Positions 1 to 64,000 of a stretch of 64,000 bases of DNA are shown in pieces; position 1 is the first letter of the stretch; each line of letters begins with the position of its first letter. Source of the stretch: Polytrichum commune (taxonomy: Eukaryota > Streptophyta > Polytrichopsida > Polytrichales > Polytrichaceae); the NCBI GenBank assembly GCA_950295325.1, contig OX485806.1:32612001-32676000 (forward strand), read 5' to 3'. Position numbers and translations under genes: made by a program. The notes below the pieces were generated by a model that saw only the letters and a list, made by a program, of their open reading frames with translations, was not told the origin of the DNA and made no database searches.

Positions 1-2082
1 GAAGACAGGTTGCTTACATCTGTGTCTTATTGTCTTTATGAACAAGAGAGCATATAAGCACGTAAAAAACTTTTGTTGCACACAACATGTGGGGCTTGGA
101 AAACTTGGATTCCTGGCACCACTCTGCAGGGTTTTATCAGACCAATGTGCATTTTACAGATCATCTAGCTGGTCTTTTTTAAGTCATTGGCATTCATTAT
201 GCGAAGTCTTGATCGTCTTCACTATTTTTGAGTCTCACAACGAAGCAGTCTGGAAAATAGAAACAAACAGAATTCGATCCTGAGACTTGTACATTCTGAG
301 TATGACTTTGTGAAACTAGAGTGATGGTATTTCTGGGCACTTTGGTGTTATACTAAATTGAAGCAATGAGAGATGGTCTCATTCAGCCTCCATGGTCTAG
401 TGACAATCTTTTATGATCCTCCCCACCCTCACCTTTGAATCCTTTACTCTAAAAACTCACCAAATTCTGGCAGCTACTATCAAGGTGTCGTATTTGGTAA
501 CTGGCTACTTGGATGTGTTAAATGGATATTTCCACTTTTGACTATCGCATCCATGACTTTTAAGTGTATATCACTTCATTTCATCGTGGACGCTTACAAC
601 TCCACAGAAAATGAGGCTCGTATGATTGGATTGGGAATTATCTCAGCCAAAGCTTGTCATTTCAACACTTAAAAATTAGAGTGGAGTCGCAAAGCTTCTC
701 ACATTAAATAATCACATAGACCCTCCCAACTATGAGGACTTCTGTACCTAGAAAGTGTCTAAGTTTTGAGAACATAGTGCAATCCTATCATAACATGCGG
801 CCACTTGGTGTCTATTCTTGATGACATAGTCTTGCCACATACTACCCAATATGGGCGTCCAATTGAGAAGAGTGGCCACATGTGTCCCACATACTTCACT
901 TGGATTGGGGAATGTAATTATTCCTTGATATCCATCAGGAGATATAATGTTACCTGTCCCCAACATTGAATAATCACTTCAATGTTATTCACAAATCACC
1001 CTACAAATTGATTTCACAAGCAATGAGCACGACAAAGTCTTTGTCACAAATTAATAGATTCACACAAATTGTTCAGTGCCCATCAGGTCCGCTGCTAAAC
1101 CCTTAGCAGAAGAGTAAATAAGCTACAAAATGCCAATTGATAGCAAATATATGAGCCTAAAAAATTGTGAGGCAAATCGCCACACGCACTATGGAGTTGC
1201 TAAATATCTCATACTAATTGCATGTTTTGTGGCGTCCAAAGATGGAGAAAGAGAGAAAAGCGAGAGAAAAGCAACCATTTAAGATCATCTACCTTATTTC
1301 TCTGAATGGCCTACCTTTAATCACTCTTCATGAAAATGTGAGCCGACAAGGTACATATCAATGCCAGCCACCCAGCTCTAACAACAAATGGGAAAGACAC
1401 AATATCAACCAAAGGACTTGGTCAAACTAACAGTACAACTCACTTTAGAAAAGTGGACTCATTCAGCGTGGTGATACATTTTATCCATTTGCAGAATGTT
1501 TCATTCCTTTTGAACTGGTGTTACCTCTACCTAAGAAACTCACGGGTACCTACTATTTTCCATCACGGCAATGTATTGAAATTCAGTCTTGTACATGCAG
1601 TGTACACGCCTCATGCTATTTCATACCTACCTAAGAAGCAAAAAGTTATCCGCTAATGAATCTAATGACCAGATCCTATAATTAGATCTGTCTTAAATTA
1701 CATCCTTCCCTTACTCTTTGCTCCCAGAATGCAGAGGATGATGGCATATAGCAGCAAGTTTGGCTGCTTGCAGACCGAAACAAGCAATGCACATGTTGCT
1801 GCCAGGTGGCCTACCAAGGGTTTTCCAAGGGTATGATGTGCCTGATCGCATTGTCCATGTGGAACAATTGAACTTGGCCAAGGATACACCAGCAACTCTA
1901 AGATTACTGTTTTGAACCTTGCCCCCAAATAGCTGGTTGGGCAAGATGCCAGAAAACGATTGCAGAACCCAAGCTGCTGGCTCAGGGAGGAGCTCAGGAA
2001 TTTCTTGCTGTGATGCAATGTTAAATAGATATCCTTAACAACCAGAACCTGCGAAAAGAGTTGTTAAATAGACATCCCAACC
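1..2082. other. Intergenic / PAF1 downstream region, no gene recognised
   Basis: Only short ORFs with no recognisable family or splice pattern are present. The stretch nearest 2,083 should hold the 3' UTR and polyadenylation region of the minus-strand PAF1 gene. An antisense-free 106-codon minus ORF at 1,698-2,018 lies in that presumed UTR and shows no domain, so I do not call it coding. Confidence 0.5.
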
Positions 2083-5000
2083 TTACACTGAAACCTCCTC
2101 TTCATCCTCACTGTAATCTTCTTGATGCCCTCTCCTCTTTGTAATCACTGGAATATCATCCTCGGGGGATCGTGGTCGCTTCTGCCTGAACGTCTTCTCC
2201 AAAACACCCCCCTGAATCACATCACATGAATCATGTGAAGCTCAAACATGATGATCCACCACAAGAAAATTTGGTATATACTAGGTGCTTGCCTCACAGC
2301 ATCTCCAAAACTATGAGGTGATGTAGATTATTCTTAGAAAGCAGTACTGGACATAAACGAAATAGAGGTTCAACCAAAGCAGGAGTGTGCCTAATAGAAA
2401 AAGCTTCAAGACCAGCGGGCATTTGACCATTGATACCATGTTCAATGCCAATAACAACTCACTCACCTCCATAAACTTCTCTCTAGCCTCATCCCTGGTA
2501 TCTTCCTCGTCCTGTGTGGGTTCCCTCCTTGTGACTGTTACGCTTACTGGCACTGGGAAATCCCTGTCCTCAGTGTCATACTTCGATTTTCCTTCTTTAG
2601 CCTTTTTCTTTTGCAATACAAGCTTTGTGCTCACAGGCTGGCCACAAAACAACATGAAAAATTTAAGACCACTTCATTGTTCAGGCAAGCTTATCTCTTG
2701 TTCTATCAAAAATAATCAATAAAATCAAAAGAGTTTGGGCCTTTAAATGTGGAGAGAACTTGACACATGAAAAAAGAATGACCAAAGTAACACTAAAGCA
2801 AATCAAGTAGACCAAAATTGTCCAACAGCATACTCCTTAACCAAAAAGGTGCATGTAATAAGGGGCATACCAGATACTGTACAGAATCTTTACCAAAGCA
2901 AAACACATATGTTGCTGCTTCTTCACCTCTTATCTGCAAAACAGGAAAACTTTGTCACAAAGTTTCATAGCAATTCCTCCAATTGCACTAGCCACTATGC
3001 TCAATAGATTCCTTGCAAGAAACAATCAGCAGACTCGGCACAAATTTCAAATTGGTGGGATCATTTATGACTTTCCTGGCCATACAAGGTACTCATCTAG
3101 AAAGAAAACCTGCTAAAAATCAAATATGGACACATTATTTTTCCCCCTCTATAATACAGCAAGGATTGCTTGAAGGTGGCAGAATTGATTCTTACATCCC
3201 AAAGATACTCTCGAACCCATGTGTAAGAAATGCTCTCCTCATCTTCATAGAACTTCTTGTCCAGCTGCAAAACAAGGAAGAGTAACCTTGTCACAAAGGG
3301 TTCTTTCTCTGCAATCAGGTGGTGATAATGGCGAAAGCTGACCATGAGACATACATGTACAAGTCTTCATAGACAAAATTGCTAAGTGAATTATGAAGTG
3401 ACAATATTGCCTACACAAAACAATCAACCTACAAACTGATAGATATGTAAGTTAATATTTTAATAGTTATAATTCCTCTTTAAGATTAACATTGGTTCAG
3501 GGTGAATACCTCTTCTGCTTTTGGTACCATATATCCCACAAACTTCTCAGCCTTTGAGTCATCTGCTGTAGGAATTGTGAAGCTCCTCACAATTGCCTAC
3601 CAAAACAAACAAATGCAGACGTTTAGCAGTTGAAAGAACTGTAGCTAGGAATTCAATGGCACAATCACTATAAGTCACAAAATAATTCACACACATGGTC
3701 ACCCACCATCAATACTTTGTTACTTGTCGAACATTTTTATTGTTCAACTCAAAGATGGAACAACACAACAACAACAATAAAATCTGCAGAATTCTATCCC
3801 AGTTCTTCCAAGCTAGCATGAGATGACCTGAATGCAGAACCTGAACTGAATTTGAGATTGTCAAGTTACAGCAGAACTGCATCAAATATATTGTTGGCAT
3901 GAGAGCAAAAATCCTACCTTTCCTTCAACTTCTTGGCGTGCATCTTGGTCCAAATCCGCCAACCCCGGAGCATCCGTCAATGGATCCGTGTCAAATACCA
4001 TATGCACAAACTGGTCTCCAATCCTGCAATCAAACATCCATGTTTACAATTTGTAAAGCTGTTGCTTCTAAGTTTTCTTTTGTGATGAAACAGGGAAAGA
4101 AAGTGAGTAGACAACTCACAATAAAGCAGATGTTTCCAGTCTTGCCAATCTATATCAGGAAATATAATCACATTCTAATTAACAAAAACCATGATTGCTT
4201 TCCCACATTACTACAAGACCCAGCACATAAAACCAGAGGACAAAACAAGGCAACCAAATATACCTATCAAAATCAGGAAGTAAATACAGAATTTCTTCAA
4301 CTTCCAGCTCAGGCTTAGTTTGATGCACAGGCCACTGCTTTGCAGCCTTGAAGGAATCCTCGATTGCTTGAATCTGTTGATCTCTGTGACATTGATTTAC
4401 ATAACCTCAGTATACAAACTTGCAAGGATGCAGCGCACCACCATGAAAGACAAGGACCTGCACTTCATGTTGTGGTCAACTCTAAACCACAACACAATGA
4501 GATATTGAGCTGTTCTGCAAGGTATCAAAACACCAAGACATTGTCCAATTTCAATATCGTGCCTGTCATTGCCAGCTTCAACATCAATACGCCGACCTTC
4601 CCTTTGCTCTCTCAAGTCCTTGGCTTGCTTTTCAGTCATTGCCTGTCACATATGAAGAACGTCAGTAAGGTCCAACGCTATATGGGTGCTTCAATAACCT
4701 ACATTCTATATGGTGCAGTTGTGTTCTGAAGACAGACCAGATGAAGCAGGTATAAAGTTCTGTACAAACAACTGGTAGTTGTACCTGATCTACTTTCAAG
4801 GATGTTTGAGACTGCACTTCTACACTGTCAAACTAATAGGGATGAGCTAAGAAAAAAAAGAAAAAAGCTCCATCTTTGAGTTCAGTCTCCTTTTCTTCCA
4901 CTTGTGAAGCTGTGCCCATAGTTCCTAACCATATAATCACTACTTCAAGAGCAAGAAAAGGCAGCAATACCAGTTCATTCAACATCCCCAAGACCAAGTC

Positions 5001-8000
5001 ATCGGTGTCCTCATCCAAGTGCACATAATTGTATGTATGTGATGTCTGACCACAATATGATTGAAGTATCATTTGAGTTCCTTACCTGCTTCGCAGGATC
5101 CAAGTTGATTGGAGATACATATTGAGTTTTTACAAGCCATGCCACACCCTTATCGGTGGGTCTGTCTTTCTTACGTATACTCTGGGATTCTTTTTTCACC
5201 ACAACTTCATCATCCAAGAGAAGCGCTGCATCTTCTGGATCTAGAGGAATAGGAACATCAGGCTTCCTGCATCATTCACACAAGAACATGTAAGTTCGGA
5301 ATACATTAGTGTAAGTACCATGTCTTGCTCAACCATTAGAAGCTGATGCAAATCCAAAAACAAAGTCTGCAGAACCAGAACCTGTCCATGTCAACCAAGT
5401 TCCTAAGTGGAATCCTACTCTAAGAAGGTCAGGACCCATCCAAGATGTTCTGGAAACTTCACACACAGCAATCCTTTATATGTTGCAAACCAGAATGTAC
5501 ACCAATACCTATTAACAAAAGTTTACCATGGATAAGTACATGGTCTAGAAGTGAACTTGAGGTGCCTACTTGTAATTGCTGATATCCAGAAGATCTAACG
5601 GAATTCCAAGATCAGGCTCCACATGCAGCTTCCATTTCCAATTCTTTTCCAATGAAGTAAACTGATACCTAGTGTACCTGCCAGTACCACCTCTCCTTCA
5701 GCTTGCAGTTATACATGTCACTTAACTCTCAGTTAAAGAAACCAAACACCAACACCACCTTATCTCTAGAATCAAAAAAACTCTAGCAAGTAGTAGGACT
5801 TCTATCCCAACAGCATATTGATGCTTATACGACACAATTAATTTCACAGCGAACACATACTTTGGAAAAAAATAAAAATAAAGGATTAAGACAACACAAA
5901 CCGGTCTTTGTCGGTGTTTATATGCATCAACTTGGGTTGAGCTGTGCTATCAGGCAGGTCATTCCTAAATCTGCACTCAGACATCCAAACTTTCCAATTC
6001 AGTGGTTTGCAACACTCATATTCTCTAAACATTAAGAAATGGGAGGTCAGAATTTGATGAACTTGGCAGGCAACAATCAAGAGACAATCACAATAAGAAA
6101 ACACGGTGAGCAAGATACCCCATCCAACATAGAATATTTCTTAACTGACACAAGTAGACAGTCAGAGGATCCACAATAGTGCATCATTAAAGCCATTTCA
6201 TCTATCAGACCCTTCAAAATGCTCTTCAAGTGTACAATAGGTCACAAGTAGTGATCCAGAGGTGATGCACACTTACTTTATTTTACACAAAAATGTTGAT
6301 GGGCGCTTGAGTCTGTTCTCAATCTTATCACCAGCTGGAGCTGCCTTCCTATCAGCATACTCTCTAGATCCATTGTTTGTACCTGTTGACTTTGAGGGTC
6401 CTCCCCCTGGCACTAGCCTAATTGCACCTTTTTCCCGTTGTTGCTTCTCTTCTAGCCTCTTCTTCTCATAATACTCTCGTTTCTTCCGCTCTTTTCTTTC
6501 ATCCTTACTCTCCTCTCTCCTTCCAGGGACGGAGTCTGATGGTGGTGGAGCTGTGCCTTGTTGGGGTGGTCTGTTAGAAAACCCTCCCTGAGACTGAGGC
6601 GGTCCTTGTGGTTGTACACCAATGCCGCCAGGACCTGGTGGAAGCTTTTGACCCCAAGGCTGTCATGTGATGAAAGGCAAAATCAGCGATGAGATGCTTT
6701 CCAATAACATTGTGAATTTTTTGAGGCATTCGTGCAAATTGGACCTGAATCCAACTGCAACATGATTACCTTGGGCCTTTTGCTCCCCTTAGGTTTCCTG
6801 ACTGAACAAATCCAAATTCCAACAGCGTGCAAGGTATCCGATTTGCTTTTAACAGATCTCATCCTTCATATTAATCTGCTCATGTCAAGACTTTTCCAAC
6901 ACCTTCCTTAGTGTGAAAAACTCTCCCAAACGGTCCTCTTGATCAAGCCAATAATACTTTGAAAGTGAAGTAAATGCTCAGAATGACAACATCTTCCCAA
7001 TTGTGAACACCAGGAGGAACCAGACTCGTGTTTTTGTAAATAACTGTCAAAACTTCATTCTCTGTGTGCACTCTCTTTCCAGGTGAAGAGATTGGAAGCG
7101 AGGAGAAGAGCCAACAACTTGCTGTAGCTAAACTCCGATGAGAAAATTGAAAGACGATAGAGTGAAATGTTGCAGAATGAGCTATGAAGCGGAGGCCAAA
7201 GTGGTTATACTTTCACGACTTCTACAAAGAAGCTCGACCTAGCAGATTGATACAGGCTTTCAAAATAGGTGCAGCTCATACAAGGTGTTCACCTCTGAAA
7301 GGAGGCAATTGTCTTGGAGTAGCTCTGATTCTCGTGATGCCCGCTTCGGGATTACATATAGACTTAGACCAACTCAAAGTTGAAGCAATATTATAAGAAT
7401 TCTTGGGTTAGCCTCCAATTCTTGGGGTGGAATCTAATTCTAGTGATGCCGTTTTCGATTTTGGGGATTACATATAGATTTAGACTAACTCAAAGATGAA
7501 GCTAACACCATAATGATTCACACACTGGAGGCAACATCAACATCGAACTCATCTCTTCTTGAAACTGAGCCAAAAGGAGAAGAAATTCACCTGCTGCACC
7601 ACCTGATTGAACCGGTTCGCGGAGGGCCCTAAGCCCGCTGCAGCTGGATGGGCGTGCGCAGGAGGTCCTCCCTGGGGAAGCGGCTGCGAGTGAGACGAGG
7701 AGGCAAAATTTGCGGGCGGGGGCTGTGGAGCGTAATGAGGAGGATTAGGGTAAGCAGAAGGCGGCATGTGGGAGGGCGGGGGGCCAAGATGAGGAGGCAG
7801 CGGTGGTTGCCCCGGGTAACCACCTCCGTGGTGCTGCTGCTGCAGTCCCGGAGGTGGCATTGGCATCCCCCCTCCTACTGCGGGAGGATACGGCATGGGC
7901 ACCCCTCCTGGCATGTTCCCGTAATGCGCAGGAGGCGGCCCGTAGCCGTGGTGCATCTGCGGCCCACCGTAGTGGCCTGGCCCGGGAGGCATCGGTGGTG

Positions 8001-8058
8001 GCACCACTTGCGGTGGCCTCCCCGGCGGGGGATTGTTCGGATACATCCCCGACGCCAT
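2083..8058 (-). CDS. PAF1 (ELF7): PAF1 / EARLY FLOWERING 7 homologue, RNA polymerase II-associated factor, about 13 exons
   Basis: Subunit of the nuclear PAF1 complex, which rides elongating RNA polymerase II and supports H2B ubiquitination and H3K4/K36 methylation. Exons inferred from homology plus GT-AG sites (minus): 8058-7591 (Pro/Gly/His-rich N-terminus starting MASGMYPNN), 6659-6277 (charged KKRE region, ENRLKRPSTFLCK), 5970 to about 5906 (KFRNDLPDSTAQPKLM), 5677-5570 (EKNWKWKLHVEPDLGIPLD), 5266-5086 (RPTDKGVAWLVKTQYVSPI), about 4645-4600 (TEKQAKDLRE), 4383-4264 (FKAAKQWPVHQT, LLPDFDR), 4023-3918, 3596-3510, 3264-3196 (ISYTWVREYLWDV), 2933-2873, about 2639-2470 (FPVPVSVTVTRRE), about 2213-2083 (acidic EDYSEDEEE tail, stop TAA). 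The order of blocks matches Arabidopsis ELF7 from memory. The exon near 4.6 kb is the least certain. No frameshift was seen, so the gene looks functional. Confidence 0.93.
7328..7502. repeat. Imperfect two-copy tandem duplication in PAF1 intron 1
   Basis: A block of about 60-65 bp recurs at 7,328-7,385 and 7,436-7,502. Both copies contain GATTACATATAGA followed by a shared ACTCAAAG-TGAAGC end. It is ordinary intronic duplication. Confidence 0.5.
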
Positions 8059-8063
8059 TCCCT

Positions 8064-8072
8064 AAACCCTAA
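8064..8072 (+). promoter_or_regulatory. Telo-box (AAACCCTAA) beside the PAF1 start codon
   Basis: AAACCCTAA reads on the plus strand six bases upstream of the minus-strand ATG. Plant telo-boxes sit near the starts of many growth- and expression-related genes. A degenerate copy (AAACCTTAA) recurs in the next repeat unit near 8,183. The role here is inference from the motif only. Confidence 0.45.
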
Positions 8073-8311
8073 CCACAGCACCAAAACCCTCTTGCAATGT
8101 ATCTCCCTCGCTGTGGCTCCGTTCCGGTCAATATAAATTCCGTGCCGATTTTGGTGCCAACTACATCGACGATGCAATACCCTAAACCTTAACCACAACA
8201 CCACGACAAGAATCCAAACCCTCCTGCTCTGTATCTCCCTCGCTGCTGCTCCGTTTCGGTCGAAATAAAATTTCCTAACTTACTCCTCCTCCCTGACGAA
8301 CCTGTTTCCAG

Positions 8312-8329
8312 CTACATCGACGATGCCAT
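8312..8329 (-). promoter_or_regulatory. Mini upstream ORF, five codons (MASSM stop)
   Basis: On the minus strand ATG GCA TCG TCG ATG TAG lies in the PAF1 leader repeat. It is a duplicated, diverged copy of the true start context (MAS...). If transcription starts upstream of it, it could damp PAF1 translation. The transcription start is not visible. Confidence 0.4.
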
Positions 8330-8460
8330 ATCATAGGCCCTAACCACAACACCGCAACGTGATTCCAAACCCACTTGGTCTGTACCTCCCTCTCTGCTCC
8401 TCTGCTTCGTTGAAACGAAATTCCTAGGCTGCTCCTCCTCCCTGTTGATTCTGCTGCCAG

Positions 8461-8478
8461 CTACGTCGACGACGCCAT
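8461..8478 (-). promoter_or_regulatory. Mini upstream ORF, five codons (MASST stop)
   Basis: A second start-like copy, ATG GCG TCG TCG ACG TAG, occurs in the most upstream leader repeat. It has the same length and peptide pattern as the one at 8,312-8,329, so both derive from repeat expansion of the start-codon region. Confidence 0.4.
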
Positions 8479-8740
8479 GCCCTACACCCCTGCCACAAAA
8501 CCGAACAGAAGCCAAACCCTCTTGCTCTGTCTCTCCCTCGCTGCTGGCCCGTTCCCGTTGCAACAAAGTTCCTACGTTACTCCTCGTCCCGGCCGATTCT
8601 GGCGCCAGCCACAGCGGCGGGAGCGATCGCCATGCTCGCTCGTGAGCGCAGCGTGCAGCGGTGGTGGTGATCCGTGGAGCTCCCTCCCCGCCTTTGCTCG
8701 CTCTGCATCGTAGTAGCCGGAGTCGGTATGGCGAGAGCAC

Positions 8741-11199
8741 GTCAGTTCCGTTTAGACTCTGCTCTCCGGCCTCGGAGGAGGCTCATCAGGCACAATGTGC
8801 GATACAACACTTTTAAGTATTTATTTTATGAACCCTTCGTTAAACCGTGATGTTTATCCCCTAAATACAATACACTCTACTAACCTCCGTAATACCAACC
8901 TTCTTAATGTCACTCCTTCTCTTATATCCCGACCGAAACCTTAGGGAACGGATGTTCTCAGGTTAAATCTCAATCCTCATTGTCACGTTTTCATCCCACA
9001 TATCACGGGTTTTGATATTAAAGTAAACCATCAAAGAATTCAAACCCCAAACTCGCATGCATCCTGTTGTCATCATTATAATTGTCATTGTTGGAATGTT
9101 GACTATGCGTTATTTCATAATGTCACATGTTGGACTAATTCTTTTTTATTGCACATCCATGTTAACACTACGGAACTCCTTAACATCCCGTGCACTTTGG
9201 TTGCCACAAAGCATGATATCATGGAGTTTAGAGTGTACATAGGGGTCCAACTTGGCAAATCAACTATGTTATTGCTTGGCTTTGCCCTATGGGAAGAGGA
9301 CCTAGGGGTGCTCTATGAAATGGGCCAAAGTTTGGCAACCAACCAACACTAGTCACATATGATTGTTAGTAACTCATTCTTCAAGTGGAGTCCAATTGCA
9401 AGTGATTGTTGGTGTAAAGTAGTCTCTTAAACAAACCAAAGTTTGGTCTTGGTCGGACATCCAACCATAAATGGGCGTGCTTGTAGGATAATTATAGGGT
9501 AAAACACTCTTGTTGCCTTGGATGGGGGTCCACAGTCCAAGAACATATTAAACCAATTTGAAGTAGTTTGAGGCAAATTGAACCCTTGAACTTGACCCTA
9601 CCTCCCAAAATGGTTCTTCAAAACACGAGCTCTCATTTGAGCTTCAATTCCTTATTCAAATCATTAGTGTTTCCCTCCAACATGATGTCATGTAGGAGAC
9701 ACTTCATTTTGCCTCTTCTTGGTGTTGGACCCTTGTTTGAAGGCCTTTGGACCAATATGTGCCTCTCACCCAATATGATTGCTCCATTTTAGTGAACCCC
9801 CCATCTAAAGTGCCCCTTTGAGTTATCTAGGTGCAACCGTTTGGTATTTGGAGGTGTAACTTATCTTGTCTTTGGTGTGTATAAGGGAAATGCCTTGAGA
9901 GGAGTGTATTGTGGAATTTTAAGGTTACTTGTTCAAGGGTTGTGTCCAAAAGTCCATAAAACACAAACCGCAAGAGCATTCCTATGCATAAAGAACTTGC
10001 ATGGTGGACATTTTATCTTGTACAAACAAGTATTATAGGTCACCATCATGCACAATGATTGCAAATGTGCAAATTATTTGATATAACAAACACATCATAA
10101 CAAGATGAAAAAAAAACAACACATATTCAGAGATCACACATAGCCTCGAGTACTCATATTACATGTCCAATCTTCTTTTGGTGAAATCTACCGCTCACAC
10201 ACATATACAATAGAAATAGGGTGCACAAAAATAGGCATTTACATGCAAGATATCTACCATTTGCCTTATATAGAATCATTGAACACATTACCCTATGTAG
10301 GCCCAACATATCATTGGTCTAAGTTTACATTTTCTAGGCCTAACACTATACCCTTGCTATACATACAACCCTTACTTTGATAAACATCTCTCCCCATGTG
10401 CACGATATATGGGAGACATCCAAATAATACCCCTTTTGTGCACACACGTGCATACGTATGGAATCGCAAAGTGCATTTATTGGGTAATTCTACAAATGTT
10501 GGAGCAAACCAATTGTGCAAGTGTTTGTGTGAGAGCTTCGAGTGCATTGCTCGCATTTTGATTGGCAAAATAGTGGGAAATCAAGCAAATGAGGGTCAAC
10601 GGTCCAAGCCTTTTTCACATAACGTAGAAGCGCCCATGATAAACACTTTGAGCACACACTTGTCCCTTACCGTACCTAACATGGAAAATTATCAACTATA
10701 TTATTTGGATTAGTGATTATGTTACCGGCATTCAATATTGAACATAATGGGAGGACCTATGTACTCAGTTTTAGAATCAACGAACATGCACTTCTAATAA
10801 CCATTATTAGATTGGCTTGAGGTTTGATTTTCAATCCAACCTTTGTTGATGCTTCATTATACATTTTCGTTGTGGTGTGAACCTCATCGGTAGAAGATAA
10901 AAGAACAAGCATAAAGAACGAATAACACCCACATACCTTATATTGTGTTATGTGGTTCTCACCGACGTCATACGCAATCAACACCGTTGAAAATTGGTTT
11001 GCTCTGCAAAATTACGATTCCTAACTCGTAACATTGACTTTACGAACAATGTCAAAGACCAAGAAAACCTTCATCACGTGTAGTACTTTGATGACATCTC
11101 AATGACATGCCCAGTGACACCCCCTTCCCATGACTATTAACTCAGTTGCGCATACTTCTCCCTGATTCCCTGAAGTTTACAGAAGTCATGTCCATAAGC
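8741..11199. other. About 2.5 kb without a recognisable gene
   Basis: Only short ORFs (up to 105 codons) with no family resemblance or consistent splice sites. No transposon termini identified. The bases just upstream of 8,740 should carry the PAF1 promoter. Confidence 0.5.
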
Positions 11200-11449
11200 T
11201 TAGGGCCACTTCACACACAAGACTGAGAGCCCGTGACCATTACACTACAAGCACTCTCATTGGTGGAAAAGGCGGAGCCGGTCCAGGTTCGCTACTTCAC
11301 ACTACGCTTGAGGGACCGAGGGAGCATGTGAATGCAATATGGATGTAAAGTCCACATGGCTTCAAAGTAAACACTTGTCTCAGGAAGAGGGGACAGGGCC
11401 GGCTGGTATGTAACAAACTTTCCTACCTATGATAAAGTCACTAGCAGTA

Positions 11450-11557
11450 CCAAGTCATGTATATCACAATAACGCTCAAACGGACTCAACGGGAATCGAA
11501 CCCGGACCGTACAATTGTAACACAAATGCTCCAACCAACCTTGGAACCATGACTTGG
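11450..11557 (-). other. tRNA-like block bounded by 10-bp inverted arms
   Basis: On the minus strand CCAAGTCATG and CATGACTTGG bracket a tRNA-like core with a D-arm-like GGTTGGTTGGAGCA and a strong B-box/T-arm, GGTCCGGGTTCGATTCCCG. It does not fold as a canonical tRNA gene, having no clear acceptor stem at standard spacing. The same arrangement occurs in the LINE 3' UTR at 59,683-59,797. Confidence 0.65.
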
Positions 11558-12111
11558 TGACCACCAACAAAAACAAATACCAATCTATACCCACATGATA
11601 TCTAACCAATCAATGCTACTAATGTTACTAGTACTTATCCATGGTTACTAAAGTGTCTATTCCCGAAAGGGGAGAGTAGTCTTGTACCAATGGCCCTTTG
11701 TCCTGTGGGCACTGGCTCATTGTCAGGACGAACAGACACTCTATTCACGCCGGCCTTGTGTGAGGCCAAACCACCCACCCTTATGCGTCCTAGTCCGGGT
11801 GAGGGTGTGGGGATCACATTCATGTTCACATAGCTCCCTCTTACCAACTTCGTAAAAATCTATTTCATTTCCCATCAACTCTTGCACACCAATTTATTCC
11901 ATAATAAGGGTACAAGCATTGAAAAATGCTCTTCTCTATTTATCTCCTTCTCCCTACACTAATTTACACCCCAACCCTCAACTCACTACCAAAACCTCAT
12001 CCCCCTAGGCCACCCTCTAGTTTATGTGAAGCCAAATCCCCCTAATGCCCTTGGCCCTTTCCCATACCCGGTCGAGCTCACGACCGGTCCCATATCCGGT
12101 TCCATAACCAG

Positions 12112-12310
12112 CTCGAAATTAGTAGCTCAAACATTCACTCAGGCCTCGGACCAGCAGCTTCAAGCTTGCTCGAATCAGTAACCCAAATTTCCCTCAGGCC
12201 TCGGCCCGGCAACAACTTCAAGCTTGCTCGAATCAATAGCTCAAATTTCCCTCAGGCCTCGGCCCAGCAGCAGCTTCAAGCTTGCTCGAATCATTAGCCC
12301 AAATTGAGCT
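12112..12310. repeat. Three-copy repeat of about 57 bp inside the non-autonomous element
   Basis: Each unit contains CTTCAAGCTTGCTCGAATCA, then a short AGTAGCTCAAATTT-like spacer and CCCTCAGGCCTCGG. Copies are near-identical, indicating local slippage after the element formed. Confidence 0.7.
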
Positions 12311-13382
12311 CCTTGAGCTCCTCCCTCGCTCCACACCAAAAAGAGAGAGAGCCACAAAAAAACCAAGAGGGCTTAACCCCTCACCTCTCTCCTACTTAGT
12401 AGGACCTCATCTTATCCACTAAACCCTCACCCCCTAAACCAACAAGATAGGTCCCAATTCAAACACTTAAACCCAAGGCCCTTCCCCTTGCTTCATCAAA
12501 CACCACTCACTTAACCAAAACACTCCCTAATGCCACTAAGCTTCTAATTAACCACACAAAATAAGCCTAAGGCCTAAAACATAACTCCACACCAAGCCTC
12601 ACTCTTTTTAATACTTTTAGTTGTTTCAATAACGACTTCAAATGCAATTCTAAGTAAATTCTAAACATAAAACAAATATGAGCAACCATTTTGGGCTCAT
12701 ACCTTGAAAAGGCCGGAGTTCATATCTATCTATCCACATGGCTTCCTACATGGCATCAAATGGATCATGTTTCATGGTCACTTGGATTGTTTTCAAAAAC
12801 CACCTCTTGGAGGTAGGCCTAACACAAAACCAGGAGACCATGGCACTCCGAACACTCACAACCGTTGATTTATTCTATTGTATCATATGTGAGGACCCAC
12901 ATGAATAAAAATTCGTTAAAAAAGCAGTCGGTTGAGGACCCGGTCACATATGACTTCCACACTACACTTGAGAGTCCGTGACCACACTACATGATTTTGG
13001 AGGTGTCTTGAGACGGCCTTTGGACACTCTCTTTTGGGCTCTCACAATTCCATGGTCACGGCTCTTGGCTTGTGTTTGAAGTGGCCCTTACTACACACAG
13101 TTTGCAAGCCAACGTAACACCTTTCAGTTGACACGGAGGAATTGATGAGCTTGGAACACTTTGTCATTCCAGGGTGTGGAGTATGAAGATCGTGTGCCAA
13201 AATGTTCCATTTTCACAGTCCTGGACAGAAAGAAAAGAAAAGAAAAGAAAAAATAACGCCCGTACAAGGTACCAGCATGAATGCGAGCCTGTTATCCAAA
13301 TACTTAACACGGCAGACTGTGTTGTAGTATGAGGGTTTATGCCTCTTTGAGAGGTGGGCTCTAATATTTTGTTTTTAGTCCC

Positions 13383-13885
13383 CTATTTTTTTAGGGGGGG
13401 TGACATAGTGGCTTGTTTGTTTTTGAGTTTTCTCTTGTTGAGGACGAGGTAAGTGAGGTATTTAATGGCGTTTTGGTGTATATTTTTCATGAGGGTTTTG
13501 ATGTTGTGTTTTGGGATTTTAAGGTTGTTTAGTTTGTTAATAGAGTGTTCGTGTATAGCTCCTCGGACACCAGCTGTGGTAGTGATAAGGGGGTTCGTTT
13601 TCCACCCTTCATTTTGTATGTTATTAATTAGTGGGTCATATTTGGTGTGTTTGTGTGTGAGGGCTTGTTCTGGGAATCTATCATGGCAATATGTGAATTC
13701 TATGAATTGTATTGTGTGTGTGGGGGATGGTAATACAGGTGTTGGTGTGTGGTTTGGGGCCCCTAATATATTTAGGATGTCTAGTCTTAATTTGGCTTGG
13801 CATTGGCATATTGGATGTGGGCATGTGCATTTTATGAGCCATTCTAGGATAGTTTGTTCTTGGGTCCGGTTATTGAGGGTGTATG
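13383..13885 (-). pseudogene. LINE ORF2 C-terminal fragment
   Basis: Encodes a cysteine-rich segment (CTCPHPICQC) followed by IQFIEFTYCHDRFPEQ and a basic tail. It aligns with the end of the intact ORF2 (CECGQQRCHC, IQFIEFTYCNDRIPDE). It continues upstream after the nested insertions at 14,857. The plus-strand 173-codon ORF here is its shadow. Confidence 0.85.
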
Positions 13886-14846
13886 AGCCCAAAATGGGGG
13901 CTCACATTGATTTTATGCTTAGAATATGTTTAGAGTTGAACGTGATGTCATTATTAAAATATCGAGAATCATAAAAAATAGTGAGGTTGGGGTGGAATTA
14001 TGTTTTCAGCCTTAGGCTTGTGTGGCGTGTTTAATTTAAGGGATTAGCGGAATTAGTGGTTGGGTGATTAGGTTGAGTGTGTGTGTGTTTAAGTTAAGGG
14101 GAAGGGTCTTAGGTTTAAATGTTTGAATTAGGGCCTTACCGTGTTGGTTTAAGGGTTGAGGGCTTAGTGGATAGGCTTGGGTTTCAATTCCATCTGGAGG
14201 TTTTAGGCCTCGTGGGGTCGTGTGGTTCTCTCTCTTCTGGAATTGCCCCTTGCTGGACTAATGCGGAGAAGTCCGAAGCAGCTGAGAGCTGCAAAAGCTG
14301 CTGGTTCGGCGAAAGGCTTACGCTGCTGGATTCGGAGAAAGGCTTACCAGTTGAGAGCTGCAAGAGCTGCTGGTTTCAGCGAAGGGAGCTGTAGCTGCTG
14401 GCCGCCGAGGCGATGACGGGCGCTGCCCGGAGCCAAACATCGTAGATTTGGTGAGTAGTCACCGAGACTGAAGCCGAGATAGGGTAGGGGGCCGGTGGCA
14501 TTAATGGCATATTGCATTAGGGGATAGTTAATTAAGGAAAAACAGAGGATTAAAGTTAGGAAATTAGCTTATTAGTAAACTAGTGGGGGCCACCGTGACA
14601 TTAGGGGGGGGGGGACTTATGCGTGATTCGTGCGTGGGTTGTGATAGAGTGTGTAGGAAAGTGATAATAAAGAAGAGCGTTTTTCAACGCTTGTACTCAT
14701 ATCGTGAAGTAAAGCAGTGTGCCAAAATTGATGTGAAGTGTAACGTAGGTTAATGATCTTGGTGAATGGGATTACATAAGAAATGGATGTGAGCCCCATG
14801 CCCCCACCCGGACTACGACGCATGAGGGTGGGTGGTTTGGTCTCAC
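13886..14846 (+). mobile_element. Second copy of the non-autonomous element, lacking the LINE-like tail
   Basis: From AGCCCAAAATGG to GGTTTGGTCTCAC this matches, in opposite orientation, most of the 11,364-12,732 element (shared blocks include GAAGAGC-TTTTTCAA-GCTTGTAC and GACGCAT-AGGGTGGGTGGTTTGG). It is flanked by a 10-bp near-perfect duplication, AGGGTG(T/C)ATG, at 13,876-13,885 and 14,847-14,856. It stops before the tRNA-like tail, which is odd for a target-primed insertion. The middle has diverged, with a local CTGCTGG repeat around 14,270-14,410. Confidence 0.7.
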
Positions 14847-14856
14847 AGGGTGCATG

Positions 14857-14922
14857 CATTTGTTAGTGTGTAGAATCGGGTACGTTTGTTGGCTTGTAAT
14901 GTTTGAGTGATAAGGTGTACCG
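14857..14922 (-). pseudogene. Short LINE ORF2 fragment between two nested insertions
   Basis: Minus-strand translation continues the LINE reading (VHLITQTLQANKRTRFYT, then LTNACTL), matching intact ORF2 VWELRKLLVSSKKSRCFI, then LMNAGTF. It bridges the fragments at 25,837 and 13,885 and so proves that the two sides belong to one LINE copy. Confidence 0.8.
14919..14922. repeat. Target-site duplication of the gypsy element (low side)
   Basis: ACCG here and at 25,837-25,840 flanks TGTCG...GTGACA. Joining the flanks across one copy restores the LINE reading frame exactly (HNKAV then HLITQT). Confidence 0.85.
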
Positions 14923-15029
14923 TGTCGTGTAAACTAAGATCGTTAAACACAACAGATCGAGTGTCGGCGTCAACATCAATTAGCAAAATAAAATAGCAAA
15001 CTAAAATGCTAAACAACCACCTCTTCAAG
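14923..15029 (-). repeat. 107-bp terminal extension of the 3' LTR (copy 1)
   Basis: Appears identical to 15,469-15,575. It lies between the LTR-homologous block and the TSD, so it was part of the cDNA end at integration. It has no counterpart at the 5' LTR. Confidence 0.8.
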
Positions 15030-15466
15030 ATGAGGGTTTCTCTCTCCAAGCTTAAGAAACTAAAATGTCTCCTTACAAAGCTTAAGAAACTCTAAAATTC
15101 ACACACAAGAGTCAAGCTATCTCTCACTCCACGAAGGGAGAATCCAAGAGTGCAAGTGGTGGAGAAAGAATGCAAAGGCTTTACTCATAATCTACTACAC
15201 CATAGCCATGAGAAAGCAACAACAAGCTCTCTCTCTCTCAAAACACATTCACAAGACTTGACTTGACTTGACAACAATGGCAAGTCAAGAGGCATTCCTC
15301 TCCATACAACCCCAATCCTATGTGGAGTTCATCCATGGAGTGGATGAACAACTAACTAGGACTCCCAATGGAGTCCGTTACTCATCCCAACACACATGGA
15401 CTCCTAGTGGAGTCCATTTACTCCTAAATCGACGTGACTTAGCCCCCGATGTCACCTCACGTGACA
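15024..15466 (-). repeat. 3' LTR
   Basis: About 443 bp, near-identical to 25,392-25,836. On the minus strand it begins TGTCACGTGAGG. Its far end departs from the 5' LTR at ...CTTGA, where the 5' LTR has ...CTTGACA and this copy runs on into the 107-bp extension. Confidence 0.88.
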
Positions 15467-15468
15467 GT

Positions 15469-15575
15469 TGTCGTGTAAACTAAGATCGTTAAACACAACA
15501 GATCGAGTGTCGGCGTCAACATCAATTAGCAAAATAAAATAGCAAACTAAAATGCTAAACAACCACCTCTTCAAG
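15469..15575 (-). repeat. 107-bp internal repeat abutting the 3' LTR (copy 2)
   Basis: Second copy of the block at 14,923-15,029, located just upstream (in element sense) of the 3' LTR. A G-rich AGTGGGGG stretch lies immediately before it and may be the polypurine tract region. Confidence 0.8.
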
Positions 15576-16623
15576 TGCCCCCACTAGCCTCGGGGGGTGC
15601 ACCTTTCATTAAAACCTAGAATTACGTGCGTTCACTGCATACTCTAAAAACCCCCTATATACAAGTTATTTTTTGTGAAATAAAGTAATACACATACAAT
15701 TGCAACAATAAATATACAAGTGACAATATGTACACAAAAAAAAAATCCATTCATATATAGTTATTAACATAAGTATACAAATATACTTTTGAACAATAAT
15801 CAACCCCTATAATATGTATAACAAAATATCCTAGCTTTCATCAGCAAAGTCGTTGAAAACTTTTTCATCTCCTGGATGTAACTCATAAACATTTGATTCA
15901 CCAATATATGTCATTATAGCCAATGCAATTATTGTCTCTAAGTCTACCATCAAATGATCAGTAAGATCATATATCCACTTGTTGTTAGCCCCTTTTTGAT
16001 ACCAACATAAACCAATCTCCACGTTTGATGGACGGTCCATCAAGTCAATTGGATCCTTATACTCCACCCAACGATTACAAAACTTCCTCCGCATCCAATA
16101 TGAAAACTTATGATATGTAGTATAGTAACAATACCATACAAGTACAATTATTGTATAATTTTTAAAGGCCTTCCATATATGTACGTAATTATAAATTATA
16201 ACATGTATACCATATGTATACGTAATACGACAAGGTCCAAATCAATACCCCTCATGTGCACTCACGTATACTTGTACATGTTTAGTACAGTGCACCCCCC
16301 GAGCCACTAGCAGATAAGGAGCCCCTCCAATCGGCTAGGAACAAACACACTCATCGGTAGAGTTGTTGAACATGATGAAGTTGTTGCTACATCTATACAT
16401 ATTCAATTGGGTAGTAGTAATCTAAGGAATTAAACTCATGATTGAGAAAGTAATCTAAGAACTATAGGCTGGGTGCAATTTGAGCCCCATCCTTAATCGC
16501 CTTCAACCATTTATGTTGAATTCTTGGATAACTCTTTCAATGTGATTTTCAATCCCATAAAATTTCCAACCAACTAAATAACAACTTCACCACTAAAACA
16601 TGTGGTAAACATCCACAAAATCC
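15576..16623 (-). other. Gypsy 3' internal region, AT-rich
   Basis: About 1 kb between integrase and 3' LTR. Mostly AT-rich and non-coding except for the 87-codon ORF at 15,831-16,094. Confidence 0.5.
15831..16094 (-). CDS. Unrecognised 87-codon ORF downstream of integrase
   Basis: I do not recognise the family. The predicted protein starts MRRKFCNRWVEYKD and is acidic at its end (HPGDEKVFNDFADES). It lies between the PHD-tailed integrase and the 3' LTR, where some gypsy elements carry an extra ORF. It could equally be a captured host fragment or chance. Confidence 0.3.
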   Translation of the reverse strand: MRRKFCNRWVEYKDPIDLMDRPSNVEIGLCWYQKGANNKWIYDLTDHLMVDLETIIALAIMTYIGESNVYELHPGDEKVFNDFADES

Positions 16624-17832
16624 TCAATCATGACCATTAACGGCCACGGAATGAGAGGCTTTCCGACAACGAGGACAAACCCAATTGCCAGAAGGAAGAA
16701 TAAAAAAGGGAGGTGTCAAACATGCCATGTGCCATCCACGTTGACATTGGTCGCACAATAACATTGTTGCAGCCCCTTTCTTCTCTCCACAAACATAACA
16801 AGGCAGACCCTGTGGTACAACCGCCAACTCGGAATGCACAGAGCCGTCGATGGGAAGGTGACATGGAGCACAATTCTTTGAATGCTCACGACATTCCCGT
16901 CCATCCTTGCCTTCAAGCAATAATATACCACTTGGCAAGACATCTTTCACCCGCAAAATCGTGCGCCCAGCCTTGACATCCAATGTAGTAGGCGCCTCCC
17001 GTTGCAAGTAAACATAATCCCCCTTGGAAAATCTACGAACCTGAGGTCGATAAGCTCCACTGCGGATCCGGGCATACCGTAATGTATCACGATGTTGAGC
17101 AATATTTAAGTTCTCCATAGCCATAGGCATGGCCTTTTGGAAGAACGTTGCTCGGTCATGAAGACATTGAGCCCAAACATCTGGATCATCCAAGTTTACC
17201 ACGGGAGCCAATTTCTCTCACACCGAGCTAGGTAAAATTGGTTCCCGTCCATACAAGAGTTGGTAAGGACTATAGGATGCCAAAGATGCTTGCCTGCTGA
17301 AACGATAACCCATTGCTATCCATGGTAGCATCAAGTCCCAATCGCGATGGTTGCCATGAAGCAATCCATACTTCCGCAAACCGCGCTTAACCGTCTGAAC
17401 AACTCGTTCAGCTAAGCCATATGCCTCAGGGTGATCTCTGGAAGTTGTCCGATGATCAATCAAAGCCTTGGTACACAAAGCCTCGAAAGATCCAAGGAAT
17501 TCTCTCCCTTGATCCGTCAACACCTCTGCAGGTGCTCCAAACCGTGCCAAAACTCGATCAAGAAATGCCATAGCTGCCAATTCTGAGGAATTTTGGGGAA
17601 GAGCCACGAGTTCAATCCACTTACTAAAATGCCCCACCATCACAAGCACATACTTGGAACCACGTGGAGTGATAGTAAGCGGTCCGGCAAAATCCAAAGA
17701 CCAACGATATCCCAAGCCCATAATAGGTAAAGACTGAAGTTGAGGTGACAAAGTATTAAAACTTGACCTGACCCGGTCACATACTTCACACCGAGAAACA
17801 TAAGTGGCAACCTGTTGGTACATACCAGTCCA
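16624..17832 (-). pseudogene. Gypsy integrase with C-terminal PHD finger (two in-frame UGA)
   Basis: Same frame as RT. The zinc domain spans the first UGA (17,833-17,835): HEELGHFG lies before it and CEVC after. The core has LDFAGP, LTDQGREF and GLAERVVQ, supplying the D, D and E catalytic residues. A second UGA at 17,218-17,220 precedes the C-terminal part. That part has an SH3-like stretch (FSKGDYVYLQREAP, DVLPSGILLLEGKDG), then a C4HC3 PHD finger whose eight ligands are C138, C141, C153, C156, H161, C164, C179, C182 counting from the Met at 17,211. Gypsy elements more often end in a chromodomain. Here the PHD could guide integration to particular histone marks. That role is inference. Confidence 0.85.
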
Positions 17833-19767
17833 TCAATATTGGTTGCGCAACATAGAGTGTGTCCTTTGCACTCCAAAATGTCCAAGCTCCTCGTGCACTT
17901 GCCGCACCAAAGAAGCTATTTGATCTGGCTTGGGAACGATGCGCCTCGTTCCGTTCGGCCACACACGAAATAACAAGCCGTTTGCCCAACGAAACCTTGT
18001 TATCCGGTGACTAACTCTATCTCGCTCCATAGAAGATAGTCCAAAAGGAAATATCCCTTGTTGAAGTTTGTGCAAGACCGCCTGGTCTTCCCACACATCA
18101 CTAACAACGAGAGATTTATCAACCTCCTCATCTTGCTCTTCCACAAAGATTTCAGTAGCCAATCCCGACATCATTGTGAGATATGTGGCAACATGCCAAC
18201 CCGGTACTGCCTCACGATCACAATCTCCATGCCACCTGGCTCCAGTTAAATCCTCATCTGAAGGACTTGGATTGCGAGACAATCCGTCTGCATCTAAGTT
18301 GGCAATTCCTGCTCGGTGAACAACTTCAAAATCATATTCCTGAAGTAACAATGCCCACCTAGCAAGTTTTCCGGTGAGCTTATCTGATTCTATAAGCCAT
18401 TTTAAAGACTGATGATCAATCACCAAAGTAAACTTTTGCCCATACAAATAAGGTTGAAAATGTGCAATGGCCCAAACGGCCGCCAAGGCCTCGCCTTCAT
18501 AAGAAGAATAATTAGATTCAGCACTATTATTACTTCTAGATGCATAAGCCACCACATATTCCTTTCCCTCTTCATCTTTCTGTGTCAATACCGCTCCCAA
18601 TCCCACTGCACTCCAATCCGTGTGCAATTGAAAAGCTCTAGACACATCCGGGCGTCGAAGCACTGGCGCTGAACCGAGCCTCTGCTTCAATGTATCAAAT
18701 GCCTGTTGTTGTTCTCGACTCCAAATCCATGGTTGGTCTTTTCCCGTGAGAATGGTAAGAGGTTTGGCAATTAAACTAAAGTTTTTGACAAACCTCCCAT
18801 AATAATTTGCCAATCCTAGAAATGCACGAAGCCGTGGTACATCACTAGGTGCGGGAATTTTGTGCAAAGCATCCACCTTCGCTTGTTGCACACCAAGACC
18901 GCCAGGAACAATCATGTGGCCTAAATAGGGCAATTGATCATGGAAAAACTTACATTTTCCATGATGTAAACGGAGTCCCCACCGTTGAAGTCGTTCAAAT
19001 ACCGCTTGCAAATGTCTCACATGATCCTGTGGACTATTACTAAAAATGATAACATCATCAATGTAACATCTAGCAAACGGCAAACCAGCCAATAATTGGT
19101 CCATCACCCGTTGAAATTCAGCTGGTGCATTCTTGAGACCAAATGGCAGAAATTTCCAATGATAAAGTTGATCCTTGCCATCTTTATCAATTCCCCAAAA
19201 TGCGGTCTTCACCCGATCACCCAACAACAAAGGTAATTGGTGATAACCAGACCTCAAATCCAGAGTGCTGAAGATTATAGAAAATTCCAGTGCATCAAGC
19301 AACTCCTCCGGCATCGGCATTGGATATCGATCCGACTTGGTCTTGCGGTTGACTGGACGATAATCACCACACATCCGTTTTTCCGTCCAGTTGCCAAAGA
19401 TATCCTTCTTTGACGGCATAACCGTGGCACAAGCATACTCTCCATTGGAGAGTTCAATCAATTCCGCTGCCAATAACTCTTGACATCGAGTTTGAACATC
19501 CAACCTTTCAGATGTACTAAGTCTGTACGGCCGTCTGAAAATAGGGTGTTCGTCCTCGAGTTGAATACGAACAGGTTTACCTTTATATCCTTCAAGATCA
19601 TGAAGATTAAAGGCAAAACAATTACGGTAAGAGCGAATAAATGCCCGTACCTTTCGTGCTTTGGCACCAGTAAGCTTTAGCCCCACTTCAATTGGCCAAT
19701 CGTCAAACTCCGTGGTTTCCTTCTTCATAGAAGGATTGCCACTTGGTGCCAGTACAGCCTGTGATTG
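17833..19767 (-). CDS. Gypsy reverse transcriptase and RNase H
   Basis: Read in frame after the UAG at 19,768. Counting from Met at 19,728 (631 codons), RT motifs are MCGDYRPVN near 119-127, DLRSGYHQLPL near 157-167, FGLKNAPAEFQ near 196-206 and catalytic YIDD at 222-225. RNase H follows with TDWSAVGLGAVL, the E of YEGEALAAV and the D of VIDHQSLKWL, then a GIANLDADGLSR block before integrase. All catalytic residues are present. There is no obvious initiator context at 19,728, so translation probably comes from readthrough of the upstream DNMT frame. Confidence 0.92.
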   Translation of the reverse strand, partial: QSQAVLAPSGNPSMKKETTEFDDWPIEVGLKLTGAKARKVRAFIRSYRNCFAFNLHDLEGYKGKPVRIQLEDEHPIFRRPYRLSTSERLDVQTRCQELLAAELIELSNGEYACATVMPSKKDIFGNWTEKRMCGDYRPVNRKTKSDRYPMPMPEELLDALEFSIIFSTLDLRSGYHQLPLLLGDRVKTAFWGIDKDGKDQLYHWKFLPFGLKNAPAEFQRVMDQLLAGLPFARCYIDDVIIFSNSPQDHVRHLQAVFERLQRWGLRLHHGKCKFFHDQLPYLGHMIVPGGLGVQQAKVDALHKIPAPSDVPRLRAFLGLANYYGRFVKNFSLIAKPLTILTGKDQPWIWSREQQQAFDTLKQRLGSAPVLRRPDVSRAFQLHTDWSAVGLGAVLTQKDEEGKEYVVAYASRSNNSAESNYSSYEGEALAAVWAIAHFQPYLYGQKFTLVIDHQSLKWLIESDKLTGKLARWALLLQEYDFEVVHRAGIANLDADGLSRNPSPSDEDLTGARWHGDCDREAVPGWHVATYLTMMSGLATEIFVEEQDEEVDKSLVVSDVWEDQAVLHKLQQGIFPFGLSSMERDRVSHRITRFRWANGLLFRVWPNGTRRIVPKPDQIASLVRQVHEELGHFGVQRTHSMLRNQY

Positions 19768-19770
19768 CTA
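19756..19770 (-). promoter_or_regulatory. Predicted programmed UAG readthrough site (UAG CAA UCA)
   Basis: Minus-strand codons at the end of the DNMT frame are GAC TAG CAA TCA CAG. UAG-CAA-UCA fits the type I readthrough consensus UAG-CAR-YYA known from plant RNA viruses. The reading frame continues open and unshifted into RT. It would set the ratio of gag-protease-DNMT to full pol product. Confidence 0.7.
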
Positions 19771-21174
19771 GTCCGTGGAGAGGGCAACACCTTTGCCTCC
19801 ATCATCTGCACTTGAATCCAAATGCGTATCCTCTCCACTACAATCAGTTTGTGTAGCTAAATAGCTACCCACATATGAAGTATCACCAAAAAATAGAATT
19901 GGAAACATTTTATGGGCCTCCAACTTTCCAAACTCCTGGGCCAAAGCCGAAAAAACACGTTGAGCTCGAAGCTCTTCCGCAACATGTTGTTTCAAAGAAA
20001 ATAATTCCTCGGTGTCATTGACCTCAATGTGATCCTTGGATTGCGGCTCCATTGCCCCCTGACCATTGTTCTCTGCCCTCAGAGTAAACAATTGGTCATC
20101 CATACGTTGTTGAGCAGCAAGACAAATTCCAATCATCCACACAATGCTATTAAGATCCATAGCTTGCCCCAATAGAAAACGTCTCTGACCTTCCTGAAGC
20201 CCGTGAGCAGCCGTGGTACCTGTAAAAAAACCCATGGCGCGTTCCCGCTCATCTGCCGTAGGCTCCTCATAAGTTTGGGATTTTAAATCCCAAACCATGC
20301 CAGGTCCACGAGATCGAAATGCAAAAGACTGTGGATATGTCACAAAAGTAGGTAGTGCACCTCTCGGAATGCCCACCTTGTTAATTAATGCAAATGGCAA
20401 GGTATCATCCTTGGTAACTGCCAAGGAAACACGATGATCATCTAAAATGTTATCCACCTTGCGATCCATAAGGCGGGGAATGCGGGCAATCGCCGATGAA
20501 AGCACCCGAGGTGATACCAAGTTGGTCCAAAACCAACGAGGCCGATGAGCAAATGATCCCAAAGATGCAGCATCCAGAAATGTTGGAGTACCTAGAATTT
20601 GGTTAATGTACTCACCATCCTTCACCACTTTGTGCCGGGTATCACCCAATAATGGTACATTTTCGAAAATGTACTTTGGCGGAGTTGATTGGTGGATAAA
20701 CCACCATTGCGTCAATCGCATCAAATCCGCAAACAAACTAGACCTAGGATCATCCAATCCCTGGCCAGTTCCTGCCCGCGAATGACCTTGACAAGGCCAT
20801 CCTGCAATAATCAAATCCACGTGGCCCAACCTTCTCAAATCCTCATCACTAATCATAGTGACATCTTGAGGAAGTTGACCACAACATTCATGAATGGCAG
20901 AGGCTGACAATTGTGCGGGGTATCTCAACAACAATTGTTGGATGTGGTGTCGGACGGCTCTGTTGGCTGCATATCCATTGTCCACATGAATATATCGCCA
21001 AACTGTAATTCCAGCTTCCAACACTGCCGCCAAACCTGTGCCAATGCCTCCAAAGATCTCCACAAGGACAATACCTTCAGGTGATAGTTGCCAACGAATG
21101 GGTTGAGCAAAGAAAATGAGGATGAAGTTGGAGGTGCCTCTCCAAGCTCCAAATCCGCTACAATGTGTCGACAA
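19768..21174 (-). CDS. C5-cytosine DNA methyltransferase domain carried in gypsy pol
   Basis: A 468-codon frame with the C5-MTase motifs in canonical order: motif I EIFGGIGTGL at 39-48 (AdoMet binding), motif IV AGWPCQGHS with catalytic Cys128, motif VI FENVP at 170-174, motif VIII HRPRWFW at 210-216, and motif X LLGQAMDLNSIVWMI at 334-348. The target-recognition region lies at about 217-330. The stretch FLDAASLGSFAHRPRWFWTN resembles DNMT3/DRM-type enzymes, while PCQG is closer to DNMT1/bacterial forms, so I leave the subfamily open. It lies between protease and RT. The protease frame joins it by a shift near 21,125, so the Met at 21,174 may not be the start. A tail of about 110 residues without recognised motifs follows. 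All catalytic residues are present, suggesting activity. Confidence 0.93.
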   Translation of the reverse strand: MSTHCSGFGAWRGTSNFILIFFAQPIRWQLSPEGIVLVEIFGGIGTGLAAVLEAGITVWRYIHVDNGYAANRAVRHHIQQLLLRYPAQLSASAIHECCGQLPQDVTMISDEDLRRLGHVDLIIAGWPCQGHSRAGTGQGLDDPRSSLFADLMRLTQWWFIHQSTPPKYIFENVPLLGDTRHKVVKDGEYINQILGTPTFLDAASLGSFAHRPRWFWTNLVSPRVLSSAIARIPRLMDRKVDNILDDHRVSLAVTKDDTLPFALINKVGIPRGALPTFVTYPQSFAFRSRGPGMVWDLKSQTYEEPTADERERAMGFFTGTTAAHGLQEGQRRFLLGQAMDLNSIVWMIGICLAAQQRMDDQLFTLRAENNGQGAMEPQSKDHIEVNDTEELFSLKQHVAEELRAQRVFSALAQEFGKLEAHKMFPILFFGDTSYVGSYLATQTDCSGEDTHLDSSADDGGKGVALSTD

Positions 21175-21845
21175 TGGTCGGATAACTCCTTAGGAGTTCG
21201 CCATGGTGGAGGTGGATCCTTGACATGACGAGCATGAATTTGAAAAGATGGTAAAAATTGTTGTTCTGCCGCATTACAAGTGTAGTCCATTGTTTCCTCC
21301 AATAAAACTAGAGCACAAGGCAAATTTGCAACTGAACCGCTGCAACCAAACATTGCCTCCGCAACCATAGTCATAGCAGTGGCTGCAAATGTGACGGGAA
21401 TAAATACCTTCCTGCCATCTCCAGTGGACCATCCCGGTCTAATCCATGCCTCTTCCGTCCAATTATCCAAACCAAAGCCAAGTGGGTAAAGAGCTTGCTG
21501 ACCAACAAGTATATCATAGTTGGTAGCATTAGTAACAACACACTTCATTGACAAATGAGTGTAAGTAGGCCCTGCCCCCACATGAAAAATCAAACGTAGA
21601 GGTGCCTTGGTGTAACCTGTTGCATATTTAGTGCCCCCTATTGAAGTCACAATAGTGAATGGACAAGGATCCAAGCTTGCTGGCGTCAATCCAAGACTGT
21701 CGGCAAGTCCTTTGCCAATCATAACCGGTTGAGCACTGGAATCCATCATAACTCTCAGTGGTGTAGCACGGATAGTGGGCATATCCGTGCGTGAAACGAC
21801 AAACAAAGATTTGTCGTTCATCAGCCGTACAACTCCAGGTTGCAA
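21125..21845 (-). CDS. Gypsy retropepsin-like aspartic protease
   Basis: The frame opens at 21,845, overlapping the gag end by 25 nt in another frame, and stays open to 20,925, but homology moves into the DNMT frame near 21,125. The active-site loop reads MMDSSAQPVMIGKGLADSLG: Asp-Ser-Ser where retropepsins have Asp-Ser/Thr-Gly. Downstream YDILVGQQALYPLGFGLD is the usual ILG-type second signature. The Gly-to-Ser change may impair activity or be tolerated. Confidence 0.75.
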
Positions 21846-23864
21846 ATTATGCCGTTCGCGAGCAGGATTGCAGAAATGTCTGCAAGATATGCCGCTCCCG
21901 ACGCATAATTCGAAAATGACGTATCCACTGCTGAAATTGATGCTGGAGGAATATCAGTTTGCTTACCAAATGCAATGATCGCCGCATCCACAAGACTCGC
22001 TCGCAAATTGGCTAAGTCCTCCAACTCCTCAGCCACAGGTACGTCAACCACAGCTTGGGATACTTGAAGGGATGGCAAATCCGCCTTACCTTCTAACATT
22101 CTCCCAGCTGAATGAAAAACTGCAGCAGGCTTGAAATCCGAAGCCATAAACTCCGAACCCGAGAAAATTGGCATATGGAGAATTTTATATGCCAATGTCT
22201 GCGTAACATCCTTCGAGATGGAATCCCCATCTCTCAAAGGTACAGGGTTTTTAGCCCCAACAACAGTGGTGTCTACCAATCCAAACGAAAGAGGTAAACG
22301 TGCTTGACCAATTTGATCAGCTGGTCCGGCATGGCGAGGATGTAGCACCTCATTGCTACCACCACTCGTGGAAGCCACCGCATCTGCCAATGTTTGTGAG
22401 CGAATAGACGCCGCCGCTACCACCTCTCCAGTTGCTCCAAACATATACATGTCCGAACCCGAGGTGTGACCACCCACATGCGGCTCAGAAATTTGAGCAA
22501 AAGATGCAGAAGATTTGAGCTTTTGCTCAAGCTCTGCCACCTTAGCCTCAAGACTCTGCTCCCTTGGAGACTTTCCAGTGACATAACTGGCAGGACGCAT
22601 CTCAGGATGAAGTTGGAAACAATGATCCACATCGTGATTAGTGCCACCACAATGGTTACATTTCAATTGTCTCTTCTTAGAATTGTCCCCTGCTTTTCCT
22701 GGTTCCATCTTTTGTTTTAATTTTCCCAAAGGCTGAGTTTTCTTCTTCTTAGGACAATTGGGATCATTCTTCGAATGACCAGCTTCTCCACAACCCCAAC
22801 AATGCAAAATCTTTTGCTCCTTGACGGGTTGAGTCTCAGCTAAACTACTAGTAGCTGTGACAATTCTTCTTGGTTTCGGACTCTCTGTCATCCAAGATAC
22901 CATATCCGTGGCATCATGTTGGCAAAGAGCCCGATCACATTTCTCAACCACGGCAAACGCTTGTGCAAGCGTAGCTCGGCCCTCGTAGTCGAGGATAATC
23001 CGAGGTGATGCCAACTCAAGTAGCCGCTTGTCAATCTTAGACAAAAAGATTTTAACAAGCTGACTCTCAACAAAAACACCTCCCGACTCCACAGCAAATT
23101 GCGCGAGTCGCGTATACATGGTCCGTGGAGTATCATCCTTCTCTCGGCGGAAATCCTGGATGCGCTACATCTGGTCTCGCCGAAACCCACCATACTCCAC
23201 TTCCAAATGTGCGACAAATTCAGTAAGGGGATTAAACGGAGGTGGTGGACCAACAGCCGTCAATGCTGCCTGTGTAGCACGTGCCACCCGTGAAAGGGTT
23301 GCCGTGCTACTGCTAGCCACCATTGGCCCAAGTGCCAGTTCCGTGTCCTTAGACTCCGCCGGTGATTCCTCCTCATTTAAGGTGGGTGGAGCTAAGGTAG
23401 CAATCGCCCCATCCTTAAGGGCTGAAATGAGCTCAACCCGAGCCTCCCAATACTGCTCCACCTCCCGAAAGTTGTCGCTGATGACCCTCTGTCCAGCGTT
23501 CATAAGTTTGGAGTGCCTCATACTCCAAATGTTGAGGCAGAAGTTCAAAGGCATACCAATCATTGAAATTGGAAGACCTTTGGCGTTTCTCCTTAATCCA
23601 GGTACGAAACCGGAGTTTCCAATCGGGCAAGGAAATGCCCCCAGCTCGACCTGAAAACCGATCACGCACTGAATTGTGGCGATCGTCCTCCATTTCGTCG
23701 AACGTGCCGACACTCCAAATTTGAAGCCTACTAGTAGTGTCCAACGCCGAAATAGGCTCAAAAGCCTCGTTGGTATCTACCTCTGGCTCAAGATTTGTGG
23801 TATGCACGTCCTCCAAGTAATTTGGTGATGGAGATCGATAATATCGGCTCCTAGTTTGCACCAT
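21821..23864 (-). pseudogene. Gypsy gag (capsid and nucleocapsid), frameshifted
   Basis: Starts MVQTRSRYYRSP at 23,864. The first frame runs through LEYEALQTYERW, then must shift near 23,490 into the frame of NFREVEQYWEARVELI. An in-frame TAG at 23,165-23,167 interrupts before MYTRLAQFAVESG. The C-terminal part (432 codons from 23,119) carries two zinc knuckles, CWGCGEAGHSKNDPNC and CNHCGGTNHDVDHC, a basic linker, and a likely coiled coil (LEAKVAELEQKLK). It ends at 21,821. Role: virus-like particle assembly and RNA packaging. Confidence 0.82.
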
Positions 23865-25391
23865 AAAATAATCACTTGAGTACCTGCAACTATCTACAAG
23901 GTAATGGCAACCTGCACCTGTTGCGGGCTATCTAAATGGCAATCCCTTGCCAAATGCCAAGTGTTTATGCCCCCAGAATTCCAAAATTGTGCAAAGGTTT
24001 GAGATTGGTAATTAAAATGAAAAATCAGCGTTGAAAAGGCTCATTTCCAAGGTGATTATGGACTCCAATCAACAAACTAAGTGCACCAATGGACTCCTAG
24101 GAAGATTTCACACAAATTAGGCTCAAATTTCACTCCATTCGGAGTTAATTTGCTCCCAAAAACAAAAATCAGCGTTGAAATTAATAATTTCAGCAATGAT
24201 TTTGAATTCCAATCAACAATCCAATTACACCATTGGATTCCTTGGCAAATTTCACACAAGATAGGCTCAAATTTCACTCCGTTCGGAGTTAATTTGCTCC
24301 CAAAAACAAAAATCAGCGTTGAAATTAATAATTTCAGCAATGATTTTGAATTCCAATCAACAATCCAATTACACCATTGGATTCCTTGGCAAATTTCACA
24401 CAAGATAGGCTCAAATTTCACTCCAATCGGAGCTAGTATGCCCCCAAATTTGAACCTCAAAGTTTGTGAGAATTGGATGCCAAGTTTGAAAGGTGAAAGG
24501 AAAAATATGAAAATAAAATAAAATAAAAATATTTGTTTTAATTAAACAAAATAAAAATAAAAATAAACTTAATTAACTTAATTAACTTAAATGAATTAAC
24601 TTAAATAATTTAATTTAACTCAACCTAACTTAATTAATTTAAACTAATGAACCTAACCTAATTAAGCTAACCTAATTTAATTAACTAAGTTAATTAATTT
24701 AATTAAGTTAACTAGCCTAATTAAGTTAATTAAGTTAATTAAGTTAACTAGCCTAATTAAGTTAATTAAGTTAATTAAGTTAACTAGCCTAATTAAGGGA
24801 GGCTTACCTTGAAGCCGCCATGGAGCCGCAATTTAAGGGGGGGCCAAGCTGGCGCCGCCCGCCACCTTGGCTAGGCTGTCGCCCGCCCGCCCCCGGCCCG
24901 GCCCGCTGCCACCTCGCCGCGGGGCCCGGCTGGCGCCGCCCGCCCGCCCCCGGCCCGTGATTAGGCGCCCCCGGCCCGGGATTTTGCCGCCCCCGGGTGC
25001 AGAATTGGAGCTCCATGAGCTCCAGGAGCTCCAAGAGTGTCCGTGGAGCTCCGGAGCTCAAAAAAAATTATAAAAATTCGGATTGTAAGTTTGGTTTGTG
25101 TTTGTTTGTAAATTTAAAAAAAATGAAACTTTGCTTTTACAAATTGCAAGCAAGAATAATGTGACTTGAGAATCTTGAGACCAAATGGAATCTCAAGATT
25201 CAACCATCAACACTTGAAGAAAACACAAAGAGACAACAAAAGAAAAATGGGAAGATTTCTCTCAAAATCTTCTTGAGGGTTGCAAGAAATGACAAACTAA
25301 GCTTTCAAACACTTGTATCACTCATTTGCTCTCAATACTGGGCCATTCTAGCTCAGAAATACAACCAAAAAATGAAAAATTTGAGCATTGT
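23865..25391 (-). other. Gypsy 5' leader: tandem repeats, AT block and GC block
   Basis: Between 5' LTR and gag. It contains three copies of a 144-bp repeat (about 24,040-24,460), a TTAAT-rich block with TAATTAAGTTAAC repeats (about 24,525-24,800), and a very GC-rich CGCCC/GGCCC block (about 24,826-25,000). A primer-binding site should lie just below 25,392 on the minus strand (ACAATGCTC...), but it does not match the usual initiator-Met tRNA complement. Confidence 0.7.
24040..24460. repeat. 144-bp tandem repeat, three copies
   Basis: Landmark TTTGCTCCC/ATGCCCCC recurs at 24,151, 24,295 and 24,439, a 144-bp period, with AATCAGCGTTGAAA in the first two and a partial copy upstream. 144 is a multiple of three, so it stays open on both strands. 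I take the resulting ORFs as artefacts. Confidence 0.85.
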
Positions 25392-25836
25392 TGTCAAGTA
25401 TGAGGGTTTCTTTCTCCAAGCTTAAGAAACTAAAATGTCTCCTTACAAAGCTTAAGAAACTCTAAAATTCACACACAAGAGTCAAGCTATCTCTCACTCC
25501 ACGAAGGGAGAATCCAAGAGTGCAAGTGGTGGAGAAAGAATGCAAAGGCTTTACTCATAATCTACTACACCATAGCCATGAGAAAGCAACAACAAGCTCT
25601 CTCTCTCTCAAAACACATTCACAAGACTTGACTTGACTTGACAACAATGGCAAGTCAAGAGGCATTCCTCTCCATACAACCCCAATCCTATGTGGAGTTC
25701 ATCCATGGAGTGGATGAACAACTAACTAGGACTCCCAATGGAGTCCGTTACTCATCCCAACACACATGGACTCCTAGTGGAGTCCATTTACTCCTAAATC
25801 GACGTGACTTAGCCCCTGATGTCACCTCACGTGACA
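25392..25836 (-). repeat. 5' LTR of the gypsy element
   Basis: 445 bp with TGTCA...TGACA ends. Plus-strand ends are TGTCAAGTATGAGGG and CACGTGACA. It contains the element promoter by position. Followed directly by the ACCG duplication and the LINE sequence. Confidence 0.9.
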
Positions 25837-27206
25837 ACCGCTTTATTGTGGCGAGCAATTCTGAGTCCCTTTAGGTATGGGTGTTCGCACATGGATAGTA
25901 GGTGGGGCCATGTGTCTCTGTTGTTACGGTGGCATAGTGTGCAGTTGGGGTTTTGGAATCTGAGTGGCCAAAATATGTTTTTTCTATGGTTGCCCATGTA
26001 CTGGGCATATCTGAATTTTAAGGTTTGGGTAATTTGGGCGTCCGTTATTTTATATGTTTTTAAGGTTTATTTGTTCATTGGATAGCCATTTATCGACACA
26101 TGGGAATTTGATTTGGGCCATCCTTACTTCTATGTTGTCGTGTGCTTTTGTAATAAATGTGTGTAAATTCCTAATGGCTCTGTCGTATGTGGCTGTTGGA
26201 CAGCTTGCTAGCCAGTAGGGTGTGGTGTGGGCTAGTTGTATGTGGGGTGTGGCGGATGGTTTTTCCTTAAGTGTCCTTTCATTGGCTAGTGTGTCAGCTA
26301 TTTCGTTTCCCATTATGCCCATATGAGTCCTTACTTTATGAATGTGTATTGAGTACAGAGTCCAGAAGATTTGATGGATTATGGCTGCTATAAGGAGCTT
26401 ATCTGGATGGTGGTGTTGTGAGGTTGGGTGTTGAATGTGATTGTTGATTGAGTATATGTTGTTGAGGTTGTCTGTGAATATGTGTGTGTCAGTTTGGGTG
26501 GTTTGGATGGCGATGAGTATGGCGTTCAATTCTGCTATGAGGATGTTTGGGTACCTTGGTAGTCTTTCTAATATCCGGATATTGTTGTTGGGGCTATATA
26601 TTCCAGATCCTGCGGTGTTGCCTACTATTTGGCCCTCAAAGTTTTTAGAGGGGGAATAAATGACCCGTCTGTGTATATGCAGTGGTGTGGGTGGTATTTG
26701 AGAGGGTGTTGGTGGTAGTATCTAGTTGGCAGGGCTATAGGGGGGGTGGTGTTTGGTGTAGGGGTGTTATTTATGGGTGCATTTTTCCACGCGTTTGAGA
26801 ATTTAATGTGGTAGTTTGGTGTTGTGGGGTTAATGGGGAAGGTGTCTATGTGTGTGTTAGTTGCTTGTTTTAATACGTGTGATAGATCTCGTGGGGTTTG
26901 TGGGATTAGTGTTGGGTTGGACTGGCTATGTATGCAAATTATTGATGTGAGTGATGGTTCTACATATTGGTGGTATTTTGGCCATTCTGGCGTGGGGTTA
27001 TATTGTATGGTGTGTGTGGGGGGGATGGTTGCGAGCGTGTGTATGTCGGCATTCGTAGTAAGTGAGATTTGTTGTGATGTCCAGTCATTATGGTTAATTA
27101 TGAGGATGGTGGTAGTTTTATATCCTCTTTGGCTGCCATTCTGGCCTAGTGGATGGCTTCGACTGTCGTGTGATGATCTGTGGGGTATGCTATGCCGGTA
27201 CCTTGC
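25837..27206 (-). pseudogene. LINE ORF2 fragment with RNase H domain
   Basis: Minus-strand pieces in shifting frames. Landmarks: a block ending KTTTILIINHNDW near 27,110, YTDGSFIPP (RNase H start), AELNAILIAI-type E motif, FTDNLNNIYSI, VRTHMGIMGNEIADTLA (RNase H end), then QYMGNHRK, a CTLCHHRNRDTWPHLLSMC finger and RHNKAV. They align in order with the intact LINE at 57.5-58.95 kb. Several frameshifts show decay. Confidence 0.85.
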
Positions 27207-27220
27207 CACAGTCCTGGACA

Positions 27221-29843
27221 TATATGAGTCACAAATTTACAATCCTTTCTTTCCATCATCCTTCCTCAATGGGGAAGTTGAGACCATAGTTTTGACAATT
27301 GTGAACTGCAAGACCTCTAAACATCACTCAGATAGAGTGTTGTAGAGGGACTCATCTCTCTTTGTCCATAACCAATCATTTATTCAATAGTGGAAAGGTT
27401 ATCAAAACTCATCACACTTATTCAACCATGGAGGCGGCGTCATATCATCTCGCATGATGTCACTATAAGAATTGGGTTCCTTACCACTAGTTCACTTCCG
27501 CTGGGTTGATTTCCAGCGGTTGAATAAATGTGGATTGAAAATCTCTTGTTGTAGTAGATCATAAAAGCATCTAGTGGAAGTGAAGCAATGGTAAGGAACC
27601 ACGATTTCCGGAGTATTCACATGTTATATCCATGAGCTGATTGGCTATGATAATCACCTCGAGTAGGTGGATGATTGACCACTTCTACGGCTCGTCATCT
27701 GGCCTCCTCTTGTTTGTTGTCTAATCTTTAGTTTATTGGGATAGGTCGCTGGTGACTCACCATGCAAAACTCCACGGAATGCTACGAGTAGTGTTTGCAA
27801 AGGTTGAACAACTAGTCCCAACCACTCATCATAATTCACATCTTGGTTCACCCTTGTAGATTCTTGTCTAAAGCGAACATGGAACCTTTGAAATGAGAAC
27901 CTAAGATCAATTTTGGACACACCTAGAGGTTAGAATCAACATTGTCAAATTTTATTGTTTGTTATTGTCACCTATGTGGTCCAAAAACTACACTTCTAAG
28001 ATGTGTTAAAATCATCTTTCAATCATCACTAAGGCCCAACCAAATTTTAGGTTTAATCCAAAAATGGTGATTGTGACCAGATGCTTCAAAGGACAATTAC
28101 TGGTCTATTTACTATAGTAAGGGGAATAATCTCCTACCACATCCTCACCAATGTATTACGTGAAAATGAATGCACATGATGATATTCCATGTGTATAATA
28201 TGTCATTTCCCAACCAATAGAGGACTCTTGCCATGTTTCGAACTCCTCACATGTTCTTCCTAGCTTGTAGACTATATATATCAGCTAAAGAGTACACCAA
28301 TTTTGGTATTTGGTGATGGCAATAAATATGTAGTGTGGATTAGCATGGTTGCCACACATGTGCTTTGCACAGCTCCTCAAACAAATAAATCACTAAGCAA
28401 TCCTTATATGTCCATAAGCAAGTGTCCGATTATAATAATCCACACTATTTTGAAGCCACCCACACTAAATTTCATATTAATCATTATAGTTCAACAAAGG
28501 TGGCACCCAAATTGTGCTGCTTTGGTTGAGGAAGTGGTTGAGATTCTGAGGTGGTGATGGCACACAACGTTCTCGTCAAATTTCTTGCAAAGGTTTGTAA
28601 ATCATTGCAACAAAACATCTTGGAAACATATCTTCCCTCAACTTATTGTTTCTTGACTTCTCAACTGTTATAAAATCCAAAATGCTTTTCAGATCCACTT
28701 CTGAACAGTCACTTGTGACGAACATGTGATAACTGTGAGGTATTGCACAAGTCGAGCCCCAATTGAAAGTAAACATTATTGAATCAGATGACCAGATAAA
28801 TCAAACTCAAATTTACCGCCGATATTCACTCACATCATGACACAATTGCTGTACATAAACAGAGGTTCCAGATTCCTCAAATGATGTAGTGACATTGCTT
28901 CTTATAATCTTAGCAATACTGTATATTCATTGTCATAGCTCTGTCACATGCATGTCTGATCTGAAAGTAATTTTCTCACCATCAATCTACTTCATCTCAC
29001 AAGGTTTGCTCCAGTGTTGGTATGGTATCATCTTTTGCTTTTTTATACCACTGGGGATCTATAATGAGAATTTTACATTTTTTGCTATCAGTAGGGTATG
29101 AATATTTGACAGTATTTTTGTTGTTGATATCATTCGGGTCTAGATATACCATGCAACTATAAGTTCATACCTAGGCAATATTGTCTTAGTATCAATGTGG
29201 TGAAGAGTGGTCTAGACCCAAATAATAAATCATGTATACAGAGATTATCTCATTGATACACCAACCAAATATGAAAAATTTGAGTGATATTACAATGTCG
29301 ATGATACCTGCAGGTTCGATAAATTAATCAATGATACAAAAACTTGCAAAATCGGAGCCATGAGGATGAACTCTTGGACAATCAAAGCTTTGCTTTGAGA
29401 GCAACAAAGTGAATGCAATGTCGTGTCATCTCTGTCTGATTTAAAGGCAACACTTTTTTTTTTTTTTTTTTTTTTTTAATCACTTTTGAACTTGTGATGG
29501 AATCCTCGCAATCTCTTTATTCAGTCGTATGAAACGCTTCCATCCAAATAAATAAATGTTTTGTCACTCCAGTGATGAACTAGTAGCCTCACTCCTACCT
29601 ATGGTACTTCTCAATTGTTACAACTCTGTGTTTTCGTCGGGTGTTGTCTGAATCGACACATGATAATTATTTTTGGTCAAGACCATGCTCAATCTAACGT
29701 GGAGATCAGCTTTCGGCACTCGAAGTGTTGAACCAGACAGCACCCTGCGGTATGCATGTCTCTGAAACTTGAGATTCTCTCGACATCAATATTTGAGCCC
29801 AGAAGCTGATGTCTGGAAACTATCAAAACCAACTAACACTCAT
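27221..29843. other. About 2.6 kb without a recognised gene
   Basis: Short ORFs only. A pure poly(T) run of about 25 bases lies near 29,453-29,477, possibly an old poly(A) tail of a minus-oriented insertion whose body I could not identify. The 3' UTR of the minus-strand GH5 gene should occupy the stretch just below 29,844. Confidence 0.5.
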
Positions 29844-31348
29844 TCACCTCGAGAGGCTTGCACATGGGTCGGGTTTATAAGCCAGCGTGGGGTCGGTGGT
29901 GTTTATGACGCCCGCTTCCACGGCCTGTTGGTAACCCCATCGCCAGTCGTTCTTCCCGCCGATCCAATTCACCTTATACGACCAGAACACCCAGCCCTGC
30001 TGCTTCTCGTAGCTGTCCAATTGGGCTCCGAACCAGCTGTGGTACCAAGCCACCGCGTCAGCCGCTGTGATGTCGAATTCGCTCGACTCGCCGTAATCGG
30101 GCATCAAGCTCCACTCCCCGACGATCACAGGCGAGTTTGATCCGCCGATGTCCTCGTAGCACGAGTGGTACATGTAATCCCGCCGCGTGGGAGGCACGTA
30201 ACAATTGGGTTTACAATTGTTCCCGTCGTAAGCCCGGTAGTTGTGGTCGTCGTAAAGTGCGAAGCTCAAATCCAGGCCGGCCAAGCCTTGGGTCGGGTCC
30301 CCTCCTCCTTGCGACCACCGTTTGTCCATCATTTGGATGTGGAGCCTCGTGCTTGACGGAACCTGGTGTTAAATGTTGATGAAACCCTGATCAGTTGTTT
30401 GTACATCTATGTAGGTAGTTAATAATTAAGATAGGAAATCAACCTGAGTCAATCAGGTTCCGTCATAGGATGGGATACATTGTGCTTAGCATCTAATAAT
30501 CTGTATAATATATATCCTCTCTCTTCAAAATCTAACTGAATACCATCTTTTGATCACACCGTCATTCTTCTCACCTGGAGGTCGTCCTCCACCGCACGGA
30601 TCCGGTTCCAAGCGGTCGGGTAGTACTCGTAAAACAAGCTATGGACCTCGGAATTGCCATCGGGCACGGGCTCATTAACGATTTCAATGGCGCCCACATT
30701 GCTGAAATTTTCGTTCGTGTGAACAACTTGGGTCATCCACTCCAGCCACTGATACGCCCTCTCGTAATTCGAAGTTTGGAAGAAGCCGACCGGGTCGACC
30801 GACTTCCCCGTGAACTGTTGGTTCGGGGACTGCCCCCCAGGCGCGGCATGGAGGTCGAGGATTACATATAAATTTGCGTCTCTTGCCATCTGGCACAAGC
30901 TCTCGAGGTACGAAAACCCGCCTTGCGGGAACGCCTCGCCCGATTGCACGAGGCTCTCGTTCATCCAAAACCCGAGCGGGACTCGGATCGTGTTGAGCCC
31001 GTAGCCTTTGATCCTGTTGATGTCGTCTTTGGTGATCCACGAGTTCCAATGCCTCTGGAACGCCACGTTCGCAGCCGTTTGCCCCAGCGCTTGGACGCAA
31101 CTGGACTCGTCATGGTAGCCGCCGCAACCCATGTTGTTCCACTCGTCCATCATCATCCACGGTTCCACAATGAACAACCCGCCCAAGTTAACTCCCCGGA
31201 TTTTGTCATTCCCATTGTTTGGGAGCCATGCATTGGCAGCCCAGAAAAGATTACATACAAGGACAATGACAAGGAGGAGGCCAAGAGTTGCAAACTTGAC
31301 TCTCGAATGCTCGTGACGTCTCACGGCGGGTTGGACTCGAGCCCTCAT
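29844..31348 (-). CDS. GH5-family exo-beta-1,3-glucanase-like protein, two exons
   Basis: Exons 31,348-30,575 and 30,362-29,844, phase-0 GT-AG intron, 430 residues. Predicted to hydrolyse beta-1,3-glucosidic bonds at the cell surface or wall. An N-terminal hydrophobic segment (about residues 19-40, LLLVIVLVCNLF) serves as signal peptide or anchor. Then IRGVNLGGLFIVEPWM, the signature opening of this family, and GLNTIRVPLGFW, DLHAAPGGQSPN, the acid/base Glu in IEIVNEPV, DDHNYRAYDG (exon 2), the nucleophile Glu in VIVGEWSL and a late GWVFWSYK. Both catalytic glutamates are intact and the length is normal for GH5_9-like proteins. Exons are GC-richer than the surroundings. The plus-strand 261-codon ORF is an antisense shadow. 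Confidence 0.9.
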
Positions 31349-34300
31349 TTCTCGAAATCTCGTGATGTTTGTTTGTTGTGGGGTCTTTGTGATGGTGTGA
31401 AGTTTGGGGATGCGTTCTCGGGATTTTATAGCCTCATACGTTGGTGCCGTGACTGGATGTGTGAGCTTAAAACGGACACTGATCGTGAAGTGATCATAGT
31501 TTTCAAAAACCAGAGTACACTCCTCTTCATTTCAGAACACGAATCTAGGAGTATCGTACACTGGTTAATTTATAATCACCTAAGAAAAGTAGATTCTGCT
31601 GGGCTTACGCCAGCGTCAAGCAGGCTTGTATCTAAGAACTGGAGCATACAACTTTGGTGGGCAATAAGTTACCTCCGTCTGTTCATGACATTGACTTCAA
31701 TTTCATGAACTATCACCATCATTATTATTCTGGAGGGTTATACAACTTTGAATGTGCTTGGTCTTTTTAAGACAGCAATTTAAAGGTGATGATCCGTCAT
31801 TAGGTCACATTCCTTGATCATCGCGGATCACTTCATGACACATCTCAGCTTTGACGAATCTTACAGGTACATTCTTCGGAGTTGACTTTGCTCCCGAGAT
31901 CCAAACAAATTGGAGATTGGAAGATAGTAGGAGTTAAGCAAAAAGGATGTGACATGATGATATGGAATGCGCATTTTAACTGCCGAGAAACTTCGAACAC
32001 CTAAACTAGGACTATGCGACGATCACCCAGCACACGAAGTAAATTGTTCTCTTTCTTAAAATAGTAAAAGCCTACTCTCTCCCTTTTCCATCCACTTCGG
32101 ATCCACATTGAACTAATTGAGTCAAGATTTTGCATCTTTCACTTTTATTCTAGAGACGAGGATCATAGTAAGTCAACTATGATTATCTTGAGGGAAAGAG
32201 AACATGTTTCCCCCACTTGATCGTTCTTATAAAGACAATGGAGACTTGCAGCTGGCGTGTCAAGATGAGCGAAAGATCACGTTTTATTGAAGTCGTAAGT
32301 TTGCAAAAATTATGACAATGTTTGACTTCAGGTTAATATGTAGTCGGTAATTGTCAAATAAGTTGTACAATTTATATTAGTTGTACTCGAAGTATAATAA
32401 CGGTGTTTAGTTCAATGTCCTTTTTTTTTTTTGGTACAAATTGAAAAATCAATTGCAAGGAGGAAGTGTTCAGTTTAGTGTCATGTAGAACTTGCTACAC
32501 TAACATGATGTTTCGTGTCATATGGTATTTTATGTCACCATGGTAAGTTCTTGGATGACACTTCTTATGAATAAGTGAACAAATATTGTCATGGAAAATG
32601 GGTGAGTTCTTTCATTGGCCAAAACCCTACCTTCTCTTGTTGGCTACTCTTCTCTTGGTTCTGCCTCTACCATAAGAATTCCTTGTCTGTTTGAGAGTTT
32701 GCTCTATGTGATGTGGTATGATGTGATTGTTTCTTGTGATATTTGGAGTCTGAGGATCGCGAAGAAGGTAATGTATTGGTGTGTTGTTTTTGTGGCAATG
32801 TTGGTACTTTGTTTCTTGCATAATTAGGGTAAGGGTTTTTGCAATGGGTTCCTTTGGTGTAGTTGTTGTAGGAATGTGGAGAGTGGTCTTCTTTGAAACT
32901 ATCCAGTGCTTTCATTTCTTCCCTATATCAGAATCAATTTGTGGCTAGGGTTTTTACGAAGACCTCTATGCCTTATAATGTTTTGCCGATTCACAACGCG
33001 GCGACATGCTTTTTGACATGGAGTGTAGCCTTCCTTTGTAAAACTCTATTGTGTTCCCTCCTTAGCGAGTCGAGTATTGAGAATGCAACCGGTTTGCTCA
33101 AATGAGTACGCTCATTTGCAAAGTTTGATGTGGATGTGAATGTCATTACAATGTTGATTCAACTGTAGAGTGTTGTTGACTTCACCTTTCCTAAGAGAGA
33201 CCTTACGAAGACTACTATGGGAATAATGTTCATCTTGGTCAGCACAATTCACCAAGTCTATTGATTTTCCGTAGACGTTCAATCTATCTCCATTATCGTC
33301 ATTTTTGCAGCACTGAGGAAATTCTAGATAGGAGTAACTACATGTGAGGTTCTTTGAGAAGTACAAATTGCCTTGAAAGCTTTTTGCTCAGTTTGGCAAT
33401 CCGTAGTTTCTTTTCATATTTACCAAGGTATCATAGTATCGCTTTTGCAAAATGGGTCTGGAAGAGTTTTTTCTTTTTCATTCTCATTGTCCTTTTAGGT
33501 CTGATGTCTTAAGGGCATAACATCCTGCTTTTGTAATTATGCATGATGCCCGCCGAATTTATTCAACTAAGAGTGGTCTTCCTCGAAACTTCCACAACAC
33601 ACTGGATACAAATAATCATGTAAAACCGTGAACAATCTTCTAAGAAATTATGTGGGCCGTATTAAGTGTCTGCTTCTACTTTCTTCGATTCTACAATTTT
33701 GAGACATCATGCCATTATGAGGATAATGGTAATTAAGCTCAACCAAGGAAAATTTGCAACTCTGCAGTCGAGAATTATAATAACCAAAGTTCATAAGTAG
33801 AATATGGTTGGATTTGAGGGCTTGCTAATGTTGCCATTTGAGCAGAATTTGGCACATGAACATGATATGGATATGGAGTAGCAAAAACAACCTCTGCATG
33901 TCTTTTGGTGATGTCATCCTATATTGATGCATTGAACTGATATATATAATGCAGATGCACATGTTTGGAATATTTGTTGGTAAATCATCCCATGCTTGAT
34001 ATAATTTGCGTCATCATAGATCTATGATGAAATGTTGTCATGGATGATTGGAATTTGGATGAAAAATCACTTGGTAAGCTACATAAATTGCAACATTGTA
34101 AACCTATAAATCCCCAAAACAATTTACAAGGAATGACAAATATTGTTGGGTTCACATTTAGTGTGGGTTACACTACACCATGGTTTATAATTAGCATTGA
34201 GCAAGACAATTAGAATTGGTGACACTTAAAATCGTATTTAGTACTGTAGTATGGGAAACTTGAGTATGTGAGCGTAGAGCAGAGAGCGGAGATTGGTCAA

Positions 34301-35649
34301 CCGGAAATTTTGATTTTGTTGGGTAAATTTAGGACAAGGAGTGCTTATTTCCGTGGATTTTATAGATAGTTTGAATTTAATTTGTTGGAAAGGCACCCCA
34401 TTCCCGTGGACATAATATCGCAGAGTTGTTCGAGAAACTAACGGATCCTATAGGCGTGGAAGATTGCATTTGTTCTCAAACATCTTATAATCTAGGTTTC
34501 AAATGTTTCCTATTAAATTAGGGCTAACGTTACCAATTGAAATCAAAATACCATACACAAAATATTTTATTGGCCGACAAAATGTACGTGAAGTTAGGTG
34601 CCAACCTCAAGACTTACAAAAATGTGTATTCAGTTCAAGTAGCTATATACAGATTACTCTACTTTATTTCCATCTACACCCTAACGGCCGGGCATGTCCA
34701 ATATGGATAAAATGATTCAAAAATCATGCCATACATCTCCACCGCACACCAGCAGCTCTTTAATTCATCCCTTAGCTTAGCTAATGAACGCAATGACAAA
34801 TCCCCCAAGTCCGACATAAGAATCCTCCTGGGAATTTTTGAGGTGACGTGCCGGCTGTGTGAGAACCAAAAGGAGTTCATTTGAAATTGATATATGAGGT
34901 TATGTTCGCGCGCGTATCAAACACACCCTCGGGACACCATTGGGACCCATTGAGTATTCATGCTAAGCCAAACGAAGAGCATTGTACTCCATACTTTTAT
35001 CCACAATTATTTTTCATGCTTTGCAACATAGCCTCAAACTATGGATTAGCAAGAAATGGAGTTGGGTGTCCAATGCCGTCTCTGCACCTATATCCACATT
35101 TGCGGCACCCACCAACAAGTTTGGGACCAAGACCTTCAATTGTACATCTTCGTCCAAATACAATGCGAGAGGCTCCATCACATCGGTTACAAAATGAGAC
35201 ACATCTATCATATGAATCCAACCCAACTGAAATGTGGCCGAGAGCTAAACCTTAACAAAAACATTCAAACCATTCTAAGTCACTCACAACCTTAGGTTCT
35301 CTCAAGTACAACTAAACTAGACAACCTCCAAAGTATATTCAACCCGTCCACCCGAACCTATATAGAGAATTCAAATCAAACACCAACCTAACATGAATAA
35401 GGAATTGAAAAAGGTTTGAAAAATGCATATGAAAATTCAACAAATAAAATTATAAATCTTTTTAGCAAGAACAATACATATGGGATGGAGGTCCGAAACA
35501 CACGAGGCGTAGACAAGAAAAGGCAAAAGGAATACAACAAATGAACTCAGAATATATTTTTTTAAAACAATACATATGAGATAGAGTCTCAAAATGCACG
35601 AGGCGTAGTCAACTACTTGCACTACCATGACTATCACGATAGTATATCA
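31349..35649. other. About 4.3 kb without a recognised gene
   Basis: Contains the GH5 promoter side (31,349 upward) and AT-rich sequence. A two-copy short repeat (CAATACATATG, then CACGAGGCGTAG) lies at about 35,470-35,615, just beyond the end of the ParB-MTase gene. No domain found in the short ORFs. Confidence 0.5.
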
Positions 35650-38600
35650 TTATCCTCGTCCTCCTCTGCCTCTATGTCTAGGAAATACAATACTAGCTAG
35701 GTTGTTGAAAGGTCGGATGGGACTAGGAGGTGGAGACGGAGCTTTTGCTAAAAGATTGGCAAGATCAGCAGCATACGAAGGGAGCTCGAACGTCTTCGAA
35801 GGACTCGAATACATGCCTCGATAAAGGTCGGCGTTCTCCCTTCGCACTCTGAACCCCCAAGACAAAAGATTAGAAACAAAATGACACAGGAAGATGGGAA
35901 AATGACATGAAGGTGAACATGAGAAAACATATAAAGCAAACTTACGCACAAAAAAAACCGAACGCGCGTTTGGTCATCTTCTGAGGCGGATCAAAAATAG
36001 AGGTAGACGGTGGGGCAACTAAGCGAGATGTACGAGCAGGCTGGGGATCGCGCATGGGGAGGAGGAGGGCATTGAAAATAATGGGGTCACTCTCAAGGGC
36101 CACAATATGCAGCTCAAGGGAGCGACATGCTGTAATCGAACCACCTGAAGCAAAGAGAGGTAAAATGTTAGTATGGAAAGTAGTGAAGCAAAAATAACGG
36201 TAAATTCAAAATAAGGGTGATGCTGAAAAAAAAGGCGTACCTACACCACACTGCCAGTCCATAACAACATCGTTCTTGTGGGTGAGAGTAGCGAGAAGGA
36301 TAGAGAAAAAAACATGATACTTTTCATGAATACCTCTCCAAGGTATTCCATTAGAGCGCATCGATTGGCTCTTCTCATCGGTGAAGGCATTCAACCATCC
36401 ATCTCGCTGGAGGTTGTAACTATATTCTTGAATGGCCTCCTTCCGCACTTTGAGAACGGAGTTAACACGAACAAGAACCTTCATGTTGAATTTCCAAGTC
36501 TGAAAAAATTAAAACTGATTTCATAAGTCTCCGAAGAAGTTGAATAAAACACAATACACAAGCGTAGTAAGAGACATAAAGTTGTTTACCACTCCAGAAG
36601 GAACCACAGGGGATTGAAGGTCCAAATCATTCATACCAAACCAATCTTCAGTGACGTAGAAATCGTAAGTGTGTGCCCAATCAAAAACAGTCTTGAAAAC
36701 AAAGGTACTTGCACAATGGGCAAGGACAAGGATACCATGATCATAGAGGTTAGATTTCGCAAATGCAAAAAGACACTCATAGTATGATTCATGGAGCTTG
36801 TTCCAAGTAGGAACATCGGTGGAGATGTTTGGCACAGGCAAATTCTCTGGAATGTCTGCGAAGAGCAGATCGAGGCCTTTGTGAGTTGTAGTCGAGGTAT
36901 TCACACGGAATGACCTGCCCCAACCTGCAATAAAAACTTCATGAGAAAAACAGAACAAGGAAAAAATAAAATAAATCAAAAGGAAAGAAACCTAAAAATG
37001 ACGAAGGGAAAGGTACAAACATTGGCAATGAACTCTTGTATGCGGGTATAAGCTGGGAGGGGACCTCCTGCAAGCTCAGAATCCAGCATGAGTTACACCA
37101 TGTCCACATTTTCGATGAGGGCAAGCGTGGTAGGCGACTCCGAAGAGGTGGCATTCGTATCTAAGAGGACGGCCTTCCTCTTGCGAGGCAATGAGAGAAG
37201 GGAAGTGCTACTGTAAGAAAGAGTAGCAATAGTTTGTGGACGAAAGCCTGAGGGAGTACCAGAGGGGGCAGCTGATGGAGCAACGGAGGGAGTGCTAGAA
37301 GGACTCCGTAGCATGGAGAATGGCTGAACATGGGTCTTTGAAGTAGATCGAGTGACAATTTGGGAAGAGGCTTCAATGGCGGTATTTTTTCTTCTGACTT
37401 TTGTCTTTGGTGCTTTGGGCGGAGGAGGAGGATGAAGCTCAACGATGTCGGGCTCCTCAAAGGGGACAATGCTCTCATTGGCAGCACTACTCACTAGGCT
37501 GGCAAAAAGAGGTTTCTTTTCCACATGCACAAATCTTCTAGAACAATCCAAGTACCATTCCCCAGCCTGCAAGTGAGACTGAGGAAACTTGGTTGTTTGT
37601 GTGGTCGTATACACGCAAAGGCTAGAAATGACGTTCACCCAGTCCGAGAGGTAGGTGGGCAAGGAAGACGATGCCAACGCATTTTTGGCAACCAACTCTC
37701 CCATGACATAACTACAAAAAAAATTAACAATGAAAAAGAACAGGAAATTGAGAGAAAAATACAAGAAATGAAGAGCGAAAATAGAGGATAAGTGCATTAC
37801 CGATAGACGACGCGCTTGATAGCGAAAGCTCCTTCCTCGAAGTCCAAGAGGTTATCACCTTTAGCAAAGGGGATATCAGGCTTATCGCCAAGGTAAGGCT
37901 TGAAGGCTCTGTCCCAAAGGAGAATCTTCCAGTGATCAACACATTCACGAGGGCGCAAGATAGTCTCCGATGCGTCCCAATCGATATCGATGGTGAGGTC
38001 GTCCTGAAATGATTCAATCTGGACCGAGACTTCTTTCTCCAACTGAAATGAGGGAGAGAGAGTGTGAAATTAGATATGAAACAAGAGGAATGAAAACAAA
38101 ATTAAGATGGCAAATAAATTGATATACATGAGCCCAGAATGACGCCTTGTGAAGCTAGTCGTCCAAAACCTTCTCCCTCATAGGCTTGTCGATGAGAACT
38201 TGTTCTCCGACCTCTCACGAGTAGAGGCGTTCCACCAATGAAGCCACTTGGCTTTGAATGAAGCTTCGACTGGACATGTGACAATTTTCTGTAACTTTTT
38301 AATTGTCATGTCGGTCGAGGCAAACTCATTAAAGTGCCGGTCAATCTGCGCACGTCCAAAGAAATGAAATGAGTTCAGGTAAGTACAGAAATGAATGGAT
38401 TATTTATATCAAGAAAAACATGGAAGTGAAGAAAGGATACCTCGTGAAAGAAATTTTCCTCATTATCAGGGTGTGCGACCGAGATATATTTTTCAAATGT
38501 GCGTGCCCGAATGCTCTTAATCATCCTCTCTTGGACCTTTATCATTACATTCCAAATCTCAGTAGCAGTCCTTTCGGCAACCGGAGTGGTTTTACGGTAA

Positions 38601-39736
38601 TGTCTCACTACAAGGTCAGCTTGTGCCGAAATGTCTCTCTGTAAAAAAATGACACTATGAGAAAATACAATCGACATGGAAATGAAAAATGAAATGCAGC
38701 TCGGGAAATGAAGAAGACGGAATGCAAAATCATACCTTGTAAATCCGCTGTGATGTCTTCGTCAAAATCATACCTTGTAAATTTTACGAAGACATCCGCC
38801 GTGAGAGTGTACCAAGTAGGACGACTCTCCTTAATCTTCTCGCATGTTTTGTAGTCAACAGGAGAGATGAGATCCTTGAACGTCGACAACTCCAACCTCC
38901 CAAACGTACGAATTCGAAGGAGTTTTGCAGAAATATTCGCCTTCACGTAATCATGCTCGGTAGACCTGAGAAAAAAATATAAGAACCGGCCAATGAAAGG
39001 AACGGAGTAAATCAATAAAAATAAAATAATATGCTTACCAATTAATGTCGCTCATTGCGTTGAGAAAGACACCGGTGCAACCCCTGGGGTCGACCATAAT
39101 ACAATCTACCGAGACATGCCAACTCTTCTCGTCAGCGTGGTTGTTGTTGATGTGCCTCCACCATGCTGTAAGTCGATGATTTCCTTCCCACACGAAGAAC
39201 ATCTTGCCACAGAGATGTGCAAGATCCGGATCCTCCTTGAGCTTGATATCGAACTCCGCGGAGGCCTGTTGCCATAGAGGGCTCCATGATGCCACAATGG
39301 CGGGGGAAACCGGGAGGTTGACGGGAATGTCGTTGAAAACCAAAACGTACATTACCCGATCTCCCTCTCGGTATCCCATAACAAACTCACATTCCAAACG
39401 TTGCATTTCTACCTCGCTGATTGGACGGACAAGAGGGAGGGCTTGCAAGCGGCACAAGGGAATGGAGAATCGGGACTTACTGGTGGGCTTGATCCGGAGG
39501 CATTGGATAACGCCGTTCGAGTCATCCTTTTGTGATTTGCGGAGCTCAAGCTCACACACAACAGGATCCATGTCGGAGATGGCCAAGACGGTATCTTCGC
39601 CAATTGCAACAGTCCCATGCAGTTGTCCTTGCGAATTGGGACTCTCAACATGGACGGCGTCAACTTTGACGGGAGGGGCAGCAAGAACAACGGGTTGGTG
39701 TTGTGACTGCGCAACCTCAAAGGATTCCGAATCCTA
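35650..39736 (-). CDS. ParB/Srx-like domain fused to DNA-methylase N4/N6-like domain, multi-exon, at least partly degraded
   Basis: Exons (minus, from splice sites): 39736-39039, 38965-about 38776, about 38643-38434, about 38349-38125, about 38032-37797, 37711-37021, 36924-36590, 36499-36241, 36144-35946, 35848-35650. The first encodes a ParB/sulfiredoxin-like fold (IPLCRLQALPLVRPIS ... FFVWEGNHRLTAWWRHI). Middle exons are unrecognised, with a Ser/Pro linker. The last exons form a permuted beta-class methylase: GLDLLFADIPENLP in the place of the DPPY motif, then GIHEKYHVFFSILL, and DVVMDWQCGVGGS plus IVALESDPIIFNALL matching the DPFCGSGT AdoMet motif and its acidic follow-on. An in-frame TAA at 37,093-37,095 and a frame break near 38,180 suggest decay or missed introns. 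ParB-methylase fusions are known in phage and mobile DNA. I infer DNA binding and methylation, but the altered DIPE motif leaves activity uncertain. Confidence 0.7.
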
Positions 39737-40009
39737 AGAACATGGAAGCACATTAGAAATTCCAAAAGAAAACTAAAATAAGAAATTCTTAACAAACAAA
39801 TATGCACAATTCGGCTTGAACCCGAACTCATTGAATTATGAAAGGGGATTCAAGCGAGAACCGACCACGTTCATTGCCGCCGTCATGATGAGAAAAAAAT
39901 GTGAAAGGGGTCCTTGCGATGTACATAGAAAAAACTCCTGAAGGGAAATTATCGGACGGTTAAGAAATGTAAGCACACTTCGAACATACACAAAGTGCCA
40001 CGGCCACAT

Positions 40010-42560
40010 ATCTAACATACAAGCCATTATCTGAATCCAACATATACTAGGCCTCGTCCAACAAGCCGAGGCCTCACTCCATACCCTCGCTCCATACACT
40101 AGTTCAAATACTCAAATCCAACCAAAGTGCTTCATTTACATACAAGCCATTATCTGAATCCAACATATCCTCATCCAAACACTAGTATAAATACTCAAAT
40201 ATAACCAAAGTGCCTCATTTAAATACCAACCATAATCTGAATCCAACATATACTAGGCCCTCGGCCGATAGGCCTCGGACCCGAGGCCTCATCCAAACAC
40301 TAGTTTAAATACTCAAAACACAACAAACTGCCTCATTTACATACCAGCCATAATCTGAATCCAACATATACTAGGCCCTCGGCCGAGAGGTCTCGGATCC
40401 GAGGCCTCATCCAAACACTAGTTCAAGTACTCAAATCTAACCAAAGTCCTTCATTTACATACACGCTAGTCTATTCAATCCAACAAATACAATGCCCTCG
40501 GCCGAGGCCTCACTCCATACCCTCACTCCATACACTAGTTTATACTCATAAACAAGCAAAGTGCTTCATTTACATACAAGCCATTATCTGAATCCAACAT
40601 ATACAATGCCCTTGGCCGAGAGGCCTCGGACCCGAGGCCTCATCCAAACACTAGTATAAATACTCAAATATAACCAAGTTCCCTCATTTACATACCAGCC
40701 AATATCTGAATCCAACATATACAATGCCCTTGGCCGAGAGGCCTCGGACCCGAGGCCTCATCCAAACACAAGTATAACTACTCAAATATAACCAAAGTCC
40801 CTCATTTACATACCAGCCAATATCTGAATCCAACATATACTAGGCCCTCGGCCGTCAGTCCTCGGACCCGAGGCCTCATCAAAAAACTATTTTACATACT
40901 CACATATAACCAAAGTGCCTCATTTACATACCAGCCATTATCTGAATCCAACATATACAAGGCCCTTGGCCAAGAGGCCTCGGACCCGAGGCCTCATCCA
41001 AAAACTATTTTACATACTCACATATAACCAATGTGCCTCATTTACATACAAACCATTACATGAATCAAACATATGCAATGCCCTTGGCCGTTAGTCCTCG
41101 GACCCGAGGCCTCATCCAAACACTAGTATAAATACTCAAATATAACCAATGTGCCTCATTTACATACAAACCATTACATGAATCAAACATACACAATGCC
41201 CTTGGCCGAGAGGCCTCGGACCCGAGGCCTCATCCAAAAACTAGTTTACATACTCACATATAACCAAAGTGCCTCATTTACATCCCAGGCATTATCTAAA
41301 CCCAACATATACTAGGCCCTCGGCCGTCAGTCCTCGGATCCGAGGCCTCATCCAAGCAATAGTTTACATACTCACATATAACCAATGTGCCTCATTTACA
41401 TACAAACCATTACATGAATCAACCATCCACAAGTGCCTCGGCCGACACCTTACTCCAAACCCCCACTCCATACCCTAGTTTAGAAACTCAAAAACAACCA
41501 AAGTCCCTCATTTACATACCAGCCAATATCTGAATCCAACATATACAATGCCCTTGGCCGAGAGGCCTTAGACCCGAGGCCTCATCCAAAAACTAGTTTA
41601 CATACTCACATATAACCAATGTGCCTCATTTACATACAAACCATTACATGAATCAAACATACACAAGTGCCTCGGCCGACACCTTACTCCAAACCCCCAC
41701 TCCTAAACAGTAGTTTACATACTCACATATAACCAATGTGCCTCATTTACATACCAGCCATTATCTGAATCCAACATATACTAGGCCCTCGGCCGTCAGT
41801 CCTCGGACATGAGGCCTCATCTAAACACTAGTTTACACACTCACATATAACCAGTGTGCCTCATTCACATACAAACCTGCACATGAATCAAAACATCCAC
41901 AAGTGCCCTCGGCCGACACCTTACTCCAAACCCTCACTCCATACCCTAGTTCAGAGACTCAAAAACAGTGTAAGTGCCTCATTTACATTCCAGCCATTAT
42001 CTGAATCCAACAACCAGAAGTGGCCTCGGCCGACACCTTGCTCCAAACCCTCACTCCTTACCCTAGTTCGGAGACTAAAAAACAAGTAAGTGCCTCATTT
42101 ACATTCCAGCCATTATCTGAATCCAACAACCAGAAGTGGCCTCGGCCGACACCTTGCTCCAAACCCTCACTCCTTACCCTAGTTCAGAGACTCAAAAACA
42201 AGTAAAGTGCCTCATTTACATTCCAGCCATGATCTGAATCAAACAACCAGAAGTGGCCTCGGCCAACACCTTACTCCAAACCCTCTCTCCATACCCTAGT
42301 TCGGAGACTCAAAAACAAGTAAATTGCCTCATTTACATTCCTGCCATTATCTGAATCAAACAACCGGAAGTGGCCTCGGCCAACACCTTACTCCAAACCC
42401 TCTCTCCATACCCTAGTTCGGAGACTCAAAAACAAGTAAATTGCCTCATTTACATTCCTGCCATTATCTGAATCAAACAACCGGAAGTGGCCTCGGCCAA
42501 CACCTTACTCCAAACCCTCAATCCATACCCTAGTTTAGAGACTCAAAACCAAGCTTGCCT
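40010..42560. repeat. 118-bp satellite-like tandem array, about 22 monomers
   Basis: GCCTCATTTACATACCAGCC recurs every 117-118 bp (for example 40,681, 40,799, 40,917, 41,035). Each monomer also holds CTGAATCCAACATATAC, a GC-rich part CTCGGCCGAGAGGCCTCGG, CCCGAGGCCTCATCCAAACA and CTAGTTTACATACTCA. Later monomers (from about 41,900) form a second, more uniform subfamily. ORFs inside it are by-products. By position it lies in an intron of, or just upstream of, the ParB-methylase gene. Confidence 0.92.
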
Positions 42561-42822
42561 CGGCCGATAGGCCTCATTCCATACCCTAGTAAACAGTCAA
42601 ACAAGCAAACTGCCTCAAGTGGCCTCGGCCGAGAGGCCTCAGTCCATACCCTAGTTTAGCTACTCGAATACCACCAAAGGGCCTCATTCCGACCCGGCCG
42701 AGAGGCCTTATTCCCACCCTACACTAGAGTATCAACCACAATACAATTGGGCCTCATTCCCTACCCCATGTAAGTACACAACTAATCATGAACATAGCAT
42801 GGCCGAGAGCCCGACACCTCAC

Positions 42823-43785
42823 CAAAATTTGGAGTATGCCATCCACTGAAGCCCCAATATCCGCGCCACTATCTTCCGAGGTCCCGTCCTCTGTCGCCAT
42901 TCTTGGAATGCTGCTCGATTCAACCAGGTTTGCCTACGCCCTTCCTCTCCCGCGGCCACGCCCTCAAGTCGATGTCTGTTGCAAGCCGCCTGCCTGGCTT
43001 TGCAGGAATCTTGTAGCAGGGGTCACAATGTCCACATCTAGGGTTTCAGGCTCTAGGCCTCCTCTTTCAGCTCTCTCGCGGCCTCCCAGCAAATTTGATT
43101 TTAGATCATCCCCTAACGTTGTCCTCTTGGACGCCTTCATTTTTGCTCTTCTTTGAATCTGTGGTTGTCTTGACAGCGATACTCCCTCCGTTCCTCGCTC
43201 TTCTATGGCCTTCTCATTTTGTTCTGCTACCTCTACATTGTCTTCTTCTTCGTAGCTATTTCCACTCTCTCCACTACCCCCTTCCTGCTATATTTAAGAG
43301 ATCAAGATGTTCATAACAATGTTCAGGAATTGTTTTTTTTAAGAGAAAGTTTTCTCAAAATTGAATTTGTTCTACTACTTTCATTCTGTGCTCAGACAAC
43401 TGAATTTATGGAGAACCCGAAGAATACTTACAACACTTGTAGAGTTCGTCTCTTCGCGTGAGTCCTCTTGGTTGTTGTCACTTCCCAACCTTACAACTTT
43501 TGCCATTGTATGTGCTTTACTTTCGTCCACCTCTTCTACAATCGGTGATAAATGAATAGGCCGAATCTCACAGTCTAACCTCCATGAAGGCCTTCGGAGG
43601 TCCTTTATGCTTTGGCTCACTTCCTCGGACGTCCCACGGCCCTCGATTGGCGCATTCGTTGACTTTGTTTTTTGTGTCCTCATTGTCTTCCTCTTCCTAT
43701 CAGTGTAATGTGTAGACGTTCTCCTCCTCTTCTTCTTCTTTGATGGTTCCGCTGTCGGAGGTTGTGAATTGCATGTTTCCTTCAT
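42823..43785 (-). CDS. Basic, low-complexity two-exon ORF; possible 5' exons of the ParB-methylase gene
   Basis: Exon 43,785-43,432 starts MKETCNSQPPT, carries a nuclear-localisation-like KKKKRRR and ends at a perfect GTAAGT donor. Exon 43,158-42,823 follows a clear CCACAG acceptor, has a GRGRGRGRA stretch and ends at GTGAGG. No enzyme domain. The next minus-strand exon with an acceptor in step is 39,736, beyond the satellite array, so these may be its 5' exons (a gene of about 8.1 kb), or a separate small protein. The alternative start for the downstream part is a short MTAAMN exon near 39,885. Confidence 0.45.
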
Positions 43786-44105
43786 GTGTTCAACCCTCCT
43801 GCAATTTAGACCAAATCGCGTTTTTTCCTTTCCACAACCTCACCACGTCAATCTCTCATTGGAACGAAAGGGAGCCCTCACATTCTTCTCTAATATATAT
43901 AATTGGAAGACCTCCCATTGGGAGGCGCGCTGCACTGTCTGACAATCGTCTTCTTAATTAAGGGTATCTGCTGTTAGGGTGTCTGACAATTTTGTCTCCT
44001 TCCTGATAGTCATGCGTTTGTGTTTATAACTTCATCGTCATCACCATTCTCCTTCTTTATGCATCTTTGCATCTTTATTCCTTTACGTTTGCGTTCTTTG
44101 CCTTC
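43786..44105. promoter_or_regulatory. Divergent intergenic region between the two transposon-like genes
   Basis: About 320 bp separates the minus-strand Met at 43,785 from the plus-strand Met at 44,106, so it should contain both promoters. I see no confident TATA box. ORF 43,740-43,961 overlaps it but has no domain. Confidence 0.35.
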
Positions 44106-46113
44106 ATGGCTTCCACCTCAATTATTCCTCCTGTCTCTGAGATGGTTGAACTTCGTTCCCATGGTATCGGGGTCCCTATTCTATTCCCCATTGATGCCAA
44201 TGGTATTTCTATTGTCTTAGGCCTTCATCTTAGCATTAGGTTCTCTTTGAAAGCTAGTACAATCTGGGTAGAACGTGAGATCTTCCATCCTGATACTAGA
44301 ATGATCGTTCAAACCTTCCATGAGACCTCCAAGCTAGTTGACAATTGCAATGTAGTGTGGGAGCTTGGCGCGGGAAAGTATAGGGTTTATGGCCTTCCCG
44401 ATTCTCAAATGGGAGTGTCATCAAAAATCCTTGCGCCTCTTCAATCATCCACTTCTGCGTTAAGCACCCCGCCGGTAATAAGTGTCAAGACAGAGCCTGT
44501 TGTAGACAACGTTATAGACTTGTCTGAGTCTTCGAATGAAGATGTACCAATGCAGAAGGTTGTTGTTCATGATTCCCCTCCTTTGTTTCCCTCTGCTTCC
44601 TATGTACCCCCTTCTCCTTCTCTCTTTGTGCCTTTACCTCCTCCGGTACCGTCTACATCCAAACCTTCTCAAACTATTGTTCAATGTCTTCGTCGTCTTG
44701 GTTCTATGCCCGGTAGTAAGAACATCCTCAAGAAATAGATTACGATAAACTCAAAATCCAAGAGGTTAATCACCTTCCCCCTCGTTTCGATGGTACCCAG
44801 TTATTTGTCCTCCCCGTAGCAGAAGTATCGTCATCTCAAACCAGGGCCAAGTCGTTGGATGGCATGGACAAGCAATATGATGGCCATGTTTGGACGAAGA
44901 CTCGAACCACCAACATTACAAACAACGTTGGTCTTGCTTTTCGTTCCTCTAACTATGTTGGCCATCTCCAATGCCAAAACCCGACTTGTGATTACCTTCA
45001 ACGCGCCCGGCCATTGTACCTCTAAGGTCAACGACACGGAATTTGAAGGTTTCACTAAAGATCCTTTCCCTCTCTATGGCATTGTGCCATCTGGATCTAC
45101 TCTTGTGTGCAGGATCTGCAAAGAGCCTCCCAAATGCATTGCACTATGCGAGGCGAAAATCTTCTACGTCCATGGGAAGGAGTCCTCCCAAAGAGCCTGC
45201 ATTCATATCGGTACTCATCAACATCCAGTGAAGGTTGGAGACTGCAGAGACATCTGGAAGCGCATCAATGCACTTATCGAGGAGCACGTTGAACGTACGC
45301 CTCAAGCCACCCACAGCAAGATCGTCCTTGAAGCCAGCAAGGACATTGTTGGTGAGTTCCTCCTTTCTGGCGATAATGACACACACCGTCTCCTCTCCTT
45401 AAAAGAGCTCGAACCTGTGTTTGATAGCTGTAGAGAGTTAAATTCCCCAAACCTTCGCTCTAAGGTTACCTCATTCAAATATTTGCGGAGATTCGGTGTT
45501 ATGGATGGCATCGCAAAGCTTCGAGGCGTTAGCAATTGGGCCTACGTCCAACGGAATCAATTCCCAGGACAAGGTGTTTGTCTTCAAGATGTCGGAGGTT
45601 GGTCCAAGAAGTGGAGTGGATTTGGTTCGACAGATGCAACCGGGTGGGGACCTTGAGAACGCGTGGATGATGTCTGATCACGTCAAGTGGGTCAAAGGGT
45701 GGACCACAATGGCCGCTCATGTGTACGATGGGACTTATCAACGGGTCATGACCATTTCATGTTGTGATTTCCAATCGGAGGATAAGGATGCACAAGTTCT
45801 CTTCTGGCAGACCCTCAACCATGTCATGGCCCGCCATGGTATCCCACATCCAACCTTCATAGGCTTCATGGCGGACAGTGCGTAGGCCAATTGGAACGCT
45901 GTGCGCATTGTGTATGGTTCAGGAGATCCCAAAGTTCCAATGGAGGGCCGTGAGCGCACTTATTTTTTTCACTGGAAACAATCGCTCGAGAAACATACGA
46001 AATCGTATATAAAGCATGAGTTACAAGACCAACATAGACACCTTTGCCTTCAATATTGGAATGCGTCATCTATGGAAGAGGCGGAGACTAGGTACCCGCA
46101 ACACGAACATTGA
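44106..46113 (+). pseudogene. Zinc-finger / DDE transposase-like gene (MULE-like), broken
   Basis: Starts MASTSIIPPVSEMVELR and stays open to 44,738 (Pro/Ser-rich end). It then continues in other frames: a Cys/His region (NYVGHLQCQNPTCDYL, later LVCRICKEPPKC and IHIGTHQHPVKVGDCRD), an all-alpha stretch, and a DDE-like core with YDGTYQRVMTISC (first D), IGFMADSA-stop-ANWNAV (second D) and YFFHWKQSLEKHT, the C/H-W block seen in MULE-type transposases. Breaks: stop or frameshift at 44,736-44,738 and near 45,033, a frame change near 45,570, and TAG at 45,883-45,885 (likely CAG to TAG). The C-terminus is cut off before the MITE at 46,177. The superfamily assignment is tentative. Confidence 0.65.
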
Positions 46114-46176
46114 AAGGAGGAAAACTATAGGGCTGGTCACCTTCACCGAAGGATAACTTCGAGCTAGTCAATCTAA

Positions 46177-46677
46177 GGGCCACTTCACACACGAGCCAAG
46201 AGCCATGACCATGAAATTGTGAGAGCCCAAAAGAACGTGTTCAAAGGCCATCCCAAGACACCTCCAAAATCATGCAGTGTGGTCGTGGATCCTCAAGTGT
46301 AGTGTGAAGCCATATGTGACCGGGCTCTCAATCAAATGCTATTTCAATGAGTTTTAGTTCAAGCAGGTCCTCTCACACATGATAGAACAGGGTAGATCAA
46401 CGGTTGTGAGCATTCAGAGTGTGATGGTCTCCGGGTTTTGTGTTAGGCCTACCTCCAAGAAGTGGTCTTTGAAAATAGTCCAAGTGACAATGGAACATGA
46501 TCCATTTGATGCCATGTAGGAAACCATGTGGACTTTACATCCATCTTGCATTCACATACTCCGTTGGTCCCTCAAGCGTAGTGTGAAGCGACCTGTGACC
46601 GGCTCCACCTTTTCCACCAGTGAGAGTGCTTGAAGTGTACTGGTCATGGGCTCTCAGTCTTGTGTGTGAAGTGGGCC
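46177..46677. mobile_element. PIF/Harbinger Tourist-like MITE, complete
   Basis: 501 bp with inverted ends GGGCCACTTCACACACGAG and the complement of TTGTGTGTGAAGTGGGCC, flanked by TAA (46,174-46,176 and 46,678-46,680). Same family as 11,203-13,087 in opposite orientation, sharing AGAGCCATGACCATG, CCTCCAAAATCATG, GTGTTAGGCCTACCTCCAAG and CATGTGGACTTTACATCC. Non-coding. Confidence 0.85.
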
Positions 46678-46680
46678 TAA

Positions 46681-49284
46681 GCTCTCAAAACGCTCCAATA
46701 CATAAAAATAAACTCTAAAGCTCCCGTCAGCTATTAATGAGCAGCAATTAAAGATTTGCAAAGATATAGAGACGTGTTTGCTTGGACTTGTGAAGATCTA
46801 AATGGGAGACCTGCATCCATCACTAAACACAAAATTGATCTTAAACCAAACGATGTACCAACACAACAACAAAGATACCATTTGAATCTAAATCATGCAC
46901 TCACCGTTAAAAAATGATCTTGATCAAATTTATCTCTCTCATTGTTACAGATAATCATGTAATCACGTATAAACATTGACACATGAGTTGCAAGTCGTAA
47001 AACATGACTGCAAGAGCACTAAGGAGAGTCTGGAGGTTGCAAATGCTGCCATTTCATTCCAAGTAGAGCGAACCAAAAGATCAATGAGCAATAGAATGCA
47101 CAGAACCCCACACTTTTACAATGGGTTTTGGAGGAGAATCGTTACATGTGATCGCCTCTTACATAGGATTTTATGATTGTTTCAGCAATTGCATAAGAAT
47201 GCCGATCCTCCATGAGAATATGACATTCCGGGATAGAGTGTAAGCTTTAAAACACGGCAATGTTAACCCTCTGTAAAAAGTGGCACAGGTGGTTGAGGAA
47301 AAGTTACTTGACGGGTGTGAGGAAAGCACACCGGTCAATGGGTAACGGGTCGCGTTTTGGATGAGGGGTTAATGTGTCATATTAATGCGGAGTCAGTGAA
47401 GGAAATAATAGCACTAAACTTGTTTAACGTTAGTAACAATGGTTACCCTCCATGTTTAGGTGTGCTCACAGAGGAGTCCACAAAGTGTGTGGTCCCCCTC
47501 TTGTATATGATAGTACAAAGCCGGGTATCTCTCCATAGATTTTGTATCATAGTTCTTAGAGGTTGATCCTAGAACTCGCCTCAGACAAGGTCAGGATATG
47601 CCTTCTTAGTGTCACTCAAGCTTGGGCATCAGTTTTGTGATGGAAGGCGGAGCCCTTGAAGTTCTTGGAGGCACATGGGAGGAGTAGAAGCGGCATGTCG
47701 TAGGCATGCTGCTCCTCCACCCGATTGAGCCAACAGACTTTTAAAGTGCTTCTCACAAAACTGGCCCTTCACAGCTCGAAAAGACACCACCCAGCACTAC
47801 ATCATTGCATATAAACCCCCTAGCATCACCACAAAGACACCACTACACTTTCGCTCTCTGCATCTCACACGCATTCTCGCTACCTACATCTCACACGCAC
47901 TCTTGTTGCCTGCATCTCATACAACTTCCGCTCCCTACACACTCACACACCTCCCGCTACCTGCATCCTACGTGCTAGATAGATCTCTCAACACTGCTAC
48001 AATAGATACTACAGAAGCTGCCTCCAGGAGTCGCCGCTGAAGTTGCAGACACACTCTCCTCCGAAGCTCACACGCCGCTGCTGAATCCGAGTACTCTTCC
48101 CCGAACCTGCAAAGTCGCTGCCCTACCGTGCTCGCCACGAAGCCACTACCCTCCCCTGCTCGCCACAAAGTCGCTGCCACCACCGAAACTACCACTACCC
48201 ACCGAAGTCACTACAACCATGTCTTTGAACTGAAGACGCTGCCGCCCGTCATCTCACCACCGATCCGAAGAAGATCCGAAGAAGACAGCTGCAACCGATC
48301 CGAAGAAAACAACTGCAAGTTGAGAGCCCCCGAAGTTGAGAGCCCCTGCAAGCTGAGGCCACCACCTGAGTGGACACCCGATCAGACACGACGAACGGCC
48401 ACATCACCGAAGAAGGGTAAGCTACGTTCACCTCTACCACTGCCCTCGTAGACGAACTGCTGCACAGATCAGAATAGATCTACACACCCCAGATCTAGAT
48501 CTCTCTAAACCACACTGTGATTTCATCGCAAACCCTTAGCAGACAAAGTATAGATATTCTCAAAAATCTCTTCTTAACCTATCTTCTCTCCCTCATAAAA
48601 ACTTGTCACAAACCCATGTTGCTAGATTGTTCCTCATAATCTGACCCATAGTAAGATACTGATATATCAAAATTAGTCTAAACATACTCTTCATAACCTG
48701 CCCCATTCGACCAAATCTCCTCACACACTCCCTGCTCTTTCACTCGCAAACTAACCCAGATTAAATCTGCACACTCTTGACAGAGAATTCTCCACACAGA
48801 TCTCCATAGTTATTTCCAATCTTCGACATACAGAACCCTTACAACTTAGACAACATAGTCAAAACTCCTCCTTAGGATAAAACCCATCTCAGATTTTCAA
48901 TAAAACCCATCTCAGATTATCAGTGATTAGCCTTCTTCTACGTCTCAAGAATCTTGGTAAAACTAGTCAGAAGAGATAGCTTGTTCGTAGAATCAATCTA
49001 TAGGAGCAACCTGCTCCGAAGTAACAGTCTGCTTCCAGTGAACTTACTCCCGAAAAACTAGCCTGATTCGAATTTTCGGAGAATCGTCATACTTGAGAGG
49101 GTACCTGTTCGAATACTAGTCGGTGACAGTCTGCTCGGCAGACTTCGGGGACATCCAGCTCTGCATAAGTTGCCGCTGTCAAGATCCGATTGAAGTTGCC
49201 TGCAAGGATCAGTGTTGCGGAAAGTTGAGTCAACACTCAAAGTGTGACAATTCGTTGCTGCTTCAACTTCTCGAAAGAGTTTTC
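46681..49284. other. About 2.6 kb without a recognised gene; CT/CA-rich stretch
   Basis: 47,790-48,440 is C/A-rich with short imperfect repeats of CTACCTGCATCTCACACGC type, possibly transcribed leader or LINE 5' sequence. The 107-codon ORF there is low-complexity and I do not call it coding. Confidence 0.4.
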
Positions 49285-49680
49285 CAGGTAAACACAAAAA
49301 CCCATCTTTTACACACAAAGTAGGATAGTCAATTCCGCAGTTTGCACACACACTCATAGAATCTACATAGAGCAAATTATGTGTTGTTTGAATAGAATTA
49401 CATAGAGCAAATTATAGAGCAAAACTAAAACTCTGTTTTCACAAAATTTGATAGTACTAGTAAACACCATAGCTAGCAGAACCCTCTGAAGTTTTTTCAA
49501 AAACACAAAAACCCATCCTCACACACAAATTAGGATAGCTAACCCCGTAGATGCACACACACATACATAGTAATAAACTTTGTTTTAGAGTAGAATTAGA
49601 ATAGTACAGTATAGAGCAAACTAAAGTTGATTATACAAACTAGAAACTGATGAAAACTAGTAAACACTAAAGCTAGCTTA
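49285..49680. repeat. Two-copy repeat of about 205 bp upstream of the LINE ORFs
   Basis: AACACAAAAACCCATC, then TTAGGATAG or GTAGGATAG, GCACACACA and AGTAAACAC blocks occur at 49,285-49,480 and again at 49,494-49,680 at roughly three-quarters identity. By position it may be a monomeric LINE 5' UTR or promoter. Confidence 0.6.
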
Positions 49681-50252
49681 GAAAATCTTCACGTAGATAT
49701 ATAAATAATTAAAACCCATACAAGACTAGTTATAGATCATCACAAAAGCTTAGAGATAGGTAGTATAGGCACCCCTTGTCTAAATTAGTTTTAGGTAGAT
49801 GATAGTTGCATATGCACCTAAAAATTATGCTTGTATGCTGGCTGATCACAGCCAAACCATATTTGAGATCCTCGCACCGTGTCCAAGCTCACACACACCT
49901 TGTATGTTATTTTGAAAATATTTTGTATGATTGTTATAGAATATTAGAAATTCTAAAAACTACTAGAATCATTGTAATCACTAATGCTCACTTTTGTCAA
50001 AAACAAAAACACAAAAGGGAACATTACTTAAATAGTGTAGATAGCATATATATGAGAGTTTATTATTCTTGTCACTTCTTCTCTAAAATCAAATACCACT
50101 CAGGCTCACCAATTAAGTGGTGGGAAGGTATTTGCTGCGAGAACCAAAGAAGTAACATCCCAACATATGCTACGAAAATCTTTTGGAATGTCATAGTAGA
50201 AAAAACATATGAAAATATTATACCTTATGCTACTTTATACAGGTCTAAAGAT

Positions 50253-51857
50253 ATGGCTGCAGCTAGCTCCACTAAGAACATGGATGTTTGTATTGTTGAC
50301 GAAAACGAAATCATAACCACCTCACAAAAAAGATCTACTTCTACTCAACTAACGATCACTCAAAAGAAAGCAAAGAACAAAAAAGACCTAGGATCAAAAT
50401 ACTCTTCTTTATGGTTAGGGTTTCAAGCTTTAAATCTTATAAACAAACAAACAAACTTACCCATAGAGAAAGAAGAAACTATCAGAGAATTACTAAAAAG
50501 AAAAATCGATTTTGATGAGACCAAAGAAATTCAAAGTGCTTGGCCTTGTTTCCCATATGTCCGTCAAACTGAGTGGCCCTCCAAAAGGGAGGATGGGAAA
50601 GAAGGACAACATTATAATATCACTCAACTCCCGTTCGATGTTGAAGTAGATGAAAATGGTTTCTCCTTTGATTATCAAGTCTCAATACACTTTGAGCTTG
50701 GTGAACAAAAATGGGAAAGAGATGTCATCATGCACAAAGTTATAGAACGGTTGTTTATAATGAACATAGAACTTGGAGAGTTGATTGGAGAGCCCGTAGC
50801 AATCATGCGTTTTCACAAATCCACGATATGGAGCGGTACAATTAAATTACATCTTAAAAACCCAATGTTTGATGCCAAAAACCTCCTCCAAGGGATGAAA
50901 GCCTTCATCCTAATATTGGACGATGGCAAACCTTGGAGAGGTAAAATCTGCAAATCTTATGATGTCTTGGCACTCAATAACCTCTTCTCAGTAAAAATCA
51001 CAAGTGACACACTAATTGGTAAAGAATGGTATAATATACTAGAAGAGGTAGTAAAGGAAGGGTTCGAACGAACTTATGATTACAAGATTACCTCAGTCCA
51101 AAAAAAAAAAAAAATGAGCTTCGCATGGATAGTAGCCACATCCCCCGAACAAGCGAAAAAAATCAACTTATACAAAATATCGCTTGATAATGAAATTTTT
51201 TAAGCCAAATTCACATCTCGAGATAAACTCACAGAAGATGACAAGGCTAGAAAGAATGCTCTCATACTAATAGTAAAAAACCTAAACAAAGTAAAAAATA
51301 CGGAAACAATTGAATATGAACTCAAAAAACACATGGGAGAAAGAAATGTGCTAAATATCTTCTTCAAAATCGAGAATGGCAAACATATAGGAACATGTAA
51401 TGTTCAGTGCCTCAATGCCGCCGTATACAAAAAACATGTAAAGAAAAATACCAAGCTCCTCGGTAAATATATAGAATTTACCCCACACCCTGAAAGCCTG
51501 GACGGTATAAATGCACCTTCCCAAGAAGAATTAACAAGATTAGAGTTTTCAGATGTTAACACAGCACTTGCAAACACTGTGGAAGCCCTCGAAAATGCAC
51601 CAATCAAAGGCTTGACGAGACAAGAGGTTAAAGCAATGGTGGAAGGAGAATCTTCCAAACTCCGCAAAGAATTGGTAGAGAGAGAAGAAATCGTATATCG
51701 AAAGGCAACGATATACACCGACAAATCTATGAAATCCATAGCCGCACAACTTACAATATTCAAGCAGCAGCTACTGACTACGGTAAATTACATTGAGAGC
51801 GTAGCGAAAGACTCGGAAGGAGGACCGGAAGAAGGTAATATGGACATGTCAAAATAA
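50253..51857 (+). pseudogene. LINE ORF1, RNA-binding (RRM-like), one in-frame stop
   Basis: Start chosen at MAAASSTKNMDVC (50,253), the first Met after the run of apparently non-coding leader, although the frame is open from 49,806. A single TAA at 51,201-51,203 interrupts, and the same frame continues to 51,857. N-terminal half unrecognised, with YSSLWLGFQALNLIN and WERDVIMHKVIERLF. After the stop, ALILIVKNLNK and HIGTCNVQCLNAAVYKKHV fit the strands of an RRM, then an acidic helix-rich C-terminus. Expected to coat the LINE RNA. Confidence 0.7.
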
Positions 51858-51859
51858 AT

Positions 51860-52429
51860 ATGACATACAACGACCCGGTTATACGTAACAATATAATAGT
51901 ATATCTTAATACTAAAAAATACACAAAAAATAATAAGGTATTTATAAATACCACCAAAAATATAGGAAAAATCATCCCCAATACACCACAAAGCATTAAC
52001 AAAAATCATAACAACAAACCCTACAGACCGCATACAACTAAAACACCAAAACCCTCTATCCAAACAAACATAATTGGAGCTCGGCCTACCGGCCTCGCAC
52101 AAAACATATACAAAAATAACAACAAAATGAAATACCATAAGATAGATAAACTAGATAAGGTAAAAAAGAACCCGAATATGAACGACAAAAATACAACAAT
52201 ATACTCTAAAAGAAACATAAAACATAAAATACTTACAATAACCACCCCTTATATCAACAACATACACCGCACAATAAATGGGAAAAAACCGCATACACCC
52301 AAACTAAATACTAAACACCTAACCAAGAAATACATAATGCATAACACTCAACCATTTAGAAATACCAAACACCAAAACATAAAGACAAAAAACATAAAAA
52401 ACTATATATATATATATATATATATATGA
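51860..52429 (+). CDS. Lys/Asn-rich linker ORF between LINE ORF1 and ORF2
   Basis: 190 codons beginning two bases after the ORF1 stop. Very rich in Lys, Asn, Thr, Ile and Pro. It ends in a (Tyr-Ile) run encoded by the (AT)n tract and overlaps the ORF2 ATG by four bases in a different frame. No domain. It could be a basic nucleic-acid-binding protein, the N-terminus of ORF2 separated by a slip in the (AT)n tract, or a compositional artefact of the A/C-rich strand. Confidence 0.4.
   Translation: MTYNDPVIRNNIIVYLNTKKYTKNNKVFINTTKNIGKIIPNTPQSINKNHNNKPYRPHTTKTPKPSIQTNIIGARPTGLAQNIYKNNNKMKYHKIDKLDKVKKNPNMNDKNTTIYSKRNIKHKILTITTPYINNIHRTINGKKPHTPKLNTKHLTKKYIMHNTQPFRNTKHQNIKTKNIKNYIYIYIYI
52405..52427. 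repeat. (AT)n microsatellite at the linker/ORF2 junction
   Basis: About 11 AT units immediately precede and form part of the ORF2 start (ATATATGAAAAAT). Because units are two bases long, a change in copy number moves the linker frame relative to ORF2. Confidence 0.9.
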
Positions 52430-55400
52430 AAAATAAGTCCAAAATAAAAAACCTACACAATATTATTCAAAACATACTTCTTAAAAGTGGGGACATAGAA
52501 CTAAACCCAGGACCTATGCCTAATGTATTAAAAGAACATCCACCGGCACACAGATCTAGATCCAAAACATACTTCATACCAAATACAATAAAACTTCATC
52601 CTGAATACCAACACATCACACAAACCTTCTCACCACTACTAAATACAAACCACTTCAACCACAACAATGCCTCTAGAACATTTCCTAACCTTTCATCATA
52701 TATTAACCAAAAAAGACACTACCCAACACCAAATATCTTATTTGCACTAATCACAACCATAGGCCCAAACATAGATACATGTGAATACCTCATCCATAAT
52801 TTAAACCCGGATTGGACCTCTTTATTGCTAACAAAACTAAGCGCCCTAAGAAATCCCCCTGAAAATCACATTAATACCATACACCCACACATCCAAATAC
52901 TACAAGATAACCAAGATATAATAAACCCACCAAATACCATACATGAAAAAATTTACAAATACATACACCAAAACCAGGATCCACCAAACATTGAAGCACT
53001 AAGTAATCAATTCCCATACCTACCGATAAACTTTCTTAAAGAAACACTGAAAATATTTGAACCCCTAACTGAATACACACATCCTCCACCTACACCACCA
53101 CTACCCCAGCCTCCACCGCCACATTATAACCAAAGTATTAATCACCACACCCAAATCATAACATGGAATGCATCATCACTAAACACAACACTACCTAACA
53201 TACAAAACATTATATACCATCCACAAGAAAAACCAGCTATAATAACCATACAAGAAACAAAATTAACAAAAACTAAATCAACTAAATATATACAAAACTT
53301 ATTTCCAGAATATAAGCTAATCTTTAACAACACACATACACTAACAAGATGCATTCAACAAAGGATACCATATACTCCAACCAGAGGGGGCCTCCTTACA
53401 CTCGTAAACAAAAAATATGCATTCCAAGGAAACATTTCCAAAATACCTTCCCCTGCCAACATATCACCATATCTACAAATTATCCATATTAAAAACAACC
53501 CACTAAAACCATGGTTACTACTTCATATTTATATGCCATCACACGAAGAAGACATCAGATTAATCCCAGACATAATACACACTATAAAAACACAAATAAA
53601 TGCACACCCAAATCATACACATACCTTATGCGGAGACTTTAATCGAGACATTGCACTAATAGGTCGACAAAATGAACATGGTACCACCCCCCCACAAGAA
53701 GAAGACATTAGATGGAGAACCTTTATAGATAGTCTAGCCCTCGCTTATATCCCTACTAACACCACATATTCTAGACAAGGAGGAAATAATTACACGCATA
53801 CTAGTCTAATTGACGGTTTTTACACCAACACACAATATGCAACAACATATACATCAAGAACATTACAAGAACAAAATCTAAATTCTGACCACCTACCAAT
53901 CAGTTTAGAAATACCACCTAACACCCTGATAGCCCGAGCAACACAACCCACAATCCCTACATCAACTAGAATTCTAAATCCCATTCCACAAGACAAAATA
54001 GATAATTTTAATACCAAGTTTTTCGAAGAAAATGCAATCCAACTTAATGAAATAACCACCCTGCTATCTAAAGAGCACCTAACACCAGACCAATGGCAAC
54101 AAGCATGTACTCAAATGAATAATATCACCCAAATAATAGCTCAAAACATTGAAGAAACATGTAGTGCCACACCTATACCCACCTTAACCAATAGAGCCAG
54201 TCAACAAGGTGGCTACTTACCCAAAAAAACCCAAAAAATATGGAAACAACACATAACAACCTACCATCTAATTAGGAAAACTATATACATCACAAAAAAC
54301 CTACCAAATTGGCGTACACACCCAATCATGAACACATTAGGACAATATAGCCGAATACACATTCCGTCCCCACCTGAAGACGAAGCCCTAATAAATATAT
54401 GGATCAAAGAAATAGCAGTAATAGCCAAAACAGCAAATTTACAAGCTAGAAAAATTACTACTAAATACACTAAAGAATGCATTAAGAAGGCCATATCCAA
54501 ATACAGAAAATTGTACGAAACCAACCCAAAAAGAATAAACAGAAAAATATTTAAAAATCTTGAGTCCCCACCACTAGATTGCATCACGGATCGTAACAAC
54601 AATATACTCACAAATCCAGAGGACATTGCAAATGAAATATACATACAACAAACCCTTAGTAACAAACCCGCCGTACCCACATGCTACTACTTATCAAAAC
54701 ACCCCCCTAAATGCACGTGCGCAGTTAGACAATATCCATGGCACGACCTAGAAGGATTGGTCCTAGAAAAACGAGGAGACCCACACACACCCTTATATAC
54801 ATACCTAGACTTAGAAACATATAACCTTTGCCTCAAAAATCTAGCAAACAACAAAACTCCAGGCCCAGACAAAATTCCCAATTCCATATTAAAAAATATG
54901 CCTAAAAAATTCCAGTACATACTATTCTTGTTTTTCACACATTGTTACAAACAAAAACAAATCCCGACCTCTTGAAAAACCAGCCTCACAATATTGCTAT
55001 ACAAAAAAGGAGACCCCTCCTTATTATCTAATCACAGACCAATAGCACTCGCTAACACCATATATAAATTCTTTACAAGCACCCTAACATTCATACTCTC
55101 AGCATATGGTGAGAAACATCAAATATTACAAGACAGCCAAGAGGGATTCAGAGCAGAACGGTGCACATCAAGACAAATACAAACACTAATAGCAGCACTA
55201 GAAGATGCCCAATTCACCAACCAAAATATTTATTTACTCTACATTGATTTCAAAAATGCATTCGGATCAATATACCATGCAAGACTATTAGCCATTATGA
55301 AAGATTTAGGATACCCAGAAGACGCAGTCCAAATAATTGGTAATATATATTCACACTCCAACACCACCTTCTCTAGAGAATATTTCGGCAGAACAAAAGA

Positions 55401-58400
55401 AATCCCAATACAAAGAGACACTATACAAGGAGACACCCTTAGCCCATATTTCTTCATCATATTTTTGGAACCCCTATTAAGATGGTTAAAACAAGGTAAC
55501 TATGGATATACTTTTGGAACATCCAAAGCCATAATTAGCTCGGTAGCATATGCAGATGACCTAGCAGCAATCACCAACAAGCTCTCATCATTACATGCAC
55601 AATTAAACAAATTAGACCGATACTGTGAATGGACCGGAATGGATCTCGGAATATCAAAATGTGCAGTCACTGGTTGTCCAAATAAATCCAAAATGAACCA
55701 AGAAATATTCAAAATACATATAGAAACCGCTAACATCACATATAGAAACCAAACCATTCCAACATTCCACCAAAATGAACCCTACGTATACCTAGGTATT
55801 CAACTAGTCCCATCTCTCAAATGGAAAATACAAATACACATTACCACCACTAAGGTTATCAGCCAATGTAGTCAACTAGCAAATTGCCCTGCTACAATGA
55901 AACAAAAAATCAGCATGGTAGACACAGTAATTAGAGCAGGAATTGCATACAGCTTCTACGCAGTACCGTTCTCACTGCCTAGGATCATAAAACTAGATAA
56001 AAAAATAATAGCCATCCAAAAGAAAATATGTGGACTCCCCAAATGTACACCAAACATGGTCACTCAACTACCCCACGAATTGTTTGGAATAGAAGCCTTC
56101 TCATTAAAAAATGCCTACCTCAGATGCATAGGGGAACAACTAAGAAATGCATTAAATGACAAAGGTAAACTTGGAACAATATATAGAGGTCTTACACATT
56201 ACATACTAGCCAAATACGGGGGTGTAGAGAATATACCCAGAATCAGGCACCATGATTGCAATAGATCCCCCACTACCAGAACAATATACCTTATCAAAAC
56301 AGCAGGTGGAGCCCACCTCAGAAGTAAGATAGAAAAATTCCCCTTAAAAGCCACACCACTTGAAAGAGAATGGCATAAGTTATCCACTACACCCCCCCCT
56401 CAGAAATTGTCTTCCCGAGAGTTAAAATATATACACAAATTACTTCTGGAAAACATATATGACATAAAACAACTCACCCTTCCAAACGGCACACACTTAA
56501 TGTCATACATCGAATACTCAAAATACTATAAAAAACCCACCCACCCGATAAAATAAGCTTTGAAAATAATAGAAAAATTATTTTGTTACCCATGTTGTAA
56601 TGAAGAATGCCTAGAAACATGCCAAGAACATTATCCACCACGTACACTAAAAAGAGCATACGTCATAAGGGAACATAATATAACAAATAACGAAACCTGT
56701 ATACACCCACTAACCCCACCACACCCAACACACCCGACCACTCCAGTACACATAAAAAACAACCCAATAAAATACCCTATACAGTCAATAATAGACCACT
56801 GCATAAAATCAACTACAGATAAATACAAAATTATAAAAAACCAACACACATACCTATGCCAATGGATATTATCCAATGGAACGATATACACCAAAAACCT
56901 CCCACAAAGAGAATTATTCCCCTACAATCTCCCAAGAGTCATACAACATAACACAAACTTAATACTCACATACTACACCAAAATACAGCATAAAAAATAT
57001 GAAAATATCATAAAAGAAAATGACATGTTTGCACAAAACAAAGATCCCAGACACATTTCCCCTCCCCTGAACACCCCACTCGTGAAAATCTCAATACAAG
57101 AATGCAACCCTGAAAAAGACATTAACACTAACACAAACAAAATCCAAATACAAAATGACTCTGCCTATATCTATGATGAAACAGGCAAACACATTATCAC
57201 CATTCCATACAATAGGCTGACTTGGTTATGGAACCAATACAACCGCACACTACATCAACCACATGACTTAATACCCCCTACTCAACCATTTGAAATCGAA
57301 ATAACGTGGCTTTACCAAAGGTACAAACACAGAATACCGAAAAATGACCCACTTAAAAACGCACATCATTCCTTGCCCAAAACACTATTAGATTATATCA
57401 CGACATCCTTTGAAATCACACATTCTTATTTCTCATCACCAGTCACATGCTCAACCCATCTAACCAAATTCTTTTCACCATTTCCTAGAGATAAAATCTT
57501 TGGATCCATCGGTAACGCATTCTCACATAAGTGGCAAGGAATAGGATATGCCCACCCACACAATGAAATTGAAGCCCAAAAAGCCATCCATTGGGCCAGA
57601 CTAGCAGCAAAGCAAGATCCATATACCACCACTATACTTATCATCCCAGACCCAAATTGGTACCAAAATTTTACACCACATTTAGGCCCCTTCCCAGACA
57701 CACATGTAATCACGCAAATACCAGCAGACACCACCAAATATGAAGAGCCTACAAGACCACAAGAATCCAATGAAACACGCATAGAACCACTCACCATAAG
57801 AATCTTATGCGTCCATCACCAAAATAATAGTATCGGTACTACAGAACAAATGAACACAATAAGAAATATATGCAACAACCTGAACATAACCCGTATAACC
57901 ACCCAAATTGCTCCCCCTACCCCACAAAATCTAGAAGTCAACAAATGTAAAACATGGAACACCCTCACCTACCCCACTCCAAACACACAACTACACAATA
58001 CAATTCCACAAATCCCCAACTATGAAAAAGAAACACCACTCAAATTCCCCCCCAAGTATTGCTTCTACACAGATGGATCCTTTAATCCCCCCCAAAAAAT
58101 GGGAGACATTTGGCGGAGAGAAGAAGCCGGATATGGTATATATAACCAAGAAAAAAATATCAAACTCGCACTACGACTACCAGGCCTACAAAACATATTT
58201 CGAGCAGAACTAATGGCCATCCACCACACCCTCACAATAATAAAAAACGACTTCCCAAATGAACCAACACATATTTTCACAGACTGTCTTAACGGCCTAT
58301 ATGTAATCAAAAACCAAATCAAACACCCCACACTACACAATAATCACCCCGATAAAACAATATTAGAAGAAATAGTGAACTTTCTTACACAAAGAACCCA

Positions 58401-59526
58401 ACCCACAACATTATACAAAGTAAGAGCACATGCAAACATTAAAGGTAACGAAGAAGCCAACGCACTTGCCAAAGAAGGGACATCAAAAGAACACTACAAC
58501 GCCTCTCAACTACACGAATTTGCCCACTCAACGCCATACTACTACCAAAGAGACACATGGCCATCAATGGAAACAACCCCGGACAAAGGGCCCATCAGAT
58601 TCCTAGAAAAACACCTAGTGACGTACAACAAGAACATAAATTTAGAATTAATCCCCATATTATACCCCAACATAGATAAATGGATAGCCAACGACAAAAT
58701 AGACAATGAGTTATCCAATAAATTTTGGACAAACAAAAACATAACTGACTCCCAAAAAACATGCCTTCTAAAACTGCGACACGGTCAATACATGGGAAAT
58801 GCTAGGAAACAACTATTCTTTGGCAGAGAAGCTTTTCCATCAATTACATGCCCCATATGTGACTCAACAGACCCGGATACATGGCTACATGTACTTCTAA
58901 AATGCAAACAACACCACATACATGCCCTCCGCACCAAAAGACACAATAAAGCAGTATGGGAATTAAGAAAACTTTTGGTGTCATCAAAAAAATCAAGATG
59001 TTTTATTCTCATGAATGCAGGAACATTCAATAATGACCCCCCAGAAAACACGGTCCCCTCATGGTTATTACCGTGTGAATGTGGTCAACAAAGGTGCCAT
59101 TGTAACGCCAGATTCAAACCAGACCTTCTATGTGTGAAAGGACTACCATACCAGTCCCCACCCCCACTAGAACCCAACGACAACCTAACAATACAATTCA
59201 TTGAATTTACATACTGCAACGATAGAATACCGGATGAAACTATAAACCGAAAAATAGAAAAATATAAACCTTTAATAGACAATATTGCCAACAAAGGCTG
59301 GAAGATAGACCCACTAATTGTCATCACTGCAGGCGCTAGGGCTGCCACACACATCCCCTCTATGGACAACATTGAAACAACATTTAAAACCCCTAAGCAG
59401 AGCATCAAAAACACATTTGAGGCAATCAATGTCATTGCCATACAATACGCTATGTCCATAATTCTGCACAAAAGAAGGATAGAAAATAACGAGTCAATAC
59501 CACTAGACACACAACTAGATAGATAA
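52426..59526 (+). pseudogene. LINE ORF2: 2A-like leader, APE endonuclease, reverse transcriptase, RNase H, zinc fingers
   Basis: One frame of 2,366 codons with two in-frame stops: TGA at codon 850 (54,973; Trp by context) and TAA at codon 1,377 (56,554). Residues 22-30 form the 2A motif. APE-type endonuclease about 244-500: ITWNASSL, IQETK, LCGDFNRDI, NSDHLPI. RT about 800-1,090: NNKTPGPDKIPNS, LYKKGDPSLLSNHRPI, YIDFKNAFGSI, QGDTLSPYFF, catalytic AYADDLA. RNase H about 1,878-2,010: TDGS, RAELMAI, FTDC, VRAHANIKGNEEANALA, with all acidic residues present. Then CPICDSTDPDTWLHVLLKC (CCHC-type) near 2,142 and CECGQQRCHC. It nicks target DNA, primes cDNA synthesis there and degrades the RNA strand. 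Close to functional, but the stops should block it unless suppressed. Confidence 0.9.
52489..52515 (+). promoter_or_regulatory. 2A-like ribosome-skipping motif (GDIELNPGP)
   Basis: Codons 22-30 of ORF2 read G-D-I-E-L-N-P-G-P followed by Met, fitting the 2A consensus D-(V/I)-E-x-N-P-G-P. Skipping at Gly-Pro would release a 29-residue basic leader from the endonuclease-RT protein. 2A-like sequences at this site are known in animal and trypanosome non-LTR elements. Confidence 0.75.
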
Positions 59527-59907
59527 AAGATTATTTTTAAAAAAAAATTAAAAAAAAAACTTACCCACTTTGAGAATAGACACTCAAATAACCATAAACA
59601 TGTAATCAATAGACCAATAACCATTAGTGAATAGCAAGCGCCTTGGTTGAAGTATAAGTGTGGTCAATTCTGTAAATGGTCGCCAAGTCATGGTCCCACG
59701 GTTGGTTGGGTAAGATGGATTGTGTTACACTAATACGGTCCGGGTTCGATTCACGGTGAACCCGTCTGAGCGCTTAATGTGATACACTATGACTTGGTAC
59801 TGCAAGTGAGTTAAAACACAGGCAGGAAAATTGTACCCACCAACCAGGTGCTACCCGTCTCCTGAGCTACCGGTGACATCTTTAAATAAATTAAAAAAAA
59901 AAAAAAA
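59527..59907 (+). other. LINE 3' UTR with tRNA-like structure and A-rich tail
   Basis: Begins with A-rich sequence, then GAATAGACACTCAAATAACC. Arms CCAAGTCAT (59,683-59,691) and ATGACTTGG (59,789-59,797) bracket a tRNA-like core with B-box GGTCCGGGTTCGATTC at 59,737-59,752. It ends in CCTGAG and a run of A at about 59,892-59,906. The same tail forms the 3' end of the non-autonomous element at 11,364-12,732, consistent with LINE RT recognising it. Confidence 0.8.
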
Positions 59908-60059
59908 CTAGTGGACTTACCACTACCCCTCTTTTACTCTACTCACACTAACTGGTTGCTTCTATCCATCTCGACATACAAACTAAAAGAAAGTACTCCC
60001 AATTTTTTATTTTTTATTTTTTAAAAATAATTAAACAATATTAAAATAAAATAAAATAA

Positions 60060-60090
<31 letters not shown>

Positions 60091-62437
60091 CTGCCAACCA
60101 ATAAATAAAAGGCACCACAATCAACCAATGGGAGACCACTCAACATCCACTCCACAAAGTTATAACCTTTGCCCTACAAACACCCACACATGGCCAACTT
60201 GGCCACCCCAGCTCCTATAGTGTCCACCCCGAGAGGGGTTAGTAGTCCTGCACCACTGATATTATGCCCACTGGACATAATATCAAGGGTGGGTCGAACG
60301 GGCATTTCAATCACGCTGATCCTATCAAGGGTCAGCGTTTCTTCTCTTCTCTCTAGTACAAAGCCACAGAGCTCCATTTTGTGTAAACCAACATTGTGCG
60401 TCGTCTAGAGTTGGGGGTTCAACACACATCTAAGTCCCAACGGTTCATTGTTAGGAAGCCTAACAATAAGAACCTCTATGCCAAGTGGACAGGGATCCAT
60501 AGTGGGGGTCTAGGATATTTTGTTGCCAACAAGTGACCTTGGGTCAATTAAGGGTGAAGAGTCTTGGTTGACATTATGGTAAATGAAAAAGGGGTCACCC
60601 ATAATATTTCCATATATTTTGTAATTGGGTCACCCAAAACATTTTCCACATATTTCCTAATTCACAAACATGCATGTGAATGCAACTCTATTATCAACAC
60701 TCATAATGTCAATCAAAACTCTTATATATAGAAGTAAAAATTGGGTCACCCTGTCTTAAATTATGTGAGTATGTATGTATATATATATATATATAGGTAA
60801 TTGGTAATATATTGGTAAGACACCTATACTGCAAACATGCTCATGGTTTATATCTCACTCACACACACACACCCCTTAAGGCCCTTAAGGGTTAACTCTT
60901 GTGAGAAGGGAATTCAAATTAGAAGAGTGGCAAAACCAAATAGAAAAGTATGCATCCGACGGCTAACACTATCTCTGATCGGACGGTTCGCATCGCCCTT
61001 CGGCCAGGAGAGGGTGTGGCGGGGAGTCACGTTTCAATTGTCGACGGTTCAGATCGCCCACCTGACCCATCCAGTGGCTTGGACGTCGCCACGTATATCT
61101 TAACGTTTGTGTCGCTTCAAGAGCCTTCACGCCTTCATAGCTCTCCATTCACCCTGCGCACGTACCTCTTCCCCATTTGCGGGGAGGATTGTGGGAGATT
61201 GACGAATTTTGATATAAGTTTTATTGAATGTGCGAGTGATCGGCACTGCTTTAATTTTGTGTGCAAGATTTTGGTGATTATGTTGCAAAATGTTTGAGAT
61301 GCCGCCGATATTGGATGCCGATGGTTGCTGAGACGTCTTCGAAGAAATTATGTGTTGATAGCTTTGAAACTCTGCAAAGAACGGTCATCGAACCTCTCAT
61401 TATTTAGACAACTTGATCGTGTATGATCACTGAGCCTCGTGTTTACGAAAGACATGAAGAAAAATGCGCAGACAGGAACCGAAGTTCAATGCTTCACAAA
61501 AATTTGTGATAAAAAATGTAAGTGTTCTGTAGTTATTGTAGAATAATATTTCACCTTGAATGCAGTTCTCATGTGACATTGTTGTTGAGAAAGCATAGTG
61601 TTATGATTTCCAGTAAATTTCATATGTCACAAGTGATGTGCCGTGGATTAACTCTCAATGGTCATGTGAAAGGATAGCTAGGTATATGCAATATAAGGGT
61701 TTAGGTTCATTCGAACTTGTTTTTGTCATTCGACCATTAACGTACGCGGGCCTTAAATGGACACTTTCAGCTCTGCACCCACTTCTTCTAGGATATGAAA
61801 CATGCAATTGGTGCGAGATGATTGACCAATCCAAATCGTGTGCATAGCAATTTTGCTCATAAATTTCAGAGCTCATATGAATATCTTATCCATTGTCAAA
61901 GTGAAGATTCTGGTGCTCATTAAATGATCGTATAAGCCCCCCAATTCTGTTGATTATTGAATATAGAATGATTTATAAGTTTGAGCTCGTAGTCCAATCT
62001 TTGAAACAAATGTCTTTGTAGTGTCCATTCTTATATCCACACCTAACCACACACTACTCACATACAGGTGTCTGATATAGGAAAGTAACCGAGTAAGGCC
62101 CGCATTCCTTAAGGCGATATAGACCAAAATAAGGTGGCTAGAACTCAGTGCTTCACAGGATTACAATCAAAATTCTGTTTTGAATAAATGTACTTAAAAC
62201 TCGATTACGTGACCAAATTATAAAACGGCGAACTTCTTCCAATCGAAAGCAACGTGCTTTGGTGTGGAGATAGTGAAATTGCCTTCTGACTCCATCCAGG
62301 GCTAGCTCTGATTTCGCAATGCAGTGAGTAGTATGAAATGGTTTGTAAAATTTTTGTCGAGCATTTCCGTGAGTCTAGAATTCAGTCATCTTAAGAAAAA
62401 ATGCATGATTCAGTGGGATGTACGCAGGAGGAGATAA
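59908..62437. other. About 2.5 kb without a recognised gene; simple repeats
   Basis: Contains a (CA)n tract at about 60,062-60,090 and an (AT)n tract at about 60,778-60,796. A segment at about 60,215-60,330 (AGTAGTC, TGCACCACTG, CGAAC, CACGC landmarks) resembles 11,650-11,760 of the non-autonomous element but in the other relative orientation, so it may be a remnant of a relative. 61,000-61,100 is GC-richer with two CGACGGTTC/GGACGGTTC boxes and could be a promoter region. Confidence 0.45.
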
Positions 62438-62485
62438 TTGATAGCATCACATGAGCGTTCATCACGTGAGACAGAGCCAGCGGCT

Positions 62486-63826
62486 ATGGACATGAAAATA
62501 TATGTATCGTGTTACATTCCAAGCATCAAACAGACCGTCATGCGCATCATATACATTGATTCGGATTCCACAGTTCTCGAAGCAAGGGACCAGATTTTGC
62601 AAGCACTAGGCCTGGGCGAGAAGAAGGTGCTAATTAGCCTTGGATTGGAGAGGGAAGAATATCTCTTTTCGGGGACCCAGGTACTTCACTTCTGTCCCTT
62701 TTAATGGTAAACTCAGCATAAACCATGTAAAACCATGTCGTTTGAGGGAAATTAATGAAAGTGTGTTTTTGGTTGAGGATGGATTTGTCCATAGAGACAG
62801 AAAGACAAGATGAATACACATGAATGAAATTAGTGAGATTAATGTACACCACTACCAAGGAGCATGGATAGTCTGCAGCCGGCTCTAATTAGTAACTCTA
62901 TTACAGTCCAACCTTGTTAATATGAGACCAAACTTTTTAGTTCAAAACTCCCTTTTTCATACAACTATGATACTCGATAATGCGACATTTAGAATCTCCG
63001 CTTTGTCATATTAAAGAGGTAGTTAATGCTTATATTACTTTCATCTATGTTATGTACATCTAAAATACATCCATTTTCACTTGAGAACTACTTGGGAACT
63101 TCACTTATCATTGGGAACTTAATGATAATTAGGGTTACTAGTGTAAAATGGACATGGTTAGGGTTAGAGTGGCCTCCTGCCTAGTATGTTGCCTTGTAGA
63201 GGGGTGATATACTATCACCTGTATCTTGATGCTAAACGTCATCATCAATACTACGACTTTTTGTGTGTTTCCCAAACATGTCATACTAAAGAGGGAGAAT
63301 AGTAGAAGTTTTGCTGTTTAGTTGACCAGGGTTTTGACGGGTCTCACAGGTTGAGAATAACTATAATTTGTCTGAAGCGCCAGCTGACTTTGGCTATGGC
63401 TATAATTTGTCTCGAGTGTTCATTGTCGTGACCAGAATGGATGCTACGCAGGTTTACATTGAGACGTTGCACACGCACATTGACGTGCTCCACCTACAGC
63501 CGCAACATCGTTTGGAGCCGTGTAAAACCCTACGGGAAGAGTTCATGCGCCATGAGCATCGGAGTCCAAAGCTCGGCGACATTTTTAAGCTCCGCCTGAT
63601 GCTGCCGAAATTTAATGAAGACCGGAGGGAAGAGGCTGCAGAACTCTTGGGTCTTGAGGCTTTGCAGTGTCGGAAACGCAGTCTCGATGAGACGAATTGT
63701 GGAGCAGGAGGTACTCCTGTTTCCTCTTCTCCATACTCAACCTTTTACAACTGGTGTACTTCTCCACGTCCGTTCCTGTCCCTAGCTGAGCACCGTCAAC
63801 GACGAACATTTCATAAACTTGACTAA
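62486..63826 (+). CDS. Unrecognised two-exon gene, possible ubiquitin-like N-terminus
   Basis: Exon 1 from MDMKIYVSCYIPS (62,486; an in-frame Met at 62,438 is also possible) to a CAG|GTACTT donor at about 62,680. Exon 2 from a TCTCACAG acceptor near 63,350 to the stop at 63,826, about 224 residues in all. The start (KIYVSCYIP, VMRIIYIDSDSTVLEARDQI) looks like a ubiquitin-type beta-grasp fold with SDSTV at the place of ubiquitin's SSDTI turn, continuing over the splice (GTQVENNYNLSEAPADFGY). The C-terminal part is polar, with KLRLMLPKF and a CRKRSLDE segment. Both exons join in frame. No family named; earlier exons may exist. Confidence 0.5.
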
Positions 63827-63829
63827 TAA

Positions 63830-64000
63830 AAGCGAATTGTCCTTGTTGCAACCTCTATTCAATCACTTGAATGGATCTTAAAGAGCAGCTGTAATTCCCT
63901 CTAGTATCTAATATATAATACTACTAAGATGAATCGGACTTGTACGTAAGGACGAGTCTGTTCCTGGTCCGTTTGGCACAACGACCATTCTTGTACAATA
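63830..64000. other. Presumed 3' flank of the two-exon gene
   Basis: AT-rich; AATAAAA-type signal (CTAATAAAAGCG) overlaps the stop codon region at about 63,824-63,832, a possible polyadenylation signal. Nothing else seen. Confidence 0.35.

Follow-up and report, generated by a model that had tools for sequence, protein, structure and literature searches.

Cytosine methylation usually silences transposons. What, then, does a retrotransposon do with a cytosine methyltransferase (DNMT) of its own? The question is raised by a Ty3/gypsy-type element at positions 14923–25836, minus strand, of the window, which is the 64,000-nucleotide stretch of the Polytrichum commune genome that was analyzed (contig OX485806.1, positions 32,612,001–32,676,000). 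The minus-strand ORF at 19768–21174 (468 aa) contains a complete C5 cytosine methyltransferase (Pfam DNA_methylase, E 1.8e-12), with motifs I (FGGIGTGL), IV (PCQG), VI (FENVP), VIII (HRPRW) and X (RRFLLGQA) in the usual, non-rearranged order. A preliminary description had placed a complete DNMT inside the pol gene, with the protease on one side and the reverse transcriptase (RT) on the other. The neighbors are confirmed, as the protease lies upstream and the RT downstream. The assignment to pol is not, because in open-frame copies the Gag-protease ORF, upstream of the stop codon, terminates with the DNMT; by this reading of the frames, the enzyme precedes the stop together with Gag and is not strictly within pol. 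The coding features of the window copy are as follows.

21821–23864, minus strand: Gag region with broken frames (ORFs 23433–23864, 23165–23761 and 21821–23119) and two CCHC-type knuckles recognized by eye; the frame is unbroken in other copies.
20925–21845, minus strand: aspartic protease region, active site DSSA in the window copy, assigned from motif counts and the Asp_protease_2 match of a related copy.
19768–21117, minus strand: DNMT3-like C5 methyltransferase with a C-terminal tail, the homologous part of the ORF, assigned from Pfam, the PDB match to DNMT3A and 91 scored genomic copies.
19762–19770, minus strand: probable recoding stop UAG-CAA-UCA between ORF1 and ORF2, in the same context in families A and B and in L056 (all described below).
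17833–19728, minus strand: reverse transcriptase and RNase H (PF00078, 1.6e-30; PF17917, 5.6e-37).
17218–17823, minus strand: integrase core (rve; PF00665, 1e-13), its frame broken from that of the RT in the window copy.
16624–17211, minus strand: C-terminal part of the integrase with a PHD finger at the end (about 16666–16800; PF00628, 2e-10), which bears out the PHD tail described earlier.

The order protease-RT-RNase H-integrase (rve) is that of Ty3/gypsy elements, an assignment made from Pfam matches and not from an RT tree. No Pfam match for Gag was found in the window copy or in a related copy, and none for the protease in the window copy; Asp_protease_2 is matched in the related copy at E 5.5e-4, below Pfam's cut-off, and the protease active site reads DSGA in 35 of the 38 readable copies. 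In open copies, ORF1 (1386 codons) encodes Gag, protease and DNMT, and ORF2 (1047 codons) encodes RT, RNase H, integrase and PHD, with the integrase joined to the RT within this one frame. ORF1 and ORF2 lie in the same frame and are separated by a single stop. Full-length relatives of the window copy are present in the genome: among 19 further 9-kb copies of its family (family A; L010–L028), ORF1 has 1386 codons in 14, ORF2 has 1047 codons in 10, and both are full in 7, counts that are not genome rates since these copies were picked mostly for long frames. The window copy has frame breaks in Gag, upstream of the DNMT and in ORF2; read from its sequence, it is a young, defective member of the family, perhaps mobilized in trans. 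Its 5´ leader contains, at 24014–24806, a 144-bp unit repeated three times in tandem (24014–24445), followed by a TTAATTAAG-rich stretch.

The extent of the methyltransferase was set by comparison with its genomic relatives. The match begins at residue 18–22 of the window ORF in 89 of the 91 scored copies, and only two, that of the window and one other, match from residue 1; by this comparison, the N-terminal end of the ORF at 19768–21174 is frame noise. The best PDB match to the window DNMT sequence is DNMT3A (E 9.2e-8), and among proteins of solved structure DNMT3A and DNMT3B are its closest relatives. A profile of 13 DNMT copies ranks DNMT3A first (7.1e-12), followed by HaeIII (3.6e-6), DRM (1.3e-5) and HhaI (2.8e-5), with DNMT2 at 0.04 or worse in the same comparison. 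The assignment of the element DNMT to the DNMT3 family is nevertheless not secure, because a bacterial-type methyltransferase (L055) scores as well as DNMT3A in direct comparison with the window DNMT (59.3 and 59.7 bits, respectively) and outscores it in comparison with the DNMT of L056. L055 was the sole match (36% identical) to the 13-copy alignment in a scan of viral contigs and was rejected as a distant methyltransferase that is no relative of the element; a scan of viral contigs with one DNMT copy as the query gave zero matches. An AlphaFold2 model of the window DNMT alone had a mean pLDDT of 32 and was set aside.

The host genome contains a domains-rearranged methyltransferase, recognized from its motif order (L039), as well as a distinct DNMT3-like gene with several exons (L057); together with a plastid contig (C8, 146,561 bp), whose psbA matches a plant-like query at 97% and whose psaB does so at 94%, they point to a streptophyte. 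The element DNMT scores 16.5 bits against L057 and 49.5 bits against human DNMT3A, and this distance leaves no sign that the domain originated from that host gene.

The element is one of many. A protein search of the host genome (407.8 Mb in 64 contigs, of which the seven largest hold 406.1 Mb) gave 733 candidates, of which 91 were scored, with 88–100% identity throughout; the match is stop-free in 40 of these, lies within a 1386-codon open frame in 24, and satisfies both in 15. A degenerate pattern for GWPCQGH has 258 exact hits in the genome (139 + 119), compared with 0 for the reversed pattern, which excludes chance. A genome search with PF00145 (123 scored of 353 candidates) revealed a further family, B; its DNMT is about 55–61% and its protease region about 53–56% identical to that of family A. 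Copies found through PF00145 or the motif pattern are biased towards those that kept motif IV, and L027, which contains a stop, was omitted from the protein alignment.

A third lineage was found outside the moss. The sole locus matched by the 13-copy alignment among bacterial and archaeal genomes, L056 (CADCWO010000201.1), is a 9285-bp soil-crust metagenome contig filed under an uncultured Synechococcales cyanobacterium bin, with ends that overlap by 127 bp, as would result from the assembly of a circle. Its plan is that of family A, with long open frames, an ORF2 that is 88% identical and a DNMT that is 64% identical to those of family A. L056 is probably a eukaryotic sequence that contaminates the published cyanobacterial bin.

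These three lineages, whose DNMTs are only 60–64% identical, allow the selection on the domain to be estimated. Between family A (27 copies) and family B (11 copies), the catalytic part of the DNMT has a dN of 0.295 and a dS of 2.6, which is near saturation; the dN/dS is 0.112 (bootstrap 0.081–0.182), and that of the RT is 0.040. The bootstrap range of the DNMT dN/dS between L056 and family A is 0.053–0.129, with dS saturated and capped. Within families, where post-insertion decay is included, the DNMT ratio is 0.40 (0.29–0.57) in family A and 0.32 (0.25–0.42) in family B, compared with 0.17 and 0.22 for the RT; this weaker constraint counts against the explanation that we favor below. All 39 copies read retain the catalytic Cys (in PCQ) and Glu (in ENV), a count biased by motif-based finding; loss of the catalytic residues in relatives is not what was observed. 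The two Arg of motif VIII are kept in 38 and 39 of the 39, respectively, and motifs I and X vary in a few. By these ratios, the DNMT is under purifying selection between three diverged lineages, and the element methyltransferase is conserved and probably functional.

The same data bear on two alternatives. The domain could be a host gene captured by chance and carried as a functionless passenger, as the several breaks in the window copy might suggest. This is scarcely credible: a capture confined to one copy is contradicted by the 91 scored copies and the 258 motif hits, the domain occupies the same place in three diverged lineages with a dN/dS near 0.1 between them, and the multi-exon DNMT3-like gene of the host is distant from it. 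Purifying selection would also fit an enzyme that restrains the element itself, by limiting its copy number or rapidly silencing new copies, and thereby lessens the damage to the host, as de Mendoza et al. propose for such elements (PMC5890265). The hundreds of copies and very recent insertions indicate that spread has not been stopped, and we consider this role rather improbable.

The position of the DNMT draws attention to the stop codon that follows it. Of 22 distinct family-A copies, 21 have the stop context TAG-CAA-YCA and one has TAA-CAA-TCA; the context is TAG-CAA-TTA at 8 of 8 loci looked at in family B, and TAG-CAA-TCA in L056. A separate automated extraction of the context from 38 loci missed 9, of which L015, L019, L025 and L041 show TAG-CAA-YYA on reading and L028 shows TAA; L029, L033, L036 and L037 were left unread at that place. 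UAG-CARYYA is the readthrough context of tobamoviruses, and the element likewise has UAG followed by CAA-UCA, CAA-CCA or CAA-UUA between in-frame ORFs, a likeness limited to a match of sequence context. The recoding signal noted in the preliminary description is thus found as UAG-CAA-YYA in both families and L056, and the UAG between ORF1 and ORF2 is a probable readthrough stop. Downstream of the stop, the folding of the RNA does not stand out in three copies of family A (z −0.7 to −1.5), and three copies of family B fold somewhat more strongly (z −1.6 to −2.6), relative to shuffles that preserve base composition only; the weak structure in family A counts against an explanation based on readthrough. 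A search of open-licence papers found none that brings CARYYA together with Gag and retrotransposons.

Because the DNMT precedes the stop, it would be made at the Gag level and packed into the particle. Gag-protease-DNMT would be the main product, and RT and integrase would come from a smaller readthrough fraction. The DNMT within the particle would methylate the element cDNA before or at integration, such that the new insert arrives pre-marked, and the PHD finger would tether the integrase to histone H3 tails and may guide integration. That this is a Ty3/gypsy family with a Gag-level DNMT that is packed in the particle and methylates its own cDNA before or at integration is our favored explanation, and our confidence in it is evenly balanced. 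We argue that the mark helps the element, since the DNMT is encoded together with the coat protein and is under purifying selection between diverged lineages.

The PHD finger could also be taken to mean that the target is host chromatin around the insertion site, with a PHD-bearing integrase that brings the complex to H3 tails and a neighborhood that is silenced or made tolerable. The PHD ends ORF2, and its PDB relatives (CHD4, PHF12, DPF2, PHF21A, KDM5 and UHRF1) read H3 tails. The DNMT and the PHD are, however, encoded on separate ORFs, with the DNMT in the Gag-level product, which makes this target unlikely in our judgment.

A trace of self-methylation was looked for in the form of CpG depletion and was not seen, the observed/expected ratio being 0.65–0.79 in the element versus 0.46–0.64 elsewhere in the window. 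This speaks against CG self-methylation, although young copies may show little decay. Undepleted CpG would suit an enzyme that modifies or chaperones the element RNA instead of DNA. The fusion of the DNMT to a zinc-knuckle protein points in the same direction, as the zinc knuckles of Gag bind RNA, and C5 enzymes are able to act on RNA, as the DNMT2 family does. Against an RNA target, the solved DNA methyltransferases (DNMT3A/B, HaeIII and HhaI) rank far above DNMT2 in the profile comparison, and we regard such a role as quite improbable. For the favored explanation, methylation of cDNA by a particle-borne enzyme, the Gag-side position points to particles as the first place to look; long-read methylation data would offer a direct test, since a single assembled genome contains many recent copies whose ends are known.

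How the element integrates was examined from its ends. The near-identical LTRs of the preliminary description are near-identical but are not simple LTRs: in the window copy and four others, two repeats, A and B, are arranged as A-coding-B-A-B. The terminal features of the window copy are as follows.

25837–25840, strand not assigned: target-site duplication CGGT on the 5´ side, matching 14919–14922.
25401–25836, minus strand: 5´ terminal repeat A, 436 bp, which starts with TGTCACG and ends with CCCTCA; 2 mismatches to the 3´ A repeat, with a start common to four other copies.
15578–15585, minus strand: putative polypurine tract AGTGGGGG, directly before repeat B.
15469–15575, minus strand: internal copy of repeat B, 107 bp, identical to 14923–15029.
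15031–15466, minus strand: 3´ copy of repeat A, 436 bp, compared with the 5´ A repeat.
14923–15029, minus strand: terminal copy of repeat B, 107 bp, which ends with CACGACA and is identical to 15469–15575.
14919–14922, strand not assigned: target-site duplication CGGT on the 3´ side, matching 25837–25840.

Outer ends of the form TGTC...GACA and 4-bp target duplications are present in five of the five copies with both ends read, the duplications being CGGT in the window and CATC, GAAG, TTAT and ACTT in the four others. The 5´ and 3´ A repeats differ at 2 of 436 positions in the window copy and at 0 of 430, 1 of 430 and 0 of 259 in three other copies; the insertions are therefore recent. The purine tract occupies the same place in L014, L019, L020 and L024, and a similar tract is found in L056. 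The internal B/A joint reads GACA-AC-TGTC in the window and GACA-GC-TGTC in L014, L020, L024 and L056, such that the joint GACAGCTGTC is kept in the soil-crust relative. Inspection by eye revealed no tRNA primer site starting with TGG directly after the 5´ A repeat, and Pfam matched no tyrosine recombinase in ORF1 or ORF2 of one copy, in which the rve integrase is present.

Priming from the purine tract would yield B-A-coding-B-A, of which the observed A-coding-B-A-B is a circular permutation. A two-repeat circle opened by the DDE integrase at the palindromic B/A joint would produce the observed order. We put forward tentatively, as possible rather than probable, the combined scheme in which a DNMT made in Gag amounts marks the cDNA inside the particle and integration follows a route unlike that of ordinary LTR elements, through a circle opened at the B/A joint. 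If true, one system would combine circular intermediates like those of DIRS elements with an integrase of the retroviral type and DNA that is methylated in advance.

Several further features were observed at the ends and around the element. In a copy near 48.36 Mb of contig C5 (ends L050 and L051), the A repeats at either end of the element include a further, incomplete A unit of ~138 bp in tandem. In its 3´ untranslated region, the window copy has a 715-bp insert (15589–16303), which shows inverted ends of 14 bp (CTCGGGGGGTGCAC) and a duplication of 8 bp (GCTAGTGG); the insert is missing from the same place in L014, L019, L020 and L024 and looks like a small non-autonomous DNA transposon. The DNMT element is located in an apparent LINE fragment (25837–27221; RNase H PF00075, E 2.4e-6, at 26050–26529). 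Elsewhere in the window are a minus-strand glycosyl hydrolase family 5 gene (30554–31348 and 29844–30332; PF00150, E 1.4e-12), which we take to resemble exo-beta-1,3-glucanases, and a LINE-like element (52426–59526) with endonuclease, RT, RNase H and a PCIF1_WW domain (PF12237, E 1.6e-9, in the ORF at 56560–59526). PCIF1 is a cap adenosine methyltransferase, and this element may represent another methyltransferase-type domain in a retrotransposon.

Retrotransposon-borne DNMTs have precedents in dinoflagellates and Klebsormidium, as the preliminary description had stated and PMC5890265 confirms; some DNMT3 members are also placed in retrotransposons of streptophytes and dinoflagellates in PMC12344493. 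No Gag-side DNMT before a readthrough stop was found among the titles and abstract openings of open-licence papers, preprints excluded. The nearest relative in plan is KnitGypsy-Dnmt3 of Klebsormidium nitens, which shares Gypsy domains, a DNMT3-type C5 methyltransferase, a DIRS-like repeat structure and purifying selection on the DNMT (PMC5890265). Its DNMT is described within the Pol polyprotein ORF, whereas that of the present element ends the Gag-protease ORF before UAG-CAA-YYA; this division of the ORFs is taken from the text of the paper alone, and the real difference may be smaller (PMC5890265). Readthrough and a PHD finger, both features of the present element, are unmentioned in the text of that paper. 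In the same paper, the K. nitens Gypsy DNMT showed no activity in yeast, a result its authors call inconclusive, whereas de novo methylation of CG in yeast is reported for two Symbiodinium (K. kawagutii-type) DIRS DNMTs (PMC5890265).

SymbioDIRS-Dnmt3 and SymbioLINE-Dnmt of Symbiodinium are likewise C5 DNMT retrotransposons with hundreds of copies, and the split repeats A-coding-B-A-B, by which DIRS elements are described, are common to SymbioDIRS-Dnmt3 and the present element (PMC5890265). The Symbiodinium elements are, in contrast, DIRS elements with a tyrosine recombinase, or LINEs, and the element described here has a DDE (rve) integrase and 4-bp target duplications. A transposon-borne DNA methyltransferase is also found in algal DNA transposons with ParB and DNA methyltransferase accessory proteins, which differ in being DNA transposons and in their enzymes, predicted to act on N4-cytosine or N6-adenine (PMC12477816). 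One green alga and dinoflagellates are thus already known to have DNMT-bearing retrotransposons, and the layout of the present element looks like a new version of them.
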